Shown: positions 1-64,000 of the stretch, piece after piece
Layout of the letters: every line of letters starts with the position of its first letter
Position numbering within the stretch: the first letter of the stretch is position 1
DNA from: Hymenobacter swuensis DY53
GTDB taxonomy: Bacteria > Bacteroidota > Bacteroidia > Cytophagales > Hymenobacteraceae
Direction: 5' to 3'
Assembly (NCBI RefSeq): GCF_000576555.1
Contig: NZ_CP007145.1
Coordinates: 248,001 to 312,000, forward strand
Length of the DNA: 64,000 nucleotides
Notes under the pieces: model-generated
Told to the model about the DNA's origin: nothing
The model's database searches: none
The model's input: only the letters and a program-made list of their open reading frames with translations
Translations under genes and position numbers: made by a program

Positions 1-2406
1 GAAGGATGAAATGCCGTAGATGATGCCGAAATTGACGGTTTTGGCTTTGCGGCGCATCTCGCTGTCTACCTCACTGAGCGGCACCTTGAACACCTTGCTC
101 GCCGTGCTGGTGTGAATATCGAGGCCCTGGCGAAAAGCTTCAATCATGGTCTTGTCGCCCGAAAAATCAGCCATGATGCGCAGCTCCACCTGCGAGTAGT
201 CGGCGGCCAGCAGTACGTGGCCGGCGTCGCGGGGCACGAAGGCCTTGCGGATTTCGCGGCCCTTCTCGGTGCGAATGGGAATGTTCTGCAGGTTGGGGTT
301 GGTGCTGCTGAGGCGGCCGGTGGCTGTTACTGCCTGGTTGAAGCTGGTGTGCACGCGGCCATCCAGCTCGCACACCAGCTGGGGCAGCGCCTCCACGTAG
401 GTGCTGCGCAGCTTAGTGAGTTGGCGGTATTCCAGAATCAGGGCAGCAATGGGCGCGTCGGCGGCCAGCTGGCTCAGGATTTCCTCGCCGGTGGCATACT
501 GGCCGGTTTTCGTCTTCTTGATTTTGCCCCGGCCCAGGTCCATCTTATCAAAGAGCACCTCACCCAGCTGTTTCGGTGAGCCAATATTGAATTCCTGACC
601 AGCCTCCAAGAAAATCTGCTTCTCAATATCTACAATGTAGCCCTGCAGCTCAGCTGAATACTCGCCCATAGCCGAGGAGTCGATTTTCACGCCCTCGTAC
701 TCGATATCGGCCAGTACCGGCACCAGCGGGTTTTCCACCTCGTTGAGCAAATCCAGCAGGCCCACTTCCTTCAGCATGGGCTCAAACACGTGCTTGAGCT
801 GCAGGGTCACGTCGGCATCCTCGCAGGCGTAGTCCGACACCTCAGCCGGGGGCAGGTCGGCCATGGTTTTCTGGTTTTTGCCTTTGGGGCCGATCAACTC
901 CGTGATGCTAACGGGCGTGTAGTGCAGGTAGGTCTCGGCCAGCACATCCATGTTGTGGCGCATGTCGGGCTCCAGCAGGTAGTGGGCCAGCATGGTATCG
1001 AACAGCGGCCCGCTCACCTGCACGTTATAGTGCTTGAGGATGGTGAGGTCGTACTTGATGTTCTGGCCGATTTTAAGGATGTGGGCGGCCTCGAAGAACG
1101 GGCAGAACTCATCGATGAGGGCATGGGCGGCGGCGTGGTCGTCATGCGGCACGGGCACGTAATAGGCCTCGCCGGACAGCCAGCAGAAGCTCAGGCCCAC
1201 CAGCCGCGCCGTCATGGTATCGAGGCCGGTGGTTTCGGTGTCGAAGCTTACTTCCGTTTGCAGCAGCAGGAATTCCAGCAACGACTTACGCAACTCGGGC
1301 GTGTCGATGAGGTGGTACTGGTGCGGTACGTCCTGCAGCGTCAGGCGCGGCCCGGCGGGCGCTCCAAACGAGTTGGTTTCGCCTTCCTCGGCGCCAATGG
1401 CCACGGCCGCATCGGAGCTGTTGCCAAACAAGCTGCCCTGGGCCTCGGCCACCTTCGGCCGTCGCGCCCCGCGTCCGGCGGGCGCGGCACTCACGCCTGC
1501 AGGGCTGCCGCCGCCCAGCACGCGGGCAGCCAGCTGGCGGAATTCCAGCTCTTCAAACAGCTGGCGCAGCGCCTCCGCGTCGGGCTGATCCAGCACCAGC
1601 TTATCGGCCTCAAACTCGATGGGCACATCCAGGTGGATGGTGGCCAGTTCCTTGCTCATGAGGCCCTGCTCGGCGAAGTTGCGCACGTTTTCCTGCTGCT
1701 TGCCCTTGAGCTGGTCCACGTTGGCAATCAGGTTTTCCACCGAGCCGTACTTCTGAATCAGCGCCTTGGCCGTCTTCTCACCGATGCCCGGAATGCCCGG
1801 AATGTTGTCGGAGGCGTCGCCCTGTAGGCCCAGAATGTCAATCACCTGCTCCGGCCGCTCAATTTCAAAGCGCTGCAGCACATGCGCCACATCCAGAATT
1901 TCGGCAGCGTTGCCCATAAAGGCCGGCCGGTAGATTTTGATGCAGTCGGTGACCAGCTGGCAGTAGTCCTTGTCGGGGGTCATCATGAATACCTCCCCGA
2001 AACCCTGCGCCTCGGCGCGGCGGGCCAGCGTACCAATCACGTCGTCGGCCTCAAAGCCTTCCACCATCAGAATAGGAATGTGGAAGGCTTTGATGATCTG
2101 CTTGATATAAGGAATAGCCAGACCGATGTCCTCGGGCATGGCCTGGCGCTGGGCTTTGTACTCGGCGTACTGCTCGTGACGGAAGGTCTTCTTGGCCGCG
2201 TCGAACGCCACCCCAATGTGAGTGGGCTTTTCCTTCTGCAGCACTTCCACCAGCGTGTTGGTGAAGCCCAGTATGGCCCCGGTATTAAGGCCCTTGGAGT
2301 TTACGCGCGGGTTCTTACTGAACGCGAAGTGGGCGCGGTAAATCAGGGCGAAGGCGTCGAGCAGGAAAAGCTTATGGGGCTGGTTGGCGGGGGCGTTGGG
2401 AGTCAT
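1..2406 (-). CDS. polA: DNA polymerase I, 5' part (gene runs off the left edge)
   Basis: 802 codons are present, read leftward from an ATG at 2406; the C-terminal part of the polymerase domain lies outside the window (the family is usually about 930 residues). The N-terminal 300 residues form the 5'-3' exonuclease, opening with LLDAFALIYRAHF and including DASDNIPGIPGIGEKTA. The 3'-5' proofreading domain looks active: DTETTG at 389-394, GQNIKYDL and YACEDAD supply the DEDDy acidic residues. Polymerase motif A, LLAADYSQVELR, has its Asp near residue 736, and motif B, RRKAKTVNFGIIYG, ends the visible part. It replaces RNA primers and fills gaps in repair. The sequence TACCTTCG lies just before the ATG and resembles a -7 box. 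Confidence 0.97.
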   Translation of the reverse strand, partial: MTPNAPANQPHKLFLLDAFALIYRAHFAFSKNPRVNSKGLNTGAILGFTNTLVEVLQKEKPTHIGVAFDAAKKTFRHEQYAEYKAQRQAMPEDIGLAIPYIKQIIKAFHIPILMVEGFEADDVIGTLARRAEAQGFGEVFMMTPDKDYCQLVTDCIKIYRPAFMGNAAEILDVAHVLQRFEIERPEQVIDILGLQGDASDNIPGIPGIGEKTAKALIQKYGSVENLIANVDQLKGKQQENVRNFAEQGLMSKELATIHLDVPIEFEADKLVLDQPDAEALRQLFEELEFRQLAARVLGGGSPAGVSAAPAGRGARRPKVAEAQGSLFGNSSDAAVAIGAEEGETNSFGAPAGPRLTLQDVPHQYHLIDTPELRKSLLEFLLLQTEVSFDTETTGLDTMTARLVGLSFCWLSGEAYYVPVPHDDHAAAHALIDEFCPFFEAAHILKIGQNIKYDLTILKHYNVQVSGPLFDTMLAHYLLEPDMRHNMDVLAETYLHYTPVSITELIGPKGKNQKTMADLPPAEVSDYACEDADVTLQLKHVFEPMLKEVGLLDLLNEVENPLVPVLADIEYEGVKIDSSAMGEYSAELQGYIVDIEKQIFLEAGQEFNIGSPKQLGEVLFDKMDLGRGKIKKTKTGQYATGEEILSQLAADAPIAALILEYRQLTKLRSTYVEALPQLVCELDGRVHTSFNQAVTATGRLSSTNPNLQNIPIRTEKGREIRKAFVPRDAGHVLLAADYSQVELRIMADFSGDKTMIEAFRQGLDIHTSTASKVFKVPLSEVDSEMRRKAKTVNFGIIYGISSF

Positions 2407-2544
2407 GGAGGCGAAGGTACGGAAGGCAACGGGGCCGGGCCATAGCAACCAGCGGCTCGCTACCGGTGTTACGAAACTTCGGCCGCTGTTGCCGGCGTAC
2501 AGCCGAAAATCTGCTCCAGTAGCCCCGGGGTTTGTTGTTTCTTT

Positions 2545-3181
2545 GTGCTTATACTACTTCTCTCCCGTACGCTGACCGGCTTGCTGCTGATTGCGCCAAC
2601 TGTTTTAGCGCAGAATGCTACCCTGCGTCCTGCCGCGCCGGAACACGCCCGACAGGTAGCCGTCTTCCAGCAGGAACTCAACACAGAATACTAGGACTCC
2701 ACCCGTACGCCTCTGTTGCGCGCCGCCCGCACCACGTTTGCGGGCCTGCCGTTCTATCCGGTTAATTACGCGGCCTGCGTGGAAGCCCGTTTCATACCCG
2801 ATTCTCTGGGAGCTCCTTTCCAGATGCCAACCAGCACTACCCGCCGCCCGCTCTACCGCAAGTATGATACGCTGGAATTCGTGCTTGAGGGCAAACCGCA
2901 ACGACTGGTCGTGCACCAGAGCCTAGATTTGCTGCAGAGTAAAGAATACAGCGACTATCTGTTTGGGCCTTGCATAGAACGCACCAACGGCCATGGGAGC
3001 TACGGGGGCGGCCGCTACATTGAACTACGTCGGGGCCAGATCAAAACGGCCGCGTCCTACTCGACTTCAACTGGGCTTATAACCCCTATTGCGCTTATGG
3101 TGGTACCTGCTCTGTCCCGTGCCTCCCCCGGAATACCGGCTGGCGTTAGTAGTGAAAGCGGGTGTGATGAGCAACCAGTAA
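2545..3181 (+). pseudogene. Decayed DUF1684 family secreted protein gene
   Basis: Joined across three frames, this stretch spells a DUF1684 protein, a conserved Bacteroidota family of unknown role that is usually secreted. A GTG at 2545 would begin a hydrophobic leader ending PTVLAQ. An in-frame TAG interrupts it at 2692-2694. The next block reads PFQMPTSTTRRPLYRKY, HQSLDLLQSKEYSDYLF and YGGGRYIELR. After about 3040 the similarity moves to another frame (LLDFNWAYNPYCAY, from 3054), and then near 3120, in a run of five C, to a third (PPEYRLALVVKAGV, stop 3179-3181). One nonsense codon and two frameshifts make a functional product unlikely. The exact start is uncertain. Confidence 0.8.
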
Positions 3182-3224
3182 GCTGCTCGAACATCGGCCT
3201 GAACCCGTGCGTACGCTCAAGCCT

Positions 3225-3839
3225 ATGCGCTATATTTCCCTCGACCTTGAAACCTCTGGCGGCAACCCGCTGCGCCACCAGATCCTGGAACTGGCCGCCG
3301 TGGTGGAAGATACCCGCCACCTGAGGCCGCTGCCGGAACTGCCATATTTCCGGCGGGTGGTGCAGCACCCGGAGCTGACCGGTACGGCCGGCGCACTGGC
3401 CCTAAATGCCGGCTTGCTGCAGGAGTTGGCCCGAAAAGAGCCCAATCCCGAACTATGCACGCCCCAAGAGCTGCTGCCGCAACTGCGGGGGTTTCTGCTG
3501 GCCCAGGGCTTTAAGTCAGACAAAAAAGACTGCGTAGCCGTGACAATGGCCGGCAAGAACATTGCGTCGTTTGACCTGGGTTTCCTGCGTGAATTGCCCG
3601 GTTACGGCACCCTGATGCGCGCCGAGCCCGCCATGCTCGACCCGGCCGCCTTCTACCTCAACTGGCGCAAAGACACACGCCTGCCCACCATGCAGATCTG
3701 CAAGGCCCGCGCTGGTTTCGAGGATACTACGGTAGCCCACCAGGCCTTGGCCGACGCGCTGGATGTGGTGCAGTTGCTAAGGCCGTTTTACGCTTTACCC
3801 GTGTACCAGCAAGTGCCGGCCAACGGAAAAGAAGAATAA
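3225..3839 (+). CDS. DnaQ-like DEDDh 3'-5' exonuclease
   Basis: 204 residues. The expected acidic motifs are in order: DLETSG near residues 7-12, SFDLGFL in the middle, and HQALADALD near the C-terminus, giving a DEDDh active site with catalytic His. This family removes nucleotides from 3' ends of DNA or RNA using two metal ions. The protein is a single catalytic domain, so it could be a stand-alone proofreading or repair exonuclease or an oligoribonuclease-like enzyme; the substrate cannot be read from the sequence. I chose the ATG at 3225 because DLETSG then lies near the N-terminus; a GTG at 3207 would add six residues. The gene follows the DUF1684 pseudogene by 43 bases. Confidence 0.85.
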   Translation: MRYISLDLETSGGNPLRHQILELAAVVEDTRHLRPLPELPYFRRVVQHPELTGTAGALALNAGLLQELARKEPNPELCTPQELLPQLRGFLLAQGFKSDKKDCVAVTMAGKNIASFDLGFLRELPGYGTLMRAEPAMLDPAAFYLNWRKDTRLPTMQICKARAGFEDTTVAHQALADALDVVQLLRPFYALPVYQQVPANGKEE

Positions 3840-3841
3840 AA

Positions 3842-3868
3842 AAAGGCCCGGAGAACGTCCGGGCCTTT
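3842..3868. terminator. Bidirectional rho-independent terminator
   Basis: Perfect 11-bp stem (AAAGGCCCGGA against TCCGGGCCTTT) with a 5-base loop and flanking A and T runs. It lies between the convergent exonuclease gene and TPM gene and can serve both strands. Confidence 0.85.
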
Positions 3869-3893
3869 AGAGTTGCTGCAGATAAGGGAGACT

Positions 3894-4724
3894 TTACCAG
3901 TCGCCGGAGGCACCGCCGCCGCCGGAGCTACCGCCCCCGAAACCGCCGAAGCCGCCCCCGCCACCGCCACCGCCAAATCCGCCACCGCCACCGCCGAATA
4001 CGCCCCGGCCGCCGCTGAAGTCGCCGAAGATAATGGGCGGAATCATGGCGCCGCCGAAGCCCCGGTTGCGCCGGCCGCCTGAGCTGCCGCCGCCCCGGTT
4101 TCGGAGCAGGATAATCAGTAGCAACGCCCCGATAACCACCCAGAACATCCAGCCCCCGCCGCTGTCGTCCGAGGAGGAGCGACGGGAGCGGGGCTGAGTA
4201 GCGGGGTCGGCTTTGTATTCGCCTTTGGCCAGTGCAATGAGCTGGTCGGTGGCGCGGTCAAGTCCTTCGTAATAGCGGTTTTCCTTGAAGGCCGGCGTAA
4301 GCGTACTGGTGATAATGCGCTTGGCCAAGGCGTCCGGAATGGCTCCTTCCAGGCCGTAGCCGGGCTGAATCCGGACTTTGCGTTCCTGCTTGGCAATAAG
4401 AATCAGGACGCCGTTGTTGTTGTTTTTCTGGCCGATACCCCACGTCTCGTAGAGCTGTTGGGCATAACCGGCAATTTCGTAGTCGCCGAGTGTGGGAATG
4501 GTCACCACCGCAATCTGCGACGAGGTGGAGTCGTTGTAAGCCACCAGCTTGCGCTCCAGCTGAGCCACTTCATCAGGGCGCAGCAGGCCCGCTAGGTCGT
4601 TGACCAGGCGGGGCGGGTTGGGGCGGGGCGGCACGTTCTGGGCCAGAGCCGCTAGTTGCAGCAGCAACAGACAGGCTGCCAGTAGCCAGCTCCGTCGGAG
4701 CGAAAAATGGAACAGGTGCTTCAT
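3894..4724 (-). CDS. TPM domain protein with glycine-rich tail (YgcG-like)
   Basis: 276 residues. It has a signal peptide ending LAALAQ, then a TPM domain at about 35-165 (LVNDLAGLL, SQIAVVTIPTL, WGIGQKNNNNGVLIL and RIQPGYGLEG are typical), a transmembrane helix near 192-208, and a C-terminal tail made almost entirely of Gly with a few Phe, Ser and Asp. That arrangement is common in YgcG-type membrane proteins, which are often encoded next to LemA; their biochemical role is poorly known. The start overlaps the end of the next upstream TPM gene by four bases (ATGA), so the two are translationally coupled. The Gly tail gives low-complexity GGC-rich DNA at 3897-4075 that produces false reading frames on the other strand. 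Confidence 0.92.
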   Translation of the reverse strand: MKHLFHFSLRRSWLLAACLLLLQLAALAQNVPPRPNPPRLVNDLAGLLRPDEVAQLERKLVAYNDSTSSQIAVVTIPTLGDYEIAGYAQQLYETWGIGQKNNNNGVLILIAKQERKVRIQPGYGLEGAIPDALAKRIITSTLTPAFKENRYYEGLDRATDQLIALAKGEYKADPATQPRSRRSSSDDSGGGWMFWVVIGALLLIILLRNRGGGSSGGRRNRGFGGAMIPPIIFGDFSGGRGVFGGGGGGFGGGGGGGGFGGFGGGSSGGGGASGDW

Positions 4725-5176
4725 GGGCGTTTGGTAGCCGAATCGCCAAAGGAGATGGAGTCGTCCAGCTCGTTCTGGTCGGTTTTGGCGTCGTAGGGAA
4801 AGTAGCGGCGCAGCTGCTCGCCTACCAGCCGGATGCCTTGCTCTAGGCCATCCACGTATTTCTCGGTCCGAAAATGCTGCAACACATTCTCCTTGGCAGT
4901 TTCCCAGAAGTCATCGGGTACGGCAGAATTAATGCCCGTGTCGCCGATAACGGCGAACTGCCGGCTCTGCCAGGCCAGGTAAAACAGCACGCCGTTGCGC
5001 TGAGCCGTCCGGTGCATGCCCAGCTCCGCAAACACCTGGGCGGCGCGGTCTAGAGGCTCGGGCGTAGGACAGGTGTCTTCTAGGTGTACGCGAATTTCGC
5101 CGGAAGTACGCAGCTCGGCCTGCCGGATGGCCGCTACCAATGCTGCTTCCTGCTCAGAAGAGAGGGGGTTAGTCAT
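4721..5176 (-). CDS. TPM domain protein, short paralogue
   Basis: 151 residues, consisting of one TPM domain (LRTSGEIRVHLEDTC, RNGVLFYLAWQSRQFAVIGDTGIN, DFWETAKENVLQHF) with no signal peptide or membrane helix visible. It is the middle gene of a lemA-TPM-TPM operon and overlaps the following TPM gene by four bases. One cytosolic-looking and one membrane-anchored TPM protein behind LemA is a recurring Bacteroidota arrangement. The function is unknown; a link with membrane protein quality or envelope stress is only suggested by context. Confidence 0.9.
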   Translation of the reverse strand: MTNPLSSEQEAALVAAIRQAELRTSGEIRVHLEDTCPTPEPLDRAAQVFAELGMHRTAQRNGVLFYLAWQSRQFAVIGDTGINSAVPDDFWETAKENVLQHFRTEKYVDGLEQGIRLVGEQLRRYFPYDAKTDQNELDDSISFGDSATKRP

Positions 5177-5185
5177 AGTCAGTTG

Positions 5186-5254
5186 TCAGTTAGCAGTTGT
5201 CGGTTGTCGGTTGGCAGAACTGTTCTGCCAACTGACAACCGACAACTGACAACT
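5186..5254. repeat. Palindromic intergenic repeat, AGTTGTC family
   Basis: Nearly perfect inverted repeat centred on 5221. The inner arms TTGGCAGAAC and GTTCTGCCAA match exactly, and they continue outward through tandem copies of CAGTTGTCGGTTGTC-type units with a few mismatches, for a total stem of about 33 bp. It sits inside the lemA operon. A related palindrome lies at 26111-26218. Confidence 0.8.
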
Positions 5255-5259
5255 CAAAA

Positions 5260-5838
5260 TTAAAACTGAACGGTTGGCGCTTTCTGGGCTGCTGCGTCGG
5301 CAGCGAAGTAGGGCTTCTCGGCGAAACCGAACATGCCCGCAAACAGGTTATTCGGGAAGCTCTTAATGTACCCGTTGTAGTCGTTGGTAAGCGTGTTGAG
5401 CTTGTTGCGCTCCACATTTATGCGGTTCTCAGTACCCTCAATCTGGGCCTGCAGCTCCTGGAAGTTGGCGTTGGCTTTCAACTCAGGGTAGTTTTCCGAT
5501 ACGGCCAGCAAACGACCCAGGCCGGCACTCACCTGCGACTGGGCTTCCTGGAACTGCTTCAGGTTTTCGGGGGTCAGGTTATCGGCGTTCAACTGCACGC
5601 TGGTAGCTTTGGCTCGAGCCTCGATTACCTCCGTCAGAGTTGATTTCTCAAAGTTGGCGGCGCCTTTTACGGTGTTTACCAGGTTCGGAATTAGGTCGGA
5701 GCGGCGCTGATAGGCACTCTGCACGTTACCCACCTGGGCTTTTACCGCTTGGTCTTTGGACACCATGGAGTTGTAGCCGCACGAGGATTGCGTGAGCAGC
5801 AATACCAGGCCAGCGAAATAGAGCAGAAAACGTTTCAT
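5260..5838 (-). CDS. lemA: LemA family lipoprotein
   Basis: 192 residues. The N-terminus MKRFLLYFAGLVLLL followed by TQSSCGYN is a lipoprotein signal peptide with lipidation expected at the Cys. The rest is the helical LemA domain (QVGNVQSAYQRRSDLIPNLVNTVKG, VIEARAKATS, LLAVSENYPELKANANF). LemA proteins are membrane-associated and of unknown biochemical role. It is the first gene of the operon with the two TPM genes; an 83-base gap holding a palindromic repeat separates it from the next. No promoter of the Bacteroidota type is clear upstream. Confidence 0.95.
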   Translation of the reverse strand: MKRFLLYFAGLVLLLTQSSCGYNSMVSKDQAVKAQVGNVQSAYQRRSDLIPNLVNTVKGAANFEKSTLTEVIEARAKATSVQLNADNLTPENLKQFQEAQSQVSAGLGRLLAVSENYPELKANANFQELQAQIEGTENRINVERNKLNTLTNDYNGYIKSFPNNLFAGMFGFAEKPYFAADAAAQKAPTVQF

Positions 5839-6074
5839 GGGGAGAAAGTAAGAAAGATGAAAAAGGGAGAGGAAAAGCGTTTTTCGAGGCCGGTAGCGGC
5901 CGGGCCGCTGCGGTTTTAACGGCCGGCGGCTACAAAACGGCCGGATGCCTGTTACTGCACGTAGCCGAACCGTTGCGCTGCAAAGTACGAATTCGCGCTC
6001 CGGTAGTTGTGCCGGGCCGTGCTCCGGTGCTATTGCGTATTTTGCGCGTCGGTGCTCCCCGATTTTTCTCTCGC

Positions 6075-7076
6075 ATGAAAGCAGTTATTCCCGTAGCCGG
6101 TATCGGCTCCCGTTTACGTCCGCACACGCACACCCAGCCCAAAACCCTGGTTCCCGTTGCCGGCAACACTATTCTGGGTCACATTATTGATCGGCTGGTA
6201 GAAGCCGGCGTGCAGGAGTTTGTGTTCATCATCGGCTACCTGGGCGAGAAAGTGGAGCAGTACGTGCGCAAGCAGTACCCCGAGCTGCGGAGCACATTTG
6301 TGGTACAGGAACCGCGCGAAGGCATTGCCCACGCCCTCTGGCTGGCCCGGGAGCAGTTCCGCCACGAAGCCGATGGTATCCTGATCATGCTCGGCGACAC
6401 GATTGTGGACGTGGACCTGCCCGCCATGATGCGCACGCCCGGCAACGTGCTGGCCGTGAAGGAAGTGAAAACACCCTCCATGTTCGGGTTGGTGGAAACT
6501 TCTACTAATGGCCGCGTGACAAAGGTGGTGGAGAAGCCGCGCATCCCGAAGTCGAACTACGCCATGGTGGGCCTCTACAAGATTGCCAACGCCGACTGGC
6601 TGGCCTCGGCCCTGGAGCGCATTGTGGAGCAGGACCAGCGCACCCACGGCGAGTTTCAGCTCACGGATGCGCTGATGCTCATGATTCAGGACGGGGCCGA
6701 AATGACCACGGCCTCGGTGGATAACTGGTTTGACTGCGGCCGTAAGGAAAGCCTGCTGGAAGCCAATGCCCGCCTGCTCAACCGCCCCGAGTTCCTGAAG
6801 CGCCGCGAGTACCCCGAGTTTCCCGATACCATCATCATCCCGCCCGTCAGCATCGGCAAGGACTGCCAGATTAGCGGGTCCATCATCGGCCCCAACGTAG
6901 CCATCGGCGACCGGACCATCGTCAAGAACACCATCCTGACCGACTCCATCATCGGCTCTTACTCGGAGCTGCGCTCCGCCGTGATGCACGACTGCATCGT
7001 GGGCTCCGACGCCCTGTTCCGTGGCACCCGCCACAGCCTCAACATCGGCGACAACACGGAAATCGACTACAGCTAG
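6075..7076 (+). CDS. Sugar-phosphate nucleotidyltransferase with beta-helix tail
   Basis: 333 residues. The NTP-transferase fold opens with MKAVIPVAGIGSRLRPHT, a variant of the GxGxRxxP nucleotide-binding loop, followed by TQPKTLVPVAG, GIAHALWLA, MLGDTIVD, VVEKP and the DNWFDCGRKESLLEAN region. From about residue 255 hexapeptide-like repeats appear (IIPPVSIG, ISGSIIGPNVAIGDRTIVKNT). It should activate a sugar 1-phosphate as an NDP-sugar for surface glycans. Its overall layout resembles archaeal-type glucose-1-phosphate thymidylyltransferases, but the base and sugar cannot be assigned. I chose the ATG at 6075 because the nucleotide loop must be N-terminal; the in-frame extension upstream has no homology-like features. 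Confidence 0.9.
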   Translation: MKAVIPVAGIGSRLRPHTHTQPKTLVPVAGNTILGHIIDRLVEAGVQEFVFIIGYLGEKVEQYVRKQYPELRSTFVVQEPREGIAHALWLAREQFRHEADGILIMLGDTIVDVDLPAMMRTPGNVLAVKEVKTPSMFGLVETSTNGRVTKVVEKPRIPKSNYAMVGLYKIANADWLASALERIVEQDQRTHGEFQLTDALMLMIQDGAEMTTASVDNWFDCGRKESLLEANARLLNRPEFLKRREYPEFPDTIIIPPVSIGKDCQISGSIIGPNVAIGDRTIVKNTILTDSIIGSYSELRSAVMHDCIVGSDALFRGTRHSLNIGDNTEIDYS

Positions 7077-7084
7077 GTGCCGTT

Positions 7085-7813
7085 ATGTTTGATTCCCTGA
7101 GAAAACTGTTTGGCTCTGCGGCCAACAAAGCCACCGACCAGCAACCGGCCTCGCTTATACAAGAGGAGACCATGACGGATGAGTTTCGCCAGCGAGTTAA
7201 AACGGAATCTGAGGCGAAAGTGCTGGCTCTTGATGGGCGAATCTGTGACTGGCTACCGCTTCTGGACGCGCCAGAAATACGCGGAATAGAAGGGATAAGG
7301 GCGCGCATGAGTGTGCTGAACGCACTTATCAATATTTCTTTTCAGGCGCCCGTAGCTGTCATTGAAAAGTGGCTTACGCAGGAGAACTTGCTGGCCTATC
7401 TGTCGCCGGATGAGGCTGCTATATTGACAAAGACCAATAAGCAGCTGACGGAGCAGGAGCTAGCGAACCTGCGCTGGAATCTGGAAAGCCTGTGGGCCAT
7501 GATGTGGGCCACGCAAATGGTATCTGAACTGGACCCTGTAAAGTGGTGCGGCGACAATATGGCGTCGTTGTTACCTAACCTGGAACAGGGGCAAACCAAC
7601 GAGAAACTAACAGGACTGCAGAACCTAAGATCAGCGGCTGAGCTATACCGAATGCTGGACTTTTACTATCGTCTGCATTGGTATTGCGTGGATGAGCGGC
7701 TACACGGTCGGGCCGCCAATGTATCAGAATCTTTGGTGTATGAGCGGCGGAAAGCACTGGAGTGGATTTACAACAATCAGTATGAGTGGGATGATGTAGA
7801 AATGAGCACTTAG
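7085..7813 (+). CDS. DUF4272 domain protein
   Basis: 242 residues, soluble and mostly helical. The C-terminal pattern ERRKALEWIYN followed by WDDVEMST, with the central LRWNLESLWAMMWATQMVSEL, is typical of DUF4272, a family without known function. The first 30 residues are low-complexity and polar. An internal ATG at 7172 (MTDEFRQ) is an alternative start. It begins eight bases after the nucleotidyltransferase stop, so the two are probably co-transcribed. Its base composition is visibly more AT-rich than that neighbour, which hints at a different origin. Confidence 0.75.
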   Translation: MFDSLRKLFGSAANKATDQQPASLIQEETMTDEFRQRVKTESEAKVLALDGRICDWLPLLDAPEIRGIEGIRARMSVLNALINISFQAPVAVIEKWLTQENLLAYLSPDEAAILTKTNKQLTEQELANLRWNLESLWAMMWATQMVSELDPVKWCGDNMASLLPNLEQGQTNEKLTGLQNLRSAAELYRMLDFYYRLHWYCVDERLHGRAANVSESLVYERRKALEWIYNNQYEWDDVEMST

Positions 7814-7905
7814 CGGCTTTTCTATCAAAACAGGACTATACCAGATTCGGGACAACTTCACCGTTCATGTATCCGCTGAGGGCAGATTGTCGTTACTTTA
7901 GCCCG

Positions 7906-9288
7906 ATGCGCTACCCGACCTCCTTCTCCCGCCTGCTGCCCGCCCTGGGCCTGACGCTGCTGTTGCTGCCCGGCTGCTACTCCCGCTCCGATATGAAAGG
8001 AGAGGAAGCAGCCGCCACCACCGATAAACCCAAGGCCGAAATGCCCGCCGCCGTGCGGCCCACGGAAGCTCCCGGCGTGGAGGCACCGGAGGAAGCGTCG
8101 GATGTGGTGAGCAGTGCCGTCACCCAGCCGCTGCAGGCCGTGAACGTGTTTCTGGAAGTATCCGGCTCCATGGAAGGCTTCATGCCTAAAACCGGAGCCA
8201 GCGGCGAGAATACCAAGTTTCAGCAGCACGTGGCGCAGTTGCTTTCGGAAATCAACCGGACGCCAGCCGCGCGGAAAAAGGCGTTTTTCCGCATCAAGGA
8301 GAAGCCCTACGCCGATACCTACCAGGGCATTTCGGGAACAGTGCGCAGCGGCATTCAGCAGCCGGCCAAAAGCACCGAGCTGCCCGCCGTACTCGATACG
8401 CTGATGACGCGCTACTACCGGCCCGGCACCGTGAGCGTGCTGATTTCGGACTTCATCTACTCGCCCAAGAACGCCGGGGCCATTCCATACATCAAAACGG
8501 ACATCACCGACGCCCTGCAGCGCAACGGCGCGCAGCCGGACCTGGCCGTGTCGGTGTACGGCTACACCTCCAATTTCCGGGGCACGTATTACCCGGCTCT
8601 GAAGGCAGCCGGCAAGAAAACGGCCTGCTGCGACACCGAAATTCCCTACTACATCTGGGTGCTGGGGCCGGCGGCGGCCGTGCGGCAGTTTGATGCCGCT
8701 TTGCTGGAGCAGCAGCCTGCCAAGCAGGCCCACTTCGGCGTTACGTATCCGCGGCCGGCGTATTCGCTGCTGAGCAAGTTCCAGAACAAAGGCAGCTGGT
8801 ACTACGGCGACGCCGGGGCCAGCAAGCGCAGCGCCGATACCTACCGCGTGGTGGCCGTATCGGAAGCCTCGGCCCAGCAGCCGGTGGAATTTGTGGTGGG
8901 CCTGAACCTGGCCCAGCTGCCCGGTCAGTACCGCGACGTGGCCTACCTCAAACAAAACCTGACCCTGCAGGGCGTGGATACTGACGCCAAGCTGCTCGAC
9001 GTGCAGGCCGCCTCGGCCCAGACCAAGGCCAGCAGCGGCCCGGAAAGCAAGTTTACGCACTTCGCCAAAATCCGCCTCACGAAAGCGCCCAAAGCGGCCC
9101 GCCCGTTGGTGTTGCGCCTCCAAGACCAGCGCCCAGCCTGGGTAGCTCAGTGGACCACCCGCAACGACGGCACGCCCGCGCCCAAGACCTTCGCCCTCAG
9201 CTCCCTGCTCGACGGCTTGGAGCCGCAGGCAGCCAGGGAGAAGCGCCCGGTGTTCGAGCTGCCCCTGACGGTGCAGCCCGCCGAGTAG
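7906..9288 (+). CDS. Lipoprotein with von Willebrand A-like domain, first gene of the MotAB/tubulin-like cluster
   Basis: 460 residues. From the ATG at 7906 the leader RLLPALGLTLLLLPGC has a lipobox with Cys at about 24. A Glu/Pro/Ala-rich linker follows to about residue 80. A Rossmann-like strand, AVNVFLEVSGSMEGF, then aligns with the metal-binding start of von Willebrand A domains, except that the first Asp of DxSxS is Glu. VSVLISDFIYS would be the later acidic loop. The C-terminal 200 residues look like beta-rich extracytoplasmic domains (VEFVVGLNLAQLPG, PLVLRLQDQRPAW). It probably sits in a membrane facing the periplasm. It heads a run of nine plus-strand genes. TACTTTAG just upstream resembles a -7 box, but no -33 partner is seen. 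Confidence 0.75.
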   Translation: MRYPTSFSRLLPALGLTLLLLPGCYSRSDMKGEEAAATTDKPKAEMPAAVRPTEAPGVEAPEEASDVVSSAVTQPLQAVNVFLEVSGSMEGFMPKTGASGENTKFQQHVAQLLSEINRTPAARKKAFFRIKEKPYADTYQGISGTVRSGIQQPAKSTELPAVLDTLMTRYYRPGTVSVLISDFIYSPKNAGAIPYIKTDITDALQRNGAQPDLAVSVYGYTSNFRGTYYPALKAAGKKTACCDTEIPYYIWVLGPAAAVRQFDAALLEQQPAKQAHFGVTYPRPAYSLLSKFQNKGSWYYGDAGASKRSADTYRVVAVSEASAQQPVEFVVGLNLAQLPGQYRDVAYLKQNLTLQGVDTDAKLLDVQAASAQTKASSGPESKFTHFAKIRLTKAPKAARPLVLRLQDQRPAWVAQWTTRNDGTPAPKTFALSSLLDGLEPQAAREKRPVFELPLTVQPAE

Positions 9289-9298
9289 GAGCACAAGC

Positions 9299-9472
9299 AG
9301 TAGCGCGAAGTCTTTGCTTCGCGTATAGCCGCGTACAAACGCACACTGCGCGCCGCATTACTTGGCACGATAGTCGTTCAACACCGCGCGAAGCAAAAGC
9401 TTCGTGCCACTGACAATTTCGCCCCTCGTCGTATCGTTCCATCACCCGCGAAGGGAAACTTCGCGTTACTTA
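9299..9472. repeat. Three small GCGAAG/CTTCGC hairpins
   Basis: The space between the lipoprotein gene and the next one holds three consecutive short hairpins, each with CGCGAAG or GCGAAG on the left and CTTCGCG or CTTCG on the right. The first begins CAGTAGCGCGAA, the same start as the palindrome at 31264-31295, so this is a dispersed repeat family and not a simple terminator. Confidence 0.7.
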
Positions 9473-9477
9473 CTTTC

Positions 9478-9870
9478 ATGAAAGCACTCTTCCGCTTCCT
9501 CTACGAGCTCATCGGCGCCCCGCAACCACCCGCCGACACCCCGGTGTACCGCGATGTTATCTTCCCCAACCTGGGGCTGCTGAACCTGGGCGTTTCGCTG
9601 GGGCTGGTGGTGGTGTTCTACCTGCTCATCAACCGGGCCATGGGTGTGGCTACCTTCAATAAAGGCCGGCATTGGGCCATCTTTCTGGGGCTGAACGCAC
9701 TAATTGCCTTCCTCGTCACCATCTGGCAGACCAACGCCCAGCAGGTCACCGACCACAGCTACATCTACTGGCTGGCTACCTGGAACGCCATTCTGGGTAT
9801 GTTCTGGTTTTTCCTGTTCTCCGTATTGCTTAAGCGCGGCTCGACCAACGCCAGCACGACTCCGTTCTAA
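9478..9870 (+). CDS. Small three-helix membrane protein
   Basis: 130 residues with three predicted membrane helices: about 37-53 (LGVSLGLVVVFYLLINR), 64-80 (WAIFLGLNALIAFLVTI) and 96-117 (LATWNAILGMFWFFLFSVL). No family recognised. It lies second in the cluster, between the vWA-like lipoprotein and the tubulin-like gene, so it may be an inner-membrane component of the same complex; that is inference from position and shared strand only. Confidence 0.7.
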   Translation: MKALFRFLYELIGAPQPPADTPVYRDVIFPNLGLLNLGVSLGLVVVFYLLINRAMGVATFNKGRHWAIFLGLNALIAFLVTIWQTNAQQVTDHSYIYWLATWNAILGMFWFFLFSVLLKRGSTNASTTPF

Positions 9871-9876
9871 TCTTAG

Positions 9877-9985
9877 AAGTCAGATATGAGAACTAAGAAC
9901 TGAGAGCCTTGTGGACGCCAGTATAAATGGCTGAAAGGTTCTAAGTTCTTACCTCTAAGCTCTTGGTTCTCATTTCTAAGCTCTT
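9877..9985. repeat. Imperfect palindromic repeat, GAACTAAGAAC family
   Basis: The left part contains GAGAACTAAGAACTGAGAG and the right part contains several complementary copies (GGTTCTAAGTTCTTA, CTCTAAGCTCTTGGTTCTC). The arms pair with mismatches around a loop near 9920. It fills the gap before the tubulin-like gene. Confidence 0.65.
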
Positions 9986-9996
9986 CCTTCCAACTC

Positions 9997-11445
9997 ATGG
10001 CTAAACTCTTTTTATTCGGTATTGGCGGCACGGGTTCCCGCGTCATTCGTTCGCTCACGATGCTGCTGGCCGCGGGCGTAGAGCTGCCCAACTGCGACCG
10101 GGTGGTGCCCATCATCATCGACCCCGACGCGCACAATGGCGACATGAACCGCACGGTGCAGCTGCTGCAGAGCTACCAGCAGATTTACAAGCGCCTCGGC
10201 CCTCGCGAAGAAGGCTTCTTCAAGACCGATATCAGCACCTTGAGCGGCATTTCGCAGGACGTGAACGGCTCGGTGAAGGACACCTTCATCTTCGACTTCG
10301 GCGGCATCAACCAGAGCTTCCGGCAGTACCTGAGCTACGACGGCCTGAGCGTGGACTCGAAGGGGCTGGTGGACTTGCTGTTCACCCAGGACAATTTGGA
10401 AAGCCCGCTGACCATCGGCTTCCGCGGCTCGCCGAACGTGGGCAGCATTGTGCTGAACAAGCTGGTGGAAAGCCCGGAAATGCGGTTTTTCGCCGATAAC
10501 TTCCAGGACGGCGACCGGGTATTTTTCGTGTCGAGTATCTTCGGCGGCACGGGCGCGGCGGGCTTCCCGCTGATGCTCAAGAACCTGAAGGACTCGAACA
10601 CCCGCCTCAGCAACGCCCGCTACCTGCGCGACGCCCCCACCGGCGCCGTGACGGTGATGCCCTACTTCGCTTTGCAAAGCGAAGACAACGCCGTTATCGA
10701 TTCCAACAACTTCCTGACCAAGACCAAGGCGGCGCTCAGCTACTACGAGCACAACCTGCAGGGCCTCGACGCGCTGTACTACCTCGCCGACACGCCCGAC
10801 ACGCCCTACGAAAACCAGCCCGGCGGCACCCAACAGAAGAACAAGGCCCACGTGATTGAGCTGCTGGCGGCCCTGAGCATCGTGGATTTCATGCGCTACT
10901 CGCCCGCCGAGCTGCGCACCGGCGGCCCGCACTTCCACGAGTACGGCCTGCAGACCGATGCGCCGGAAATCCAGTTCAGCCACCTGCCCGATGAGTCGCG
11001 CGAAATCATGGCCAAGCAGCTCACGCAGTTCCTGTACTTCACGCGCTACCACAAGCAGCACCTGCCCACCGATAAAGCGCCCTACGCCGACAACCTGAAG
11101 CTGGACTATGCCATGCGCAACGAACCCATCTTCCGGGAGCTGAACACCTTCCTGCACAGCCAGGACATGGGCGTGGATCAGTGGCTGCAGGAGCTGGCTC
11201 AGAACCGCCGCGCCTTCCGCCCCTTCGACTTGCAGACCGACGATTTCAACGCCATGATCCTGGGCAAGCCGGTGGAAAAGAAGTGGAACGACTTCTTCAA
11301 CAAAGGCCTCAGTCACAACTACCTGCTCGACAACCTCAACAAAACCGAGAAGTCCATCCAGGAACCCGACAACTTCCGCAAGCTGCTGGAGCTGTTCTAT
11401 GATGTGACCGATAAGGCGTTTGAGGAGAAGGTGAAGGTGGTGTAG
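9997..11445 (+). CDS. Tubulin-like protein
   Basis: 482 residues. The N-terminus MAKLFLFGIGGTGSRVIRSL is a Rossmann start like that of the tubulin/FtsZ superfamily, and FGGTGAAGFPL at 182-192 matches the tubulin signature GGGTG(S/T)G in position and kind. Between them, residues 36-48 (VVPIIIDPDAHNG) look like a second Rossmann strand. The C-terminal half is helical and unrelated to FtsZ. Bacterial tubulin-like proteins of this sort are known as a diverse family of uncertain function. Nucleotide binding is expected; polymerisation cannot be judged. It is followed by the actin/Hsp70-like gene, so two cytoskeletal-type folds are adjacent. Confidence 0.8.
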   Translation: MAKLFLFGIGGTGSRVIRSLTMLLAAGVELPNCDRVVPIIIDPDAHNGDMNRTVQLLQSYQQIYKRLGPREEGFFKTDISTLSGISQDVNGSVKDTFIFDFGGINQSFRQYLSYDGLSVDSKGLVDLLFTQDNLESPLTIGFRGSPNVGSIVLNKLVESPEMRFFADNFQDGDRVFFVSSIFGGTGAAGFPLMLKNLKDSNTRLSNARYLRDAPTGAVTVMPYFALQSEDNAVIDSNNFLTKTKAALSYYEHNLQGLDALYYLADTPDTPYENQPGGTQQKNKAHVIELLAALSIVDFMRYSPAELRTGGPHFHEYGLQTDAPEIQFSHLPDESREIMAKQLTQFLYFTRYHKQHLPTDKAPYADNLKLDYAMRNEPIFRELNTFLHSQDMGVDQWLQELAQNRRAFRPFDLQTDDFNAMILGKPVEKKWNDFFNKGLSHNYLLDNLNKTEKSIQEPDNFRKLLELFYDVTDKAFEEKVKVV

Positions 11446-11454
11446 AACGAAAAC

Positions 11455-11683
11455 TCCCCTCCTTGAAAAGGAGGGGACGCCGTGCCGCAGGCGCGGCTGG
11501 GGTGGTTTGCCCGCGTGCTGATGTTGTTTACCTGAACTACTCAAGCCGCACCGTTCAACGAATCAACCACCCCTAGCCCCTCCTTTCCAAGGAGGGGAAC
11601 TAGCTTTCTAGTTGTAGTTTCTAGCAGTAAAAAATCACCCCGAGCAACCTTCGTCTGGCTCCCCCTCCCCACCGGGGAGGGGG
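11455..11683. repeat. G/C-run palindromic repeats (CCCCTCC family)
   Basis: Contains three hairpins: CTCCCCTCCTT/AAGGAGGGG near 11455-11476, CCCCTCCTT/AAGGAGGGG at 11577-11598 and CCCCCTCCCC/GGGGAGGGGG near 11660-11683. GGGGTGGTT after the first pairs with AACCACCCC before the second, so the first two form one larger inverted unit. No open reading frame of note. Confidence 0.7.
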
Positions 11684-11703
11684 CCGGGGGGTGGGGTCCC
11701 GAT

Positions 11704-14700
11704 ATGGCCAAAGTCCTTCGCTTACACAACAACGGCTCCCAGCAGGTACAGGGCTGGCAGAAAACTGCCCCCGTCACCAGCACCGAAATCAACACCGTGA
11801 CCGACCCGGCGGGCGGCAAGTCGCGCAACCTGGCCGTGAGCATCCCGACGCCATTTGCGCGGATGCACCTGTTTGAAACGGCTTTCGACTTCCTGGCCCG
11901 CGAAGGGCAGCGCAACCCCGGCTCAGTGTACCACGAGCTGACGACGCACTTCTGGGACTTGCTGGAGCTGCTATACAACTACCACCTCTACACCCAGGCC
12001 GGCCGCAAAATCACGCTGCGCCGCTGGAACTCGGAGACCGAAATCCGCCGAATGCGGCAGGACGAGGGCACGCGCCTACTGGGCGAAACGCTGCAGTTAT
12101 ACATGCAGGACGAGCGGTTCCGCGACTTCACCGACATGTACCTGGTGTACTATGAGTCGCCGGAGCTGGCGGGCGGCACGCGCCTGCTGGGCGGCACCTC
12201 GCCGCTGACCATCCTGTTCACTGGCCCCGCCGTGGAACCGCTGGACCTAGAGCGACCCCAGGCCCGTGGCCACTATTTCGACAAGCAGACGGTGCTGCTC
12301 GAAGACCGCGACCCGCAGTTTCGGGAGTTCGTGTATGAGTTGTTCCTGGCGTATCCGCAGCTGCAGCGCCGCGAGTTTGCCGGCAGCGTGTACGCGGGCT
12401 TCGACCGCTCGAAAATCAACCAGCTCCAGATGCAAGGTGACCGGAGCGCGCAGCAGTTTGCCACTCGTTACCCGGCCTTGGCCGACGTGCAGGGCAACTT
12501 GGTGAGCGTGAAAGGCGTGCCGCTGCCCGGCCGCGCCGACCAGTCGGCCGTGACCAGCTCCGACCTGTTCATCCAGCCCACCCGCGAATCGACGACGGGC
12601 CGGCCGCGCCCGCTGGTGCTGCGCCCGAACCTGACGATGCCAGGGGCCAACTACCTCAACGGCCAGCCCTGGGACGACCGCACGCCGGTTCCGTATTACG
12701 ATGAGGTGGCGCTGGAAAGCCGCGTGCTGCCCGGCAAAGGCTTCAAATACCCCTACCTCACGGTAGGCGACTTGCTGGAAGACTCCCTGGTGGAGCTGCC
12801 CTACGAACTGAACACCCAGCGTTTCCACACCGGCAAAGTCACGTTTCAGTATGGTGCCGATGGTCATGGCCGGGCGCGTTTCCCGTATCTGCTGCCGCTG
12901 AAACAGGCGTTTTTCGAGTATTTCACCGAGAACGAGCTGGCCGAGCTGCTTACTTTCACCATCGACCTGAGCCACGTGCGCGTGCAGCTGCGGGTGCCGG
13001 TGCAGGCGGGCCGCTTTATCACGTTTGAGCGCAGCTACTACACCAATCCGCAGAACCCGAAGGATGCCCAGGGCCGCGAGATTCTGGAGAAGGGCCGCAT
13101 TGTGAAGGCCGCCGTGGGCGTGGGCGTGTTCCCGTTCTACAAGGTGCGCTACCAGCCCGAGTTCAACGACCTCTATAAGGTGATGCTGGTAGACGCCGAC
13201 AACGCGCCCACCATGCTCAACCGCCGCTACGACCTCACGTTTTTCGTGAACGGGGAGCGAATCACGGAGCAGGGTGCCGCCCGCCGCGCCACTCGCTATG
13301 AGCGCACCCAGAAAAGCATGGCCACCGCCGGCAGCACCTACTACGAAGTCACCGGCACGCACTTTGACCTCGCCGAGCTGACCTGCCCGCCCGCCACAAT
13401 TGGCGCGGAGCCGGCCCGGGGCCTGTTCGTGCCGCGCTGGCGCGAGCTGGACCGCGGCACCCGCCGCTTCACCTTCGCGGTGGACTTCGGCACCACCAAC
13501 ACCCACATTGCCTACGCCGATTCGCCGAGTGCCCACCCGCGTCCGCTGACCATTGGCGAGTCGGATGTGCAGGTGGAGTGGCTGCACGCGCCGGTAGCTG
13601 ATCAGGGGCTTTCGGCGGCGCAGCGCTACCGCACGGGCGCCGGCCAGATCTGGGACAACATTGCCACGCTGCAAAACCGGGAGTTTGTGCCCTCGTTCCT
13701 GGGCGAAGGTGGCTCGGTATATGAGTTTCCGATTCGGACGGCCGTGTGCGAAACCACGTCGTTTGCTAACGAGCCCGCCAAGGTGCTCAGCAACATCAAC
13801 ATTGGTTTCAGCATCAACACCGAAAACACGGCCGAGCTGCCCCAGAACCGCTTCATCACTAACCTGAAATGGTCGGCGGAGCTGGACCCGCAGGGCGTGT
13901 CGCGCATCGAGGCCTTCTTCAAAGAAATTCTGCTTCTGCTGCGCCACAAGGCGGCTTTGCACGGTGGTATTTTGGAAGATACCCGCGTGGTGTGGTTTGC
14001 GCCGCTGAGCTTCGATGGCTTCCTGCGCAACCAGTTCCAGCAGGTCTGGGACGAGTCGTTCCAGCAGGTGTTCAAGGCCAAGCGCCCCACCATCTGCCTC
14101 ACCGAATCGGTGGCGCCGTACTACTACCTCACCGCCACCAACCAGGTAGTGCCCAACCGCGACGAAAACGTGGTGAACATCGACATCGGCGGCGGTACCA
14201 CCGACTTGCTGCTGTTCGCCGACCAAAAACCGGCCTACAGCACCTCGTTCCGCTTCGCCGGCGACGACCTGTGGGGCGACGGCTACGCCCGCGTGCAGGG
14301 CGCGCCCAAGCAAAACGGCCTCCTGCGCCTCGGCGTGGGCCACGTGGAAAGCCTGCCCGATTCCGAGCAGAACCAGGAGTACAAAGGCTACCTGCGCGCC
14401 GCCCTCAGCAACACCGATTTCGGCTCCGCTGACGTGACCAGCCTGCTGTTCAAGTACGATGATGCGCTACGCTTCACCCAGGCTTTGGGCCTCGGGAAGG
14501 GCCGGCAGCTGCGGGTGCTGTTCTATCTGCACTATACCAGCATCATCTACCACACGGCCCAGCTCACCAAGCACCTCGGCCTGAAAACGCCGCGCTACCT
14601 CTGCTTCTCCGGCAAAGGCAGCCTCTACCTGCGCCTGCTGGCCGGCGGCAGCTCGCTGGTGGCCATCGAGAAGATTACGAAGGCCATCTTCCAAGCCGTA

Positions 14701-15168
14701 ACGGGTGTGGAGCCGCCGCACAACTTCCGCGTCATCCTGGCCGACAACCCCAAGGAAGCCACCACCAACGGCGGCGTGCTGTTCGAGGAGAAAACCACCA
14801 CCGACTACGACAACATCAAGCCCGTGAAGTACAGCGGCGCCGTAGAAGGCACCGAGCTCAACCAGCAGCGCCTGAAACTGAATCAGGTGGATGCCGAACT
14901 GAAAAACACGGTGCTCGACAACGTGCGCAACTACCTCACCCTGGTGCTGGAAGGCGACGACGTAGCGCCCTACCTACGCGAAGTAGGCGTGGACGTGGAC
15001 CGTCAGCGCGTGAAAGACATCCTGCTCCGCGAAATCGAGGACAGCCTGAGCCTGGGCCTGCATCAGTTCCAGCGCCAGCTTTCCTCCGACGAAACCCTGC
15101 CAGAAACCTTGTTCTTCCTGCCGCTGAAACAGGCGCTGTACAACCTGAGCCGCGAGCTGCAGGCGTAG
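11704..15168 (+). CDS. Giant protein with actin/Hsp70-like ATPase domain
   Basis: 1154 residues, no signal peptide. Residues 1 to about 585 match no family I recognise and are mixed alpha/beta. From about 590 the protein is an actin/Hsp70-superfamily ATPase: FAVDFGTTNTHIAY (phosphate 1 loop, 594-601) and NIDIGGGTTDLLLF (phosphate 2 loop, 827-834), with LCFSGKGSLYLRLLAG at about 961-976 as a candidate adenosine-loop region. Length and layout recall the SrfB-type proteins, but I cannot confirm that by eye. It follows the tubulin-like gene and precedes the channel genes, so it may be a cytoplasmic energy-using or scaffold part. The next gene begins four bases after its stop. Confidence 0.8.
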   Translation: MAKVLRLHNNGSQQVQGWQKTAPVTSTEINTVTDPAGGKSRNLAVSIPTPFARMHLFETAFDFLAREGQRNPGSVYHELTTHFWDLLELLYNYHLYTQAGRKITLRRWNSETEIRRMRQDEGTRLLGETLQLYMQDERFRDFTDMYLVYYESPELAGGTRLLGGTSPLTILFTGPAVEPLDLERPQARGHYFDKQTVLLEDRDPQFREFVYELFLAYPQLQRREFAGSVYAGFDRSKINQLQMQGDRSAQQFATRYPALADVQGNLVSVKGVPLPGRADQSAVTSSDLFIQPTRESTTGRPRPLVLRPNLTMPGANYLNGQPWDDRTPVPYYDEVALESRVLPGKGFKYPYLTVGDLLEDSLVELPYELNTQRFHTGKVTFQYGADGHGRARFPYLLPLKQAFFEYFTENELAELLTFTIDLSHVRVQLRVPVQAGRFITFERSYYTNPQNPKDAQGREILEKGRIVKAAVGVGVFPFYKVRYQPEFNDLYKVMLVDADNAPTMLNRRYDLTFFVNGERITEQGAARRATRYERTQKSMATAGSTYYEVTGTHFDLAELTCPPATIGAEPARGLFVPRWRELDRGTRRFTFAVDFGTTNTHIAYADSPSAHPRPLTIGESDVQVEWLHAPVADQGLSAAQRYRTGAGQIWDNIATLQNREFVPSFLGEGGSVYEFPIRTAVCETTSFANEPAKVLSNINIGFSINTENTAELPQNRFITNLKWSAELDPQGVSRIEAFFKEILLLLRHKAALHGGILEDTRVVWFAPLSFDGFLRNQFQQVWDESFQQVFKAKRPTICLTESVAPYYYLTATNQVVPNRDENVVNIDIGGGTTDLLLFADQKPAYSTSFRFAGDDLWGDGYARVQGAPKQNGLLRLGVGHVESLPDSEQNQEYKGYLRAALSNTDFGSADVTSLLFKYDDALRFTQALGLGKGRQLRVLFYLHYTSIIYHTAQLTKHLGLKTPRYLCFSGKGSLYLRLLAGGSSLVAIEKITKAIFQAVTGVEPPHNFRVILADNPKEATTNGGVLFEEKTTTDYDNIKPVKYSGAVEGTELNQQRLKLNQVDAELKNTVLDNVRNYLTLVLEGDDVAPYLREVGVDVDRQRVKDILLREIEDSLSLGLHQFQRQLSSDETLPETLFFLPLKQALYNLSRELQA

Positions 15169-15172
15169 CTAA

Positions 15173-15571
15173 ATGGGTAAAAGATCAGTAAAGCAACTAG
15201 TATTCTTTACAGCCTTCGGGGTATTTGTGTACTTCCTGCACTCCAGCGGAAAAGAAGGTGATATAAAAGTGTATGCAAAGAATATCAGGAGCGAATACAG
15301 GGGAGTAATAATTGAAAAGTACCGTCGAAAAACAGACTACATCAAAATTCGTACGGAGGATTCAATTATCGATATTCCTTTGCTAAGCCCTACGCTCGAA
15401 GAGAATGCGCAAGTAGGAGATTCAATAAAAAAGGTTGCCTTAAAGAATGAATGTGTACTCACGAAAAATGGGCAGGTTATGCACATGGAGTATGTCTTCA
15501 TTTCAGAATCAATAAGGAATGATAGTCGTTGGCCCAAAGACTTGTCACATGTAGTTGCCTCTGACGAATAG
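15173..15571 (+). CDS. AT-rich small gene, N-terminally anchored hypothetical protein
   Basis: 132 residues, unknown family. One N-terminal hydrophobic segment (QLVFFTAFGVFVYFL, about 8-22) suggests a membrane anchor or uncleaved leader; the rest is polar and strand-rich (YRGVIIEKYRRKTDYIKIR). Its DNA is visibly more AT-rich than the flanking GC-rich genes and uses codons such as ATA, AAA and TTA that they avoid. It is spaced only four bases after the giant ATPase-like gene, so it is transcribed with the cluster, yet it looks like a later insertion. Confidence 0.65.
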   Translation: MGKRSVKQLVFFTAFGVFVYFLHSSGKEGDIKVYAKNIRSEYRGVIIEKYRRKTDYIKIRTEDSIIDIPLLSPTLEENAQVGDSIKKVALKNECVLTKNGQVMHMEYVFISESIRNDSRWPKDLSHVVASDE

Positions 15572-15621
15572 TACATTCATTGATTCGAATAAAAAAAGCC
15601 CGCTTCCTACCCCAACACCCT

Positions 15622-17088
15622 ATGACCCTTTCCCGCCGCGTTGCTTCTTTGCTTACCGGCCTGCTGCTGCTTGCGGCGGGCGTCCATGCCCAAACGCCCC
15701 TCGGCCAGCCCACGCTGGAGGAGCGCAAAGTGCAGATCTGGTGCGCTACGGCCAAGTTCGTGTACGAAGACACGGGCCACCCCGAGCTGAAAAGCCAGTT
15801 GAAATGCGGCGGCCCGTTGAAGGACTTTGCCGGCAGCATCAAGGCCGATGAGCAGCGTGTGTACTCGGCGCTGTACCAGCCGCTGGAAGTGCAGGGCGTG
15901 ATGTACAAGGGCCTGGGCTCGGATAACTCCCGCCTGCAGACGCTGGTGCGCGAAATCATCAACCGGCTGCGCACCTCCCCGGCCCGCAAGGGCAATGCCG
16001 CCCGGCTGGCCGGCGTGACGAAGCTAGAAACGGCCCTGAAAAACTACCTCGACCAGGGCACGCCCATCGGCGACCTGTCCGCGGCCGAAGCCGCCGCCGA
16101 AACCGAAACCGTCGATACCACTGCCACCACCGACGAGGCGACGGCTGCCGCCCCCGGCGACGCTGGTCTGGACGAGGCGGGTGTGGCTACTCCTACACCA
16201 GCCGCCGCATCCGGGGCCGGGGAGAGCCTAATGAACAAGTTTTTCGGCCCTCTGGGGCTGATTTTGGCCCTGCTAAGCTTGGTGCTGTACGCGCTGATGC
16301 GCAAGAGCCTCGGGGAGTTTCAGAAGGAGCTGAGCGCCCGCATCGACAAACGCCGCGACGAAATTCTGGCTTTGCAAACAACGCCCGGCAGCAGCGGCAA
16401 GCCCGCCGAGCTGTTCTCGCCGGCCCAGCTGCGCGAGCTGGAGCAGCTGATCCAGCAGCGCGTGGAGCAGGAGCTGCAGAAGCGCCAAGCCGCGCCGAAA
16501 ACCAACGTAGCTGCCGCGGCTCCTGCTGCTCCGGCTCCGCAACCCGTAGTGCCTGCGCCGGCTCCGCAATCTGCGGCACCTACTCCGGCCCCGGTAGCAC
16601 CACCCGTGCCGGTGGCAGCGCCCACGCCGGCTCCGGTGCCGCCATCGGCTGCTCCGGCCGCCCCGGTGAGCAGCCCCGCCGCCCCGCAGGAGGAGTTCGA
16701 CAACCTGGTACCGCCCGTGCAGCTGCCAACCGCGCCCGCCGCTGCCCCGGCCGTATCCGCCGCCGACCTGCCCCGCACGCGCTACGTGAAGGTGCCCGTG
16801 AATGGGGTGTTCAACGAGTACGACTTCTCCGACGAGCCCCAGCACGACAGCATCTACGAGATTCACCTGGATCCGCAGTGGCCCGAGCTGGCCACGTTCA
16901 GCGTAACGCAGAACCCCGCCGTGCACGCCTATGCCATCCAGAGCGCGCAATATTCCCTGCGCGAAGCTTGCAAGTACCAGCAGCCCGCCGGCCCGGTCAC
17001 GCGCATCGTGACGGAGGAAGAAGGCGTGCTGCGCAAAGCCGCCGGCGCCTGGCAGATCGAGCAGAAAGCTGCCATCCGGTTTGAGTAG
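15622..17088 (+). CDS. Bitopic coiled-coil protein with Pro/Ala linker
   Basis: 488 residues from the ATG at 15622. A signal peptide (SLLTGLLLLAAGVHAQ) is followed by about 180 residues with a helical domain, one transmembrane helix near 207-227 (LGLILALLSLVLYALM), a positively charged helical stretch (RKSLGEFQKELSARIDKRRDE), a Pro/Ala-rich linker at about 290-375, and a C-terminal domain beginning RTRYVKVPVNG. Positive charges after the helix suggest the C-terminus is cytoplasmic, so the protein would join periplasm and cytoplasm. No family recognised. It directly precedes the MotA-like gene and is a plausible connector of the complex. Confidence 0.7.
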   Translation: MTLSRRVASLLTGLLLLAAGVHAQTPLGQPTLEERKVQIWCATAKFVYEDTGHPELKSQLKCGGPLKDFAGSIKADEQRVYSALYQPLEVQGVMYKGLGSDNSRLQTLVREIINRLRTSPARKGNAARLAGVTKLETALKNYLDQGTPIGDLSAAEAAAETETVDTTATTDEATAAAPGDAGLDEAGVATPTPAAASGAGESLMNKFFGPLGLILALLSLVLYALMRKSLGEFQKELSARIDKRRDEILALQTTPGSSGKPAELFSPAQLRELEQLIQQRVEQELQKRQAAPKTNVAAAAPAAPAPQPVVPAPAPQSAAPTPAPVAPPVPVAAPTPAPVPPSAAPAAPVSSPAAPQEEFDNLVPPVQLPTAPAAAPAVSAADLPRTRYVKVPVNGVFNEYDFSDEPQHDSIYEIHLDPQWPELATFSVTQNPAVHAYAIQSAQYSLREACKYQQPAGPVTRIVTEEEGVLRKAAGAWQIEQKAAIRFE

Positions 17089-17096
17089 ACACCGTC

Positions 17097-17195
17097 TGTC
17101 ATCCTGAGCTTGCGAAGGACCTTTCTACGTTTGAACGAACCTCGTAATAGTGGCTTGTTCTAACGTGATAAGGTCCTTCCTTCGTCAGGATGACA
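17097..17195. repeat. Palindromic repeat, TGTCATCCTGA family
   Basis: Left arm TGTCATCCTGAGC..GAAGGACCTT (17097-17123) is complementary to the right arm AAGGTCCTTCC..TCAGGATGACA (17170-17195), with about 46 bases between. Similar cores occur at 19892 and 21119 (GTCATGCTGAG, GTCATTCCGAG). Confidence 0.75.
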
Positions 17196-17223
17196 GCGTG
17201 GGAATGCCGTACTTTACTGTTCT

Positions 17224-18684
17224 ATGCTTGAAATCATCCTCGAAGTTCTGGTGGTGACCGTGGTGGTGGGGCTGCAGATTCGCACGTTTCTGCGGACGCG
17301 GGCCAATGCCCGGCGGCTGGCCGTGCTGTATCCACCCAAGGAAAGCCTGCGCGTGGAGCACCGCATTGTGCTGCCCGACGGCCGCGACCTGCCCGATTAC
17401 GCCGCCGACGCCCCGCCCGAATCTTTCGCCTCCAACCTCGTCAAGGCCGAAAACGCCTCGCCCGAGTTTCAGGAAATTCTGCTTGATACCAACGACTACC
17501 TGCGCCACAACAAAGGCGCAGCGGCCGATTTTGGGATTCTGAAGGACATTTCGGAGCGCCAGAGCGAGGTGCTGGACAATGCAGTGCAGGCCGAGGTGGC
17601 CACTCCCCTGTATCTGGGGCTGCTGGGCACGTTTCTGGGCGTGATTCTGGGGTTGGTGGGTATTGCTCGCAACGGGGTGTCGGATGAAAACGCGCTGACG
17701 CCCTTCCTCACCGGCGTACTCATTGCCATGACGGGCTCCTTCGTGGGGCTGCTGCTCACGCTGCTCGGCAACGGCGTGCTGCGCCAGGCCCGCCACCAGC
17801 TCGACCGGCTCCAGAACCAGTACTACACCTTCCTGCAGGCCCGCCTGCTGCCGGTGCTGCACGCCGATATGGCTAGCTCGCTCACCAACCTTAAGTCGGT
17901 ACTCGATGCCTTCAACCAGCAGTTTGTGGGCCAGGTGGAGCTGTTCAACCCGCTGATGGAAAAGGTAACGCAGAACATCCGGGTGCAGAGCGACTTCCTG
18001 GAGCGCCTCGATACCATCGGCTACGACAAGATGGCGGCGGCCAACATCCTAGTGTTTGAGAAGGTGCGCGAGTCGGCGGAAATGTTCAGCGCCTTTACCG
18101 GCTACCAGCAGCGCCTCAACGAGATGCTGCAGAACGGCTACCATTCGGCAGAGGCGGTGAACAGCATCCTAGACCGGCTGCGGGGCTTCGAGAAGGGCAT
18201 CAACGACCTGGGCCAGTACATCGGCGGTAACAACAACTCGGTGCAGCTGATGCTAGATTTCTTCCAGAAGCACCAGGTGGAGCTGCGCAACCTCAAGGAC
18301 CGCGCCGAGCAGCACATCGACCAAGCCGGCGTGGGCCTCGCCGACGTGATGAACAAGCGCCTGGCCTACAACGAGCGGCAGGCCCAGCTGGCCTACGAGA
18401 AGTGGCAGCAGTATTTCGAGCAGCTCAACGCCGACAACGTCTTCGAGAAGCTGCTGAAACAGCTGGAGCCTTTCCAGAACCTCAACACCCAGCAAGCCGA
18501 CCTCAGCCGCGACGTCACGGCCACCCAGCGCGAGCTGCTGCGCAAAGTGGAAGTCGATTCCCAGATTCAGGCCAAGTTGCTGCTGGAGCTGTCGAACCTG
18601 AACACCGTGCTGGTGAAAGCCACGTCCAAGAACCGTTTCCAGCGGTTTATGGATAAGCTGTTTGGCGGTGTGAAGCCGCAGTAA
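17224..18684 (+). CDS. MotA/TolQ/ExbB-like proton channel protein with long helical tail
   Basis: 486 residues. Three membrane helices are seen: 3-19, about 128-147 (TPLYLGLLGTFLGVILGLVG) and 160-182 (PFLTGVLIAMTGSFVGLLLTLLG). The second and third reproduce the signature LGLLGT and the A-x-x-T/G-x-x-G pattern of the MotA/TolQ/ExbB family, which form pentameric ion channels with MotB/TolR/ExbD. Residues 190-480 are a long, largely helical cytoplasmic tail rich in Gln, Leu and Asn with coiled-coil character, as in ZorA. The MotB-like partner is two genes downstream. Expected role: conversion of ion flow into rotation or force on the tail and associated proteins. Confidence 0.82.
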   Translation: MLEIILEVLVVTVVVGLQIRTFLRTRANARRLAVLYPPKESLRVEHRIVLPDGRDLPDYAADAPPESFASNLVKAENASPEFQEILLDTNDYLRHNKGAAADFGILKDISERQSEVLDNAVQAEVATPLYLGLLGTFLGVILGLVGIARNGVSDENALTPFLTGVLIAMTGSFVGLLLTLLGNGVLRQARHQLDRLQNQYYTFLQARLLPVLHADMASSLTNLKSVLDAFNQQFVGQVELFNPLMEKVTQNIRVQSDFLERLDTIGYDKMAAANILVFEKVRESAEMFSAFTGYQQRLNEMLQNGYHSAEAVNSILDRLRGFEKGINDLGQYIGGNNNSVQLMLDFFQKHQVELRNLKDRAEQHIDQAGVGLADVMNKRLAYNERQAQLAYEKWQQYFEQLNADNVFEKLLKQLEPFQNLNTQQADLSRDVTATQRELLRKVEVDSQIQAKLLLELSNLNTVLVKATSKNRFQRFMDKLFGGVKPQ

Positions 18685-18695
18685 GGGTAGTAATT

Positions 18696-19175
18696 ATGAC
18701 GGTATTTTTCCTGCGTATATGGCTAAATTTGAGCTTTTTAATCACTGTATATCCTTCGCAGAGTGAGGTAATAAGGATTGAAATTCCTAGTCATTACAGT
18801 AAGCTCTACAATGAGGAGTTGATTAAGCGTCTCGTAATTCGTCCGGGCCTTGATAAGACAAAATACATTACTGCTGCCGATACGGTTTTAAACGCGCTGG
18901 AAGTATGCGGTGGTAATGGCGTTTACTATTTCGGCCAAGGCCCGACGGATCACACTGCTGGTAAGTATCAAGTTGTAACCAGAGTAGGGAATGAGTTGCA
19001 ATATGTACGTAATCGTACAAGTCAATTGAGCCACAAGCGACTAGTTGAGGCATATTATGCGGGCACGCTGTATAGTGATAAGTGTTTCACATATAAGCGT
19101 AATGAGTCACTGATGAGTCAAGTTATCAAGCTAGTCGATCTTAATCGGAAAAAGGTTTCCAGCGACAAATTCTAA
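18696..19175 (+). CDS. AT-rich small gene, secreted hypothetical protein
   Basis: 159 residues, unknown family. The N-terminus FFLRIWLNLSFLITVYPSQS looks like a signal peptide, leaving about 138 polar residues containing two Cys (CGGNG, DKCFTY) that could form a disulfide. As with 15173-15571, the DNA is visibly AT-richer than its neighbours and its codons differ. It separates the MotA-like and MotB-like genes, which in other systems are adjacent, so it appears inserted into a functional pair. It starts 11 bases after one and ends 15 bases before the other. Confidence 0.65.
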   Translation: MTVFFLRIWLNLSFLITVYPSQSEVIRIEIPSHYSKLYNEELIKRLVIRPGLDKTKYITAADTVLNALEVCGGNGVYYFGQGPTDHTAGKYQVVTRVGNELQYVRNRTSQLSHKRLVEAYYAGTLYSDKCFTYKRNESLMSQVIKLVDLNRKKVSSDKF

Positions 19176-19190
19176 TTTCGACTCCTTTTC

Positions 19191-19868
19191 ATGAACAACG
19201 CCACCTCCAACAAACGCCAAAGCAACGACTTCTTCTGGCCCAGCTATGTGGACCTGATGACGTCCTTGTTCGTGGTGATGCTGGTGCTGTTTGTGTACAG
19301 CTTCAAGCTGTTCAAGGACCGGGAAGGGGAGCTGAAGCAGGCCAACGGTGAGCTGAAAGCCAAGGCCGCCGAGCTGGAGCAGATTACTAAAATCCGCCGC
19401 TCTTTGCAGCAGCTCGAGGGCCGCTATTTCCGCTACGACCCCACCAACGAGCGCCACGAGCTGCTGGTACCCGTGCAGTTCAAAGCCGGCCGCGATGAAA
19501 TCCAGGACAGCTACAAGCCCGCCCTGCTGCAAGCCGGCCGAACCCTGCGCACAGTACTTAAGAGCATCAAAACCGACCAGCCCGTACGCTACCTAGTGAT
19601 TGTGGAAGGCATGGCCGCGCGCTACCCCCAGGGCGACCCGCGCAACGCTCGCGAGGAGCAAACCACCTACCAGCTCAGCTACCGCCGCGCCCTCAACCTG
19701 CTCAACCTCTGGAAACAGAACGGCCTCAATTTCGGCCAGGACCGCGGCATCGAGCTCATCATCGGGGGCAGCGGCTTCTACGGCACCGGCCGCTACCAGG
19801 GCCGCCGCGAAGGTGACAACAAACGCTTCCTGATCCAGGTGATTCCGAAGGTAGGGCGGATGCAGTAG
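19191..19868 (+). CDS. MotB/OmpA-like stator partner
   Basis: 225 residues. After a short polar N-terminus, one membrane helix spans about 16-37 (PSYVDLMTSLFVVMLVLFVY); its Asp21, at the start of the helix, aligns with the proton-carrying Asp of MotB/TolR. A coiled coil follows (DREGELKQANGELKAKAAELEQI), then an OmpA-like domain from about residue 95: VQFKAGRDEI, YLVIVEGMAA, LSYRRALNLLNLWKQNGL. It should anchor in the peptidoglycan and form a channel with the MotA-like protein. It is the last gene of the cluster; a terminator hairpin follows. Confidence 0.82.
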   Translation: MNNATSNKRQSNDFFWPSYVDLMTSLFVVMLVLFVYSFKLFKDREGELKQANGELKAKAAELEQITKIRRSLQQLEGRYFRYDPTNERHELLVPVQFKAGRDEIQDSYKPALLQAGRTLRTVLKSIKTDQPVRYLVIVEGMAARYPQGDPRNAREEQTTYQLSYRRALNLLNLWKQNGLNFGQDRGIELIIGGSGFYGTGRYQGRREGDNKRFLIQVIPKVGRMQ

Positions 19869-19891
19869 GGGAGAAGTTAAAAACTAAAAGA

Positions 19892-19922
19892 CCGTCATGC
19901 TGAGCTTGGCGAAGCATGACGG
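19892..19922. terminator. Hairpin between convergent MotB-like and PepSY genes
   Basis: CCGTCATGCT pairs with AGCATGACGG around an 11-base loop, and a short T run follows on the plus strand. It belongs by sequence to the TGTCAT palindrome family (17097, 21119) and probably doubles as terminator for the cluster. Confidence 0.65.
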
Positions 19923-19958
19923 GCTGTTTTGTGCCTAGATAAGTCCGCCGAAATAAAA

Positions 19959-21098
19959 CTACACCGCTTGTAGCCGCAACTGCTTCTTCTTGGTTTTGTT
20001 GCGCCGACCCCACCAGATGACGGTTCCGGTTACGGGCAGACTGGCGCAAATCAGGCTGGTCAGGAAAGCCACGAGTTTGCCGCCGAAACCCAGAATCTGG
20101 CCTACGTGCAGGTCGTAGTTCATGTCGGAGAACTTGGTGCCGGCGCTTTTGGTGGCATGAAAACGCGACTCCAGCAGCTGGCCTGATACGGGGTGGAAGG
20201 CATACTCGTCGCGGTGGTAGTAGTGCAGTGCCTTCTGGTAGGTCCAGCAAAACGCGGGGGCTTTGCCCGCGCCGGTTGGGCCAATGAGCACCATTTCGTT
20301 GGCGGGCGAGAGGTGCCGCGCGGTGCGGTACACTACGTCGGATAGAGGCTGGGCGGCAGTGGATACGGTTTGCAGCGTATCGAGCTTGGTTTCCATCAGT
20401 TCCTGCGTCGCTGGCTTACCCCCATCCACCACGTACACAATCGACTGCAGCATCCAGGGGAAAATCATGAACAAGCCTGATAAAGCCAGCACCAGCCCGA
20501 TGCTGGCCGCGTAGAAGCCCAGCACGTTGTGCAAATCATAGTTGACGCGGCGCCACCGGGCTCCCCACTTGATGGTGAAGCGCTGCTTGCGCTCCTGCTT
20601 GCGCTTGGGCCACCATAATATCAGGCCGGTCAGCATCATCACCACAAAAATGGAAATGCTGATACCTACCACCCATTTCGCCACCGGCTCGGGCAGCAGC
20701 AGGTGCATGTGGATTTCCTGGATGATAGTGAAGAAGTGCGTACGCAAATCCTGCTCGTGCAGTACTTGGCCCGTGTAAGGGTTCAGAGACACCATAATAG
20801 GAGCGCCGGCCTTATCAGTGAAGAACACGGTGGCCGAGCGCTCCGGCCCGAAGTAGGTAGTCCAGCAGTCTTTAGCTTGTATGCCGGGGTGTGTGGCCAA
20901 GGCGACGGCCTGCAGCTGCGAGGGCAGCACCTGCGCGGTCGTCTGGGCTTCCACCTTACGCCACGGCTCCGTCAGGTCCCGGATATCATCCTGAAACACG
21001 AAGATGGCCCCGGTGATGCTCACAATGAACACCACCAGCCCCGAGGCCAGCCCCAGCCACAGGTGCAGTTTCCCGACGGTTTTCTTGAATGTGCTCAT
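19959..21098 (-). CDS. PepSY-associated TM helix protein
   Basis: 379 residues from the ATG at 21098 (MSTFKKTVGKLHLWLGLASGLV). It has four likely membrane helices, at about 17-37, 140-160 (VVGISISIFVVMMLTGLILWW), 193-215 and near the C-terminus (VAFLTSLICASLPVTGTVIWW). The extracytoplasmic loop after helix 1 carries PepSY-type features such as SLNPYTGQVL. Proteins of this type are often encoded beside siderophore receptors and are thought to act in ferric-siderophore reduction. Here it follows a siderophore-type TonB receptor on the same strand after 100 bases with a palindrome. Iron regulation is likely by context, but no Fur site was identified. Confidence 0.9.
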   Translation of the reverse strand: MSTFKKTVGKLHLWLGLASGLVVFIVSITGAIFVFQDDIRDLTEPWRKVEAQTTAQVLPSQLQAVALATHPGIQAKDCWTTYFGPERSATVFFTDKAGAPIMVSLNPYTGQVLHEQDLRTHFFTIIQEIHMHLLLPEPVAKWVVGISISIFVVMMLTGLILWWPKRKQERKQRFTIKWGARWRRVNYDLHNVLGFYAASIGLVLALSGLFMIFPWMLQSIVYVVDGGKPATQELMETKLDTLQTVSTAAQPLSDVVYRTARHLSPANEMVLIGPTGAGKAPAFCWTYQKALHYYHRDEYAFHPVSGQLLESRFHATKSAGTKFSDMNYDLHVGQILGFGGKLVAFLTSLICASLPVTGTVIWWGRRNKTKKKQLRLQAV

Positions 21099-21118
21099 AG
21101 GCGAAGGCAAAAGCGGCT

Positions 21119-21196
21119 GTCATTCCGAGCAGATCAAAGAATTTGCGCTACCTGAGTGAAAGGTAAATCCAGATTCCTCGCTCCGCTCGGAATGAC
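21119..21196. repeat. Palindromic repeat, GTCATTCCGAGC family
   Basis: GTCATTCCGAGC (21119-21130) is exactly complementary to GCTCGGAATGAC (21185-21196). It lies between the TonB receptor and PepSY genes, where it could act as a partial terminator or an RNA-stabilising stem. Confidence 0.75.
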
Positions 21197-21198
21197 CG

Positions 21199-23655
21199 TT
21201 AGAACTTGTAGGCGACGCTGCCGATGATGCTACGCAGCTTTTGCGCATTAAAGGTGGTGTACCCAATCCAGTAGTGCTCATTGGCCAGGTTATCAGCCTT
21301 CACTGAGAAGCGGTAGTGCGGCAGGTCGTAGAAGGCACTGGCGTTTAGTACCGTGTAGCTGGGCAGCGTGAATACGCCCTGCGAGACGCTATTCAGAATC
21401 TTGTTTTCGCTGGCGTAGTTGCCGCCGAAGCCCAGACCCAGCCCTTTGAGCGGGCCTTCCGGCTGGCGGTAGCTTACCCAGGCATTGGCTAGGTAAGGCG
21501 AGGACGCCGTGTTGGGACGACGTCCGTTCACGTTTTCGTTGGTGTTGACGAACTTCGAGTAGTTGTAGGCAAACCCGCCCACCACGTTCAGGCCCGGCAG
21601 CGGATTGGCCGTCAGGCTCAGCTCCGTGCCGCGGCTCCACTGGGTGCCGTCTTGGGCGCTGATGGTCAGCGTGGTGTTATCGGGGTTGGTAACGGTGTAG
21701 AGCGGCCGCAGGATGTTCTGTACCCGAATGTCGTAGTAGCTCACCGTGGCGCTCAACCGGCCGGCGGCAGCATCCAGCTTTACCCCGGCTTCCGCTTGGT
21801 TGGCGCGCTCGGGCTTGGTCACAAACGACTGCCGTTCGGCATTGATGTAGGAGCTGTTCTGGTTGTTGAAGCTGTTCTGGTAGTTGGCGAATACGGCAAT
21901 CCGGTCTTTCACGGGCTGGTACACTAGGCCGAATTTCGGCGAAACGGCTGTTTGCTGGTATGCTTCCACCGGCGAGTACAGGATGCCGCCTTTGTTATCG
22001 TAGCGGTCCACGCGCAGGGCAGCCAGCACGCTGAGTTGGTCGGTCAGGTTCAGCACATCCGATACGAACGCGCTGTAGGTATTGACTTTGGTGGTAACCG
22101 GGTAACGCCCCGGAGCCTGGGCGGCGTACTTGGCATCGACGACGCCTTTATTGAAGGAGCGGTAATCAGTGCCCGGCACGTTGATCTGCACCGTATCGAT
22201 AGTGCCCCCGAAGAACTCAATGTCGGAGTCGAGGCGCAGGAAATCCAGCCCGAACACTACGCGGTTACGGAGGTTGCCCACCTGAAAATCGCCGTTGAAC
22301 AACTGCTGCACCTGGTAGGTCTGGCGGCGGCTGTCCTGCGTCGACTGATCGGCGCGGATCAGGCTGCTGACCCCGGGAGTGGTGCCTCTGCCCAGCGCAA
22401 TGTCCGAGGCCAGATAGAAGTAGGCGCCGTTGCCTTCGGAGTAGCTGCGGCTCGACGACAGGTACGTAGTAGAGGTGAAGCTGGGCGAAATGCGGTAGCG
22501 CACCTGCCCAAACAGGTTGGTGCTGCGCGAATCCTGCGTCAGGCCCGGCCCCTGGTACGACTGACGGTAGTCGAGCGGCGCCTGATCGGCCCGCGAGAAG
22601 CCGAAGTTGTCGACTTTATCGAGGAAGTAGAGGTAGATGAGCTGCTTGCCCACGTTGGTGCTGCGGTACACCTCCGCGTCCAAGTTGATGGTCAGGCGGT
22701 CTGAGGGTTTGAACTGCAGGCTCGGTGCAATGGCTACGTCTTTGGCGAAGCCCGTATAGCCCGCATTCTGAAAGTTGTCTTCGTAGGTATAGGCCCCGTT
22801 AAGGCGGAACGCCAGCGTCTTATCTGCGTTGAGCGGCGTGTTTACGTCGACACTGGCCCGGTGGAAGCCATAGCTGCCGGCAGCTACAGCCGCTTCACCC
22901 CCAAATTGCTCGTAGGGTTTCTTGGTTACGCGGTTGAGCAGGCCACCGTAGGAGGTCAGGGCCGAGCCGTACAGCGTAGCCGAAGGACCTTTTATAACTT
23001 CCAGCTTCTCCAGATTGGCCGCGTCGATGGTATTGGTTACGCCACCGGCCACACCATTGCGCAGCTGGCTTGATACCACAAAACCCCGTGAGGCGTAGAA
23101 CGAGCCACCGTCGCCGCTACGGCCAGTGGGCTCCCACATTTTCTGGACGCCCGGCGCGTTGCGTGTGGCGTCGTCCACGCTGAATACCAACTGCTCCGTC
23201 AGCAGCTCTTTGCCCACGGTGGCGTACACCTGCGGGTTTTCCAGATTGCTGAGCGGCATCTTGCCCACGTCTACGCTGGCGGAGCGGTTGAACTTATTGG
23301 TGCGGTTGCCACTGATAACTACCTCTTTGAGCTGCTGGGTATTTTCGGTTAGCATGAAGTCGACTGCCGTGGCTTGGCCGCCACTCACCGTCACGGCCTT
23401 TTCTTCACCTTTCAGCCCTACCGCCGAAATAACCACAGTATACTGCCCGTCGCGGACCCGCTCAATCACATACTCGCCTTGGCTGTTGGTAATAGCCCCC
23501 TGGCTGCGTCCCTTCAGGCCCACGGTCACGGCCTCGGCCGGGTTGCCATCGGAGGTGGTTATGCGGCCCCGAATGGTGGCGGTTTGCTGGGCTTGTGCCA
23601 CCAGGGCGCAGGTTACGAGGGTAGAAGTCAGGCCCAGAAGGCGAAGATTCAACAT
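21199..23655 (-). CDS. TonB-dependent siderophore receptor
   Basis: 818 residues from the ATG at 23655, which gives a signal peptide (MLNLRLLGLTSTLVTCALVAQAQ). Residues 25-110 form a carboxypeptidase-regulatory-like beta domain (IRGRITTSDGNPAEAVTVGL, GEYVIERVRDGQYTVVIS). The plug follows, with VIKGPSATLYGSALTSYGGLLNRVTKKP typical of siderophore receptors, then a 22-strand barrel ending in SVAYKF with a terminal Phe. It imports ferric siderophores through the outer membrane with TonB energy. It is divergent from the prolyl oligopeptidase gene, with 266 bases between starts holding an AT-rich stretch near 23700-23740 that probably carries its promoter. Confidence 0.95.
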   Translation of the reverse strand: MLNLRLLGLTSTLVTCALVAQAQQTATIRGRITTSDGNPAEAVTVGLKGRSQGAITNSQGEYVIERVRDGQYTVVISAVGLKGEEKAVTVSGGQATAVDFMLTENTQQLKEVVISGNRTNKFNRSASVDVGKMPLSNLENPQVYATVGKELLTEQLVFSVDDATRNAPGVQKMWEPTGRSGDGGSFYASRGFVVSSQLRNGVAGGVTNTIDAANLEKLEVIKGPSATLYGSALTSYGGLLNRVTKKPYEQFGGEAAVAAGSYGFHRASVDVNTPLNADKTLAFRLNGAYTYEDNFQNAGYTGFAKDVAIAPSLQFKPSDRLTINLDAEVYRSTNVGKQLIYLYFLDKVDNFGFSRADQAPLDYRQSYQGPGLTQDSRSTNLFGQVRYRISPSFTSTTYLSSSRSYSEGNGAYFYLASDIALGRGTTPGVSSLIRADQSTQDSRRQTYQVQQLFNGDFQVGNLRNRVVFGLDFLRLDSDIEFFGGTIDTVQINVPGTDYRSFNKGVVDAKYAAQAPGRYPVTTKVNTYSAFVSDVLNLTDQLSVLAALRVDRYDNKGGILYSPVEAYQQTAVSPKFGLVYQPVKDRIAVFANYQNSFNNQNSSYINAERQSFVTKPERANQAEAGVKLDAAAGRLSATVSYYDIRVQNILRPLYTVTNPDNTTLTISAQDGTQWSRGTELSLTANPLPGLNVVGGFAYNYSKFVNTNENVNGRRPNTASSPYLANAWVSYRQPEGPLKGLGLGFGGNYASENKILNSVSQGVFTLPSYTVLNASAFYDLPHYRFSVKADNLANEHYWIGYTTFNAQKLRSIIGSVAYKF

Positions 23656-23921
23656 GGTGTGTTTGTTTAGAATCGGTCCAGATTGCTGCAAAGGAACACT
23701 GTAAAATCTATTTAGAAAAATTCTTAATATAAAATATGTTGCTACAGTTGAGCTTTAGAGAGTGTTCAGGACCGGCAGTGGTCAGGTGCCAGCTCAGGTA
23801 CTCATGTTCCATCGACGTACTGATGAAGCCAGCAGTAACCGATCTGAAAGAATCAGGTAGGGGCACTGCATCTGCCAAAACTGTGGGCTATCTTCGGCGC
23901 TTCTCCCGCTATTCCCATCCG

Positions 23922-26102
23922 ATGCAGAAATTTGTCTTTCCCGTAGTAGCGCTGGTGGCGCTGGCCTCGTGCCGCTCCACCCAGTCGAAGGCCCCTGGAG
24001 CCGCTGCTACTGCCGCTTCTACCTCTACCGCCGCGCCCGTGCAATACCCCGATTCCCGCAAATCCGACCAGAAAGACGACTACTTCGGCACCTCCGTAGC
24101 CGATCCGTACCGCTGGCTCGAGGACCTCGACTCGCCTGAAACCAAAGAATGGGTGACGGCCGAAAACAAGGTCACGTTTGGCTACCTGGAGCAGATTCCG
24201 TTCCGCGACAAAATCCGCCAGCGGCTCACCAAGCTCTGGAACTACGAGAAGTTTGGGATTCCGCAACAGGAAGGCAATCAGCTGTATTTCAGTAAGAACG
24301 ACGGCCTGCAGAATCAGGCGGTGCTCTACACCCAGCAGGACGGCCAGCAGGGTCAGCCGGATCTGTTGCTCGACCCCAACAAGTTTTCGGCCGATGGCAC
24401 CACCGCGCTGGCTGGCACCTTCTTCTCCCCTGACCACCGCTATATGGCCTACGCCACCAGCGGCGGTGGCTCCGATTGGCAGAAGCTGAAAGTGCTCGAC
24501 CTGAAAACCCGCCAGCCGCTCCCCGATGAGCTACAGTGGGTGAAGGTGTCGGGCGCGGCCTGGTACAAGGATGGCTTCTTCTACAGCCGCTATGATTCGC
24601 CCAAGGCCGGTGAAAACCAGCTTTCCGGCAAAAACGAGTACCACAAGGTGTACTACCATCAACTCGGCAAGCCCCAGGGCGCCGACAAGCTGGTGTACGA
24701 AAACCCCAAGATGGCGCTGGGTTTCCGCACCGTGGGCACCACCGAAGACGAGCGGTTTCTGGTGCTTTACCTCACCGATGGCAAGGCCGACGGCAACCGC
24801 CTGCTGGTGCGCGACCTCACCGACCCCAAGCAGGCCAACAGCTTCACTACCCTCATTAACAGCTACGAGCAGAATAACTCGGTAGTGGGCAACGTGGGCG
24901 GCCAGCTCCTGGTGCAAACCAACTATAAGGCCCCCAACTACCGCGTGGTGCTCATCGACCCGAAAAAGCCCGAGGAGGCCAACTGGAAAGAGGTGTTGCC
25001 CCAGACCGAGCAGAAACTGGAAGGCGTGGACCACGTGGGCGGCTACCTGGTAGCCTCGTACCTGAAGGACGCCAGCAGCCTCATCAAAGTGTACACCGAG
25101 AAGGGCGAGTTCAAGCACGATGTGGCCCTGCCGGCCATCGGCACGGCCAGCGGCTTCGGCGGCAAGCGGGATTCGAAGTCGGTGTACTACGCCTTCACCT
25201 CGTTCACGTACCCGACTACCATCTATAAGTACGACCTCGCCTCGAACACCAGCACCGTGTTCCGTGCCCCCACCGTGGACGTAAAGCCTGAGGACTACGT
25301 AACCACCCAGGTGTTCTACGCCAGCAAGGACGGCACCAAGATTCCGATGTTCATCACCCACAAGAAAGGCGTGAAGCTCAATGGTCAGAACCCGACCTAC
25401 CTGTACGCCTACGGCGGCTTCAACATCTCGCTCACGCCGGGCTTCTCGGTGGCGCGCATGTTGTGGCTGGAAAACGGCGGCATCCTGGCCATCCCGAACC
25501 TGCGCGGCGGCGGCGAGTACGGCGAAAAGTGGCACCAGGCCGGCATGACGCCCAATAAGCAGAACGTGTTCGACGACTTCATTGCGGCCGCCGAGTACCT
25601 GAAAGTGCAGGGTTACACCAGCACCGAGAAGCTGGCTATGGCCGGCGGCTCCAACGGCGGCCTGCTGGTAGGTGCCACCATGACCCAGCGCCCCGACCTG
25701 TGCGGCGTGGCCTTCCCGGCCGTAGGCGTGATGGACATGCTGCGCTACCAGAAGTTCACCATCGGCTGGAACTGGGCCCCCGAGTACGGCACCAGTGATA
25801 ACTACGCGCAGTTCCAGAACCTCTACAAGTTCTCGCCCCTGCACACGCTGAAGGCAGGCACCACGTATCCTGCCACTATGATTACCACCGCCGACCACGA
25901 CGACCGGGTGGTACCCGCGCACTCCTTCAAGTTTGCCGCCGCTCTGCAGGCTGCTAATGAAGGCCCTAAGCCCCAGCTCATCCGCGTGGACGTAAATGCC
26001 GGCCACGGCGCGGGCAAGAGCACCAAGCTGCAAATTGACGAGTGGGCCGATATTTGGTCCTTCGCATTCCACAATATGGGCGTGAATCCCTATGGGAAAT
26101 AG
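23922..26102 (+). CDS. Prolyl oligopeptidase family serine peptidase, lipoprotein
   Basis: 726 residues. The ATG at 23922 gives a lipoprotein leader, MQKFVFPVVALVALASC. The N-terminal part (about 50-130) and a beta-propeller (to about 450) precede an alpha/beta hydrolase domain. Catalytic Ser577 lies in AGGSNGGLLVGA; ADHDDRVVPAHS supplies the Asp and NAGHGAGKSTK the His. YAYGGFNISLTPGFS and NLRGGGEYGEKWHQAG are hallmark strings. It cleaves after Pro in short peptides, here probably in the periplasm or at the cell surface because of the lipid anchor. Length matches the S9A family (about 700). Confidence 0.96.
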   Translation: MQKFVFPVVALVALASCRSTQSKAPGAAATAASTSTAAPVQYPDSRKSDQKDDYFGTSVADPYRWLEDLDSPETKEWVTAENKVTFGYLEQIPFRDKIRQRLTKLWNYEKFGIPQQEGNQLYFSKNDGLQNQAVLYTQQDGQQGQPDLLLDPNKFSADGTTALAGTFFSPDHRYMAYATSGGGSDWQKLKVLDLKTRQPLPDELQWVKVSGAAWYKDGFFYSRYDSPKAGENQLSGKNEYHKVYYHQLGKPQGADKLVYENPKMALGFRTVGTTEDERFLVLYLTDGKADGNRLLVRDLTDPKQANSFTTLINSYEQNNSVVGNVGGQLLVQTNYKAPNYRVVLIDPKKPEEANWKEVLPQTEQKLEGVDHVGGYLVASYLKDASSLIKVYTEKGEFKHDVALPAIGTASGFGGKRDSKSVYYAFTSFTYPTTIYKYDLASNTSTVFRAPTVDVKPEDYVTTQVFYASKDGTKIPMFITHKKGVKLNGQNPTYLYAYGGFNISLTPGFSVARMLWLENGGILAIPNLRGGGEYGEKWHQAGMTPNKQNVFDDFIAAAEYLKVQGYTSTEKLAMAGGSNGGLLVGATMTQRPDLCGVAFPAVGVMDMLRYQKFTIGWNWAPEYGTSDNYAQFQNLYKFSPLHTLKAGTTYPATMITTADHDDRVVPAHSFKFAAALQAANEGPKPQLIRVDVNAGHGAGKSTKLQIDEWADIWSFAFHNMGVNPYGK

Positions 26103-26110
26103 ATTGAGTT

Positions 26111-26218
26111 GTCAGTTGTGAGTTGCCGGTTGCCAGTCCGTTCCAGCAAAAGGATGAAAGACTGCCTGCTAGCTTAGTTTCGAAAACTGACAACTGGCAA
26201 CTCACAACTCACAACTGA
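26111..26218. repeat. Palindromic repeat, AGTTGTGAGTTGCC family
   Basis: The left part (26111-26137, CAGTTGTGAGTTGCCGGTTG) is largely complementary to the right part (26189-26218, CAACTGGCAACTCACAACTC). It is related in sequence to the palindrome at 5186-5254 and lies between the peptidase gene and a small lipoprotein gene. Confidence 0.75.
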
Positions 26219-26275
26219 TTTGCTGTATCTTCGCGGCCGCAACCTCGTAATTGCCTCAGTCATTTGCTTTCAGAT

Positions 26276-26503
26276 ATGAAAAAAACGCTCCTGTTCGGTC
26301 TGTTGGCCGGCTCGTTGCTCTCTGTCACCTCGTGCAGCAACCCCGATTATAAAAAGGATGATGAAGTGACGGCTAAGCCGCTCGAATATCCGGCAGCTGT
26401 TGATACTACCGGCGGCAAGAAAGCTCCCGAAAACGCCGCTACGCGCGAAGTCAACGCAGCTAATGCTACCGAAGACATCAAGAAGATGCAGCCGGTGATG
26501 TAA
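26276..26503 (+). CDS. Small lipoprotein
   Basis: 75 residues. MKKTLLFGLLAGSLLSVTSC is a clear lipoprotein signal with Cys20; the mature part is about 55 polar residues (SNPDYKKDDEVTAKPLEYP, NAANATEDIKKMQPVM) without recognisable domain. TATCTTCG at 26226-26233 resembles a -7 box, but no matching -33 is seen. A terminator hairpin follows. Confidence 0.75.
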   Translation: MKKTLLFGLLAGSLLSVTSCSNPDYKKDDEVTAKPLEYPAAVDTTGGKKAPENAATREVNAANATEDIKKMQPVM

Positions 26504-26525
26504 TTGCCCGGCGCAATTCGCCCGG

Positions 26526-26559
26526 AAAGTGAGTAATGGCCCGGGTCGTTGCTCACTTT
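26526..26559 (+). terminator. Rho-independent terminator after the small lipoprotein gene
   Basis: AAAGTGAG (26526-26533) pairs with CTCACTTT (26552-26559) and is followed by TTCTTTTT. Confidence 0.7.
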
Positions 26560-26622
26560 TTCTTTTTCAGGCTATTTTACGGCAAACGCCGCCTGTATCT
26601 TCACTACTAACTACGCACGAAT

Positions 26623-27132
26623 ATGAACATCCGTCGGGGCCGGGAGGCCGATTTGCCGCAGGTGCTGGCCCTGATTCAGGAGCTGGCCGAGTACGAGCAA
26701 GCGCCGCAGGAAGTCACCAACACGCTGGCCGACATGCAGCGCGACGGGTTCGGGCCAGAGCCGATTTTCAAGTTCTTTGTGGCCGAAGACGCCGCGGGCA
26801 TCATCATCGGTATTGCGCTGTATTACACGGCGTACTCCACCTGGAAAGGCCGAATGCTGTTCTTGGAAGACTTGGTAGTGACGGAAAACCAGCGTGGTAC
26901 CGGCTTGGGGCGCAAGCTCTTTGATGCTGTAGTGGCCGAAGCGCGGCATATGGGTGCCAACCGCATGAAGTGGCAGGTGCTGAAATGGAATGAGCCCGCC
27001 ATCGGCTTCTACAAAAAGCTAGGCGCCCACCTCGACCCCGAGTGGGACAACGGCAACCTCAGCCACGAGCAACTTCACACCTACGCCTGTGACCCCACCG
27101 TGGAAGCAGCCGTAACGGGGCCAATAGAGTAG
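26623..27132 (+). CDS. GNAT family N-acetyltransferase
   Basis: 169 residues. The fold covers the whole protein: MNIRRGREADLPQVLALIQELAEYE at the start, strand MLFLEDLVVTENQRGTGLGRKLF containing the acetyl-CoA loop QRGTGLG, and WNEPAIGFYKKLGA near the end. The layout is closest to diamine or spermidine acetyltransferases of the GNAT family, although the substrate cannot be assigned. Probably cytosolic. TATCTTCA at 26596-26603 may be a -7 element. A strong bidirectional terminator follows. Confidence 0.88.
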   Translation: MNIRRGREADLPQVLALIQELAEYEQAPQEVTNTLADMQRDGFGPEPIFKFFVAEDAAGIIIGIALYYTAYSTWKGRMLFLEDLVVTENQRGTGLGRKLFDAVVAEARHMGANRMKWQVLKWNEPAIGFYKKLGAHLDPEWDNGNLSHEQLHTYACDPTVEAAVTGPIE

Positions 27133-27147
27133 ACTGCCACACCACCT

Positions 27148-27190
27148 GATAACAAAAAGGCCGCCTGAGCAAGGCGGCCTTTTTGTTATC
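27148..27190. terminator. Bidirectional rho-independent terminator
   Basis: Perfect 19-bp stem, GATAACAAAAAGGCCGCCT against its complement, with loop GAGCA. It serves the convergent acetyltransferase and DUF4286 genes. Confidence 0.92.
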
Positions 27191-27204
27191 AGGGTTTTCC
27201 GAAG

Positions 27205-27507
27205 TTACTCCACTATCTCCAGCATGGTACGGAAGGAGGCGTAGCGGCCGGAAAAGTGCTTTTCCACTGCTTCGCGCAGGGCGGGGGCTGCTACTTCCTG
27301 GTATTCTTCCAGCTGGTTGAGGCTCACACAGTAATACTGCGCGGCGTAGGTAACACCATTGTCTTCCTCGTTGAGCAGGCGGCAAAGCTGGCTTTTGATG
27401 AAGAAGCCGGTAGCCATTACTTCCGGAATGTGCGTGTCACGCATGAAGCTCACCCATTGCTCTTCAATTTCCGGGTCGAGGCTGGTGGTGACGTTGTATA
27501 AAATCAT
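27205..27507 (-). CDS. DUF4286 family protein
   Basis: 100 residues. The start MILYNVTTSLDPEIEEQWVSFM, the central PEVMATGFF and the YYCVSLNQLEEYQ region fit DUF4286, a small ferredoxin-like-fold family of Bacteroidota with no assigned function. No signal peptide. It ends 14 bases from the terminator shared with the acetyltransferase gene. Confidence 0.85.
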   Translation of the reverse strand: MILYNVTTSLDPEIEEQWVSFMRDTHIPEVMATGFFIKSQLCRLLNEEDNGVTYAAQYYCVSLNQLEEYQEVAAPALREAVEKHFSGRYASFRTMLEIVE

Positions 27508-27652
27508 GGTTTCAGGGTCTGAGGCCTTAAATGATGCGCTGGCGGATAAACGGCCGGGTTACTACTGCCTGTTGCAACGTGCGGAAAGGCGTAACACAAA
27601 AGTCGGCCAAAAAATCCATGCCCGTAAAACTTCCAAGCCTGAAACCACATAA

Positions 27653-28102
27653 TCACACCCGCAGGTGGTCGAACTGGAAGTGCTGGATGCGGGCCTGAAT
27701 GTCTTTAGAAGAGAGCTTTTCGCGGATGGCGGCCTGCACCAAGCCGGGTAGTTCATCGTCGCCGGCAAAGCGCAGGGCCAGAATCTGGCTGAGCTGCAAC
27801 TGGGCTTCGAGGGGGCGTAGGCTCTGACCGGTAATTTCGAAGTAGCGCTGGCGCACTTCCAGCCGGATGAGGCGGTCTTGGAGTTGCAGCGCGTAGTGCT
27901 GGCGCATCATGACCAAGGCCCCCAGGCTTACTATAGCCAGGGCCATCACCGTAAACCAGAGGCGAGACGTTTCGTCGTCATTACCTGCTACATCCAGGTA
28001 GCGCCGGATGCCGTAGCCTGCCAGGATAAGGGCAGCGGGCACCAGCACAAAATGGTGCCACGGGTAAAACATTGGGGTGTTTTTGGTGGGTTGATTGGCC
28101 AT
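27653..28102 (-). CDS. DUF6526-like membrane protein
   Basis: 149 residues from the ATG at 28102 (MANQPTKNTPMFYPWHHFVL). Two membrane helices are clear, about 18-35 (FVLVPAALILAGYGI) and 47-67 (WFTVMALAIVSLGALVMM), followed by an 80-residue helical cytoplasmic domain (LQDRLIRLEVRQRYFEITG, LQLSQILALRFAGDDEL). The pattern matches a conserved Bacteroidota family (DUF6526 from memory) without known role. The 30 extra codons upstream in the open frame lack a likely start and overlap a terminator. Confidence 0.8.
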   Translation of the reverse strand: MANQPTKNTPMFYPWHHFVLVPAALILAGYGIRRYLDVAGNDDETSRLWFTVMALAIVSLGALVMMRQHYALQLQDRLIRLEVRQRYFEITGQSLRPLEAQLQLSQILALRFAGDDELPGLVQAAIREKLSSKDIQARIQHFQFDHLRV

Positions 28103-28140
28103 TGGGGAGGGAAAATAAAGAAAGTAGGTGGGGAAATACG

Positions 28141-28170
28141 CAAAAACTCCGACCGAGGCCGGAGTTTTTG
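28141..28170 (-). terminator. Rho-independent terminator
   Basis: CAAAAACTCCG (28141-28151) pairs with CGGAGTTTTTG (28160-28170). It lies downstream of the minus-strand coiled-coil gene 28206-28583, with a T run in that direction. Confidence 0.8.
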
Positions 28171-28205
28171 GGGTGATACAGCGCGTTGGCAAACCAACGG
28201 CCAGG

Positions 28206-28583
28206 TTACATTTTGGCAGCTTTCTTGGCTTCGCGGGCTTTGCGCTTTTCGTCGCGGGCGGCCTGCTTGGCAGCCGATTCCTGACGGCTGGCTTCCTTGG
28301 CCACGTCGCGCTGACGTTTCAACTCAATTTTCTGTTCCTTCATCTGACGCTTCTGCTCGCGCATGGCGTTTTCCTGGTCCTTGAGCTGGGATTTGGTCTG
28401 GTCGACGCTGCTGCGGGTAGCGGCCGTTTCCTGCTTGCGGGCATCGAGGGCCGTTTTGGCATCTGCGGCGCGTTGCTGTTGCATCTGCAGACGCATCTGG
28501 GTAGAATCTACCACCTGGGCCTGGGCGTGGCGGCCACTCAGGGCGAGGACGGCCACGGCGGCTACAACAAAAATATTTTTCAT
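28206..28583 (-). CDS. Secreted coiled-coil protein
   Basis: 125 residues. A signal peptide (MKNIFVVAAVAVLALSGRHAQA) precedes a single highly charged helix rich in Lys, Arg, Gln, Glu and Ala with heptad character throughout (MREQKRQMKEQKIELKRQ). No family with known function recognised; similar Lys/Ala-rich exported helices are frequent in Bacteroidota. It is a stand-alone gene with its own terminator at 28141-28170. Confidence 0.75.
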   Translation of the reverse strand: MKNIFVVAAVAVLALSGRHAQAQVVDSTQMRLQMQQQRAADAKTALDARKQETAATRSSVDQTKSQLKDQENAMREQKRQMKEQKIELKRQRDVAKEASRQESAAKQAARDEKRKAREAKKAAKM

Positions 28584-28657
28584 AAGAGGGGGCGGATTTC
28601 GATAGGAAATCCGCCCCTAGTACGAAGCTGAGCCGTAATAGTTGATATTCGACTGGC

Positions 28658-29923
28658 TTATTCTTCCACGTAGTCGAGGTCTTTGCCGAAGCTTTCGGGT
28701 AGCGTGCTCACGGCCCAGAAGGCAATTAGTAACGACACCAGCCCCACTACAGCTCCGGCCAGCACGCGGTTGGGGGTGCCGGGCTGGCCCAGCGCGGCGG
28801 CGGTGTACTGAAAAATGGGCACCAGCAGCACCACCGAGCCCCGGGCGAAATTGGGGGCTGTGGTAGCCACCGTGGCCCGCAGGTTGGTACCGAACTGTTC
28901 GGCCGCCACCGTCACGAACAAGGCCCAGAAGCCCACCGAAATGCCCAGCACAAAGCACACGGCATAGAATACGGTAGGTGAGGCACCCTGAATACCAAAC
29001 AGGTACACGCCCACCATCAGGCCGCAGAAGGCCAGAAACACCTGCAGCGCCCGGTTGCGGCTACGCAGCACTTGGCTGAGCGTGCCGCTGGCAAAATCGC
29101 CGAACACCAGCCCGAAATAGCACCAGAACACGCCCAGGCCGGCCGTGACGGGCCCGGTCAGGCCCAGATCTTTGCCGAACTCGGGGGAAAGCGTAATTAA
29201 GATGCCCACCACAAACCACAGCGGCACGCCAATGAGCAGGCACTTGAGGTAGCGAGCCAGGCGCGGGCCGTTGGTGAACAGGGCGAAGAAGTTGCCGCGC
29301 TCCACCTCGCTCTTTTTGGCCTGCTCAAACAGGCCCGACTCGTACACGCCCACGCGCAAGGCCAACAGCGCCAGCCCCAGCCCGCCGCCCACGAAGTAGG
29401 CGTTGCGCCAATCGAAGGCCTCGTTCACCCAATAGGCCAGCATGGCGCCGGATACGCCCACGGTGGCCACAATCATGGTGCCGTAGCCGCGCTTTTCCTT
29501 GGGCAAGGTTTCGGAAACCAGCGTGATGCCCGCTCCCAACTCCCCGGCCAGCCCGATGCCCGCAATCAGCCGCAGCCAGGCGTATTGGTCAATGGTCTGC
29601 ACGAAGCCGTTGGCAATGTTAGCCAGTGAGTAAATCAGGATGGAGCCAAACAGCACCGACAGCCGGCCCTTCTTATCACCCAGAATACCCCACAAAATAC
29701 CGCCGAGCAGCATGCCGCCCATCTGCATGTTGATGAGATAAAGGCCCTGGCTGGTGACCTGGTCAGCGGCCGTGATGCCCAGCTCGTTGAGGCTCTGCAC
29801 GCGCACAATACTGAACAGAATCAGGTCGTAGATATCCACGAAGTAGCCCAAGGCGGCTACCACCACAATGGCGCTCAGCAGGCCGGTGGTTTTGGGAGGA
29901 GAAGCTGGTGTAACGGTATTCAT
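28658..29923 (-). CDS. MFS transporter
   Basis: 421 residues with 12 predicted membrane helices. GYFVDIYDLILFSIVR in helix 1, WGILGDKKGRLSVLFGS in the loop after helix 2 (the MFS GDxxGRR-type motif) and RLIAGIGLAGELGAGITLVSETL in helix 4 are characteristic of the metabolite:proton symporter and sugar-acid branches. The substrate cannot be read from sequence. It is monocistronic on the minus strand, with a hypothetical gene upstream at 30290. Confidence 0.9.
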   Translation of the reverse strand: MNTVTPASPPKTTGLLSAIVVVAALGYFVDIYDLILFSIVRVQSLNELGITAADQVTSQGLYLINMQMGGMLLGGILWGILGDKKGRLSVLFGSILIYSLANIANGFVQTIDQYAWLRLIAGIGLAGELGAGITLVSETLPKEKRGYGTMIVATVGVSGAMLAYWVNEAFDWRNAYFVGGGLGLALLALRVGVYESGLFEQAKKSEVERGNFFALFTNGPRLARYLKCLLIGVPLWFVVGILITLSPEFGKDLGLTGPVTAGLGVFWCYFGLVFGDFASGTLSQVLRSRNRALQVFLAFCGLMVGVYLFGIQGASPTVFYAVCFVLGISVGFWALFVTVAAEQFGTNLRATVATTAPNFARGSVVLLVPIFQYTAAALGQPGTPNRVLAGAVVGLVSLLIAFWAVSTLPESFGKDLDYVEE

Positions 29924-29960
29924 GCGGGAAGGGAATTTGGGACCCGCAGATTACGAAGAT

Positions 29961-30290
29961 TTACTTGCTCTTCAACTCCAAATACTGCCTGCTGCACTGT
30001 TTAATGATTCTTTCTGCTTCATCAAACTCCATCCAACCCGCATCATAGGTTTCTGCTGTCGTACCAGTTACCTGAAACCCGAAGGTATCTGCTTGCAGCA
30101 TAGATGACATATCAACAGCACTAACTTCTGCCGTTTCGGAAACACAGAAGCTCCATTCGTGCCAGCGGGCGTGGAAATAGAAAGGGCGGGAAGCAACTGT
30201 GCCTTCAGCCTGCACCGGGCAACATCCTTCCAGCGTCCCCATTAGATGGAGGCTTTCGTCAGTCAGAATACGTTTGTATTCTCGTTCCAT
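29961..30290 (-). CDS. Hypothetical protein
   Basis: 109 residues, unknown family, no signal peptide or membrane helix. It has beta-rich segments (FYFHARWHEWSFCVSET, TFGFQVTGTTAETYDAGWMEF) and a C-terminal helix (FDEAERIIKQCSRQYLEL). Its DNA is less GC-rich than its neighbours. It starts only six bases after the CDF transporter stop, so it may be transcribed with the metal locus. Confidence 0.6.
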   Translation of the reverse strand: MEREYKRILTDESLHLMGTLEGCCPVQAEGTVASRPFYFHARWHEWSFCVSETAEVSAVDMSSMLQADTFGFQVTGTTAETYDAGWMEFDEAERIIKQCSRQYLELKSK

Positions 30291-30296
30291 TGTACT

Positions 30297-31232
30297 TTAG
30301 GTTACCTGCTCGTCGCAGCAGCCGTGGGCGCCCATCAGCGGGAATTCGTCTTCCAGCTGCACGGTGCAGTGTTGGATGTTGAACTCGTGGAGCAAGTCGT
30401 GCTGCAAGTCGCGCAGGAACTGGTTGCCGTTCTGGCCACCGGGGCGCACCAGGTGCACCGTCAGGGCCGTGTCTTGGGTGCTGAGGGGCCAGATGTGCAG
30501 GTCGTGGAGGCCGGTAACGCCGGGGCGATCCAGCAGCCAGCGGCGCACCGCCGCCACCTCAATGCCGGCCGGAGCGGCCTGCAAACCCAGTTGCACGGTT
30601 TCGCGCAGTAGCTCCCAGGAGCTATAGCCCACCACGGCCAGAATCACGAAGCTGATGGCCGGATCGAGCCAGAGCCAGCCAGTGAAGTACACCAGCGCCC
30701 CGCCCACCACCACGCCCACCGACACCAGCATATCCGTGAGCATGTGCAGGTACGCGCCGCGCACGTTCACGTCGCCCTTCTGCCCGCTCCGGAACAGCCA
30801 GGCCGTGAAACCGTTGATGAGAATGCCCAGCCCAGCCAGGCCCATCACCACCGGGCCGTTTACCGGAGCCGGGTGGCGCAGGTGGTCGATAGTGTCCCAG
30901 AGAATAAAGCCCAGGGCCAGATACAGCAGCGCCGCGTTCAGCAACGCGGCCTGAATGGTGGCACCCTTGTAGCCGTAGGTGAACCGCTCGGCGGCGCGGC
31001 GCTTGGCCAGCAAGGCCGCGCCCCAGGCCAGCGCCAGGCTCAGCACGTCACTCAGGTTATGGCCCGCATCGGAAAGCAACGCTGAGGAGTTGGCCCACAG
31101 GCCCCCGGCCGCTTCCCCGGCCACAAACAGCAGGTTCAAGGCAATGCCCCAGCCAAACGCCCGGCTGAAGTTGCCATCGGCGGGCGGGCCGTGGTGGTGG
31201 GCGTGGTCGTGTCCGGCGTGGTCGTGGGGCAT
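30297..31232 (-). CDS. Cation diffusion facilitator metal efflux protein
   Basis: 311 residues. A His-rich N-terminus (HDHAGHDHAHHHG) precedes six membrane helices. SDAGHNLSDVLSLAL in helix 2 and HMLTDMLVSVGVV in helix 5 supply the HxxxD metal site of the Zn/Co/Cd-type CDF exporters (CzcD/ZitB group). The C-terminal 90 residues form the ferredoxin-like cytosolic domain (GVTGLHDLHIWPLS, CTVQLE). It exports divalent metal, most likely zinc, in exchange for protons. It is downstream of two TonB receptor genes on the same strand, which links it to metal homeostasis. Confidence 0.93.
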   Translation of the reverse strand: MPHDHAGHDHAHHHGPPADGNFSRAFGWGIALNLLFVAGEAAGGLWANSSALLSDAGHNLSDVLSLALAWGAALLAKRRAAERFTYGYKGATIQAALLNAALLYLALGFILWDTIDHLRHPAPVNGPVVMGLAGLGILINGFTAWLFRSGQKGDVNVRGAYLHMLTDMLVSVGVVVGGALVYFTGWLWLDPAISFVILAVVGYSSWELLRETVQLGLQAAPAGIEVAAVRRWLLDRPGVTGLHDLHIWPLSTQDTALTVHLVRPGGQNGNQFLRDLQHDLLHEFNIQHCTVQLEDEFPLMGAHGCCDEQVT

Positions 31233-31263
31233 GAGGGCTGGCGAAGTGTTATGCAGTGGAAGA

Positions 31264-31295
31264 CAGTAGCGCGAACTTTGTAGTTCGCGCTACTG
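31264..31295. repeat. Palindrome CAGTAGCGCGAACT, perfect 14-bp stem
   Basis: CAGTAGCGCGAACT (31264-31277) and AGTTCGCGCTACTG (31282-31295) are exact complements around loop TTGT. Same family as the hairpins in 9299-9472. It lies between the TonB receptor and the CDF gene. Confidence 0.85.
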
Positions 31296-31306
31296 CTCGT
31301 GCTGAC

Positions 31307-33787
31307 TTACTTAAACGACAACGGCACGATCAATTTCACACTCACTGTGCGGCCCAGGTTGAACACGCCTTGGCGGCCCGTTACCTCGTTCACGGCCGTG
31401 TATTTCAAGCGGCTGAGGTGGTTTTGATACGCAACGTCGAACAGGTTGTTGGTCGCCAGGTACACCGAAAACAGCGTGCGGTCCTTGCCCGCCACCACGT
31501 CGGTGCCCAGGCCGGCATTGAACAGGGTGTAGCCGGGCGTGCGGGTTTCGGTGTCGAAGGCCGAGAAAATGCGGTTCTGCCGAAAGTTGTGCTCCACCGT
31601 ACCCCGGGCGTAGAGGTTGCGCAGCCGCGAGTTGCGCACCTTCCGGAAGTTCACCCGCAGTTCCGACTGCAGTCGGTCGGCCGGGATGAAGGGCAGGTTG
31701 CGCTGGCCGGCGGGCTGGTTCAGCTGCACGGCCCGCACCATCGAAAACGAGTTTTCAAAGTGCAGCCAGTCGAGCGGGTGGGGGTGCAAATCCAGGCTGA
31801 TTTCGCCCCCGGCCAGGCGCGCGTCGCCCTGCCCGTAGCGGAACACCCGGTCACCTTCACTGGACACCGAATCCTGGCCTGTAGGCGTGCTCAGAGCCCG
31901 GGGAAATATGTAGTTACTGATCTGGTTGCGGAACACGTCGGCCGACAGGCTCACGTGGTCGGAGGTGAAGCTCAGGCCGCCATCCAGTTGAAAGCTGGTT
32001 TCGGCCTTGAGGTCCGGCTCCCCGATTTCGTAGCGCACGGTGCCCTCGTGGATGCCGTTGGAGCCCAGCTCGGCAATGTTGGAGGCCCGGAAGCCCCGGG
32101 CCGCGTTGGCCTTGATCAGCCACTTTTCGCTCAGATTATAGGCTGCTCCCACGCTGCCGCTCACGTTGCGAAACGTGCTCCGGAAGCCCGCAAACTTGGT
32201 TTCGCCCTGCCCAACGGGCACCGGCTGCTCGTAGGGGCCCAGGTCCAGGGCATCGGCCGTGATGCGGCGCACATCGTAGCGCAGGCCGCCGCTGAGGTCG
32301 AGCTGGCCGAAGCTCTTTTTGGTGACGCCGAACAGGCCGCCGTCGAGCAGGCGGTAGGCCGGAATCAGGAATTCCACGCCCTTGTTCTGGTTTTCCTGCT
32401 GCATGCCGCTCACGCCCACGGTGGTGTTCCAGCCCTGCATTTCGGGCAGAAACCAGCGTAACGCGTAATCCACGGTGCGCAGCTGGAAAAACAACGACTT
32501 CTCGTAGTAGTCCTCGGGGTTGCCGAACTCCCGGCGCAGGTTCTGCTGCCAGCCCACGTTCAGCGTGAGGCGGTGCTGGCCCAGGATGAAGTTGTTGTCG
32601 GTACCGATGCGTAGGTGGTTGATTTGCTGCCGGGGCACATCGAGGCCGTAGCCCGAGAAGCCGCGGCCGGTTACCACCTGCTCTTCGCCCAGGTCATTCA
32701 CCCGCAGAAACCGGCCCGAAGTGCTGTCCCGCTCGCCCTCAATCAGCCCCAGAATCTGGTTGAAGGAGCTGACGGTGAGGTGGGAGTAGCCCCAGCTTTT
32801 GTTGAGGCCCACGTAGCCGCTGCCGTTCAGCTCCCGGAAGCCCGAGTTGTACACCCGACCGTCGTAGCGGTTGCGGTAGTCGGCGGCCACTTTGCCCGAG
32901 CCGCGCACCTGCCAGTTGAAGCCGTTGAGGTTGCCCGCATTCCACACCGAGTAGCCCTGCTGGTAGTTGTTGGTCTGGTAGTTGGCCGTCACGGAACCCA
33001 GAATCCGGCCGTCCTCCACCGGGTCGGGGGCCAGGAAGTTGATAACGCCGGCCAGCCCGTCGGAGCCATATAATAAGGAGCCGGGGCCTTTGATGATTTC
33101 GGCCCTGTCGATGCTGTACTCGTCGATTTCGATGCCGTGCTCGTCGCCCCACTGCTGGCCTTCCTGCTTGCTGCCGTTGTTGAGGGTGATAACGCGGTTG
33201 GCCCCCAGCCCCCGGATAATGGGCTTGCTGATGGCCGCGCCGGTGGTAATCTGGTTGAGGCCGGGCGTGTGGGCCAGGGCATCCACGACGTTGGTGGCGG
33301 CCGTCTGGCGCAGGCGCGTCTGGTCCACCACGCTGGTCGGAATGGGCGAGCGGCGCATTTCGGTACTGGCCGATACGCCCGTGACCACCACCTGCCCGAT
33401 TTCGGTTTCGGCGGGCGTGAGGGTTACGCTGAGCGGGGTTTCGGCGCCGGTATCCACGGTGCGCACCACGGTGGTGTAGCCCACGAAGCGCACCTGCAGC
33501 AGAAACCGCCCGCGCGGCAGCCGCGCAAACCGAAAGTTGCCCTCCGCATCGGCCGACGTGACCTGCTTGAGGTCGGGAAAAATGATAGTAGCGCCGGGCA
33601 GGGCCTCGCCGGTGGCGGCATCGGTGACGCGGCCGGTAACGGGCGTGGCCGCCCCGCGCGCGGACCGGATGGCCGGGGCCGGAGCTGCCGCCGGGGCGGG
33701 CGAAACGGGGAGATTCTGGGCCAGTACGCTGCCCGAGAGCAGCAGCAGACCGGTGGTGAGGGGAAGGCGGGACATAGAAACGGACAT
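31307..33787 (-). CDS. TonB-dependent receptor, probable metal uptake
   Basis: 826 residues from the ATG at 33787 (an in-frame ATG at 33775 is equally possible). A signal peptide ends SGSVLAQ. Residues 50-140 are a carboxypeptidase-regulatory-like domain (GRVTDAATGEALPGATIIFP). The plug carries PIPTSVVDQTRLRQT and the string EGQQWGDEHGIEID before IIKGPGSLLYGSDGLAGVINFL; a similar plug segment occurs in zinc receptors of the ZnuD type as I recall them. The barrel ends in VPLSFK. It has a paralogue at 34601-37039, and neighbouring genes encode a CDF pump and a His-rich protein. The specific ligand, probably zinc or another transition metal, is inferred from context. Confidence 0.9.
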   Translation of the reverse strand: MSVSMSRLPLTTGLLLLSGSVLAQNLPVSPAPAAAPAPAIRSARGAATPVTGRVTDAATGEALPGATIIFPDLKQVTSADAEGNFRFARLPRGRFLLQVRFVGYTTVVRTVDTGAETPLSVTLTPAETEIGQVVVTGVSASTEMRRSPIPTSVVDQTRLRQTAATNVVDALAHTPGLNQITTGAAISKPIIRGLGANRVITLNNGSKQEGQQWGDEHGIEIDEYSIDRAEIIKGPGSLLYGSDGLAGVINFLAPDPVEDGRILGSVTANYQTNNYQQGYSVWNAGNLNGFNWQVRGSGKVAADYRNRYDGRVYNSGFRELNGSGYVGLNKSWGYSHLTVSSFNQILGLIEGERDSTSGRFLRVNDLGEEQVVTGRGFSGYGLDVPRQQINHLRIGTDNNFILGQHRLTLNVGWQQNLRREFGNPEDYYEKSLFFQLRTVDYALRWFLPEMQGWNTTVGVSGMQQENQNKGVEFLIPAYRLLDGGLFGVTKKSFGQLDLSGGLRYDVRRITADALDLGPYEQPVPVGQGETKFAGFRSTFRNVSGSVGAAYNLSEKWLIKANAARGFRASNIAELGSNGIHEGTVRYEIGEPDLKAETSFQLDGGLSFTSDHVSLSADVFRNQISNYIFPRALSTPTGQDSVSSEGDRVFRYGQGDARLAGGEISLDLHPHPLDWLHFENSFSMVRAVQLNQPAGQRNLPFIPADRLQSELRVNFRKVRNSRLRNLYARGTVEHNFRQNRIFSAFDTETRTPGYTLFNAGLGTDVVAGKDRTLFSVYLATNNLFDVAYQNHLSRLKYTAVNEVTGRQGVFNLGRTVSVKLIVPLSFK

Positions 33788-33964
33788 TACACGCAGCCAT
33801 CAACGGCAAATGGCACCATCGGGCTGCATTCGGCCAAAAACAAAAGAAAACACCGGCCAACGGCCGGTGCCTTCTTGGAAAATTCTCCACAACCAAAACG
33901 GGAGAAAAAAGATGGAGAAGCCGTTTGCAGCCAGCCCCTCCTGAATCACTAAATCACCATTTCA

Positions 33965-34528
33965 CTATCTCACCGCCGTGGGGAAGTTCACTTCCACGTC
34001 GGTGTCGCCGGGGGTGGCAGTGCCGTTCTTAGTGCCGGGCTGGTGGCGCAGCGTGATTTTGAGGTTGCCGGTGGTGCCGGTGGCGTTGACCGCACCGGTT
34101 TGCAGGCGAGTATCGAGGCCCACTTCCAGGTTGTTCTTGTCCTTATCGGTGCGGGTGATGGTGACGTTGGTGCCGGTGGTTTCGAACAGGAACAGGTGCT
34201 CATCGGCCTCCTCCTTCACCTCGGCGGAAATGTCCTCGGCCGGACTCTTGGTTTCGTCGAGCAGCACTAGCTTGCCGGTGTAGGTAGTATTGGGGGCCAG
34301 CGTGAGGCCGGTAATCACGGGGGCCGCGCCGCCGTCACCGTCCACGTCGCGGTACTGGGCCGTGAGGGTTGCGCCGCCGGTGGTGGGCGTCAGCTCGTAG
34401 CGCAGGGTGGTGATTTGCTCGTTTTCCTCGTCGGGCGTAGGTGTCTCGTTGTCGTCGGAGCAGCTGGAGAATACCGGAGCAGCGGCCAAAGCGGCCAGGA
34501 AAGCGGAGCGGAACAGCAGGTTTTTCAT
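33965..34528 (-). CDS. Lipoprotein between two TonB receptors
   Basis: 187 residues. MKNLLFRSAFLAALAAAPVFSSC is a lipoprotein leader with Cys23. An Asp/Glu-rich linker (SDDNETPTPDEENEQ) precedes a beta-sandwich-like domain (TTLRYELTPTTGGATLTAQYRDVDGDGG, TYTGKLVLLDET, LKITLRHQPG). Such lipoproteins next to receptors of this group are common in Bacteroidota and may bind metal or cargo on the cell surface. No enzyme motif is seen. The gene lies 72 bases from the downstream end of the receptor gene 34601-37039. Confidence 0.8.
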   Translation of the reverse strand: MKNLLFRSAFLAALAAAPVFSSCSDDNETPTPDEENEQITTLRYELTPTTGGATLTAQYRDVDGDGGAAPVITGLTLAPNTTYTGKLVLLDETKSPAEDISAEVKEEADEHLFLFETTGTNVTITRTDKDKNNLEVGLDTRLQTGAVNATGTTGNLKITLRHQPGTKNGTATPGDTDVEVNFPTAVR

Positions 34529-34600
34529 GAGTTCAGGGAGTAATAAGGGTGATGGAGTAAAGGGTGAAAAGTGCTGGGTGGAAAGTAGGGGAGGTGTTGG

Positions 34601-37039
34601 TTAAGGCGTTTTGGAGGCAGTGGCGCGGCCGAATTCCAGCGGCACCCGCAGGCGCAGCGTCAGGTTGCGGCCCATTTCGTCGGCGAAGTAGCGGTACCGG
34701 TTCAGGTAGTCGCGGTAGCGGTGGTTGAGCAGGTTGGAGCCCGCCACGCTCAGCTCCAGCGGCAGGCGGCCCCAGTGCAAAGTGGTGCCGGCTTCCAGCC
34801 CCAGCAGCCCGTAGCCTGCCGGGGGCAGGCGGTAGTCCCGCTCGGCGTAATTGCGCGGCACGCGGGTCTGGCGGGCCACGCCGGTACCCAGCACCTGCAC
34901 GTAGCTGTTCTGCAGGCGGCCACCAGCACGGTTGGCCGGCTCGTAGCGCAGGCTCAGCTCGGCGCGGTCGGCGGGCATGAAGATGAGCCACTCATCCTGG
35001 CGGGTGTCGCGGCCGCGCACCACGGCGGCCTTGCCGGCCAGCAGCCAGCGCGCGGCCAGCTGGTAGGAGCCGCTCACGTCCAGCCCGCGCAGCGTGGCGT
35101 CAGTCTGCTGAAACTGCCAGCTCGCCAGCACCCCCCGGATGTTCACCACCGGCGGCAGAATGGGCGACTGGTACAGAAATCCCTGAATGCGCGTCTGATA
35201 CACGGTCAGTTCCCCGTTCAGGCGCGGATTGTCGTGCAACGTGGCGGTGAGGCCCAGGTTGAGGGCCGTTTCGGGTCGGGCCGGGCCGTTGCCGGGCACC
35301 AGGTCGTAGCCCAGCTCGTATTGCGCGTTGTGCACCCCGTCGCTGAACCGCTCGTTGGGGGCGGGTGCGCGCCGGGTCAGGCCCGAGGCCAGCCGCACGG
35401 TGAGGTGAGTAGAGGCATCGTACACGGCCCCCAACGAGGCGGCCGGCGTAGTGTACTGAAAGCGCGATTCCGCCACCCCGAATACGCCGCCCTCCCGGGT
35501 AGCACGCTTCACCTGCAAATCGCGTCGGTCCAGGCGCAGGCCGCCTTCCAGCAGCCAGCGGCCCTGCTGCCACTGCTCCAGCCAGAACGCGCCGCCCACG
35601 TAGTTGGTGTAGAACGGAATGAACTGCCGGCTGCCGTCGGCATAGCGGTTGAACTGGTAGGTGCCCGCCAGCCCCACGCTGCCCGTGAAGCCGTGCCAGG
35701 GGCGATGTTCCCACAGCAGCTCGGCGGTGCTGGTGCGGTTGGTGTAGCTCAGGGCCGGCCGGTCGAGGGCGGCGCGGTTGTCGTTGCGGGGGCGGTATTT
35801 GTCGTACTCGTCGCGCCCATCTACCTGCTGGGCCACAGTGGTGCTCAGCCGGCCAGCATTGCCCGTTTTCACGAAACCCGTAAACTTGAGCACCTGGTGC
35901 CGCACCTGCTGGTAGGCCCGCTCGATGTCGTAGGTGAAGCCGGTGGTTTCCAGCGGCCGGTCACGGGACACGGCCAGCAGAAAATCCTGCTGGTTGCCCA
36001 CGTGCGCCGCCGGTAGAATTCCGATGCGGGTGTTGAACTGGCTGTAGAACATTTCCGCCCCGTAGGTGGGCTTGCGCCAGCCCACGGCCCCCGAAAAGTT
36101 GCCTTCTTCAAACCCCGAGTTCTTCAGATAATAGCCCGGCGCGCGCATAGTGCCGACTTTGCGCACCGTGCCCTGGGCCCGCCAGCTCAGGGCCGGCAGA
36201 CGGCGCAGGTTGCCTTCCACCGTGCCCGAGGCCGCGCCCAAGCCGTTATTGCTCATGCCCACCAGGTTCAGCTCCCCGCCCGTGCCGGCCGAGTCGCGCA
36301 GGGTGCGGGGCTGCACCAGCACCACGCCGCCCACGGCATCGGAGCCGTAGCGCACACTGGCCGCGCCCTTTACCACAGTGAGTTGGGAGGCCAGAAACGG
36401 GTCGATTTCCGGGCCGTGCTCCTGGCCCCACTGCTGGCCTTCCTGCCGCACGCCATTGTTGAGAATGGTCACGCGGTTGGAGTGCAGCCCGTGAATCATG
36501 GGCTTGAAGATGCCGGGTCCGGTTTGCAGGGCCGTCACGCCGTTCACCTTCTGCAGGGCCTCGCCCAGCGTCTGGCCCCGGGTCTGCTGCAGGTCTTTTT
36601 CGGTGAGGGTGGTGGCGGCCTGCGTTATGGGCGCAGCCACGCGCTGTCCGCTTACCACGGCTCCTTTCAGGGCCACGGCGTCGGGGTGGAGGCGGAAGTC
36701 CCGGTAGGCAGCGGCCGTCAGACGTACCTCGTCGGTTTCGGGGGCAAAGCCCACGAAGCTTACCTGCACATGGTAGGTGCCAGGACAGAGGTTATCGAGG
36801 TGATAATGGCCGTCGGGTTCGGTTTGGGTGGCCTGCCGGGTTTCCAGCACAACCACCGTCGCCCCCGCCAGCGCCGTGCGCGACTCATGGTCGAGCACGC
36901 GGCCGCTCAGCAGCAGGGCGCAATTCGCCGGAGCAGGGGCCTGAGCCCACAGCAGCCGGGGTAGCGCGCACAGCAGCCCTACCGCCAGCGCGAGGCCAAC
37001 CCATCCACCCCGGAAACGGCCCGGAGTACGAAAAAACAT
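34601..37039 (-). CDS. TonB-dependent receptor, paralogue of 31307-33787
   Basis: 812 residues. The leader contains WVGLALAVGLLCALPRLLWAQ. Residues 45-125 are a carboxypeptidase-regulatory-like domain (GRVLDHESRTALAGATVVVLE, GTYHVQVSFVGF). The plug contains GVRQEGQQWGQEHGPEID and VVKGAASVRYGSDAVGGVVLVQP, close to the sister receptor, then a 22-strand barrel ending LRVPLEFGRATASKTP. It should import a metal or metal complex. The pair, with the intervening lipoprotein and a His-rich protein gene 163 bases upstream, forms a minus-strand locus. Confidence 0.92.
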   Translation of the reverse strand: MFFRTPGRFRGGWVGLALAVGLLCALPRLLWAQAPAPANCALLLSGRVLDHESRTALAGATVVVLETRQATQTEPDGHYHLDNLCPGTYHVQVSFVGFAPETDEVRLTAAAYRDFRLHPDAVALKGAVVSGQRVAAPITQAATTLTEKDLQQTRGQTLGEALQKVNGVTALQTGPGIFKPMIHGLHSNRVTILNNGVRQEGQQWGQEHGPEIDPFLASQLTVVKGAASVRYGSDAVGGVVLVQPRTLRDSAGTGGELNLVGMSNNGLGAASGTVEGNLRRLPALSWRAQGTVRKVGTMRAPGYYLKNSGFEEGNFSGAVGWRKPTYGAEMFYSQFNTRIGILPAAHVGNQQDFLLAVSRDRPLETTGFTYDIERAYQQVRHQVLKFTGFVKTGNAGRLSTTVAQQVDGRDEYDKYRPRNDNRAALDRPALSYTNRTSTAELLWEHRPWHGFTGSVGLAGTYQFNRYADGSRQFIPFYTNYVGGAFWLEQWQQGRWLLEGGLRLDRRDLQVKRATREGGVFGVAESRFQYTTPAASLGAVYDASTHLTVRLASGLTRRAPAPNERFSDGVHNAQYELGYDLVPGNGPARPETALNLGLTATLHDNPRLNGELTVYQTRIQGFLYQSPILPPVVNIRGVLASWQFQQTDATLRGLDVSGSYQLAARWLLAGKAAVVRGRDTRQDEWLIFMPADRAELSLRYEPANRAGGRLQNSYVQVLGTGVARQTRVPRNYAERDYRLPPAGYGLLGLEAGTTLHWGRLPLELSVAGSNLLNHRYRDYLNRYRYFADEMGRNLTLRLRVPLEFGRATASKTP

Positions 37040-37202
37040 ACGAAGTCAAGGGAATCTGCCCGATTCTGCTCTAAACCAACCATTCCCGTCGCCGGGCCGG
37101 GAGCGGGCAGGCTCCGGCCGGTATCAACCGCACGTTCTCAACTACACAACAGTCCCCACCAGGCGTGGGGCGCAGAGTTTACCTCAGGAATGGTTACCGC
37201 AC

Positions 37203-37547
37203 TTACGCCCGGGCCGGCGGCCCGCGCAGGTCGGGCGTGGTAAAGTGGTCCGTTACCTGAACGGCGGCCACGGCGGCCGTAACCGGGGCGGCAAACTGCA
37301 GCGGCTCCGCCGGAGCTGCCTGCGTGGCCGGTGCCGGCTCGAAGGCCGACTTGAAAAACTGATCCGCGTCGCAGTGCTGGTGCTTGGCCGATACCAGGGC
37401 TTTCCCTTTGGGCCAGCCGGTAGCCTGCGTGGGCTCTTCGGTGGTGTGCGCGTGCTGGTGCAAAGCCAGTACCCACGCATCGGGCAGCAGCACCCGCGCG
37501 AAGCACAGGAGCAGCACCAAAGCCAGCCGGGAACGAAGAGTCTGCAT
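37203..37547 (-). CDS. His-rich secreted protein of the metal locus
   Basis: 114 residues from the ATG at 37547 (MQTLRSRLALVLLLCFARVLLP). After the hydrophobic leader comes LALHQHAHTTEEPT and then SAKHQHCDADQFF, two His clusters plus a Cys that could bind a transition metal. The remainder is Ala/Pro-rich (APATQAAPAEPLQFAAPV). It is first in the minus-strand series that includes two TonB receptors and the CDF exporter. A role as periplasmic metal carrier or sensor is inference. An upstream start at 37574 would add nine residues. Confidence 0.7.
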   Translation of the reverse strand: MQTLRSRLALVLLLCFARVLLPDAWVLALHQHAHTTEEPTQATGWPKGKALVSAKHQHCDADQFFKSAFEPAPATQAAPAEPLQFAAPVTAAVAAVQVTDHFTTPDLRGPPARA

Positions 37548-38080
37548 TTGCAACAATGTGTCGAACAAGAGCAAATGTAGGAGGAAAATGCGGACGATGT
37601 GCCGGTCAGCCCCAATAAAATTCGGTCATCACGCAAGGGTAATAGTCTGAACATCTTGCCGCAACAGCCCGAGCGGACCTTTGCGGCGGAAAAAACCAAC
37701 TCTGTTTTGCTATGAAAAAGCTCACTGCTCAGTTCCTGCGCCGCCTGGCGGCTACGTTGCGCCCGTTGCCCAAGCGCGGCGGTATAGGGAGTGCCGAAGC
37801 GTTGTTTGTATGAGCGGCAGCGCCCAGGTTTCCTTTGGTTACCGGCTGGGGCATTTTGGGTACCGACGGCTGGTAGCAACTCCGCCTAGGCGGCCATCCG
37901 CGGTTCACAGTCCGGTAGCTGCCCCGTTGCCCGGGCGGCAGGTAGCCGGAAAATCAATCCGGCAAAATCCCGCATTAGTCGAGCTTCCATTCGGAGTCAG
38001 CTAAAACCCGAAGTTGGCGCCTAGTCGGGTAGCTAATTTTATGGCTGTCAGCCGGCTAAGAAAGCCGGTGGCAGCTGATT
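37548..38080. other. Gene-poor interval with one short possible peptide
   Basis: 533 bases between the metal locus and the paralogous pair of small proteins. It contains a candidate 33-codon frame at 37712-37813 (listed separately). The rest shows no convincing coding region. GACCTTTG at about 37676-37683 resembles a -7 promoter box. Confidence 0.6.
37712..37813 (+). CDS. Possible 33-residue basic peptide
   Basis: ATG at 37712 followed by MKKLTAQFLRRLAATLRPLP and KRGGIGSAEALFV, ending in TGA. It is strongly basic and amphipathic. GACCTTTG about 30 bases upstream differs by one base from the Bacteroidota -7 consensus, with CTTG 17 bases before it. This is too short to be sure it is translated; a leader peptide or chance frame are both possible. 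Confidence 0.3.
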   Translation: MKKLTAQFLRRLAATLRPLPKRGGIGSAEALFV

Positions 38081-38554
38081 ATGGTGTGTGCGTTTGAGTC
38101 GCTCTTTATGCAGATTGAGCCTTCGTTGAAGTTATTGCGTTGGGACTGGCAGGGGCCGATGGACCGCCCGGCTTTTGAGCAAGCCTTCGAGCAACTGCTG
38201 GAGTGCTCCAGCAAGTATCATGTGCGGAAATGGCTGGCTGATGTTTCGCGCATCCCTTTGGTGGGCACTGATGAGCAGGCGTGGCTCAGCGAAACTTGGC
38301 TGCCACGTTTCGTGCCGCTGCAGGTGCGCACAATAGCGCTGGTGCTGCCCGTGAGTCTGCACAATCAGCTAGTGGTGGAAAGCCTGCTGACCGACGGCCG
38401 GCGGCAGGTGCGGGCTGATATCCAGTTCTTCTCCGACGTGCCCGCTGCCCTCGACTGGCTTACCACTTCCGCCGATACGTTGGTGCAGCAGCTGGAGCAG
38501 GAGTGGCAGGAGGCCATGCGCAAGCCCGGGGCTGTTCGGCAGGGCCGATGCTAA
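38081..38554 (+). CDS. STAS-like small protein, copy 1
   Basis: 157 residues, soluble. It shares with the next gene the pattern of a strand (LKLLRWDWQG), a helix (FEQAFEQLLECSSKYHVRKWLADVS), D/HxxWLxxxWLPRF and a strand (ALVLPVS), ending FFSDVPAALDWL. The alternating beta-alpha layout with terminal FDD/FSD..A..WL resembles STAS/SpoIIAA-like proteins that are often duplicated in Hymenobacter-type genomes. Function unknown. An internal ATG at 38108 is an alternative start; the longer form matches the paralogue better. Confidence 0.65.
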   Translation: MVCAFESLFMQIEPSLKLLRWDWQGPMDRPAFEQAFEQLLECSSKYHVRKWLADVSRIPLVGTDEQAWLSETWLPRFVPLQVRTIALVLPVSLHNQLVVESLLTDGRRQVRADIQFFSDVPAALDWLTTSADTLVQQLEQEWQEAMRKPGAVRQGRC

Positions 38555-38678
38555 AAGACCGGTCGGGCAAGAAAAATAGTTGGGCGGCAATTTGCCCCTG
38601 CTGATCGAATCTGGAGAACGACAGAAAAATTGGCGCAGTACTATTATTCTTATAATCAATAGCATAAGCTCTTTCTAT

Positions 38679-39122
38679 ATGGTAACGCACGTGTCGGGTA
38701 CCCCCTGGAGCTGTTTTCTGGTCCGGCATGAGCAGGCCCGTAATCTGCTGTATATTGAGTGGCAGCCGCTGGTGAGTGCCGCCCCGGCGCGGGAGATGCT
38801 GCAACAGCTGCTAACCGCCATTGACACTCGGCACGCCGTCCGGTGGCTAGTGAATCTGCACGGCATGCCGGCCCTGTCCCTCTCCGATCAGCACTGGTTG
38901 GAGCAGCACTACCTGCCCCAGTTGGTCCGGTTGCCGCTACAGTATATGGCCCTTATTCTCACTTCTCATCGTCAGCACGAAGATCTGCTGGATGTTACCG
39001 CCCATTTCCCACCGCCGTTTGAGGTGCAGGTGTTCGACGACCTGACTACTGCGCTGGAATGGCTGCATTACGTGGGAGCACCCGCCGTCCCCGAAGCGGT
39101 TCGGCATTTCCACGCCGCCTGA
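38679..39122 (+). CDS. STAS-like small protein, copy 2
   Basis: 147 residues from ATG 38679, which follows an AT-rich, promoter-like stretch (38640-38675). It is a diverged paralogue of the preceding gene: LLYIEWQPLV, MLQQLLTAIDTRHAVRWLVNL, DQHWLEQHYLPQLV, YMALILTS, VFDDLTTALEWL. Separate promoters and 124 bases of spacing suggest independent expression. No catalytic motif. A regulatory or partner-switching role is only a family-level guess. Confidence 0.65.
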   Translation: MVTHVSGTPWSCFLVRHEQARNLLYIEWQPLVSAAPAREMLQQLLTAIDTRHAVRWLVNLHGMPALSLSDQHWLEQHYLPQLVRLPLQYMALILTSHRQHEDLLDVTAHFPPPFEVQVFDDLTTALEWLHYVGAPAVPEAVRHFHAA

Positions 39123-39156
39123 GGTGGTACTGATTTTGGCTATTGCTAGGCTGCAG

Positions 39157-39438
39157 TTACGCCGTCAGTAACTGCAGTTCGGTGAGCAGCATTTCCTGCC
39201 GGAACTGGTAGCGCACCCAGTTCACCAGCGTACCGCCTAGGCCGGCCGTCAATAGTCCCAAGCCAGCTTCTGTCTGTTGCGGGAAGTAGGCTGCTACCAG
39301 CCCGCCGCCTACCAGCACCAGCAGGCTCAACACGGAAAACAACACAAACTGGCGGGCGTTGGACGCTAACGATTCTTCCAGCGTAAGCAGGGCGCGCAAG
39401 TCGCGGGCGCGGAAACGGGGGGCGGTAGCGGTAGGCAT
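39157..39438 (-). CDS. Small two-helix membrane protein
   Basis: 93 residues from the ATG at 39438. A basic N-terminus (RFRARDLRALLTLEESLASNARQ) precedes helices at about 28-48 (FVLFSVLSLLVLVGGGLVAAY) and 54-74 (GLGLLTAGLGGTLVNWVRY), then QEMLLTELQLLTA. No family recognised. It is divergent from htpG with 191 bases between. The open frame extends further upstream, but that part has no membrane or conserved features. Confidence 0.65.
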   Translation of the reverse strand: MPTATAPRFRARDLRALLTLEESLASNARQFVLFSVLSLLVLVGGGLVAAYFPQQTEAGLGLLTAGLGGTLVNWVRYQFRQEMLLTELQLLTA

Positions 39439-39629
39439 AAGAGTAAACAACAGATGGGTAATGAGTTGGCAGCACGTACGGGCGCGGGCAGGTGGCCGGA
39501 TTGCGCTGTCAAACTGACAGTGGCCCGCGAACTGGAACGCCGTTTGAAAAATGGGAATCCGCGCGGTTTGCGGTCGGTAGGCTGGCAAATCGTCCGGTTT
39601 TCGTTTTCATTCACTCCTTCCCATCTGTT

Positions 39630-41462
39630 ATGCAAGAGAAAGGTAGCATCTCGATTCACACCGAGAATATCTTCCCCATCATCAAGAAATTCCTGTACTC
39701 CGACCACGAAATCTTCCTGCGTGAGCTGGTGAGCAATGCCGTGGACGCTACCCAGAAGCTGAAAAGCCTGGGCCAGCTGGGCGAGTTCAAGGGCGAGCTG
39801 GGCGAGCTGAAGGTGAAGGTGAGCGTGGACAAAGAGGCCCGCACCATTACCATCTCGGACCGCGGCCTGGGCATGACGGCCGAGGAAATCAAGAAGTACA
39901 TCAACCAGATTGCCTTCTCCGGCGCCACCGAGTTTGTGGAGAAGTACAAGGAGAAGGATGCCGCCGCCAAAGACCAGATCATCGGTCAGTTCGGCCTGGG
40001 TTTCTACTCGGCATTCATGGTGGCCAAGGAGGTGGAAATCTTCTCCAAGAGCTACAAGGAGGACACCGAAGGCGCGCATTGGGTGTGCGACGGTAGCACC
40101 GAGTTTAGCTTGGAAAACACTGAGAAGGCCGACCGGGGCACCGACATTGTGCTGCACGTAGCCGAGGACTCCGACGAGTTTCTGGAGCCGGCCCGCCTCA
40201 AAGGCATCCTCACCAAGTACTGCAAGTTCCTGCCTATCGAAATTGAGTTCGAGGGCGAGGTCATCAACCAGACGGCTCCCATCTGGACCAAGCAGCCCTC
40301 GGAGCTGACCGACGAGGATTACGTGAAGTTCTACCAGGAGCTGTACCCGTTCTCGGAGCCGCCGCTATTCTGGATTCACCTCAACGTGGATTACCCCTTC
40401 AACCTGACCGGGATTCTGTATTTCCCCAAGGTGAAGGACGAACTGCAGTTCCAGCGCAACAAAATTCAGCTGTACTCGCGCCAAGTGTTCATTACCGACG
40501 AGGTGAAGGACGTGGTACCCGAGTTCCTGATGCTGCTGCACGGCGTCATCGACTCGCCCGACATTCCGCTGAACGTGTCGCGCAGCTTCCTGCAGGCCGA
40601 TGCGGCGGTGCGCAAAATCAACCAGTACATCACCAAAAAGGTAGCCGACAAGCTGGCTGAGCTGTTCCGCAAAGACCGCGCTGGGTACGAGAGTAAGTGG
40701 TCGGATATCGGTCTGTTTGTGAAGTATGGCATGCTGTCGGATGAGAAGTTCTACGACAAGGCCAAGGACTTTGCTCTCGTGCAGAACGTAGCCGGTAAGC
40801 TGTTCACGCTGCCCGAGTATCAGGAGTTTGTGCAGGCCAACCAGAAGGACAAGAACGAGCAGACGGTGGTGCTGTACACCACCGACGCAGAGGCCCAGCA
40901 TGGCTTCGTGCAGGCGGCTCAGGACCGGGGTTACGACGTGCTGGAGCTCAACGGCCCGCTCGATTCGCACTTCATCGGGCAACTGGAGCAGAAGCTCGAA
41001 AAGACTACGTTCAAGCGCGTGGATGCCGATACGGTGGGCAAACTCATCGAGAAGGAGGAAACCACAGAAAGCGTACTGAGCGACGATGACACAACCAGGC
41101 TGCAGGACGTGTTCAAGGTGGCCATCAGCAACGAGCACATGCATGTGCAGGTAGAGGCTCTTTCGCCCCAGGATGCGCCGGTTATCATCACGCTGCCCGA
41201 GTTCATGCGCCGCATGAAGGACATGCAGCGCGCCGGTGGCGGCGGTGGCATGCAGATGTTCGGCTCCCTGCCCGACAGCTACACGGTGAGCGTGAATGCC
41301 AATCACCCGGTAGCCCAGCGCGTGCTGAAAGCCGAGGGCGAAGCCGGCAGTCAGTTGGCCCGTCAGGCGTTTGATCTGGCCTTGCTGGCCCAGGGCCTGC
41401 TGAAGGGTGAGGCGCTAACCGCGTTTGTGAAGCGCAGCGCCGACCTTCTAGCGGCTGAGTAG
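39630..41462 (+). CDS. htpG: Molecular chaperone HtpG (Hsp90)
   Basis: 610 residues. The ATG at 39630 gives MQEKGSISIHTENIFPIIKKFLYSD. N-terminal GHKL ATPase motifs are all present: ELVSNAVDA (Glu and Asn for ATP/Mg), ISDRGLGMT, IGQFGLGFYSAFMVA. The middle domain has NVSRSFLQADAAVRKI with the catalytic-loop Arg; the C-terminal dimerisation domain ends MQMFGSLPDSYTVSVNANHPV. An ATP-dependent chaperone of the cytosol. The C-terminus lacks a TPR-binding EEVD, as in bacteria. The upstream open frame before 39630 is unlikely to be translated. Confidence 0.98.
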   Translation: MQEKGSISIHTENIFPIIKKFLYSDHEIFLRELVSNAVDATQKLKSLGQLGEFKGELGELKVKVSVDKEARTITISDRGLGMTAEEIKKYINQIAFSGATEFVEKYKEKDAAAKDQIIGQFGLGFYSAFMVAKEVEIFSKSYKEDTEGAHWVCDGSTEFSLENTEKADRGTDIVLHVAEDSDEFLEPARLKGILTKYCKFLPIEIEFEGEVINQTAPIWTKQPSELTDEDYVKFYQELYPFSEPPLFWIHLNVDYPFNLTGILYFPKVKDELQFQRNKIQLYSRQVFITDEVKDVVPEFLMLLHGVIDSPDIPLNVSRSFLQADAAVRKINQYITKKVADKLAELFRKDRAGYESKWSDIGLFVKYGMLSDEKFYDKAKDFALVQNVAGKLFTLPEYQEFVQANQKDKNEQTVVLYTTDAEAQHGFVQAAQDRGYDVLELNGPLDSHFIGQLEQKLEKTTFKRVDADTVGKLIEKEETTESVLSDDDTTRLQDVFKVAISNEHMHVQVEALSPQDAPVIITLPEFMRRMKDMQRAGGGGGMQMFGSLPDSYTVSVNANHPVAQRVLKAEGEAGSQLARQAFDLALLAQGLLKGEALTAFVKRSADLLAAE

Positions 41463-41493
41463 TCTTAGAAAGTCTGTAAAGTATTAAGCAGTA

Positions 41494-41527
41494 CAAAACC
41501 TCGGTGGCTCAGGCTGCCGGGGTTTTG
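41494..41527 (+). terminator. Terminator after htpG
   Basis: CAAAACCTCGGTGGC pairs with GCTGCCGGGGTTTTG, allowing G-U pairs, around a four-base loop and ending in TTTTG. Confidence 0.7.
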
Positions 41528-41715
41528 TCGTTTGGGCTAGCAGAAGCTACATGGGTTTGAGCATGAGCTTTTTGCCTGCGTGTGAGGGTGGAAGCTGGCA
41601 AGTTTGGGCATCAGAACCATTTCACTAAGCTGCTCAGCGTACTCAGCTACTCTCCCTTAGGCACCAAATCCCTCTATATTTACGTTCGATGCTGCGAATC
41701 CTGCCCGTTACCCCA

Positions 41716-42672
41716 ATGCGTCTGTTGCGTTTCTCTGTGCTATTGCCGGTCCTGCTGTTGCTAGGTGCCTGCTCCAAAAAAACCGTCTCGTTCAATAGCC
41801 GGCCCGATGCGCCCGTGGTGTTGGCTAGTAGTGATACGCTAACCACGGCGGCTGACACGACTGCCGCGCCCTCGCTGCAGGCCAAGCGCACAGCTCTGAC
41901 CAAAGACCAGGAAAAGGCCGCTAAAGAGAAGGAGAAGCTGGCCCAGCGCAAGCCCAAGAAGAAGAAAAACGTCTTTTTGGGAGAGCGAATCAAGAAAGGA
42001 TATGTGAAATCAGGGCCGAAGGGCAAGAACCAGTACGTGGAAATCTTCTACTACCTGCGCACCTTCCAGCAGCCCAACCCATTTGCGCCGGCCCGTTACT
42101 ATTTCAACCCCCGCAAGCGCAAAATCTTCAAGGCCAACACTGAGCTGAATGCCGGCACTGACAAGGTGTTGCATGGCCCCTACAAAAAAATGCAGGGCGG
42201 CAAGGTGATAGAAACCGGGTACTTCGCGGTAGGTACCCGCCATCTGCGCTGGGAGAAGTTCAACCGCGACAATACGCTGCTGGCCAAAACACACTACGAA
42301 ATGGGCTTCCCGCGCGACGCCAACGTGACCTACTACGACGCGGGCCAGAAGCAGGTGAAGGAAGTAGTGCCCTACTACAACGGCAAGCTGGAAGGCGACT
42401 ATGTGCGCTACAACGAGAACGGCCAGATGGAATGGGTGGGCCAGTTCGAGAACGGCAAGCGTGTGGGCAACTGGGACCGGTACTGGGGCTTCCGTAACAC
42501 CCGCAACCGCCTGCGCTACCAGTACCAGTACGGCGAATCGGGCTACGACCCGGAAGTGACCGAGCCGGTGCTGGTAAAGGAGTACAACCGCAACGGCGTG
42601 CTTATTTACGAGAAAGATAAGCTGGATAACCGCGATAAACCCGACACCGCCCGCCCCGGCAGCAAGCGGTGA
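41716..42672 (+). CDS. Lipoprotein with YwqK/MORN-like repeats
   Basis: 318 residues. From the ATG at 41716, MRLLRFSVLLPVLLLLGAC is a lipoprotein leader. A Lys-rich stretch (EKAAKEKEKLAQRKPKKKKN) at about 70-95 precedes a repeat region: DKVLHGPYKKMQGGKVIETGYFAVG, PYYNGKLEGDYVRYNENGQMEWVG and QFENGKRVGNWDRYWG are successive YwqK-like beta-hairpin repeats. Such proteins in Bacteroidota are often surface or periplasmic, with unknown roles despite the toxin-antitoxin label sometimes used. Its stop codon touches the large palindrome shared with yraN. Confidence 0.8.
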   Translation: MRLLRFSVLLPVLLLLGACSKKTVSFNSRPDAPVVLASSDTLTTAADTTAAPSLQAKRTALTKDQEKAAKEKEKLAQRKPKKKKNVFLGERIKKGYVKSGPKGKNQYVEIFYYLRTFQQPNPFAPARYYFNPRKRKIFKANTELNAGTDKVLHGPYKKMQGGKVIETGYFAVGTRHLRWEKFNRDNTLLAKTHYEMGFPRDANVTYYDAGQKQVKEVVPYYNGKLEGDYVRYNENGQMEWVGQFENGKRVGNWDRYWGFRNTRNRLRYQYQYGESGYDPEVTEPVLVKEYNRNGVLIYEKDKLDNRDKPDTARPGSKR

Positions 42673-42766
42673 AGTGGTGAATTTGTGAAATGGTGAGTTT
42701 GACGTTCAGCCCGCGCAAGTGGCGCAACAAGAACGTCAAACTCACCATTTCACAAATTCACCACTT
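42672..42766. repeat. 35-bp perfect palindrome between convergent genes
   Basis: The left arm 42672-42706 and right arm 42732-42766 are exact complements over 35 bases with a 25-base loop. The unit GTGAATTTGTGAAATGGTGA gives it a tandem look, and a related string (AATCACTAAATCACCATTTC) occurs near 33946-33966. The last base of the lipoprotein stop (42670-42672) and the first two bases of the yraN stop (42765-42767) lie inside the arms. It probably terminates both transcripts, though no T run follows. Confidence 0.9.
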
Positions 42767-43124
42767 ACCAGAATGCATCCTCGAAGTGTTCGATGCGCAG
42801 ACCCTGGGTGGTAGGGGAGAGGGCCAGAATATCAAAGCGGATGTCACCGGCCCAGTTGAGCTCTTCCTGCAGGTGTTCGGCTGCCAAGCGCAGCAACTGC
42901 CGTTTGCGCTCTGTCACGAATTCTTCGGGGTGACCGTACTGAGCTGAGGAGCGCGTTTTCACCTCCACAAACACCAGCAGCTCCCGGCCCCGGTGCATAA
43001 TCAGGTCTACTTCGGCGCGGCGGTGGCGGAAGTTGCGGTACAACAGCTTGTAGCCCCGGGCCAGCAGGTACTGCAGGGCCGTCTCTTCTCCGTCATGGCC
43101 AAGTTGGTGGGCGGCAGTTGGCAT
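42765..43124 (-). CDS. yraN: YraN family (UPF0102) endonuclease-like protein
   Basis: 119 residues, the usual length. The conserved pattern is complete: GHDGEETALQYLLARGYKLLYRNFRHRRAEVDLI, then FVEVKTRSSAQYGHPEE, with Glu-Asp-ExK acidic residues of the restriction-endonuclease-like fold, and LRLAAEHL. Family members have a putative nuclease fold, with an unproved role in DNA or RNA metabolism. It is convergent with the YwqK-like lipoprotein gene and separated from it by the palindrome. Confidence 0.93.
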   Translation of the reverse strand: MPTAAHQLGHDGEETALQYLLARGYKLLYRNFRHRRAEVDLIMHRGRELLVFVEVKTRSSAQYGHPEEFVTERKRQLLRLAAEHLQEELNWAGDIRFDILALSPTTQGLRIEHFEDAFW

Positions 43125-43204
43125 AGAGGGTGGGCTCAGGTTAATATGAGTGGCTGGAACAGGTGAACTAGTACCTGAAGTAGCCGGTTTGGTGCTAAAT
43201 CTAG

Positions 43205-43212
43205 TACCTTTG
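43205..43212 (+). promoter_or_regulatory. Possible -7 promoter box upstream of lipB
   Basis: TACCTTTG matches the Bacteroidota -7 consensus TAnnTTTG exactly. The nearest TTTG lies only 13 bases upstream, closer than the usual 19-20, so the -33 element is in doubt. Confidence 0.4.
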
Positions 43213-43391
43213 CGCGTTCCTTGAGCGGTAGGCGCTGCTCTTTTCGGTGGTGGTATCCGTTAGTGCCGGTTTGCTGCGTAAGAAACCTGCTCGCCATCTA
43301 AAAAGGGCCAATTTTCTGCCTGTTGGGGCAGCTAGTTCGTAGCCAGCAGGAGGATTTGCGCTTATCAGGTCCCGTCTTTTTCAGATAGCCC

Positions 43392-44201
43392 ATGTCTCTA
43401 TATTCTGCCTGCGTAAGTCCCACTGATGTTGGTGCTACGCCGGAGCCGGCCGCTGCTCCGGCCACGACTGGCCAGAACCGCCGGGTGTCCGTACGCCGTC
43501 TGGGGTTGGTTGACTACCAGCCCGCCTGGGATGCTCAGGAACAGCTGCTGGCCGAAACGCTGGCGACCAAAACCCTGAACCGGCAGCGGCAGGAAGCCGG
43601 AGAGTTGCCCGAACCCACTGCGAACTACTTACTGCTTTGTGAGCATCCACACGTCTACACATTAGGCAAAAGCGGAAAGCCTGAACACCTGCTACTCGAT
43701 GAAGCCGGCCTAACGGCACATCAGGCTACCTTCCACCGTATCAACCGGGGTGGTGATATCACCTACCACGGTCCCGGCCAACTGGTTGGTTACCCCATTT
43801 TCGACCTCGACAACTTCTTCACGGACATTCACCGCTACTTGCGGCTGCTGGAAGAAGCCGTCATCCTCACCCTGGCCGAATATGGCGTGCGGGCCGGCCG
43901 CATTGCGGGCCTCACCGGCGTCTGGCTCGATTTTGAGGAAGGCGCGGCCAACCCGCGTAAAATCTGTGCTATGGGTGTGAAATGTAGCCGTTGGGTTACC
44001 ATGCATGGCTTCGCGCTCAACGTCAATACCGACCTTTCGTACTTTGGCTACATCGTACCCTGCGGCATTACCGATAAGGCGGTTACCTCACTCCGCCAGG
44101 AACTAGGCCATGCCGTGCCCTTGGCTGAAGTGCAGGACCGCCTGCTTCCACACCTGGCCCGCCTGTTTGGGGCCAGCCTTGCCACTGAATCTGCTTTATG
44201 A
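43392..44201 (+). CDS. lipB: Octanoyl-[acyl carrier protein]:protein N-octanoyltransferase
   Basis: 269 residues. Signature blocks are complete: CEHPHVYTLGKSGKPEHLL, RGGDITYHGPGQLVGYPI, and CAMGVKCSRWVTMHGFALNV with the catalytic Lys near 197, then GYIVPCGI with catalytic Cys224. LipB transfers octanoate from ACP to lipoyl domains of 2-oxoacid dehydrogenases, the first step of lipoate synthesis. The N-terminus has about 35 extra Ala/Thr/Pro-rich residues compared with E. coli LipB (213), so a later start may be used. It overlaps the next gene by four bases. Confidence 0.96.
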   Translation: MSLYSACVSPTDVGATPEPAAAPATTGQNRRVSVRRLGLVDYQPAWDAQEQLLAETLATKTLNRQRQEAGELPEPTANYLLLCEHPHVYTLGKSGKPEHLLLDEAGLTAHQATFHRINRGGDITYHGPGQLVGYPIFDLDNFFTDIHRYLRLLEEAVILTLAEYGVRAGRIAGLTGVWLDFEEGAANPRKICAMGVKCSRWVTMHGFALNVNTDLSYFGYIVPCGITDKAVTSLRQELGHAVPLAEVQDRLLPHLARLFGASLATESAL

Positions 44202-44614
44202 AGGAAGATATTGCCTTTGCTCCGGTAGAAGGAGTTTCCATTGCCATTGTGCCCGATGAGGCGGCTACTACCACCGAAGGCCAGCCCGGCTGGTTGGTGT
44301 ACCTGCTCAACTACAACGACCATGAGCTGGAAAATGTCATCGTTAGCTCCAACGGCTACGGAACCAACGCGGAAGGGGAGCCGGTGCGCACCTCTACGCT
44401 GCGTCATTCGCTGTTGATGGTTCCCGAGCAAGCCGCCGTTCCCGTCGAACCGATTGATCCGGCCCTATTTCACCTGAACAACCAATATTGGGTGAGCTAT
44501 TACGTCGGTGGTCAGATTTTTGATAAGAAGTTCATCTTCGTGCCCGATTCCATCGTGGCCGCTAACCTGACGCCCATTACTTTGCTGGACCGCTCTGGGG
44601 TACTGCACAGCTAA
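44198..44614 (+). CDS. Conserved hypothetical protein coupled to lipB
   Basis: 138 residues, soluble, beta-rich (SIAIVPDEAATTTEGQPGWLVYLLNYNDHELENVIVSS). No family named. Its ATGA overlap with the lipB stop indicates translational coupling, and conserved features include GWLVYLLNYND, WVSYYVGGQIFDKKFIFV and SIVAANLTPI. Whether it acts in lipoylation cannot be told from the sequence. Confidence 0.75.
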   Translation: MKEDIAFAPVEGVSIAIVPDEAATTTEGQPGWLVYLLNYNDHELENVIVSSNGYGTNAEGEPVRTSTLRHSLLMVPEQAAVPVEPIDPALFHLNNQYWVSYYVGGQIFDKKFIFVPDSIVAANLTPITLLDRSGVLHS

Positions 44615-44625
44615 CCGTATCTTTG
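44594..44625 (+). promoter_or_regulatory. Candidate promoter for the sugar-phosphate transferase gene
   Basis: TATCTTTG at 44618-44625 matches the -7 consensus exactly, with TCTG 20 bases before it as a near match to TTTG. It lies at the very end of the preceding gene, 55 bases before ATG 44681. Confidence 0.55.
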
Positions 44626-44680
44626 CTTTTCCATTTCCTGTCTCACGTTGAGGCATGTTTACAAAAATAGCCGAACCGCA

Positions 44681-45748
44681 ATGAATGCACTCGGAATTCA
44701 GTTGGGTCTGTCCTCCCTGTGGGCGTTTCTGGTGGCCTTGTTCGCCGTCCCGTCCATCATTTACATCGCCCACCTGAAAAACATGCTCGATACGCCCAAC
44801 GTGCGTACCGTGCACGAGTCGCTGACGCCGCGCCTGGGCGGCGTGGCGGTATTTGCAGGCTTTATGTCGGCTCTCACCATTTTTGCCCCTCTTAACAACG
44901 GCGTGCAACAGCTACTGGCAGGTTGTATCGTGCTGTTCTTTGTGGGTTTGAAAGATGATCTGGTCAGTATTTCCGTTGCCAAGAAATTTGTGGGCCAACT
45001 ACTGGCCACAGGTGTGGTCATGATTATGGCTGATGTGCGCATTACCAGCTTTCAGGGCATTCTGGGAATTCAGGAGCTGCCCATCGGCATCAGCTATGCC
45101 TTTACCTTTTTCGCCATCGTGGGCATCACCAATGCCATCAACCTCATTGATGGCCTCGACGGACTGGCCGGTTCCATTGTCCTCATCATTGTAAGCACTT
45201 TCGGCTACTACTTTTACCGCTACGGCGGGCCTGATTTTCAGAACTATGTGTTCGTGTCGGTGTGCGTGGTAGGCGGTATTTTGGGCTTTCTGCGCTATAA
45301 CTTTCACAAGGCCACCATCTTCATGGGCGACACCGGCTCGTTGGTGTGCGGCTTTATCGTGTCAATACTCACTATTCAGTTTATTGAGATGGGCCTGAAA
45401 GTAGGCCAGCCGTTCGCCTCCTCGGCACCGTCGGTAGCCGTGGGTATTCTGTTCGTACCGCTGTTCGATACGCTGCGGGTGTTCATTGTACGCATGATGG
45501 CCGGCCGCTCGCCTTTCTCGCCCGATAAGAACCACGTCCACCACCGTATTCTGGCTATGGGCTTCCAGCAAATCGGCACAGTTATTCTGTTGGGCCTGCT
45601 CAATATTGTGGTCATTCTGTTTGTCATCAACTTCGCTTACCTCGGCAATACCATTTTGATTGCCATGCTGGTAGCATTTTCTCTGTTGCTGAGCGTATTC
45701 CTAGGCGTGTATCATAGTCGCGCCGAGCGGCAGCGCGTAGCTTCCTAA
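44681..45748 (+). CDS. Undecaprenyl-phosphate sugar-1-phosphate transferase (MraY/WecA superfamily)
   Basis: 355 residues from ATG 44681, with about ten membrane helices. Superfamily markers are TVHESLTPRLGGVAVF (substrate loop), FVGLKDDL (DD motif), NAINLIDGLDGLAGS (the NxxNxxDGxDGLA block), FMGDTGSLVCGF and a C-terminal NHVHHRILAMG with the His motif of the WecA/TagO group. It transfers a sugar 1-phosphate from a UDP-sugar to undecaprenyl phosphate to start lipid-linked glycan synthesis. WecA-like specificity (GlcNAc-1-P) is more likely than MraY because of the HxHH motif. A TTG at 44648 could extend it. Confidence 0.9.
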   Translation: MNALGIQLGLSSLWAFLVALFAVPSIIYIAHLKNMLDTPNVRTVHESLTPRLGGVAVFAGFMSALTIFAPLNNGVQQLLAGCIVLFFVGLKDDLVSISVAKKFVGQLLATGVVMIMADVRITSFQGILGIQELPIGISYAFTFFAIVGITNAINLIDGLDGLAGSIVLIIVSTFGYYFYRYGGPDFQNYVFVSVCVVGGILGFLRYNFHKATIFMGDTGSLVCGFIVSILTIQFIEMGLKVGQPFASSAPSVAVGILFVPLFDTLRVFIVRMMAGRSPFSPDKNHVHHRILAMGFQQIGTVILLGLLNIVVILFVINFAYLGNTILIAMLVAFSLLLSVFLGVYHSRAERQRVAS

Positions 45749-45763
45749 ACAACGACCGGAAGG

Positions 45764-46945
45764 GTGCAGAACAGTTATTGTCTTTTCATGTGCCTGCTCT
45801 GGCTTTGTGGCCTGAGTCTGGGGCCGGCCACCGCCCGGGCCGCCGAATACCGTCCATTGCCTCCTGCACCGCGCGCCGGACTTACTGCCGACTGGCTCAT
45901 TTTTGATGAGCCACGCAACCGCTTGGTCCTGTATCTGCCTGACTACCACCAGCCAGCCCATGCATACTACCAATGGTTGACCATCCGCCCGGGCAAAGGC
46001 CTGCCTGTTAGCTTCACAGCCCGCGAGAAGCTGAGCCTTTTTCTGGATAACCGCTTGGTTTTCACGGCTCGTGTGCCGGCTTCGTATACCGTCGACTTGT
46101 CGTTGCTGTTGCCGGCTGGTAGTCCGGCCGGACCCCACTTATTGTGCGTCTGGCAGCCCGACGCCGCCCCTGATCTGGCTTCCTTCAGCAATGCGGTGCC
46201 CTTGGTGGCAGCAAAGCCCGGGGCCGCTTCTTCCGCTTCACTAGCAGCTCAGCCCCGGCCCAGAGGGCATCAGGGGCAGAATGTTTTTGTGGGCTTCCTA
46301 TTGCTGATCGGGTTGTGTTATGGCGGCCTCCGGGCTACGTATCAGCCGGGATTTACGCGCATCTACCAGCTGGAAGGCCTTTGGGGCAAAGGGGCTGCCG
46401 AGCAGGATTTCCTGATCAAGCCAACCCTGACTTGGCTGAACTTGGTGCTGGTGCTACTGTTTTCGCTGTCATTTGCGTTGTTGCTGGTCGCCATTCATAC
46501 CAATATTCAGAGCATCGTAATCCTGCGCCGCCTGTTTGATGTGGCCGAGTCTGCCATTATGGTGCGCGTCCTGCTGTATACGCTACTGGTCGCCGGGTTC
46601 GTGCTGGGCAAATACCTGTTCCTGGAGTTGCTGGGCTACATCTTCGATGTAACGGAGCTGGTCACCATCCAGTACCGCGAATTTATCCGGACCATCCTGT
46701 TTATGGGTCTGTTTTTACCCGTTGTAATGCTGCTGTATCTGGGCCTTAATCAGCGGCTGCCTGAAACTGTGCTGTGGGTTTCCAACGGAGTGGTTTCCTT
46801 GCTGTTGGTTGGAACCTTACTGCGGGTAGCTCGGACCTTACACCGCAAGACATCCTTACTGAATCTGCATTTGTTTTCTTACCTTTGCGCCACAGAAGTG
46901 ATTCCCCTGATCATTCTGCTCAAGCTGATCGTTTTTACCTACTGA
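45764..46945 (+). CDS. DUF4271 membrane protein
   Basis: 393 residues from GTG 45764; an ATG at 45788 is an alternative start. A signal peptide ends GPATARA. An extracytoplasmic domain covers about 30-165 (DWLIFDEPRNRLVLYLPDY), followed by about seven membrane helices from about 175 onward (GQNVFVGFLLLIGLCY, LNLVLVLLFSLSFALLLVAI, VLLYTLLVAGFVLGKYLFLELLGYIF). The membrane part is DUF4271. In Bacteroidota this family is typically encoded beside hemD, as here, and has been connected with type IX secretion in some species. It is 16 bases after the preceding gene. Confidence 0.85.
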   Translation: MQNSYCLFMCLLWLCGLSLGPATARAAEYRPLPPAPRAGLTADWLIFDEPRNRLVLYLPDYHQPAHAYYQWLTIRPGKGLPVSFTAREKLSLFLDNRLVFTARVPASYTVDLSLLLPAGSPAGPHLLCVWQPDAAPDLASFSNAVPLVAAKPGAASSASLAAQPRPRGHQGQNVFVGFLLLIGLCYGGLRATYQPGFTRIYQLEGLWGKGAAEQDFLIKPTLTWLNLVLVLLFSLSFALLLVAIHTNIQSIVILRRLFDVAESAIMVRVLLYTLLVAGFVLGKYLFLELLGYIFDVTELVTIQYREFIRTILFMGLFLPVVMLLYLGLNQRLPETVLWVSNGVVSLLLVGTLLRVARTLHRKTSLLNLHLFSYLCATEVIPLIILLKLIVFTY

Positions 46946-47023
46946 CACACACCACTACCGACCTGCATCGGTAGATCCGCAATGCCTCCCTTATTGCCTT
47001 AGACTTACCCTTTTTTCTACCCT

Positions 47024-47842
47024 ATGGCCGAGAGCAAAGACCAACCGGGGGCGGGCCGCCACACTAGGCGCATCTCCAGCATTCTGGTCACCCAGCCTAA
47101 ACCCACTAATGATGTCTCGCCGTACTTTTCTATTGCAGAAAAATACGGGATTAAAGTAGACTTCCGGGAGTTTATCGAGGTTCAGCCAGTTTCCTACAAG
47201 GATTTCCGCAAAGAGAAAGTCAACATTGCTGAGCATACGGCGGTTATCTTCACCAGCCGCAATGCCGTTGATCATTTCTTCCGGATTTGCCAGGAGGCGA
47301 AGATTGAGATGCCCGCTGAAATGAAGTATTTCTGCATTTCGGAGCAGACGGCCAATTACTTGCAGAAGTACATCGTACTACGCAAGCGCAAGCTGTTCGT
47401 GGGCCAGCGCACGGCTGCCGACTTGTTTGAGGTCATCAGGAAGCACAAGGGCGAGAAATTCCTGTATCCGTGCTCTGACATCCGCAAGGACGATATTCCA
47501 GAGTTCATGCGGGCTAACAGCTTAAAATTCACCGAAGCGGTTATCTATCGTACCGTTGCCAGCGACCTGTCGGATCTGTCAGATGTGAAATACGATTGTA
47601 TTGCCTTCTTCAGTCCTTCCGGCATCAGTTCGCTCTTCATCAACTTCCCCGATTTTGAGCAGAACGGTACCCGCATTGCAGCTTTCGGACCCACAACGGC
47701 CAAAGCAGTTGTAGACGCCGGACTTGAGCTTGATATTGAAGCCCCGCAGCCTAATGCGCCTTCTATGACCGGTGCCATTGAAGCGTATATTCGGTTGCAC
47801 CATGGCACTGAAGCCCCCAGAGAGAAAAAACAGAGTAAATAA
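47024..47842 (+). CDS. hemD: Uroporphyrinogen-III synthase
   Basis: 272 residues. The HemD fold is shown by ISSILVTQPKPTN, VIFTSRNAVDHFF, YFCISEQTANYLQKY, FLYPCSDIRKDDIPEF, YDCIAFFSPSGISSLF and IAAFGPTTAKAVVDAGL, in family order. The enzyme cyclises hydroxymethylbilane to uroporphyrinogen III on the route to heme. It is somewhat longer than the usual 250 residues, with polar ends. TACCTTTG at 46880-46887, inside the DUF4271 gene, may be a promoter box. A terminator follows directly. Confidence 0.9.
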   Translation: MAESKDQPGAGRHTRRISSILVTQPKPTNDVSPYFSIAEKYGIKVDFREFIEVQPVSYKDFRKEKVNIAEHTAVIFTSRNAVDHFFRICQEAKIEMPAEMKYFCISEQTANYLQKYIVLRKRKLFVGQRTAADLFEVIRKHKGEKFLYPCSDIRKDDIPEFMRANSLKFTEAVIYRTVASDLSDLSDVKYDCIAFFSPSGISSLFINFPDFEQNGTRIAAFGPTTAKAVVDAGLELDIEAPQPNAPSMTGAIEAYIRLHHGTEAPREKKQSK

Positions 47843-47861
47843 GTGCCTGCCTTTTTAGAAC

Positions 47862-47887
47862 AAAGGGAATAGATTTCTATTCCCTTT
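47862..47887 (+). terminator. Terminator after hemD
   Basis: AAAGGGAATAG pairs exactly with CTATTCCCTTT around ATTT, followed by TGTTTTT. Confidence 0.88.
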
Positions 47888-47903
47888 TGTTTTTCTGGTA
47901 GAA

Positions 47904-47934
47904 TTTGTTGCAGAGGCTTTTTTGCATACATTTG
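47904..47934 (+). promoter_or_regulatory. Bacteroidota-type promoter for the PorP/SprF gene
   Basis: TTTG at 47904-47907, a 19-base spacer and TACATTTG at 47927-47934 fit the consensus TTTG-N19-TAnnTTTG without mismatch. The ATG of the gene lies 53 bases downstream. Confidence 0.85.
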
Positions 47935-47986
47935 AAAAGGCCATGCCCATCATTTTTTAGGCATAACTGGCTATACTCAATACCTT

Positions 47987-48979
47987 ATGAAGAAGGCTCT
48001 ACTCACTGCTATTGTCTTCTCCTTCGCCTTTGGCACTGCTATGGCGCAGCAGCAGCCCCAGTTTAGCCATTACGGCTTTAATGGGATGTTCCTGAACCCA
48101 GCATATGCGGGTATCAAGGGGCAGGGAGAAATTACTGCGCTTGGCCGTTCACAATACTTTGGGTACAACGCAACGTTTGATAACGGGGGCTCCCCTCAAA
48201 CCTATATGCTTACGGCTTCCCTTCCGGTAGCAGCTATAGGTGGCGGCCTCGGTATCGGTATCTACCGGGACAAAATTGCCGAACTTACGACAACCAACGT
48301 TCAGCTTTCGTATTCCAAGCATATCAAGATAGGAGAAGGCCGGCTGGGCATTGGTGTGCAGGGAATATTCAATAATATCTATCAGGGCACCTACCGGGCT
48401 ATAGATCAAGATGATATAAAGGTTCCACGAGAAGGCGCCGACCGGAAGATTGACGCGGGTGTTGGGGTGTGGTATGAATCCGATAAGCTCTATGCCGGCT
48501 TGAGCGTCAATAACCTGCTTCGTTCTAGCTACAAATTCAATAGCCAGGTGGTGGGAGGTAAAACGGCTGAGTACATCAACGAAAATCACGCGTACCTGAC
48601 GGCTGGGTATAATATTGAGGCCTCATCCTCCGTTGTAGTAACGCCTACTGTGCTGATGAAAGTGGTATTACCGGGCAAGTTTGGAGATGATAGTAAGTTT
48701 GCCTTCAAAAATAATTCGTACGAAGCAGGCGTACGCGCTACTTTTAATGATCGGTTTTGGGGGGGCTTAGGCTATCGGTACGATGAATCAGTTACGGCTT
48801 TAGGAGGCTTGAGCTTCTCGAAAGACAATGCAATGCGGGTGGGATTAGCTTACGACTTAATTGCATTTAATCAGGATGCAAGGGCGCTTAGTTCATTTGA
48901 AATTATGCTCTCTTATCGTCTGCCCAAACCGGGTTTAGCAATCCGCCCAGCAATCCGTACACCGCGCTACAGCTTCTAA
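47987..48979 (+). CDS. PorP/SprF family type IX secretion membrane protein
   Basis: 330 residues. A signal peptide (KKALLTAIVFSFAFGTAMA) is followed by the family start QQPQFSHYGFNGMFLNPAYAG, then a beta-barrel with repeated alternating segments (GGGLGIGIYRDKIAELTT, NHAYLTAGYNIEASSSVVVTP, YEAGVRATFNDRFWGGLGYRY) and the end SFEIMLSYRLPKP. Outer-membrane proteins of this family attach or partner secreted type IX substrates and adhesins. It precedes gldKLMN but has its own promoter and 236 bases to gldK, so it can be expressed separately. Function beyond family level is not resolved. Confidence 0.9.
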   Translation: MKKALLTAIVFSFAFGTAMAQQQPQFSHYGFNGMFLNPAYAGIKGQGEITALGRSQYFGYNATFDNGGSPQTYMLTASLPVAAIGGGLGIGIYRDKIAELTTTNVQLSYSKHIKIGEGRLGIGVQGIFNNIYQGTYRAIDQDDIKVPREGADRKIDAGVGVWYESDKLYAGLSVNNLLRSSYKFNSQVVGGKTAEYINENHAYLTAGYNIEASSSVVVTPTVLMKVVLPGKFGDDSKFAFKNNSYEAGVRATFNDRFWGGLGYRYDESVTALGGLSFSKDNAMRVGLAYDLIAFNQDARALSSFEIMLSYRLPKPGLAIRPAIRTPRYSF

Positions 48980-49123
48980 AAAGAGGCTTGGAATACAGTT
49001 AACTCATTACTCGCCATATATTGATCTAGCACAACTGACGAGCTGATATTAACTCATTGTTAACCATTGTTTAACCGGCTAATCAGCCAGTTCGCAGACA
49101 AATGGGATGCATTGAGCGATAGG

Positions 49124-49155
49124 CTTGCGTACGAACGTATGATTCGTTAGATTTG
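49124..49155 (+). promoter_or_regulatory. Bacteroidota-type promoter for gldKLMN
   Basis: CTTG at 49124-49127, 20-base spacer, TAGATTTG at 49148-49155. The -7 element is exact and the -33 is one base off consensus. It is 60 bases before the gldK ATG. Confidence 0.7.
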
Positions 49156-49215
49156 CCAGCTCGAAAAATTGTAATCTTTGGATATCGCCGCCTCGACCGT
49201 CTTTTTCTTTCTCAC

Positions 49216-50235
49216 ATGAACAAGTTTCTCGTATTGCCTCTCGTCGCTTTTTCGACGCTCATTCTGGGGGGCTGTGGTTTCGGTACAGGGCCGCAGGGTG
49301 ACCTGGTTGGTGCGGAGGACCGTCCGGAGTTTAACCCGCAGGAGGTGCCCTACGGCATGGTACCCTGTCCTGGTGGAACCTTCCACATGGGCCAGACGGA
49401 CCAAGATATTTCGGCCTCTATGGTCAACATGAACAAGCAGGTGACTATCGCCGGCTTCTACATGGATGAGACGGAAATCACGAACAATGAGTACCGCCAG
49501 TTCATGAATGCCATCCGGCAGGACTCCATTGACGTACTGGGCGAGGAGTACGTGATGACGGAGCTCTACCCCGATACTACGGTTTGGGTGCGCGACTTTA
49601 CTTACCACATGGGTGACCCCCTGATGGAGTATTACTACACGCACCCAGCCTTCGATGACTACCCGGTGGTTGGGGTTGACTGGTTTGCCGCTAAGTACTT
49701 CTGCAACTGGCGCACCAAAAACAAAAACGCGGCTAATGCTGAAGCCGGTCTGGCTCCTACCCCCAACTTTCGCCTGCCTTCCGAGGCCGAGTGGGAATAT
49801 GCTGCCCGCGGTGGCCGTGACCTAGCTACATATCCCTGGGGTGGTCCTTATCTGCGCAACTCGAAAGGCTGCATGCTGGCTAACTTCAAGCCCGGTCGTG
49901 GCGACTATGCTTCGGACGGTTACGCTTACACTTCGCCGGTGGGTGCCTTCTTCCCCAATGACTTTGGCCTGTACGATATGTCGGGCAACGTGTCGGAGTG
50001 GTGCGATGATGCCTACATGGAAGCTTCCGTACCGGTGGTGTGGGATATGAACCCAACCAACCCCGATGATAACGAGCCCCGCAAAGTAGTGCGTGGCGGT
50101 TCCTGGAAGGACATTGCGTACTTCCTCGAAACCGGTACCCGCAACTTTGAATACCAGGATTCGGCTCGCTCTTACATTGGGTTCCGTACCGCCATGATTC
50201 AGATCGGCATGGGTACCAACGAAAGCCTGAACTAA
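49216..50235 (+). CDS. gldK: Type IX secretion/gliding lipoprotein GldK
   Basis: 339 residues. The ATG at 49216 gives MNKFLVLPLVAFSTLILGGC, a lipoprotein leader. The rest is a sulfatase-modifying-factor-like (SUMF1/FGE) domain: VPCPGGTFHMGQTD, VTIAGFYMDETEITNNEYRQF, PVVGVDWFAAKYFCNWR, FRLPSEAEWEYAARGG, YDMSGNVSEWCDDAY, VVRGGSWKD, GFRTAM. GldK forms the periplasmic ring of the type IX system with GldN. It is first of four same-strand genes gldK-L-M-N, which fixes its identity against the related GldJ. Confidence 0.96.
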   Translation: MNKFLVLPLVAFSTLILGGCGFGTGPQGDLVGAEDRPEFNPQEVPYGMVPCPGGTFHMGQTDQDISASMVNMNKQVTIAGFYMDETEITNNEYRQFMNAIRQDSIDVLGEEYVMTELYPDTTVWVRDFTYHMGDPLMEYYYTHPAFDDYPVVGVDWFAAKYFCNWRTKNKNAANAEAGLAPTPNFRLPSEAEWEYAARGGRDLATYPWGGPYLRNSKGCMLANFKPGRGDYASDGYAYTSPVGAFFPNDFGLYDMSGNVSEWCDDAYMEASVPVVWDMNPTNPDDNEPRKVVRGGSWKDIAYFLETGTRNFEYQDSARSYIGFRTAMIQIGMGTNESLN

Positions 50236-50334
50236 TTGCCGGTAACATCCGGTGCAGTAAAACTCCCACACACTACTGCTTTGCTTTCTTAAAATTCATT
50301 ACCACAACAACTTCTTTTCCAACATCACAATCAC

Positions 50335-51141
50335 ATGGCAGCTAAAGGCGGTAGTTTTCTGTACGATGTGCTGATGCCCAAAGTGTACGGCATCGGCGCA
50401 GCAGTCGTAATCGTAGGGGCATTGTTCAAAATTCAGCACTGGGAAGGTGCCAGCGAAATGCTGATTGTAGGTCTGGGCACAGAAGCCCTAATCTTCCTGC
50501 TGAGCGCATTCCAGCCCAACCCCAAAGAAGTTGACTGGTCCTTGGTTTATCCGGAACTGAGCGAAGGTTACGATCCTTCCACCAACAGCAACAAGTTCGT
50601 TGAGCAAAGCACCGGCACGGGCCTGACCCGCAAGCTAGACGATATGCTGAAAGATGCCAACGTGACGCCTGAGGCTATTGCGTCGCTGGGCCAGGGCCTG
50701 AACCGCCTGAGCACCACTACGCAGCAGCTCTCGACCCTCGGCGACGCTACCAGCGCTACCGATGAGTACACCACCAAGGTGCGCACCGCCGCTCAGTCGC
50801 TGGAGCGTATCAACGAGGCATATTCGAACACTGCTACGGCCATGACGGCTATGGCTGATGCCACCAACGATGCTCGTGAGTACCATGTGCAGGTGCAGAA
50901 CGTGACCAAGAATCTGGGCGCGCTGAATGCAGTGTACGAAATGGAACTGCAGGATGCCAACACGCACCTGAAGTCCATGAATAAGTTCTACGGTACCTTG
51001 GCTCAGGCCATGGAGAATCTGACCGAAGCTGGTAAAGAAACCGACCAGTTCAAGCAGGAAGTGACCAGCCTGACCACCAACCTCAGCTCGCTGAACCGTG
51101 TGTATGGTAACATGCTGAACGCCATGCGTGCTACCAACTAA
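50335..51141 (+). CDS. gldL: Gliding motor protein GldL
   Basis: 268 residues. Two N-terminal membrane helices, about 14-31 (PKVYGIGAAVVIVGALFK) and 41-60 (SEMLIVGLGTEALIFLLSAF), joined by IQHWEGA. The Glu inside helix 2 is the residue expected to take part in proton transfer. The remaining 200 residues are a long polar helical cytoplasmic domain with repeated Asn/Thr/Leu segments (VTKNLGALNAVYEMELQDANTHLKSMNKFYG). GldL pentamers with GldM dimers form the proton-driven motor of the type IX system. It is the second gene of the operon. Confidence 0.96.
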   Translation: MAAKGGSFLYDVLMPKVYGIGAAVVIVGALFKIQHWEGASEMLIVGLGTEALIFLLSAFQPNPKEVDWSLVYPELSEGYDPSTNSNKFVEQSTGTGLTRKLDDMLKDANVTPEAIASLGQGLNRLSTTTQQLSTLGDATSATDEYTTKVRTAAQSLERINEAYSNTATAMTAMADATNDAREYHVQVQNVTKNLGALNAVYEMELQDANTHLKSMNKFYGTLAQAMENLTEAGKETDQFKQEVTSLTTNLSSLNRVYGNMLNAMRATN

Positions 51142-51200
51142 GGTAGCTGCACTGTACGTCTCAGATTAAATTCCACACAGTATAGTAACAGGTAGACACG

Positions 51201-52784
51201 ATGGCGGGAGGTAAAGAGACTCCACGGCAGAAGATGATCGGGATGATGTACTTGGTACTCACCGCTCTTCTGGCCCTACAAGTAAACTCAGCAATTCTGC
51301 TCAAGTTCAAGTTTCTGGATGACAGCTTGTCGGCTATCAACGGCAAAGTGTCGAAGGCGAACGATGACAAGGTAAAAGGCATTAAGGGGCAGGTTGAAAA
51401 AAACCGTAACCAAGCCAAAGACCTTGCTGTGCTGAAGCAGAGCGAAGAAGTTCGGCAGAAAACGCAGGAAATAGTTGCGTACTTGTCTTCCGTCCGCACC
51501 AAGCTGCTGGAGAAAACGGAAAACAAGGGTAAGAACGAATTCAAGAACATGAGCGCCGAGGATAAAGTGGCAGAGCTAATGTTGGGTGCCAGTCAGAATG
51601 GGGAAGGCTATACGATGAAAGGGCAGTTGAACAACTACTCTACTTACATCAAGCAGTTCGTGCCTAACGCTGGTGCTTTGGCCCTTGATGCCAAGGAAGA
51701 TCCAATGGTGACGGAGAAGGAGCAGAAGAGCAAGAACTTTGCTCAGCTCAGCTTCGAAAATACGCCGGTAGTTGCTGCTTTGGCCGTTCTCTCGCAGAAA
51801 GAAGCCGAAGTGCTGAAGTATGAATCAGATGCACTGAGTGCGTTGGCCCAACGCGTAGGTGGTTCGGTTATCGTATTCGACAAAATCGGGGCTTTTGCTA
51901 GCGCGGAGTCGAATACGGTGGCTGCTGGTACTAAGTACAAAGCAGAACTTTTCCTGACGGCTTCAGCTTCGGGTCTGAACCCCAGCATGACGCTGAACGG
52001 CTCACCGCTGAAAGTGGATCAGGCAACCGGCAAAGGTAAAATCGAATTCACGGCTCGTCCCGGCGCTTTCGACCAAGCTGGTAACGCCAAAGGCTCTTGG
52101 ACCGGTACCATTCGATTCAAGCAGAATGGCCGCGACACAGTCTTTACTGTAAAGACGCCTTACACCATTACCAAGCCCGTAATGCAGATTCAGTCGGCTT
52201 CGGTTCAGGCGTTGTATTTCAAGTGCGGCAACAAGCTGAGCGTACAGGTACCCGCGCTGGGTGCTCAGTACGATCCTAGCTTCTCTGCTTCCGGTGCTTC
52301 TACCATCAAAGGCTCGGCTAAAGGAGAGGTAACGCTGGTTCCCAATTCGAAGGAAGTAACTCTGAACGTTAGCAGCGGCGGCAACCCCATTGGCTCGCAA
52401 ACCTTCCAGGTTCGCCCCATTCCTAAGCCGGAGATTCAGTGCTGGGTAGGTGGCCGTCCGGCTAACGAAAAGCAAGGTACTCCGATTACGGCCGTTCGTA
52501 ACATGAATATGAAGGCGGTAGCCGATGCTGGTTTTGCTACCTTCCTGCCAGATGATGCTCGTTTCCGGGTATCGCGCTACGAAATCACGTTGGTACGTGG
52601 CAAGCGTCCGGCTATGCAAACCATTACTGTCAATGGTCCAACGGTTGATCTGAGCAGTGTGGTAAACACCGCTCGTGAAGGTGACCGTCTGTACATCGAA
52701 GTAAAAGGTGTTCAGCGTCAGAATTTCCAAGGCAACGTGGAAGACGTAAATGTTTCAAAGCAGTTCAATATTCCGCTGCTGTAA
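51201..52784 (+). CDS. gldM: Gliding motor protein GldM
   Basis: 527 residues. Family start AGGKETPRQKMIGMMYLVLTALLALQVNSAIL contains the single membrane helix that enters the GldL ring. The periplasmic part is a helical first domain (residues about 35-220) and beta-domains (TPYTITKPVMQIQSASVQALYFKCGN, PIPKPEIQCWVGGRPANEK, YEITLVRGKRPAM). GldM spans the periplasm as a rod and contacts the GldKN ring. The usual length is about 515. Third gene of the operon, 59 bases after gldL. Confidence 0.97.
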   Translation: MAGGKETPRQKMIGMMYLVLTALLALQVNSAILLKFKFLDDSLSAINGKVSKANDDKVKGIKGQVEKNRNQAKDLAVLKQSEEVRQKTQEIVAYLSSVRTKLLEKTENKGKNEFKNMSAEDKVAELMLGASQNGEGYTMKGQLNNYSTYIKQFVPNAGALALDAKEDPMVTEKEQKSKNFAQLSFENTPVVAALAVLSQKEAEVLKYESDALSALAQRVGGSVIVFDKIGAFASAESNTVAAGTKYKAELFLTASASGLNPSMTLNGSPLKVDQATGKGKIEFTARPGAFDQAGNAKGSWTGTIRFKQNGRDTVFTVKTPYTITKPVMQIQSASVQALYFKCGNKLSVQVPALGAQYDPSFSASGASTIKGSAKGEVTLVPNSKEVTLNVSSGGNPIGSQTFQVRPIPKPEIQCWVGGRPANEKQGTPITAVRNMNMKAVADAGFATFLPDDARFRVSRYEITLVRGKRPAMQTITVNGPTVDLSSVVNTAREGDRLYIEVKGVQRQNFQGNVEDVNVSKQFNIPLL

Positions 52785-52832
52785 GCGTTACTGACTCTGA
52801 ACTATCCGTCGCGCTTTTTTGATTACCCTGGT

Positions 52833-53714
52833 ATGAACAAATTCCTCTCCTTCGCCGCTCTGACGGCCGGCCTGACGCTGTCGGTGGCAGCCTCGGCTCA
52901 GGAACAAGCTACCACCGCGAGCAGCAATGGCTCGTACCGCCCGATTCCGAATTCGGACATCATGTTCCGAAAGACCATCTGGCGCGCGATTGACCTGCGC
53001 GAGAAGCAGAACAAACCCATGTTCGCCGAAGGCAAGGAAATCAGCCGTGTAATCATCGACGCGGTGAAACGTGGCGAACTGCAGGCTTACCGCAACGACT
53101 CCCTGACCACTACCTTCTCCTCGAAGGAAGTAATCAGCAACATGTCGTACGCAGAAGCCAGCGCAGGTTTGAGCGACGAGGAAAAAGCCGCCGGTTTCTC
53201 CGAAGATACCGGGGATGACTGGGGTGCTCCCGTTAAAAAAGGAGCCAAGGGCAAGGCTGTAGCTAAAAAGGCGCCAGTAGTAGCACCGAGCTACGAGATT
53301 CGTCCGAAGGATATGTATCAGATGGAGATGAAAGAGGATATGATTTTCGACAAGAAACGGTCGAGAATGTATCATGATATCAAGTCCATTACGCTGCTTG
53401 TTCCTTCTACGCTGAGCTCTAACACTGCCGGTATCGAGAAAACCATTGGGGTGTTCAAATACAGCGACCTAGTTCGCGTATTCCGGGCCAACCCGGATAA
53501 GGCTATCTGGTTTAATCCCCAAAACGATGCCCAGCATAAAAACCTTGCTGACGCTTTCGAACTGTGGCTGTTCAACTCATACATTGTGAAGGTATCGAAC
53601 CCCAGCGACTCGCGTCTGGATGAGATTTATGGTGGTCAGCAGCAAGGTATTCTGGCTTCGCAGCAAGCGGCAGCCGACCTGATCGAGTACGAGTATAACC
53701 TGTGGTCGTTCTAA
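52833..53714 (+). CDS. gldN: Type IX secretion protein GldN
   Basis: 293 residues. The signal peptide MNKFLSFAALTAGLTLSVAASA is followed by a linker and the conserved GldN domain: RPIPNSDIMFRKTIWRAIDLREKQNKPMFAEGKEI, YEIRPKDMYQMEMKEDMIFDKKRSRMYHDIKSITLL, NPSDSRLDEIYGG and GILASQQAAADLIEYEYNLWSF. GldN pairs with GldK in a peptidoglycan-associated ring. Fourth and last gene of the operon, followed by a strong terminator. A Lys-rich insert (VKKGAKGKAVAKKAP) near 130-145 is extra compared with typical homologues. Confidence 0.96.
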   Translation: MNKFLSFAALTAGLTLSVAASAQEQATTASSNGSYRPIPNSDIMFRKTIWRAIDLREKQNKPMFAEGKEISRVIIDAVKRGELQAYRNDSLTTTFSSKEVISNMSYAEASAGLSDEEKAAGFSEDTGDDWGAPVKKGAKGKAVAKKAPVVAPSYEIRPKDMYQMEMKEDMIFDKKRSRMYHDIKSITLLVPSTLSSNTAGIEKTIGVFKYSDLVRVFRANPDKAIWFNPQNDAQHKNLADAFELWLFNSYIVKVSNPSDSRLDEIYGGQQQGILASQQAAADLIEYEYNLWSF

Positions 53715-53780
53715 TATCACGGACTTGGGCGGATGTATCGGATTAAACGAATTTCGTAGTCGATTCATCTGTCTGATTAC

Positions 53781-53818
53781 ACAAAAGAGCCCCAACCTTA
53801 CGGTTGGGGCTCTTTTGT
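53781..53818. terminator. Bidirectional terminator between gldN and uvrC
   Basis: Perfect 17-bp stem, ACAAAAGAGCCCCAACC with its complement, around TTAC. It can end both convergent transcripts. Confidence 0.93.
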
Positions 53819-53842
53819 GTTTGATCACCTCGGTTCATGATA

Positions 53843-55660
53843 TTAAGATTGTTGGGGTTCTTCCTGCTGGCTAAAATAGTTAAGCAGAATGCGGGCTTTG
53901 GCTTTTCCAACCTCTTCAATAAGCTGGGCTTCGGTTAGCTCTTTGATCTTTTTGACGGACTTGAACTTGGTCAGGAGCTTATCGGCGGTGACGGGTCCGA
54001 GGCCTTTTACGTCGGTCAACTCGGTTTTGAGGGTGGCGGCGTCGCGGCGGGAGCGGTGGAAGGTGATGCCGAAACGGTGGACTTCGTCGCGCATGCGCTG
54101 AAACAGGCGGAGCGACTCGCTCTTCTTATCGATATAGAGCGGTAGAGGGTCGTTGGGTACGTAGATTTCCTCTAGGCGTTTGGCAATGCCGATGACGGCC
54201 ATCTGGCCCCACAGGTTGAGGTCTTTGAGCGCCTTTACGGCCATGCTGAGTTGGCCCTTGCCACCATCCACAATAACCAGCTGCGGCAAGCTGGCTCCTT
54301 CATCTACCAAACGGCGGTAGCGTCGCGTAACCACTTCGTACATGGAGTCGAAGTCATTGGGGCCGATGACGGTTTTGATGTGGTAGTGGCGGTAGTCCTT
54401 TTTGCTGGGCTTAGCGTTGCGGAAACACACCATGGCAGCCACCGGATTATCACCCTGGAAGTTGGAGTTGTCGAAGCATTCGATGTGCTTGGGTAGCTCC
54501 GTCAGGCGTAAATCCTTGCGAATGGTTTCCATGATGCGGACTTCGTTCAGGTCCTTGCTCCGGTCGTTCATGCTTTCCTTCTCCTTGCGCAGGTACAGCA
54601 CGTTTTTCAGGCCTAGCTCAATGAGCTTGCGCTTGTCGCCAATCTGGGGCTGGGCGATGCTGACGCCGGGCAGGGGCAGGCTAGGTACAGGTAGGTTGGT
54701 GAGAATTTCCTTCGATTCACTCTCAAACTCCTGCCGCATCTGCATGATGAGCGGGGCCAGAATTTCCTCATCGGGTTCATCCAGCTTCTTCTGCACCTCT
54801 ACCGACTGCGTGAGTACGATGCTGCCGTTCATCACCTTGAGGTAACTGATGAATGCCGACTTCTCATTCGACACGATGCTGAATACGTCGATGTTTGACA
54901 GGGAAGCATTCACGATGGTGCTCTTGCTCTGGAATTCGTCGAGCTTGTCGAGCTTGAGCTTGAACTGGTGCGCCAACTCGTACTGCTGCTCCTGGGCCGC
55001 CTGGGTCATTCGTTCCCGGAAGTATTGCTTGGGCAGGCGCAGGTCGCCATTGAGGATCTGGCGGATCTGCTGGATGTACTGGCTGTAGGTTTCCTCATCT
55101 TGGTGGCCTTCGCAGGGGCCTTTGCAGTTGCCCAGATGATACTCCAGGCATACCTTGAACTTGCCGGCCTCAATGTTCTGGGGCGAGAGATTATAGGTGC
55201 AAGTGCGCAACGGATACAGGGCCCGAATGAGCTCCAGCAGCAGGTTCATACCCGTCACGTTGGCATAGGGGCCGTAGTAGCGACCCTGGCCAGCAATCTT
55301 GTTACGGGTGGGGATGAGGCGCGGAAAGCGCTCGTTGGTCAGCAGCAGATACGGGTAAGTTTTCCCGTCTTTGAGCAGGATGTTGTACTTAGGCTGGTGC
55401 TGCTTAATGAGGTTGTTTTCCAGCAGAAACGCGTCCGACTCCGAGTCGACAATGGTAAACTCAATGCGGCGGATGTTCTTGACCAGTTGCTGGGTCTTCT
55501 TGTTGTGGTCCTGCTTGGTGAAGTAACTGCTGACCCGTTTCCGCAGGTCGATGGCCTTGCCAACGTAAATGATGCTATCCTCGTCGCCGAAGTATTTGTA
55601 CACGCCCGGGCGGTGGGGCAGCTGGCGGATCTGGTCCTGTAGTTCGGGGCGGGCAGCCAT
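53843..55660 (-). CDS. uvrC: Excinuclease ABC subunit C
   Basis: 605 residues. The N-terminal GIY-YIG nuclease domain reads RPGVYKYFGDEDSIIYVGKAIDLRKRVSSYF, with conserved Tyr, Arg and Glu later (ESDAFLLENNLIKQHQPKYN). A Cys-rich CxxxHxxxCxxxC insert (VCLEYHLGNCKGPCEG) at about 170-185, the UVR domain, and the RNase H-like C-terminal nuclease (ECFDNSNFQGDNPVAAMVCF, LVIVDGGKGQL, HRFGITFHR) follow, then tandem helix-hairpin-helix (LTDVKGLGPVTADKLL). It makes both incisions in nucleotide excision repair. Monocistronic on the minus strand. Confidence 0.97.
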   Translation of the reverse strand: MAARPELQDQIRQLPHRPGVYKYFGDEDSIIYVGKAIDLRKRVSSYFTKQDHNKKTQQLVKNIRRIEFTIVDSESDAFLLENNLIKQHQPKYNILLKDGKTYPYLLLTNERFPRLIPTRNKIAGQGRYYGPYANVTGMNLLLELIRALYPLRTCTYNLSPQNIEAGKFKVCLEYHLGNCKGPCEGHQDEETYSQYIQQIRQILNGDLRLPKQYFRERMTQAAQEQQYELAHQFKLKLDKLDEFQSKSTIVNASLSNIDVFSIVSNEKSAFISYLKVMNGSIVLTQSVEVQKKLDEPDEEILAPLIMQMRQEFESESKEILTNLPVPSLPLPGVSIAQPQIGDKRKLIELGLKNVLYLRKEKESMNDRSKDLNEVRIMETIRKDLRLTELPKHIECFDNSNFQGDNPVAAMVCFRNAKPSKKDYRHYHIKTVIGPNDFDSMYEVVTRRYRRLVDEGASLPQLVIVDGGKGQLSMAVKALKDLNLWGQMAVIGIAKRLEEIYVPNDPLPLYIDKKSESLRLFQRMRDEVHRFGITFHRSRRDAATLKTELTDVKGLGPVTADKLLTKFKSVKKIKELTEAQLIEEVGKAKARILLNYFSQQEEPQQS

Positions 55661-55803
55661 ATCACAGAGTAGTGCTGAGTGTTCAGCTGGTTATGCGGGT
55701 TTCGGGCTGTAGTGCGAGAAGCAGGAAAGCCTCTGCGGAGGTACGCAGCCAGGGAGCCCAGAGGTTCGCAGAAGAGAAAAGAGGTACTGGTTTTACAACA
55801 AAA

Positions 55804-55831
55804 AATGTGGCCGGGACGTCCCGGCCACATT
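55804..55831. terminator. Perfect palindrome downstream of the PBP gene
   Basis: AATGTGGCCGGGAC is followed directly by its exact complement, making a 28-base perfect palindrome without a loop. It lies 48 bases after the minus-strand penicillin-binding protein stop and probably folds into a terminator-like stem. Confidence 0.75.
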
Positions 55832-55879
55832 CCGTAAAATTCAGTGGGATCAGCAAAAAAGCAGGGAAAATCCGGGGGC

Positions 55880-58216
55880 TTAAATGTCTTCCTCGTTCAG
55901 GTCTTCCAGTTCTACTTGGTTTAACTTTTGGTCCGAAGGAATGGTGTCGCGCTGGCCGGATCCGTTGTAGTAGCGCGAGCAGTCAATTTCGATGCTTAGG
56001 GCTTGGGCCGGTTTGGGGAAAGGGCCGGTGTTGATATCGACACTCTTATCGGCGTACACTTTCTTCATAAAGATGCCATAGAGTGGCAGGGCCATGCGGG
56101 AGCCCTGCCCGTACGCGCCGGTTTTGAAGTGGATGCTCCGGTCTTCGCCTCCCACCCACATACCGCATACTAGGTCGGGAGTAAGGCCCATAAACCAGCC
56201 GTCGGAATAATTGGAAGTAGTGCCGGTTTTGGCACCCATTTCATAAGGGAACTTGAATCCGCCCTTCAGGATGATGCTGGTTCCACCTTTTTCCTCGGTG
56301 GCTCCGCGCAACATGTAGGTCATGAGGTAAGCGGTTTCCTCGCTCAGGGCTTCGCGCGTCTGGGGCACGAACTCGCGCAGCACGTTGCCGTTCTTGTCCT
56401 CAATGCGCGTTACCATCATAGGTGCCGTCCAGATGCCTTTGTTGACAAACGTGCTGTAGGCACCTGCCAACTCGTAAATGCTTACATCAGAAGAGCCAAA
56501 GCCCACGGCCGGCACGGCTTCAATAGGGGAGGTGATACCCAAACGCTTGGCATAGCTTACTACCGTTTCGGGCCCCAGTTTCTGCACCAGCCAAGCCGTG
56601 ATGGAGTTCATAGAGCGGGCCAAGGCCTGCCGCAGCGTGAAGGTGCGGCCGGAGTAGCTGCCCTCGAAATTACGGGGCGTGTAGGCCGGCCGGCCCCGCT
56701 CAGCGGGAAAGGTAGTGGCCACATCGGGGCGCTGATAGCAAGGGGAATAGCCCTGATCAATGGCTGCCACGTACACGAATGGCTTGAACGTGGAGCCGGG
56801 CTGACGCTTGCCCTGCTTTACATGGTCGTATTTGATGTACTTGAAGTTGATACCGCCCACCCAGGCCTTTACCTGCCCGTTGAGCGGGTTCATGGCCATG
56901 AAGCCCGAGTGTAGCAGCCGCTTGTAGTAAGCCAGAGAGTCCATCGGCGACATCAGCACTTCCTTCTCGCCCCCGTTCCATGTGAACACCTTCATTTTGT
57001 ACTTCCTGTTGAGATAGTACTTGATGGAGTCTTTGTTGCCCTCGAAGCGGGTGGTGAGGGAGCGGTACCGCTCGGTGCGCTTGATGGAAGTGCTCAGAAA
57101 GTTCGGGATGATGCGGCCGTTCTCGTCGCGCCAAGGCTGTTGGCCCTTCCACTGCTGGTCGAACCACTTCTGCTGCAGCTTCATGTGCTCGGCCACGGCC
57201 GCCTCGGCATACTTCTGCATCCGCGAGTCGATGGTGGTATAGATTTTCAGGCCGTCGGCGTACAGGTCGTGGTCGGTTTCCTTGGCCCATTGCTTCAGCA
57301 TCTTGCTCACCTCCACCCGGAAGTAGGGGGCAATGCCTTCGTTCTGGTTTTCAACGCTGTAGCGCAGTACAATGGGCTTCAACGTATCGGCTTGCAGCTG
57401 TTGGGGTGTGATGTAACCGTACTTATTCATCTGGCGGAGCACCCAGTTTCGACGCACCCTGGAACGCTCCGGGTTGAATTTCGGGCTGAAACGGGTGGGC
57501 GCGTTTAGTACGCCAACCAGCGTGGCCGCTTCGGGGCGTGTCAGCTCCCGAGGCTTCTTGCTGAAGAACGTTTTGGCAGCCGTATTAATGCCGAAAGCGT
57601 TGGAGCCGTAGTCGTTGGTATTCAGGTACATGCGCAGGATTTCGCGCTTGGTGTAGCTGCGTTCCAATCGGGTAGCCAGAATCCATTCTTTGGTTTTGGT
57701 AACGAGCATCCGTACGCCGGGGACATCATTCAACGTGCCATCATTCAGGTCTTCGCGGGTGCGGAACAGCACTTTGGCCAGCTGCTGGGTCAGGGTAGAG
57801 CCGCCGCCGCCGCTGCCACCCGTGAGAAGCCCTGCCGCCACTCGACCGGTGGCTTTGGGGTCAATGCCGGAGTGCTCCTCGAAGCGGGCATCCTCAGTGG
57901 CAATCAGGGCATCTACTAAATGCTGGGGCAGGTCTTCGTACTCGGCGGGCGTCCGGTTCTCACGGAAGTATTTGCCCATGAGCACATTGTCAGTGGAGTA
58001 AATTTCTGAGGCTAACTCGCTACGTGGGTTTTCCAGTGTTTTGAGGTTTGGCATCCGCCCGAACAGGTTCAGGAAATTGACGCTCACGGCCAGCACGTAG
58101 AGTACCAGCCCCGCTGCTCCGGCCCCGAACAGTAGCCAGAATGTGCGCGCCCAGCCGGTATAGCGGCCGGTAGGAGTGGTTTTACGAATGGAATTCTTGG
58201 TGGCGGATCTGGCCAT
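55880..58216 (-). CDS. Class A penicillin-binding protein (PBP1A-type)
   Basis: 778 residues. A short basic cytoplasmic tail and one membrane helix (FWLLFGAGAAGLVLYVLAVS, about 28-47) precede the GT51 transglycosylase: ATEDARFEEHSGIDPKATGRV with the catalytic Glu, and GGSTLTQQLAKVL. The transpeptidase motifs are STFK (within RQPGSTFKPFVYVAA), SMN (ARSMNSITAWL) and KTG (MGAKTGTTSNYSDGWF). It polymerises and crosslinks peptidoglycan in the periplasm. The sprE/porW gene lies immediately upstream on the same strand, with a palindrome between; TAATTTTG (minus strand, 58307-58316 region) may be a -7 box. Confidence 0.96.
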   Translation of the reverse strand: MARSATKNSIRKTTPTGRYTGWARTFWLLFGAGAAGLVLYVLAVSVNFLNLFGRMPNLKTLENPRSELASEIYSTDNVLMGKYFRENRTPAEYEDLPQHLVDALIATEDARFEEHSGIDPKATGRVAAGLLTGGSGGGGSTLTQQLAKVLFRTREDLNDGTLNDVPGVRMLVTKTKEWILATRLERSYTKREILRMYLNTNDYGSNAFGINTAAKTFFSKKPRELTRPEAATLVGVLNAPTRFSPKFNPERSRVRRNWVLRQMNKYGYITPQQLQADTLKPIVLRYSVENQNEGIAPYFRVEVSKMLKQWAKETDHDLYADGLKIYTTIDSRMQKYAEAAVAEHMKLQQKWFDQQWKGQQPWRDENGRIIPNFLSTSIKRTERYRSLTTRFEGNKDSIKYYLNRKYKMKVFTWNGGEKEVLMSPMDSLAYYKRLLHSGFMAMNPLNGQVKAWVGGINFKYIKYDHVKQGKRQPGSTFKPFVYVAAIDQGYSPCYQRPDVATTFPAERGRPAYTPRNFEGSYSGRTFTLRQALARSMNSITAWLVQKLGPETVVSYAKRLGITSPIEAVPAVGFGSSDVSIYELAGAYSTFVNKGIWTAPMMVTRIEDKNGNVLREFVPQTREALSEETAYLMTYMLRGATEEKGGTSIILKGGFKFPYEMGAKTGTTSNYSDGWFMGLTPDLVCGMWVGGEDRSIHFKTGAYGQGSRMALPLYGIFMKKVYADKSVDINTGPFPKPAQALSIEIDCSRYYNGSGQRDTIPSDQKLNQVELEDLNEEDI

Positions 58217-58244
58217 TTCAGGAGGTAAGAATGAAGGTCGGATA

Positions 58245-58304
58245 AACCGCCCGTGAACCGCTCCCGACCACCGAAAGGCAGCCGATAGTGGTTCACGGGC
58301 GGTT
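58245..58304. repeat. Palindrome AACCGCCCGTGAACC
   Basis: AACCGCCCGTGAACC (58245-58259) is exactly complementary to GGTTCACGGGCGGTT (58290-58304), with a 30-base loop. It lies in the gap between the sprE/porW and penicillin-binding protein genes. Confidence 0.8.
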
Positions 58305-58316
58305 CCGACAGCAAAA

Positions 58317-61300
58317 TTAGCGGTAGTTCTGCTGATAGAACTGCTGGTACTGTTCTATGCTTTGGGTTTGGAGCAGTACCGGCAGGTTCTCAATACTGAT
58401 TACCAGCGTTTGGTAACCCGCTCCGCGTAGCTTGCTCAGCGGCGACTGAGGCCCGCGCAGCTTCAGGGCGTAGCTCTGGGCCAGTTTAGCATTGGGTAAC
58501 GATTCCACCACCACTAGCTGCGTGGCGCCTAGCTCCTGTTGGCGCACCAGCAAGCTGCTGGATTTGAAGTAGCGGGTGTTGTACGCGCCAAGCTGAGGCG
58601 GGATATCCTTCAGCGCCTGGGCGTCTTTGGCGAATACCAGCACAATAGCATGCGCCGTGGCGAGGTTGGCCTTGAACGGTGAAACCGGTGACGCCGGGGT
58701 GGCCACGGGCGTACTGGCTGGAGTAGTACCAATAGAAACCGGGGCAGTAGTAGGAGCCGTCGTTGATGGTGTAGGCGCAGCAGACGGAGTTGGTGTCGTG
58801 GGAGTAGGAGCAGGTGTCTTCTTTGGCACCGGAGCTTTTTTACCCCGCGCCCGGGCTTGGGCCGCCGTTTGTCGGGCCGCTTTGGCGGCTTCTTCCGGCG
58901 TGGGCTCAGGCTTGGGCTCAGGGGTCGGTGGCTCTACCGAGGCATCCGGCGAGGAAACCGCAGATGGGTCCGTGGTGACAGGAGCCACTGGAGTCGAAGT
59001 AACAGAAGGAACCGAAGAAGCGGCCGGTGCCCCAGTACCGGTGGCAGCCGGTGCGGTGGGCTTTTGCACTAGTGGCGTTAGTGGGGTTTCGTTTTCCTGG
59101 TAGTAGATGCGCATGCGGTTTTCTACTTCGCCGGGCCGGAATGCCGATACCACGGGTTTGTCGGTAGAAGCCATAACGCCCGCAATCTGCCCGCCTTCAG
59201 CCTTTTTGTAGGTTTCGATGAGGGTGGCGGCCTGGCCGGCCAGTGGGCTTTGCGGGTAGTCTTTATAAAACTTCTCCACTGTGGCCCGCGCCGTCAGCGG
59301 TGGCTGGGTGCGCACCATCAGGAGCGTACCCAGGAAGGCTACCCGGTCGTTCAGGTCGTTTTCAGGGTACTGCTTTTTAGCCCTAGTCAGTACGGCCGTG
59401 GCTTTCTTGAACTCCTGATTCTTGTAGAAGGTGAAGGCCGAGTCCACCAGTACCGTCACCTGCGCATTTGCTACGGAAGTCCGCCGTAAATACTCCGGGT
59501 CGGCCACCAAGCGGGCGTAGGAGGACGTTGGGTACGCCTGCCGCAGCCGGGAGGCATAGCTTTCGGCCTTGCTCGCGTCGTTCTGCTCCTTATACAGCAG
59601 ATACAGAATATACAGGGTTTCGGGAGTGTGCTTGCCACTGGGGTAGCGCGTGAGTAGCTTCTCGTAGGTTTCCACCGCCCGGCTCTGCTCCCGCAGTTGT
59701 TGGGCATAGATGCCCCCCAGCGCGTACAACGCCTCTTCGGTCTGGGCATCCGACTGCTGCACCTGGGCCGGGGTGAGGGGCAGGCTCTGGCGGTAGCGGC
59801 CCACCAGTTCCCGTAGCTGCACGGCTGGATCGAGGGTGGTCGCTTCGGGCGTATTGACCACGGTGCTGCCGTTGCCAGCAATGCTCACCGGCATGTTACC
59901 GCCCCGGACCGTTACCGGCGAGTTGCTGGCCGTACTCACGATGCGCCAGTTATCCTGCAGTGGCCGGTCGCCCCAGCGGCGGATAAAGTCGTTCTTGGCC
60001 GTGCTCAGGGCAGTTGGGTTGTCGAAGTACCACTTGGCTCCGGTGTTGCCCGCCAGAAAATCCTCGGCACTGACGCCCGGTTGCAGGTCGCGCTCCGGGC
60101 TGAGGCCGGTCGCCGTTTGCTGCTGACTGCGCCGCTCCTCCAGGGCTTGTTTGGCCGCCAGGGCTTCGGTCTGCCGCTTCTGCGCGTCCAGCTCAGCTTG
60201 GGCGTAGGTGGTCAGGCGGGTGCGCAAGGTGGCTGAGTCCAGCCTGGCCAGGGCCTGAAGGCTATCCTGGGTTTCGATGATGGTCAGCTGCTGCGCGAAA
60301 TCTTTGAGAATCCCGGCCCGCTCAGAAATGGCCGCGTAATCGGGCGCCTCCCGGGGCATGTTCTGAACGGTGCTGTCGTAGTAGGCTGCAGCAAGCCGGT
60401 ACTTCTGCAGGTTCTCGTAGTAAATCCGCCCGTCTAGCAGGTAGGTATACGACTTCTGGGCACGGTTCGGGGTAGGAACGCGGGCCGACTTCTGGAGTAG
60501 AGCCAACGCCTCGGGGTAGCGTTGCTGGCGGTATTCCAGCCGCGCCATCTCGTAGTAGATTTTGTCGCGGTACTCCTTGTTCTTGGTGTCCTTGAGCAGC
60601 TTGGCGAAGTACTTGTCGAGGCGGGTACGGTCAGTCTGATTCAGGTCGGAAACCTGGCCCAGCATCAGCTTACTGTAGAAATCCAGCTCGTAGGGCGGGT
60701 TTTTCTTCAGAATCTGATTCAGCTGCGCGTAGGCTTTCTTGTCCTCCCCAACGTTCTGATACAGCTGCGCCAGCACGTAGCGCGTGCGCGACTGTTCGTT
60801 CTTAGGCTCCACGTAGGGAATGGCCTTCTCCAGGTTTTCGATAGCCCGAGCCGGTTCGCCTACTCGCAAGAAATAGTCAGCGCGAGTCAGAAATAGCTCC
60901 CGCGCATTCTGCTCGGCGCCCTGCTCTTTGTCCAGCAGATTGGAAACAGCGGTGGCGTTTTCCAGTTCGTTCAGCGCCAAGAAGGTGCGCATCAGCCAGA
61001 TCAGGGCCTCATGGCGGGCATTGGCGTCCTTGCTGGTGCTGTTAACGTACTTAAAGGTCTTGGCCGCGTCCTCGTACTCCTTCTTATAAAAGCGCGCCTT
61101 ACCGATGAGAATGTAGCTGTCATCGGTCCAGTCGGAGCCCGGGCGGTGCTGCACGGGCAACGAGGCTTTCTTGATAATGTCCTCCAGATCAGCCGTCACG
61201 CGGCCCACGGTGGCATCGTCCAGCGTCGGGAACAGGGGCAGGGTGCGGTTGTAGTCGTTGAGCCGGGCCGCATACAACGTGGTTTCCACGGCCCGCATCT

Positions 61301-61466
61301 TCTCACGCGCCAGGAAATAGGCATTGTCGCGGGCCACCACGTTGTCGTAAGCGTGGCCCAGGGTGGAGGGACGCTCCGAAGCGCAGCCCGCCACGCCGGC
61401 CACCAGCAGGCCAGCCGCCGTTGGCAGCATAAGGGCGCGGAAAAGCAAAGAGGTAGTCGTCGTCAA
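58317..61466 (-). CDS. sprE: Type IX secretion TPR lipoprotein SprE/PorW
   Basis: 1049 residues. A lipoprotein leader (PTAAGLLVAGVAGC) and the family start GHAYDNVVARDNAYFLAREKMRAVE identify it. Residues about 100-800 consist of tetratricopeptide-like helical repeats (DDSYILIGKARFYKKEYEDAAKTF, EALIWLMRTFLALNELENA, RTRYVLAQLYQNVGEDKKAYAQL). A low-complexity Pro/Thr/Ala/Lys segment at about 800-930 precedes a C-terminal domain (AHAIVLVFAKDAQALKDIPPQL). SprE/PorW is needed for type IX secretion in other Bacteroidota. It is not linked to gldKLMN here, lying 4.6 kb from gldN on the other strand. Confidence 0.92.
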   Translation of the reverse strand: MTTTTSLLFRALMLPTAAGLLVAGVAGCASERPSTLGHAYDNVVARDNAYFLAREKMRAVETTLYAARLNDYNRTLPLFPTLDDATVGRVTADLEDIIKKASLPVQHRPGSDWTDDSYILIGKARFYKKEYEDAAKTFKYVNSTSKDANARHEALIWLMRTFLALNELENATAVSNLLDKEQGAEQNARELFLTRADYFLRVGEPARAIENLEKAIPYVEPKNEQSRTRYVLAQLYQNVGEDKKAYAQLNQILKKNPPYELDFYSKLMLGQVSDLNQTDRTRLDKYFAKLLKDTKNKEYRDKIYYEMARLEYRQQRYPEALALLQKSARVPTPNRAQKSYTYLLDGRIYYENLQKYRLAAAYYDSTVQNMPREAPDYAAISERAGILKDFAQQLTIIETQDSLQALARLDSATLRTRLTTYAQAELDAQKRQTEALAAKQALEERRSQQQTATGLSPERDLQPGVSAEDFLAGNTGAKWYFDNPTALSTAKNDFIRRWGDRPLQDNWRIVSTASNSPVTVRGGNMPVSIAGNGSTVVNTPEATTLDPAVQLRELVGRYRQSLPLTPAQVQQSDAQTEEALYALGGIYAQQLREQSRAVETYEKLLTRYPSGKHTPETLYILYLLYKEQNDASKAESYASRLRQAYPTSSYARLVADPEYLRRTSVANAQVTVLVDSAFTFYKNQEFKKATAVLTRAKKQYPENDLNDRVAFLGTLLMVRTQPPLTARATVEKFYKDYPQSPLAGQAATLIETYKKAEGGQIAGVMASTDKPVVSAFRPGEVENRMRIYYQENETPLTPLVQKPTAPAATGTGAPAASSVPSVTSTPVAPVTTDPSAVSSPDASVEPPTPEPKPEPTPEEAAKAARQTAAQARARGKKAPVPKKTPAPTPTTPTPSAAPTPSTTAPTTAPVSIGTTPASTPVATPASPVSPFKANLATAHAIVLVFAKDAQALKDIPPQLGAYNTRYFKSSSLLVRQQELGATQLVVVESLPNAKLAQSYALKLRGPQSPLSKLRGAGYQTLVISIENLPVLLQTQSIEQYQQFYQQNYR

Positions 61467-61677
61467 AACGGCAAAAGAGCTCAGGGCGAAGAAAAGACAG
61501 TAAGCGGAAAACGCACCTGCCGGTCGGAATCGTTCGACGGGTCGTTTTTCTCACAACGTTGCAGGGTGAGTAAAAGTACAGGTTTCCGGTGGTACCCTAC
61601 CGTGCCTCCCGGGGGCTGGTATGGCCGCTAACTTACCACGGTGTAATTTTGTGATTCCCACCGCTTCCCTTGCCCTC

Positions 61678-61926
61678 ATGTCAGCCCCTCCGTCACCGCC
61701 GCCCCGCCCCACGCCCGAAGGCACCCCCGACCGGATGCGGGCCGTGGCCAAATACTCCGGTATTGCTGCCCAGATGATAGCCACCATCGGTCTGAGCACC
61801 TGGGCCGGCTACTGGCTCGACGGTCACTTTCAGACCAAAACGCCGTGGTTCACGCTCAGCCTGATGCTGCTGGGGCTGTTTGCGGCCTTGTATAATGTCA
61901 TCCGCTCGGTTACGAAGGACCAGTAG
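61678..61926 (+). CDS. AtpZ/AtpI family protein
   Basis: 82 residues. ATG 61678 is followed by a Pro-rich N-terminus (MSAPPSPPPRPTPEG), then two helices: YSGIAAQMIATIGLSTWAGYWLDGHF and TPWFTLSLMLLGLFAALYNVIRSV, the AtpZ/AtpI pattern. These small proteins assist F0 c-ring assembly or magnesium supply for ATP synthase. It heads the atp operon. TAATTTTG at 61644-61651 matches the -7 consensus, though no -33 partner is seen. Confidence 0.88.
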   Translation: MSAPPSPPPRPTPEGTPDRMRAVAKYSGIAAQMIATIGLSTWAGYWLDGHFQTKTPWFTLSLMLLGLFAALYNVIRSVTKDQ

Positions 61927-61959
61927 GGGCCAGCCCCGTTCACCCAATTATCCTTTCTG

Positions 61960-62367
61960 TTGAAAGCCTTCCTGCGTTCCTACTTCCTGTTCTGCCTGCT
62001 CACTGGGTTTGCGCTCTACGCCCTGCACAGTCAGTTCGGGCCCCGCATCATTCATCCGTTCACGCCCTACACGTTTGCGTTCTTCGCTGTGCTAACGCTG
62101 CTGACCTATTGGGTGACGGCAAAACTGGTGCAGGCCAACGCGCAAAACTTTATGGTCGCGTACTTAGGCAGCATGGTTGCACGGCTGCTTTTGTCGCTCA
62201 CGCTGGTGCTGGTGTACCTTTTCATCGGCGGCGGCCGGGAAGGCGACGGGCAATGGGCCTTCCTGGGAAGCTTCTTTATCCTGTATTTTCTCTTTGCCGG
62301 GTTTGAAGTGTGGGCCGTTCTGAGTAACTTGCGCCCGTTTTCAAAACCGGGTGAAATCACAAAATGA
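61960..62367 (+). CDS. ATP-operon membrane protein (AtpI-like)
   Basis: 135 residues with four predicted membrane helices (SYFLFCLLTGFALYAL, TFAFFAVLTLLTYWVTA, MVARLLLSLTLVLVYLFI, FLGSFFILYFLFAGFEVWAVL). The only suitable start is TTG 61960. Its position between the atpZ-like gene and atpB and its size fit the uncharacterised AtpI-like proteins of Bacteroidota ATP synthase operons. Confidence 0.75.
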   Translation: MKAFLRSYFLFCLLTGFALYALHSQFGPRIIHPFTPYTFAFFAVLTLLTYWVTAKLVQANAQNFMVAYLGSMVARLLLSLTLVLVYLFIGGGREGDGQWAFLGSFFILYFLFAGFEVWAVLSNLRPFSKPGEITK

Positions 62368-62400
62368 AGATTTTGTGAATATATCTCTAAACTGCTCTGA

Positions 62401-63465
62401 ATGAAGCGCTTACTTTTAGCTATCTTCTGTTTCCTCTCGTTCGCAGCGTATGCCAACGAGCCCACGGCAACAACCGAAGAAGCCACCGACAAGGAGGCGT
62501 TCAGTCCTGGTGAGATGATTCTGCACCACATCGGCGATTCGCACGAGTGGCATTTCGCTACCCTCGGCGACGAGGCCCACGGTACGCACGTAACTATTCC
62601 CCTGCCCGTCATTGCGTATCGCCCGGCCCAGGGCCTGAGCGTGTTCTCGTCGTCGCAGCTGGCCGAAGGCAAAGTGTACGATGGCCTGAAACTGGAGCAC
62701 GAGCACCTCGTGTCGGAAGATGGCAGCAAAGTACATGATTTCTCCATCACCAAGAACGTGGCGTCGCTGATGCTGAGCGCCGTGCTACTGCTGGTTGTGT
62801 TTACGGCCGTAGCCCGTGGTTACGCCAAGCGCGGCAGCGGGGCTCCAAAAGGCATTCAGTCGTTCTTCGAGCCTATCATCATCTTCATTCGGGATGAGGT
62901 GGCCAAGAAATCCATCGGTCCGAAGTACGAGCGGTATATGCCGTATCTGCTGACGGTGTTCTTCTTCATCTGGTTCAACAACCTGATGGGCCTGATGCCC
63001 GGCGGTGCCAACCTCACTGGCAACATTGCCGTGACCCTGACGCTGGCTGTTCTGACGCTCCTTATCACTCTGTTCAGTTCCAACAAGAACTACTGGCACC
63101 ACATTTTCGCTACGCCCGGCGTACCGAAGGCGCTGCTGCCCATCATGATTCCGGTAGAACTCATCGGCATCGTAGTAAAGCCGTTCTCCTTGATGGTTCG
63201 TCTGTTTGCCAACATCACGGCCGGCCACATTGTAATCCTGAGCTTTATCTCGCTCATCTTCATTTTCGGTAGTGTCACCGTGGCTCCCGTAACGCTGGCG
63301 TTCGGCTTGTTCATCAACATGCTGGAGCTGCTGGTAGCCATCCTGCAGGCCTATATCTTCACTCTGCTGACGGCCATGTACATTGGTGGCGCAGTAGAAG
63401 AGCACCACGATGCTGACTACCAGATGGGCGGCGGCGACGGTGCCGATACAGCCCACGCCCACTAA
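62401..63465 (+). CDS. atpB: F-type ATP synthase subunit a
   Basis: 354 residues, longer than the usual 250-270 because of a signal peptide (MKRLLLAIFCFLSFAAYA) and about 110 additional extracytoplasmic residues before the first helix. This extension is found in Bacteroidota homologues. The core is intact: FFFIWFNNLMGLMPGG, VELIGIVVKPFSLMVRLFANITAGH with the essential Arg in LMVRLFAN, and LELLVAILQAYIFTLLTAMYIGGA. It forms the proton half-channels against the c-ring. Its C-terminus is His-rich (EEHHDADYQM...HAH). Confidence 0.97.
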   Translation: MKRLLLAIFCFLSFAAYANEPTATTEEATDKEAFSPGEMILHHIGDSHEWHFATLGDEAHGTHVTIPLPVIAYRPAQGLSVFSSSQLAEGKVYDGLKLEHEHLVSEDGSKVHDFSITKNVASLMLSAVLLLVVFTAVARGYAKRGSGAPKGIQSFFEPIIIFIRDEVAKKSIGPKYERYMPYLLTVFFFIWFNNLMGLMPGGANLTGNIAVTLTLAVLTLLITLFSSNKNYWHHIFATPGVPKALLPIMIPVELIGIVVKPFSLMVRLFANITAGHIVILSFISLIFIFGSVTVAPVTLAFGLFINMLELLVAILQAYIFTLLTAMYIGGAVEEHHDADYQMGGGDGADTAHAH

Positions 63466-63774
<309 letters not shown>

Positions 63775-63795
63775 GGATAGAGGTAGTACACAAGC

Positions 63796-63838
63796 AGCCC
63801 GCTGCGCGCGTCGCTTCAGCGCACGGCGTAGCGGGCTG
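63796..63838 (+). other. Hairpin between atpE and atpF
   Basis: AGCCCGCTGCGC and the complementary GCGTAGCGGGCT bracket a GC-rich centre and pair with few mismatches. It follows the atpE stop and precedes atpF by about 100 bases; it could weaken downstream transcription or stabilise the atpE message, which is needed in excess. Confidence 0.65.
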
Positions 63839-63940
63839 TCTTGGCTTTTCCGGGTTGGCCGGATGCGCAGTTTGCTGTGCAAACGCCTTCGGCACCCGCT
63901 CGGATTCTAAAGTATTCACTACTGATTTCTCTACTCCCTC

Positions 63941-64000
63941 ATGCAAATTGTAACGCCCGAATTAGGCCTTATTTTTTGGCAGCTGGTGATTTTCGGTATC
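63941..64000 (+). CDS. atpF: F-type ATP synthase subunit b, 5' end
   Basis: The first 20 codons are present, MQIVTPELGLIFWQLVIFGI, the typical b-subunit start (P-x-x-G-x-x-F/W..) before the long stalk helix; the rest lies beyond the right edge. The order after atpE supports the call. Confidence 0.88.
   Translation, partial: MQIVTPELGLIFWQLVIFGI

Follow-up and report, generated by a model that had tools for sequence, protein, structure and literature searches.

The window, meaning the whole stretch of 64,000 nucleotides analysed here, carries nine plus-strand genes between positions 7,906 and 19,868, in a host genome of 5.25 Mb and 4 contigs. The genes, named A to I, are listed below with their occurrence in 101 loci, which comprise the window, 20 loci from the genome set and the 80 best of 436 confirmed, with some genomes counted twice. 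This sample represents the closest relatives of the window cluster.

7906..9288, + strand: gene A, lipoprotein with a probable vWA domain and a beta-sandwich; homologue in 100/101 loci
9478..9870, + strand: gene B, membrane protein with three helices; 99/101 loci
9997..11445, + strand: gene C, tubulin/FtsZ superfamily, divergent relative of Tubulin_2 (PF13809); matched in 36/36 other same-genus genomes
11704..15168, + strand: gene D, 1154 aa, actin/Hsp70 ATPase fold at residues 586-1037; 97/101 loci
15173..15571, + strand: gene E, 132 aa, AT-rich (GC 0.396), intercalated and outside the unit; among the 101 loci, in the window only
15580..17088, + strand: gene F, signal peptide (by eye), transmembrane segment at 221-239, Ala/Pro-rich linker and conserved C-terminal domain; 97/101 loci
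17224..18684, + strand: gene G, MotA/TolQ/ExbB-like channel with transmembrane segments at 1-19, 129-147 and 164-182; 96/101 loci
18696..19175, + strand: gene H, 159 aa, AT-rich (GC 0.415), intercalated and outside the unit; 6/101 loci including the window
19191..19868, + strand: gene I, MotB/ZorB-like, one transmembrane segment with the ion-path residue Asp21 and an OmpA-like C-terminal domain; 94/101 loci

The open reading frame of gene A starts at 7867, and the ATG at 7906 yields a signal peptide as judged by eye. A Pfam scan found no vWA family among 42 gene A homologues, and PDB sequence profiles gave nothing telling for genes A and G and a best value of only 0.36 for gene C, to a Tubulin/FtsZ chain. 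In the case of gene D, an N-terminal stretch of 585 residues precedes the ATPase region, where both the fold and the phosphate motifs of the actin/Hsp70 (ASKHA) superfamily are found. Some 300 residues follow the third transmembrane segment of G and are predicted to be cytoplasmic. The match of gene I to the Pfam OmpA family is weak (0.15), and its PADLOC match is of the ZorB type. None of the nine cluster proteins contains a Walker A (P-loop) pattern, and no nuclease or toxin family appears among their Pfam hits.

A DUF4272 gene (3e-37) lies at window positions 7085-7813, between nucT and gene A, and is present in 7 of the 101 loci. The gap between C and D holds palindromic repeats of REP-like appearance (window 11446-11703; 9450-10236 in locus L031), the kinds of which differ between the two genomes.

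Synteny, distribution and joint evolution

The seven genes A, B, C, D, F, G and I are a real conserved unit. Their order is exact in 92 of the 101 loci, and two further loci (L046 and L047) hold all seven genes plus one additional piece. The remaining seven loci are incomplete; four of these (L073, L077, L124 and L049) come from short contigs or from the edges of contigs, and three (L043, L048 and L050) have no such explanation. The preliminary description had counted nine genes, of which these seven are kept in order and the AT-rich E and H drop out. Both are single-copy in their own genome and sit inside the operon with flanking gaps of 4-15 bp, and both were rejected as members on account of their low GC content and their rarity (1/101 and 6/101 loci). 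Gaps of 126-258 bp separate several of the window genes.

Within the genus, gene C is found as a single copy in each of the 36 other genomes, two of which carry it in two pieces, and the same search recovered it in 40 of 59 genomes and 4 of 22 genera, its own included. Neighbourhoods were read for 17 of the 36 same-genus genomes, and 16 of the 17 have the full seven genes. One of the 36, genome G035 (completeness 82%, contamination 6%), shows no match to G, only weak matches to D and an incomplete C of 37% identity. The frame of gene C is interrupted, by error or decay, in G003, G005 (locus L047) and G445 (locus L151). D-like proteins of 1157 and 1195 aa also occur in G037 (L210) and G035 (L211), respectively, off the contig of C and with no other profiled gene adjoining.

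Across a phylum sample of 395 genomes, with cut-offs for a strong match set at E<1e-100 for C, E<1e-50 for D, E<1e-8 for G and E<1e-20 for I, gene C occurs in 13 genomes and is strong in 10. A strong D is present in nine of these ten and a strong G together with a strong I in the same six of the ten, with no strong match to D, G or I in any other of the 395 genomes. As four of the ten genomes belong to the genus of the window, they do not represent ten independent events. Weaker matches to D extend to 299 other genomes; among the matches listed, these are short and lie mostly near residues 814-870, as would be expected for FtsA/MreB-type genes. Weaker matches to I occur in three further genomes, one of which (G365) has its match elsewhere than its L155 set, described below. 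The preliminary description had placed a MotA/MotB-like pair together with tubulin-like and actin/Hsp70-like genes, and had named a consistent lack of co-occurrence in other genomes as what would refute this. Gene-neighbourhood comparison contradicts the latter, the pair being found with C and D in 92/101 loci and with a strong C in 6/395 genomes, and supports the grouping as a conserved, co-varying unit.

Pairwise identities across 58 loci correlate with those of C at 0.99 for D, 0.95 for B, 0.94 for A, 0.93 for G, 0.89 for F and 0.79 for I. Against the neighbouring gene nucT (17 loci), the correlation is 0.40 for C, 0.44-0.56 for the other genes and 0.79 for F; the source of the last value may be locus L046, where the best F hit is possibly an orphan copy. 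At this locus (genome G022, positions 813-14352), a divergent cluster lies inverted beside a nucT gene that is 89% identical to that of the window, with a C that is only 45% identical, and the best piece of the orphan F beside it is 56% identical to the window F over 271 residues. Judged by these identities, L046 looks like an exchange of the whole cassette at the same (nucT) site.

Relatives of gene C and sets without the motor

Of the described families, FtsZl1/Tubulin_2 is the closest to the C protein, which is probably a divergent relative. It scores 14.7 bits against PF13809, where the cut-off is 27 bits, and relatives of C reach 28.5 (P0089), 28.1 (L050) and 40.8 bits (L196). Gene C of H. 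duratus is 100% identical to that of the window, and further relatives occur on cyanobacterial plasmids. A phage origin was rejected, since a search of 50,697 phage records gave no hit to gene C.

As described in the main text of PMC2875224 (Makarova and Koonin, 2010), FtsZl1 operons combine a vWA protein with membrane proteins and, in several genomes, with members of the OmpA family; the cluster resembles them in joining a tubulin-superfamily gene to membrane proteins, a probable vWA protein and a candidate OmpA-like protein. Neither MotA nor a partner of actin/Hsp70 type is mentioned in that text, whereas D has the actin fold and G is MotA-like. In addition, C lacks the coiled-coil extension and helical C-terminal domain of FtsZl1, being 482 aa long versus 982-1208 aa for five canonical Bacteroidota members (one truncated at a contig end). 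Nor does the cluster have the P-loop GTPase or protein kinase that often, though not universally, accompanies FtsZl1: it shows no Walker A pattern and no kinase Pfam hit. In the tree of C, canonical FtsZl1 proteins are split from C with support of 100/99, on long branches. In five FtsZl1 loci from Bacteroidota, of which two are short, no profile of the genes A-D, F, G and I gave a match at E<=1 to any ORF of at least 100 aa, that of FtsZl1 included, and the canonical operons were rejected as the same system on this basis.

The set is not always found in one piece. In G040, it is split into A-B-C at 3.36 Mb and D-F-G at 3.59-3.60 Mb, two clusters about 0.23 Mb apart, and a gene I next to G was not observed. 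Among 12 distant loci with C, D adjoins in nine (two with only E values of 3e-7 and 4e-8, and one truncated at a contig end), A in nine, and a MotA/MotB pair in three (L150, L151 and L155). Locus L151 has A, B, an interrupted C, G and I, with gene D absent from the locus and from the whole genome, a bin with 13% contamination. Locus L155 has a second, distant set on a single strand, comprising MotB, A, a three-helix protein (B position), C, D, a 491-aa protein (F position) and MotA. Its MotB is ZorB3-like (1.8e-27) with an OmpA match of 1.2e-16; the proteins at the B and F positions have no profile match and its MotA does not match the G profile at E<=1, so that L155 may represent a separate recruitment.

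In other cases, the place of the motor is taken by different proteins: a YkuD L,D-transpeptidase (9.4e-22) with a weak SH3 match at L152, an aspartyl protease and a WG-repeat protein at L147, and a WG-repeat protein alone at L148. The replacements are thus in part cell-wall proteins. Genes A, C and D also occur together in Prevotella sp. oral taxon 299 (L195) and on two cyanobacterial plasmids (L196 and L197), with no convincing G or I at these three loci; the B profile matches only L195, and the plasmids carry a transmembrane protein in the same position. Given the cyanobacterial sets without a motor and the other proteins found in its place, the motor seems to be a replaceable output of a core that is older. 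The preliminary description had treated the motor and NTPases as one set; A, C and D without a motor indicate that the core does not require it. In the tree of C, the motor label requires 4 changes, with long branches that leave the distant placements unsure and with the row for L073 labelled by default.

The cyanobacterial D has 46 relatives, and wherever a source name is given, it reads hypothetical or unknown protein. One relative of 1418 aa (P0154) has protein-kinase Pfam domains, which recalls the kinases of FtsZl1 operons.

The ion path and its relation to Zorya

MotA/TolQ-class ion motors drive flagella, Ton/Tol systems, gliding, secretion and defence. The host genome has two MotA_ExbB genes elsewhere that score higher than G (103.7 and 82.5 bits), and G is therefore probably neither the TolQ nor the ExbB of this cell. 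All 93 ungapped homologues of gene I have Asp21, which lines up with ZorB Asp24 (8vvn), a residue crucial for defence in the account of PMC11890865. In G, Thr136 (95/96), Ser172 (96/96) and Thr179 (96/96) are conserved. The peptidoglycan site of I keeps LS..R and a later Arg and lacks the H/T/D triplet.

The nearest PADLOC models are ZorB for I and ZorA for G. The cluster shares with the Zorya motor of PMC11890865 a MotA-like channel with a cytoplasmic tail and a MotB-like partner with an aligned Asp. In contrast to Zorya as described there, the cluster has no effector gene and no H/T/D triplet, is linked to C and D, and is found genus-wide. NCBIfam scores are far below the curated cut-offs (ZorA_4, 14.7 versus 500 bits; ZorB1, 25.1 versus 400 bits), and PADLOC models of Zorya effectors (helicase or nuclease) found no match among the 19 window proteins scanned, so that membership in Zorya was rejected and the absence of these enzymes, pointed out earlier, is upheld. 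The only other PADLOC matches were a weak one of H to a restriction enzyme (0.016) and one of a neighbouring 192-aa gene to the coiled-coil protein LmuB (5.4e-5), the latter judged spurious. With the TolQR, ExbBD, MotAB and GldLM motors (see PMC12505986), G and I share the architecture of an inner-membrane ion motor.

Candidate roles of the cluster

That unrelated genes simply lie side by side is extremely improbable. The gaps of up to 258 bp would suit such an arrangement, but the synteny already contradicts it, as do the co-occurrence across the 395 genomes and the retention of a split set in G040. A plain FtsZl1-type role, where C, together with D, gives the inner membrane its shape and G and I only anchor or energise it, would agree with the distant Tubulin_2 relationship, with the three relatives that exceed the Pfam cut-off, and with the vWA and OmpA partners of PMC2875224. 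We consider it unlikely, as C has neither the coiled coil nor the C-terminal helical domain of that family and is separated from it in the tree, on long branches, and the five FtsZl1 loci (two short) have no profile matches at E<=1.

The main rival to an envelope role is phage defence or conflict, which is possible but on balance doubtful. Here G and I would sense infection damage to the envelope, in line with proposals for Zorya, and the effectors would be C and D, assembling to block the invader. The ZorA and ZorB likeness of G and I, the ZorB3-like MotB of L155, the apparent cassette exchange at the nucT site, the relatives of C on cyanobacterial plasmids, the patchy distribution outside the family (13/395 genomes) and the weak restriction-enzyme match of H are consistent with this, and defence is retained as a rival on the strength of the exchange and the ZorAB likeness. 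Tubulin and HSP70 genes also occur in conflict systems proposed in PMC7159879, where the DO-GTPase/GAP1-N2 systems resemble the cluster in having tubulin or HSP70-family genes, vWA proteins (probable in the cluster) and a membrane-proximal setting; unlike in the cluster, where they are joined, tubulin and HSP70 are separate themes there. No GAP1 family was found among the Pfam hits at E<=1, where a diverged GAP1 could escape, and the pairing of DO-GTPase with GAP1 is not seen. Pfam includes GAP1 models. Counting against defence are the presence of C in every one of the other genus members examined, the lack of Zorya effector matches among the 19 window proteins, the lack of a nuclease or toxin family and of a P-loop motif in the set, and the lack of a match to C in the phage records.

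With composition, synteny, co-occurrence, joint evolution and motif conservation as what was directly observed, the reading we favour, tentatively, is a trans-envelope machine in which a ZorAB-type motor is attached to an old core and whose job would most likely be envelope upkeep or strain-sensing, not phage killing. The envelope role is preferred over defence since C is present in every genus member examined and one of the swapped outputs is a cell-wall enzyme. The old core would consist of the probable vWA lipoprotein A, the membrane proteins B and F, the tubulin-like C and the actin-fold D, with the ion motor (G with I) joined to it as an output or a sensor. Five copies of G and two of I would form a MotA5B2-like channel, in which ions passing Asp21 of I would turn or strain G, and the cytoplasmic tail of G may meet C and D and hand on the motion or strain. 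C and D would assemble or change shape with GTP and ATP, and A, B and F would connect the complex to the periplasm and outer membrane.

A bolder version, speculative and with the weight of likelihood against it, is that a tubulin-like GTPase and an actin-like ATPase form a mixed assembly that is driven or gated directly by a rotary ion motor across the cell envelope, with the core of Bacteroidota and Cyanobacteria as a chassis whose output (motor, cell-wall enzyme or protease) is swapped by lineage.

Bacterial tubulin-like and actin-like proteins usually belong to separate systems. A set of motor, tubulin-like and actin-like genes is not described in any of the titles and abstract openings listed by searches of open-licence papers, which agrees with the earlier statement that no such exact set had been described; that statement needs qualifying by the FtsZl1 operons with vWA and OmpA partners (main text of PMC2875224, 2010), the closest described relative. 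A conserved operon that combines an ion motor with tubulin-like and actin-like genes would offer a testable case of the transfer of motion or strain from a motor to cytoskeletal NTPases, and might assist in assigning a role to the FtsZl1-like proteins that were predicted in 2010.
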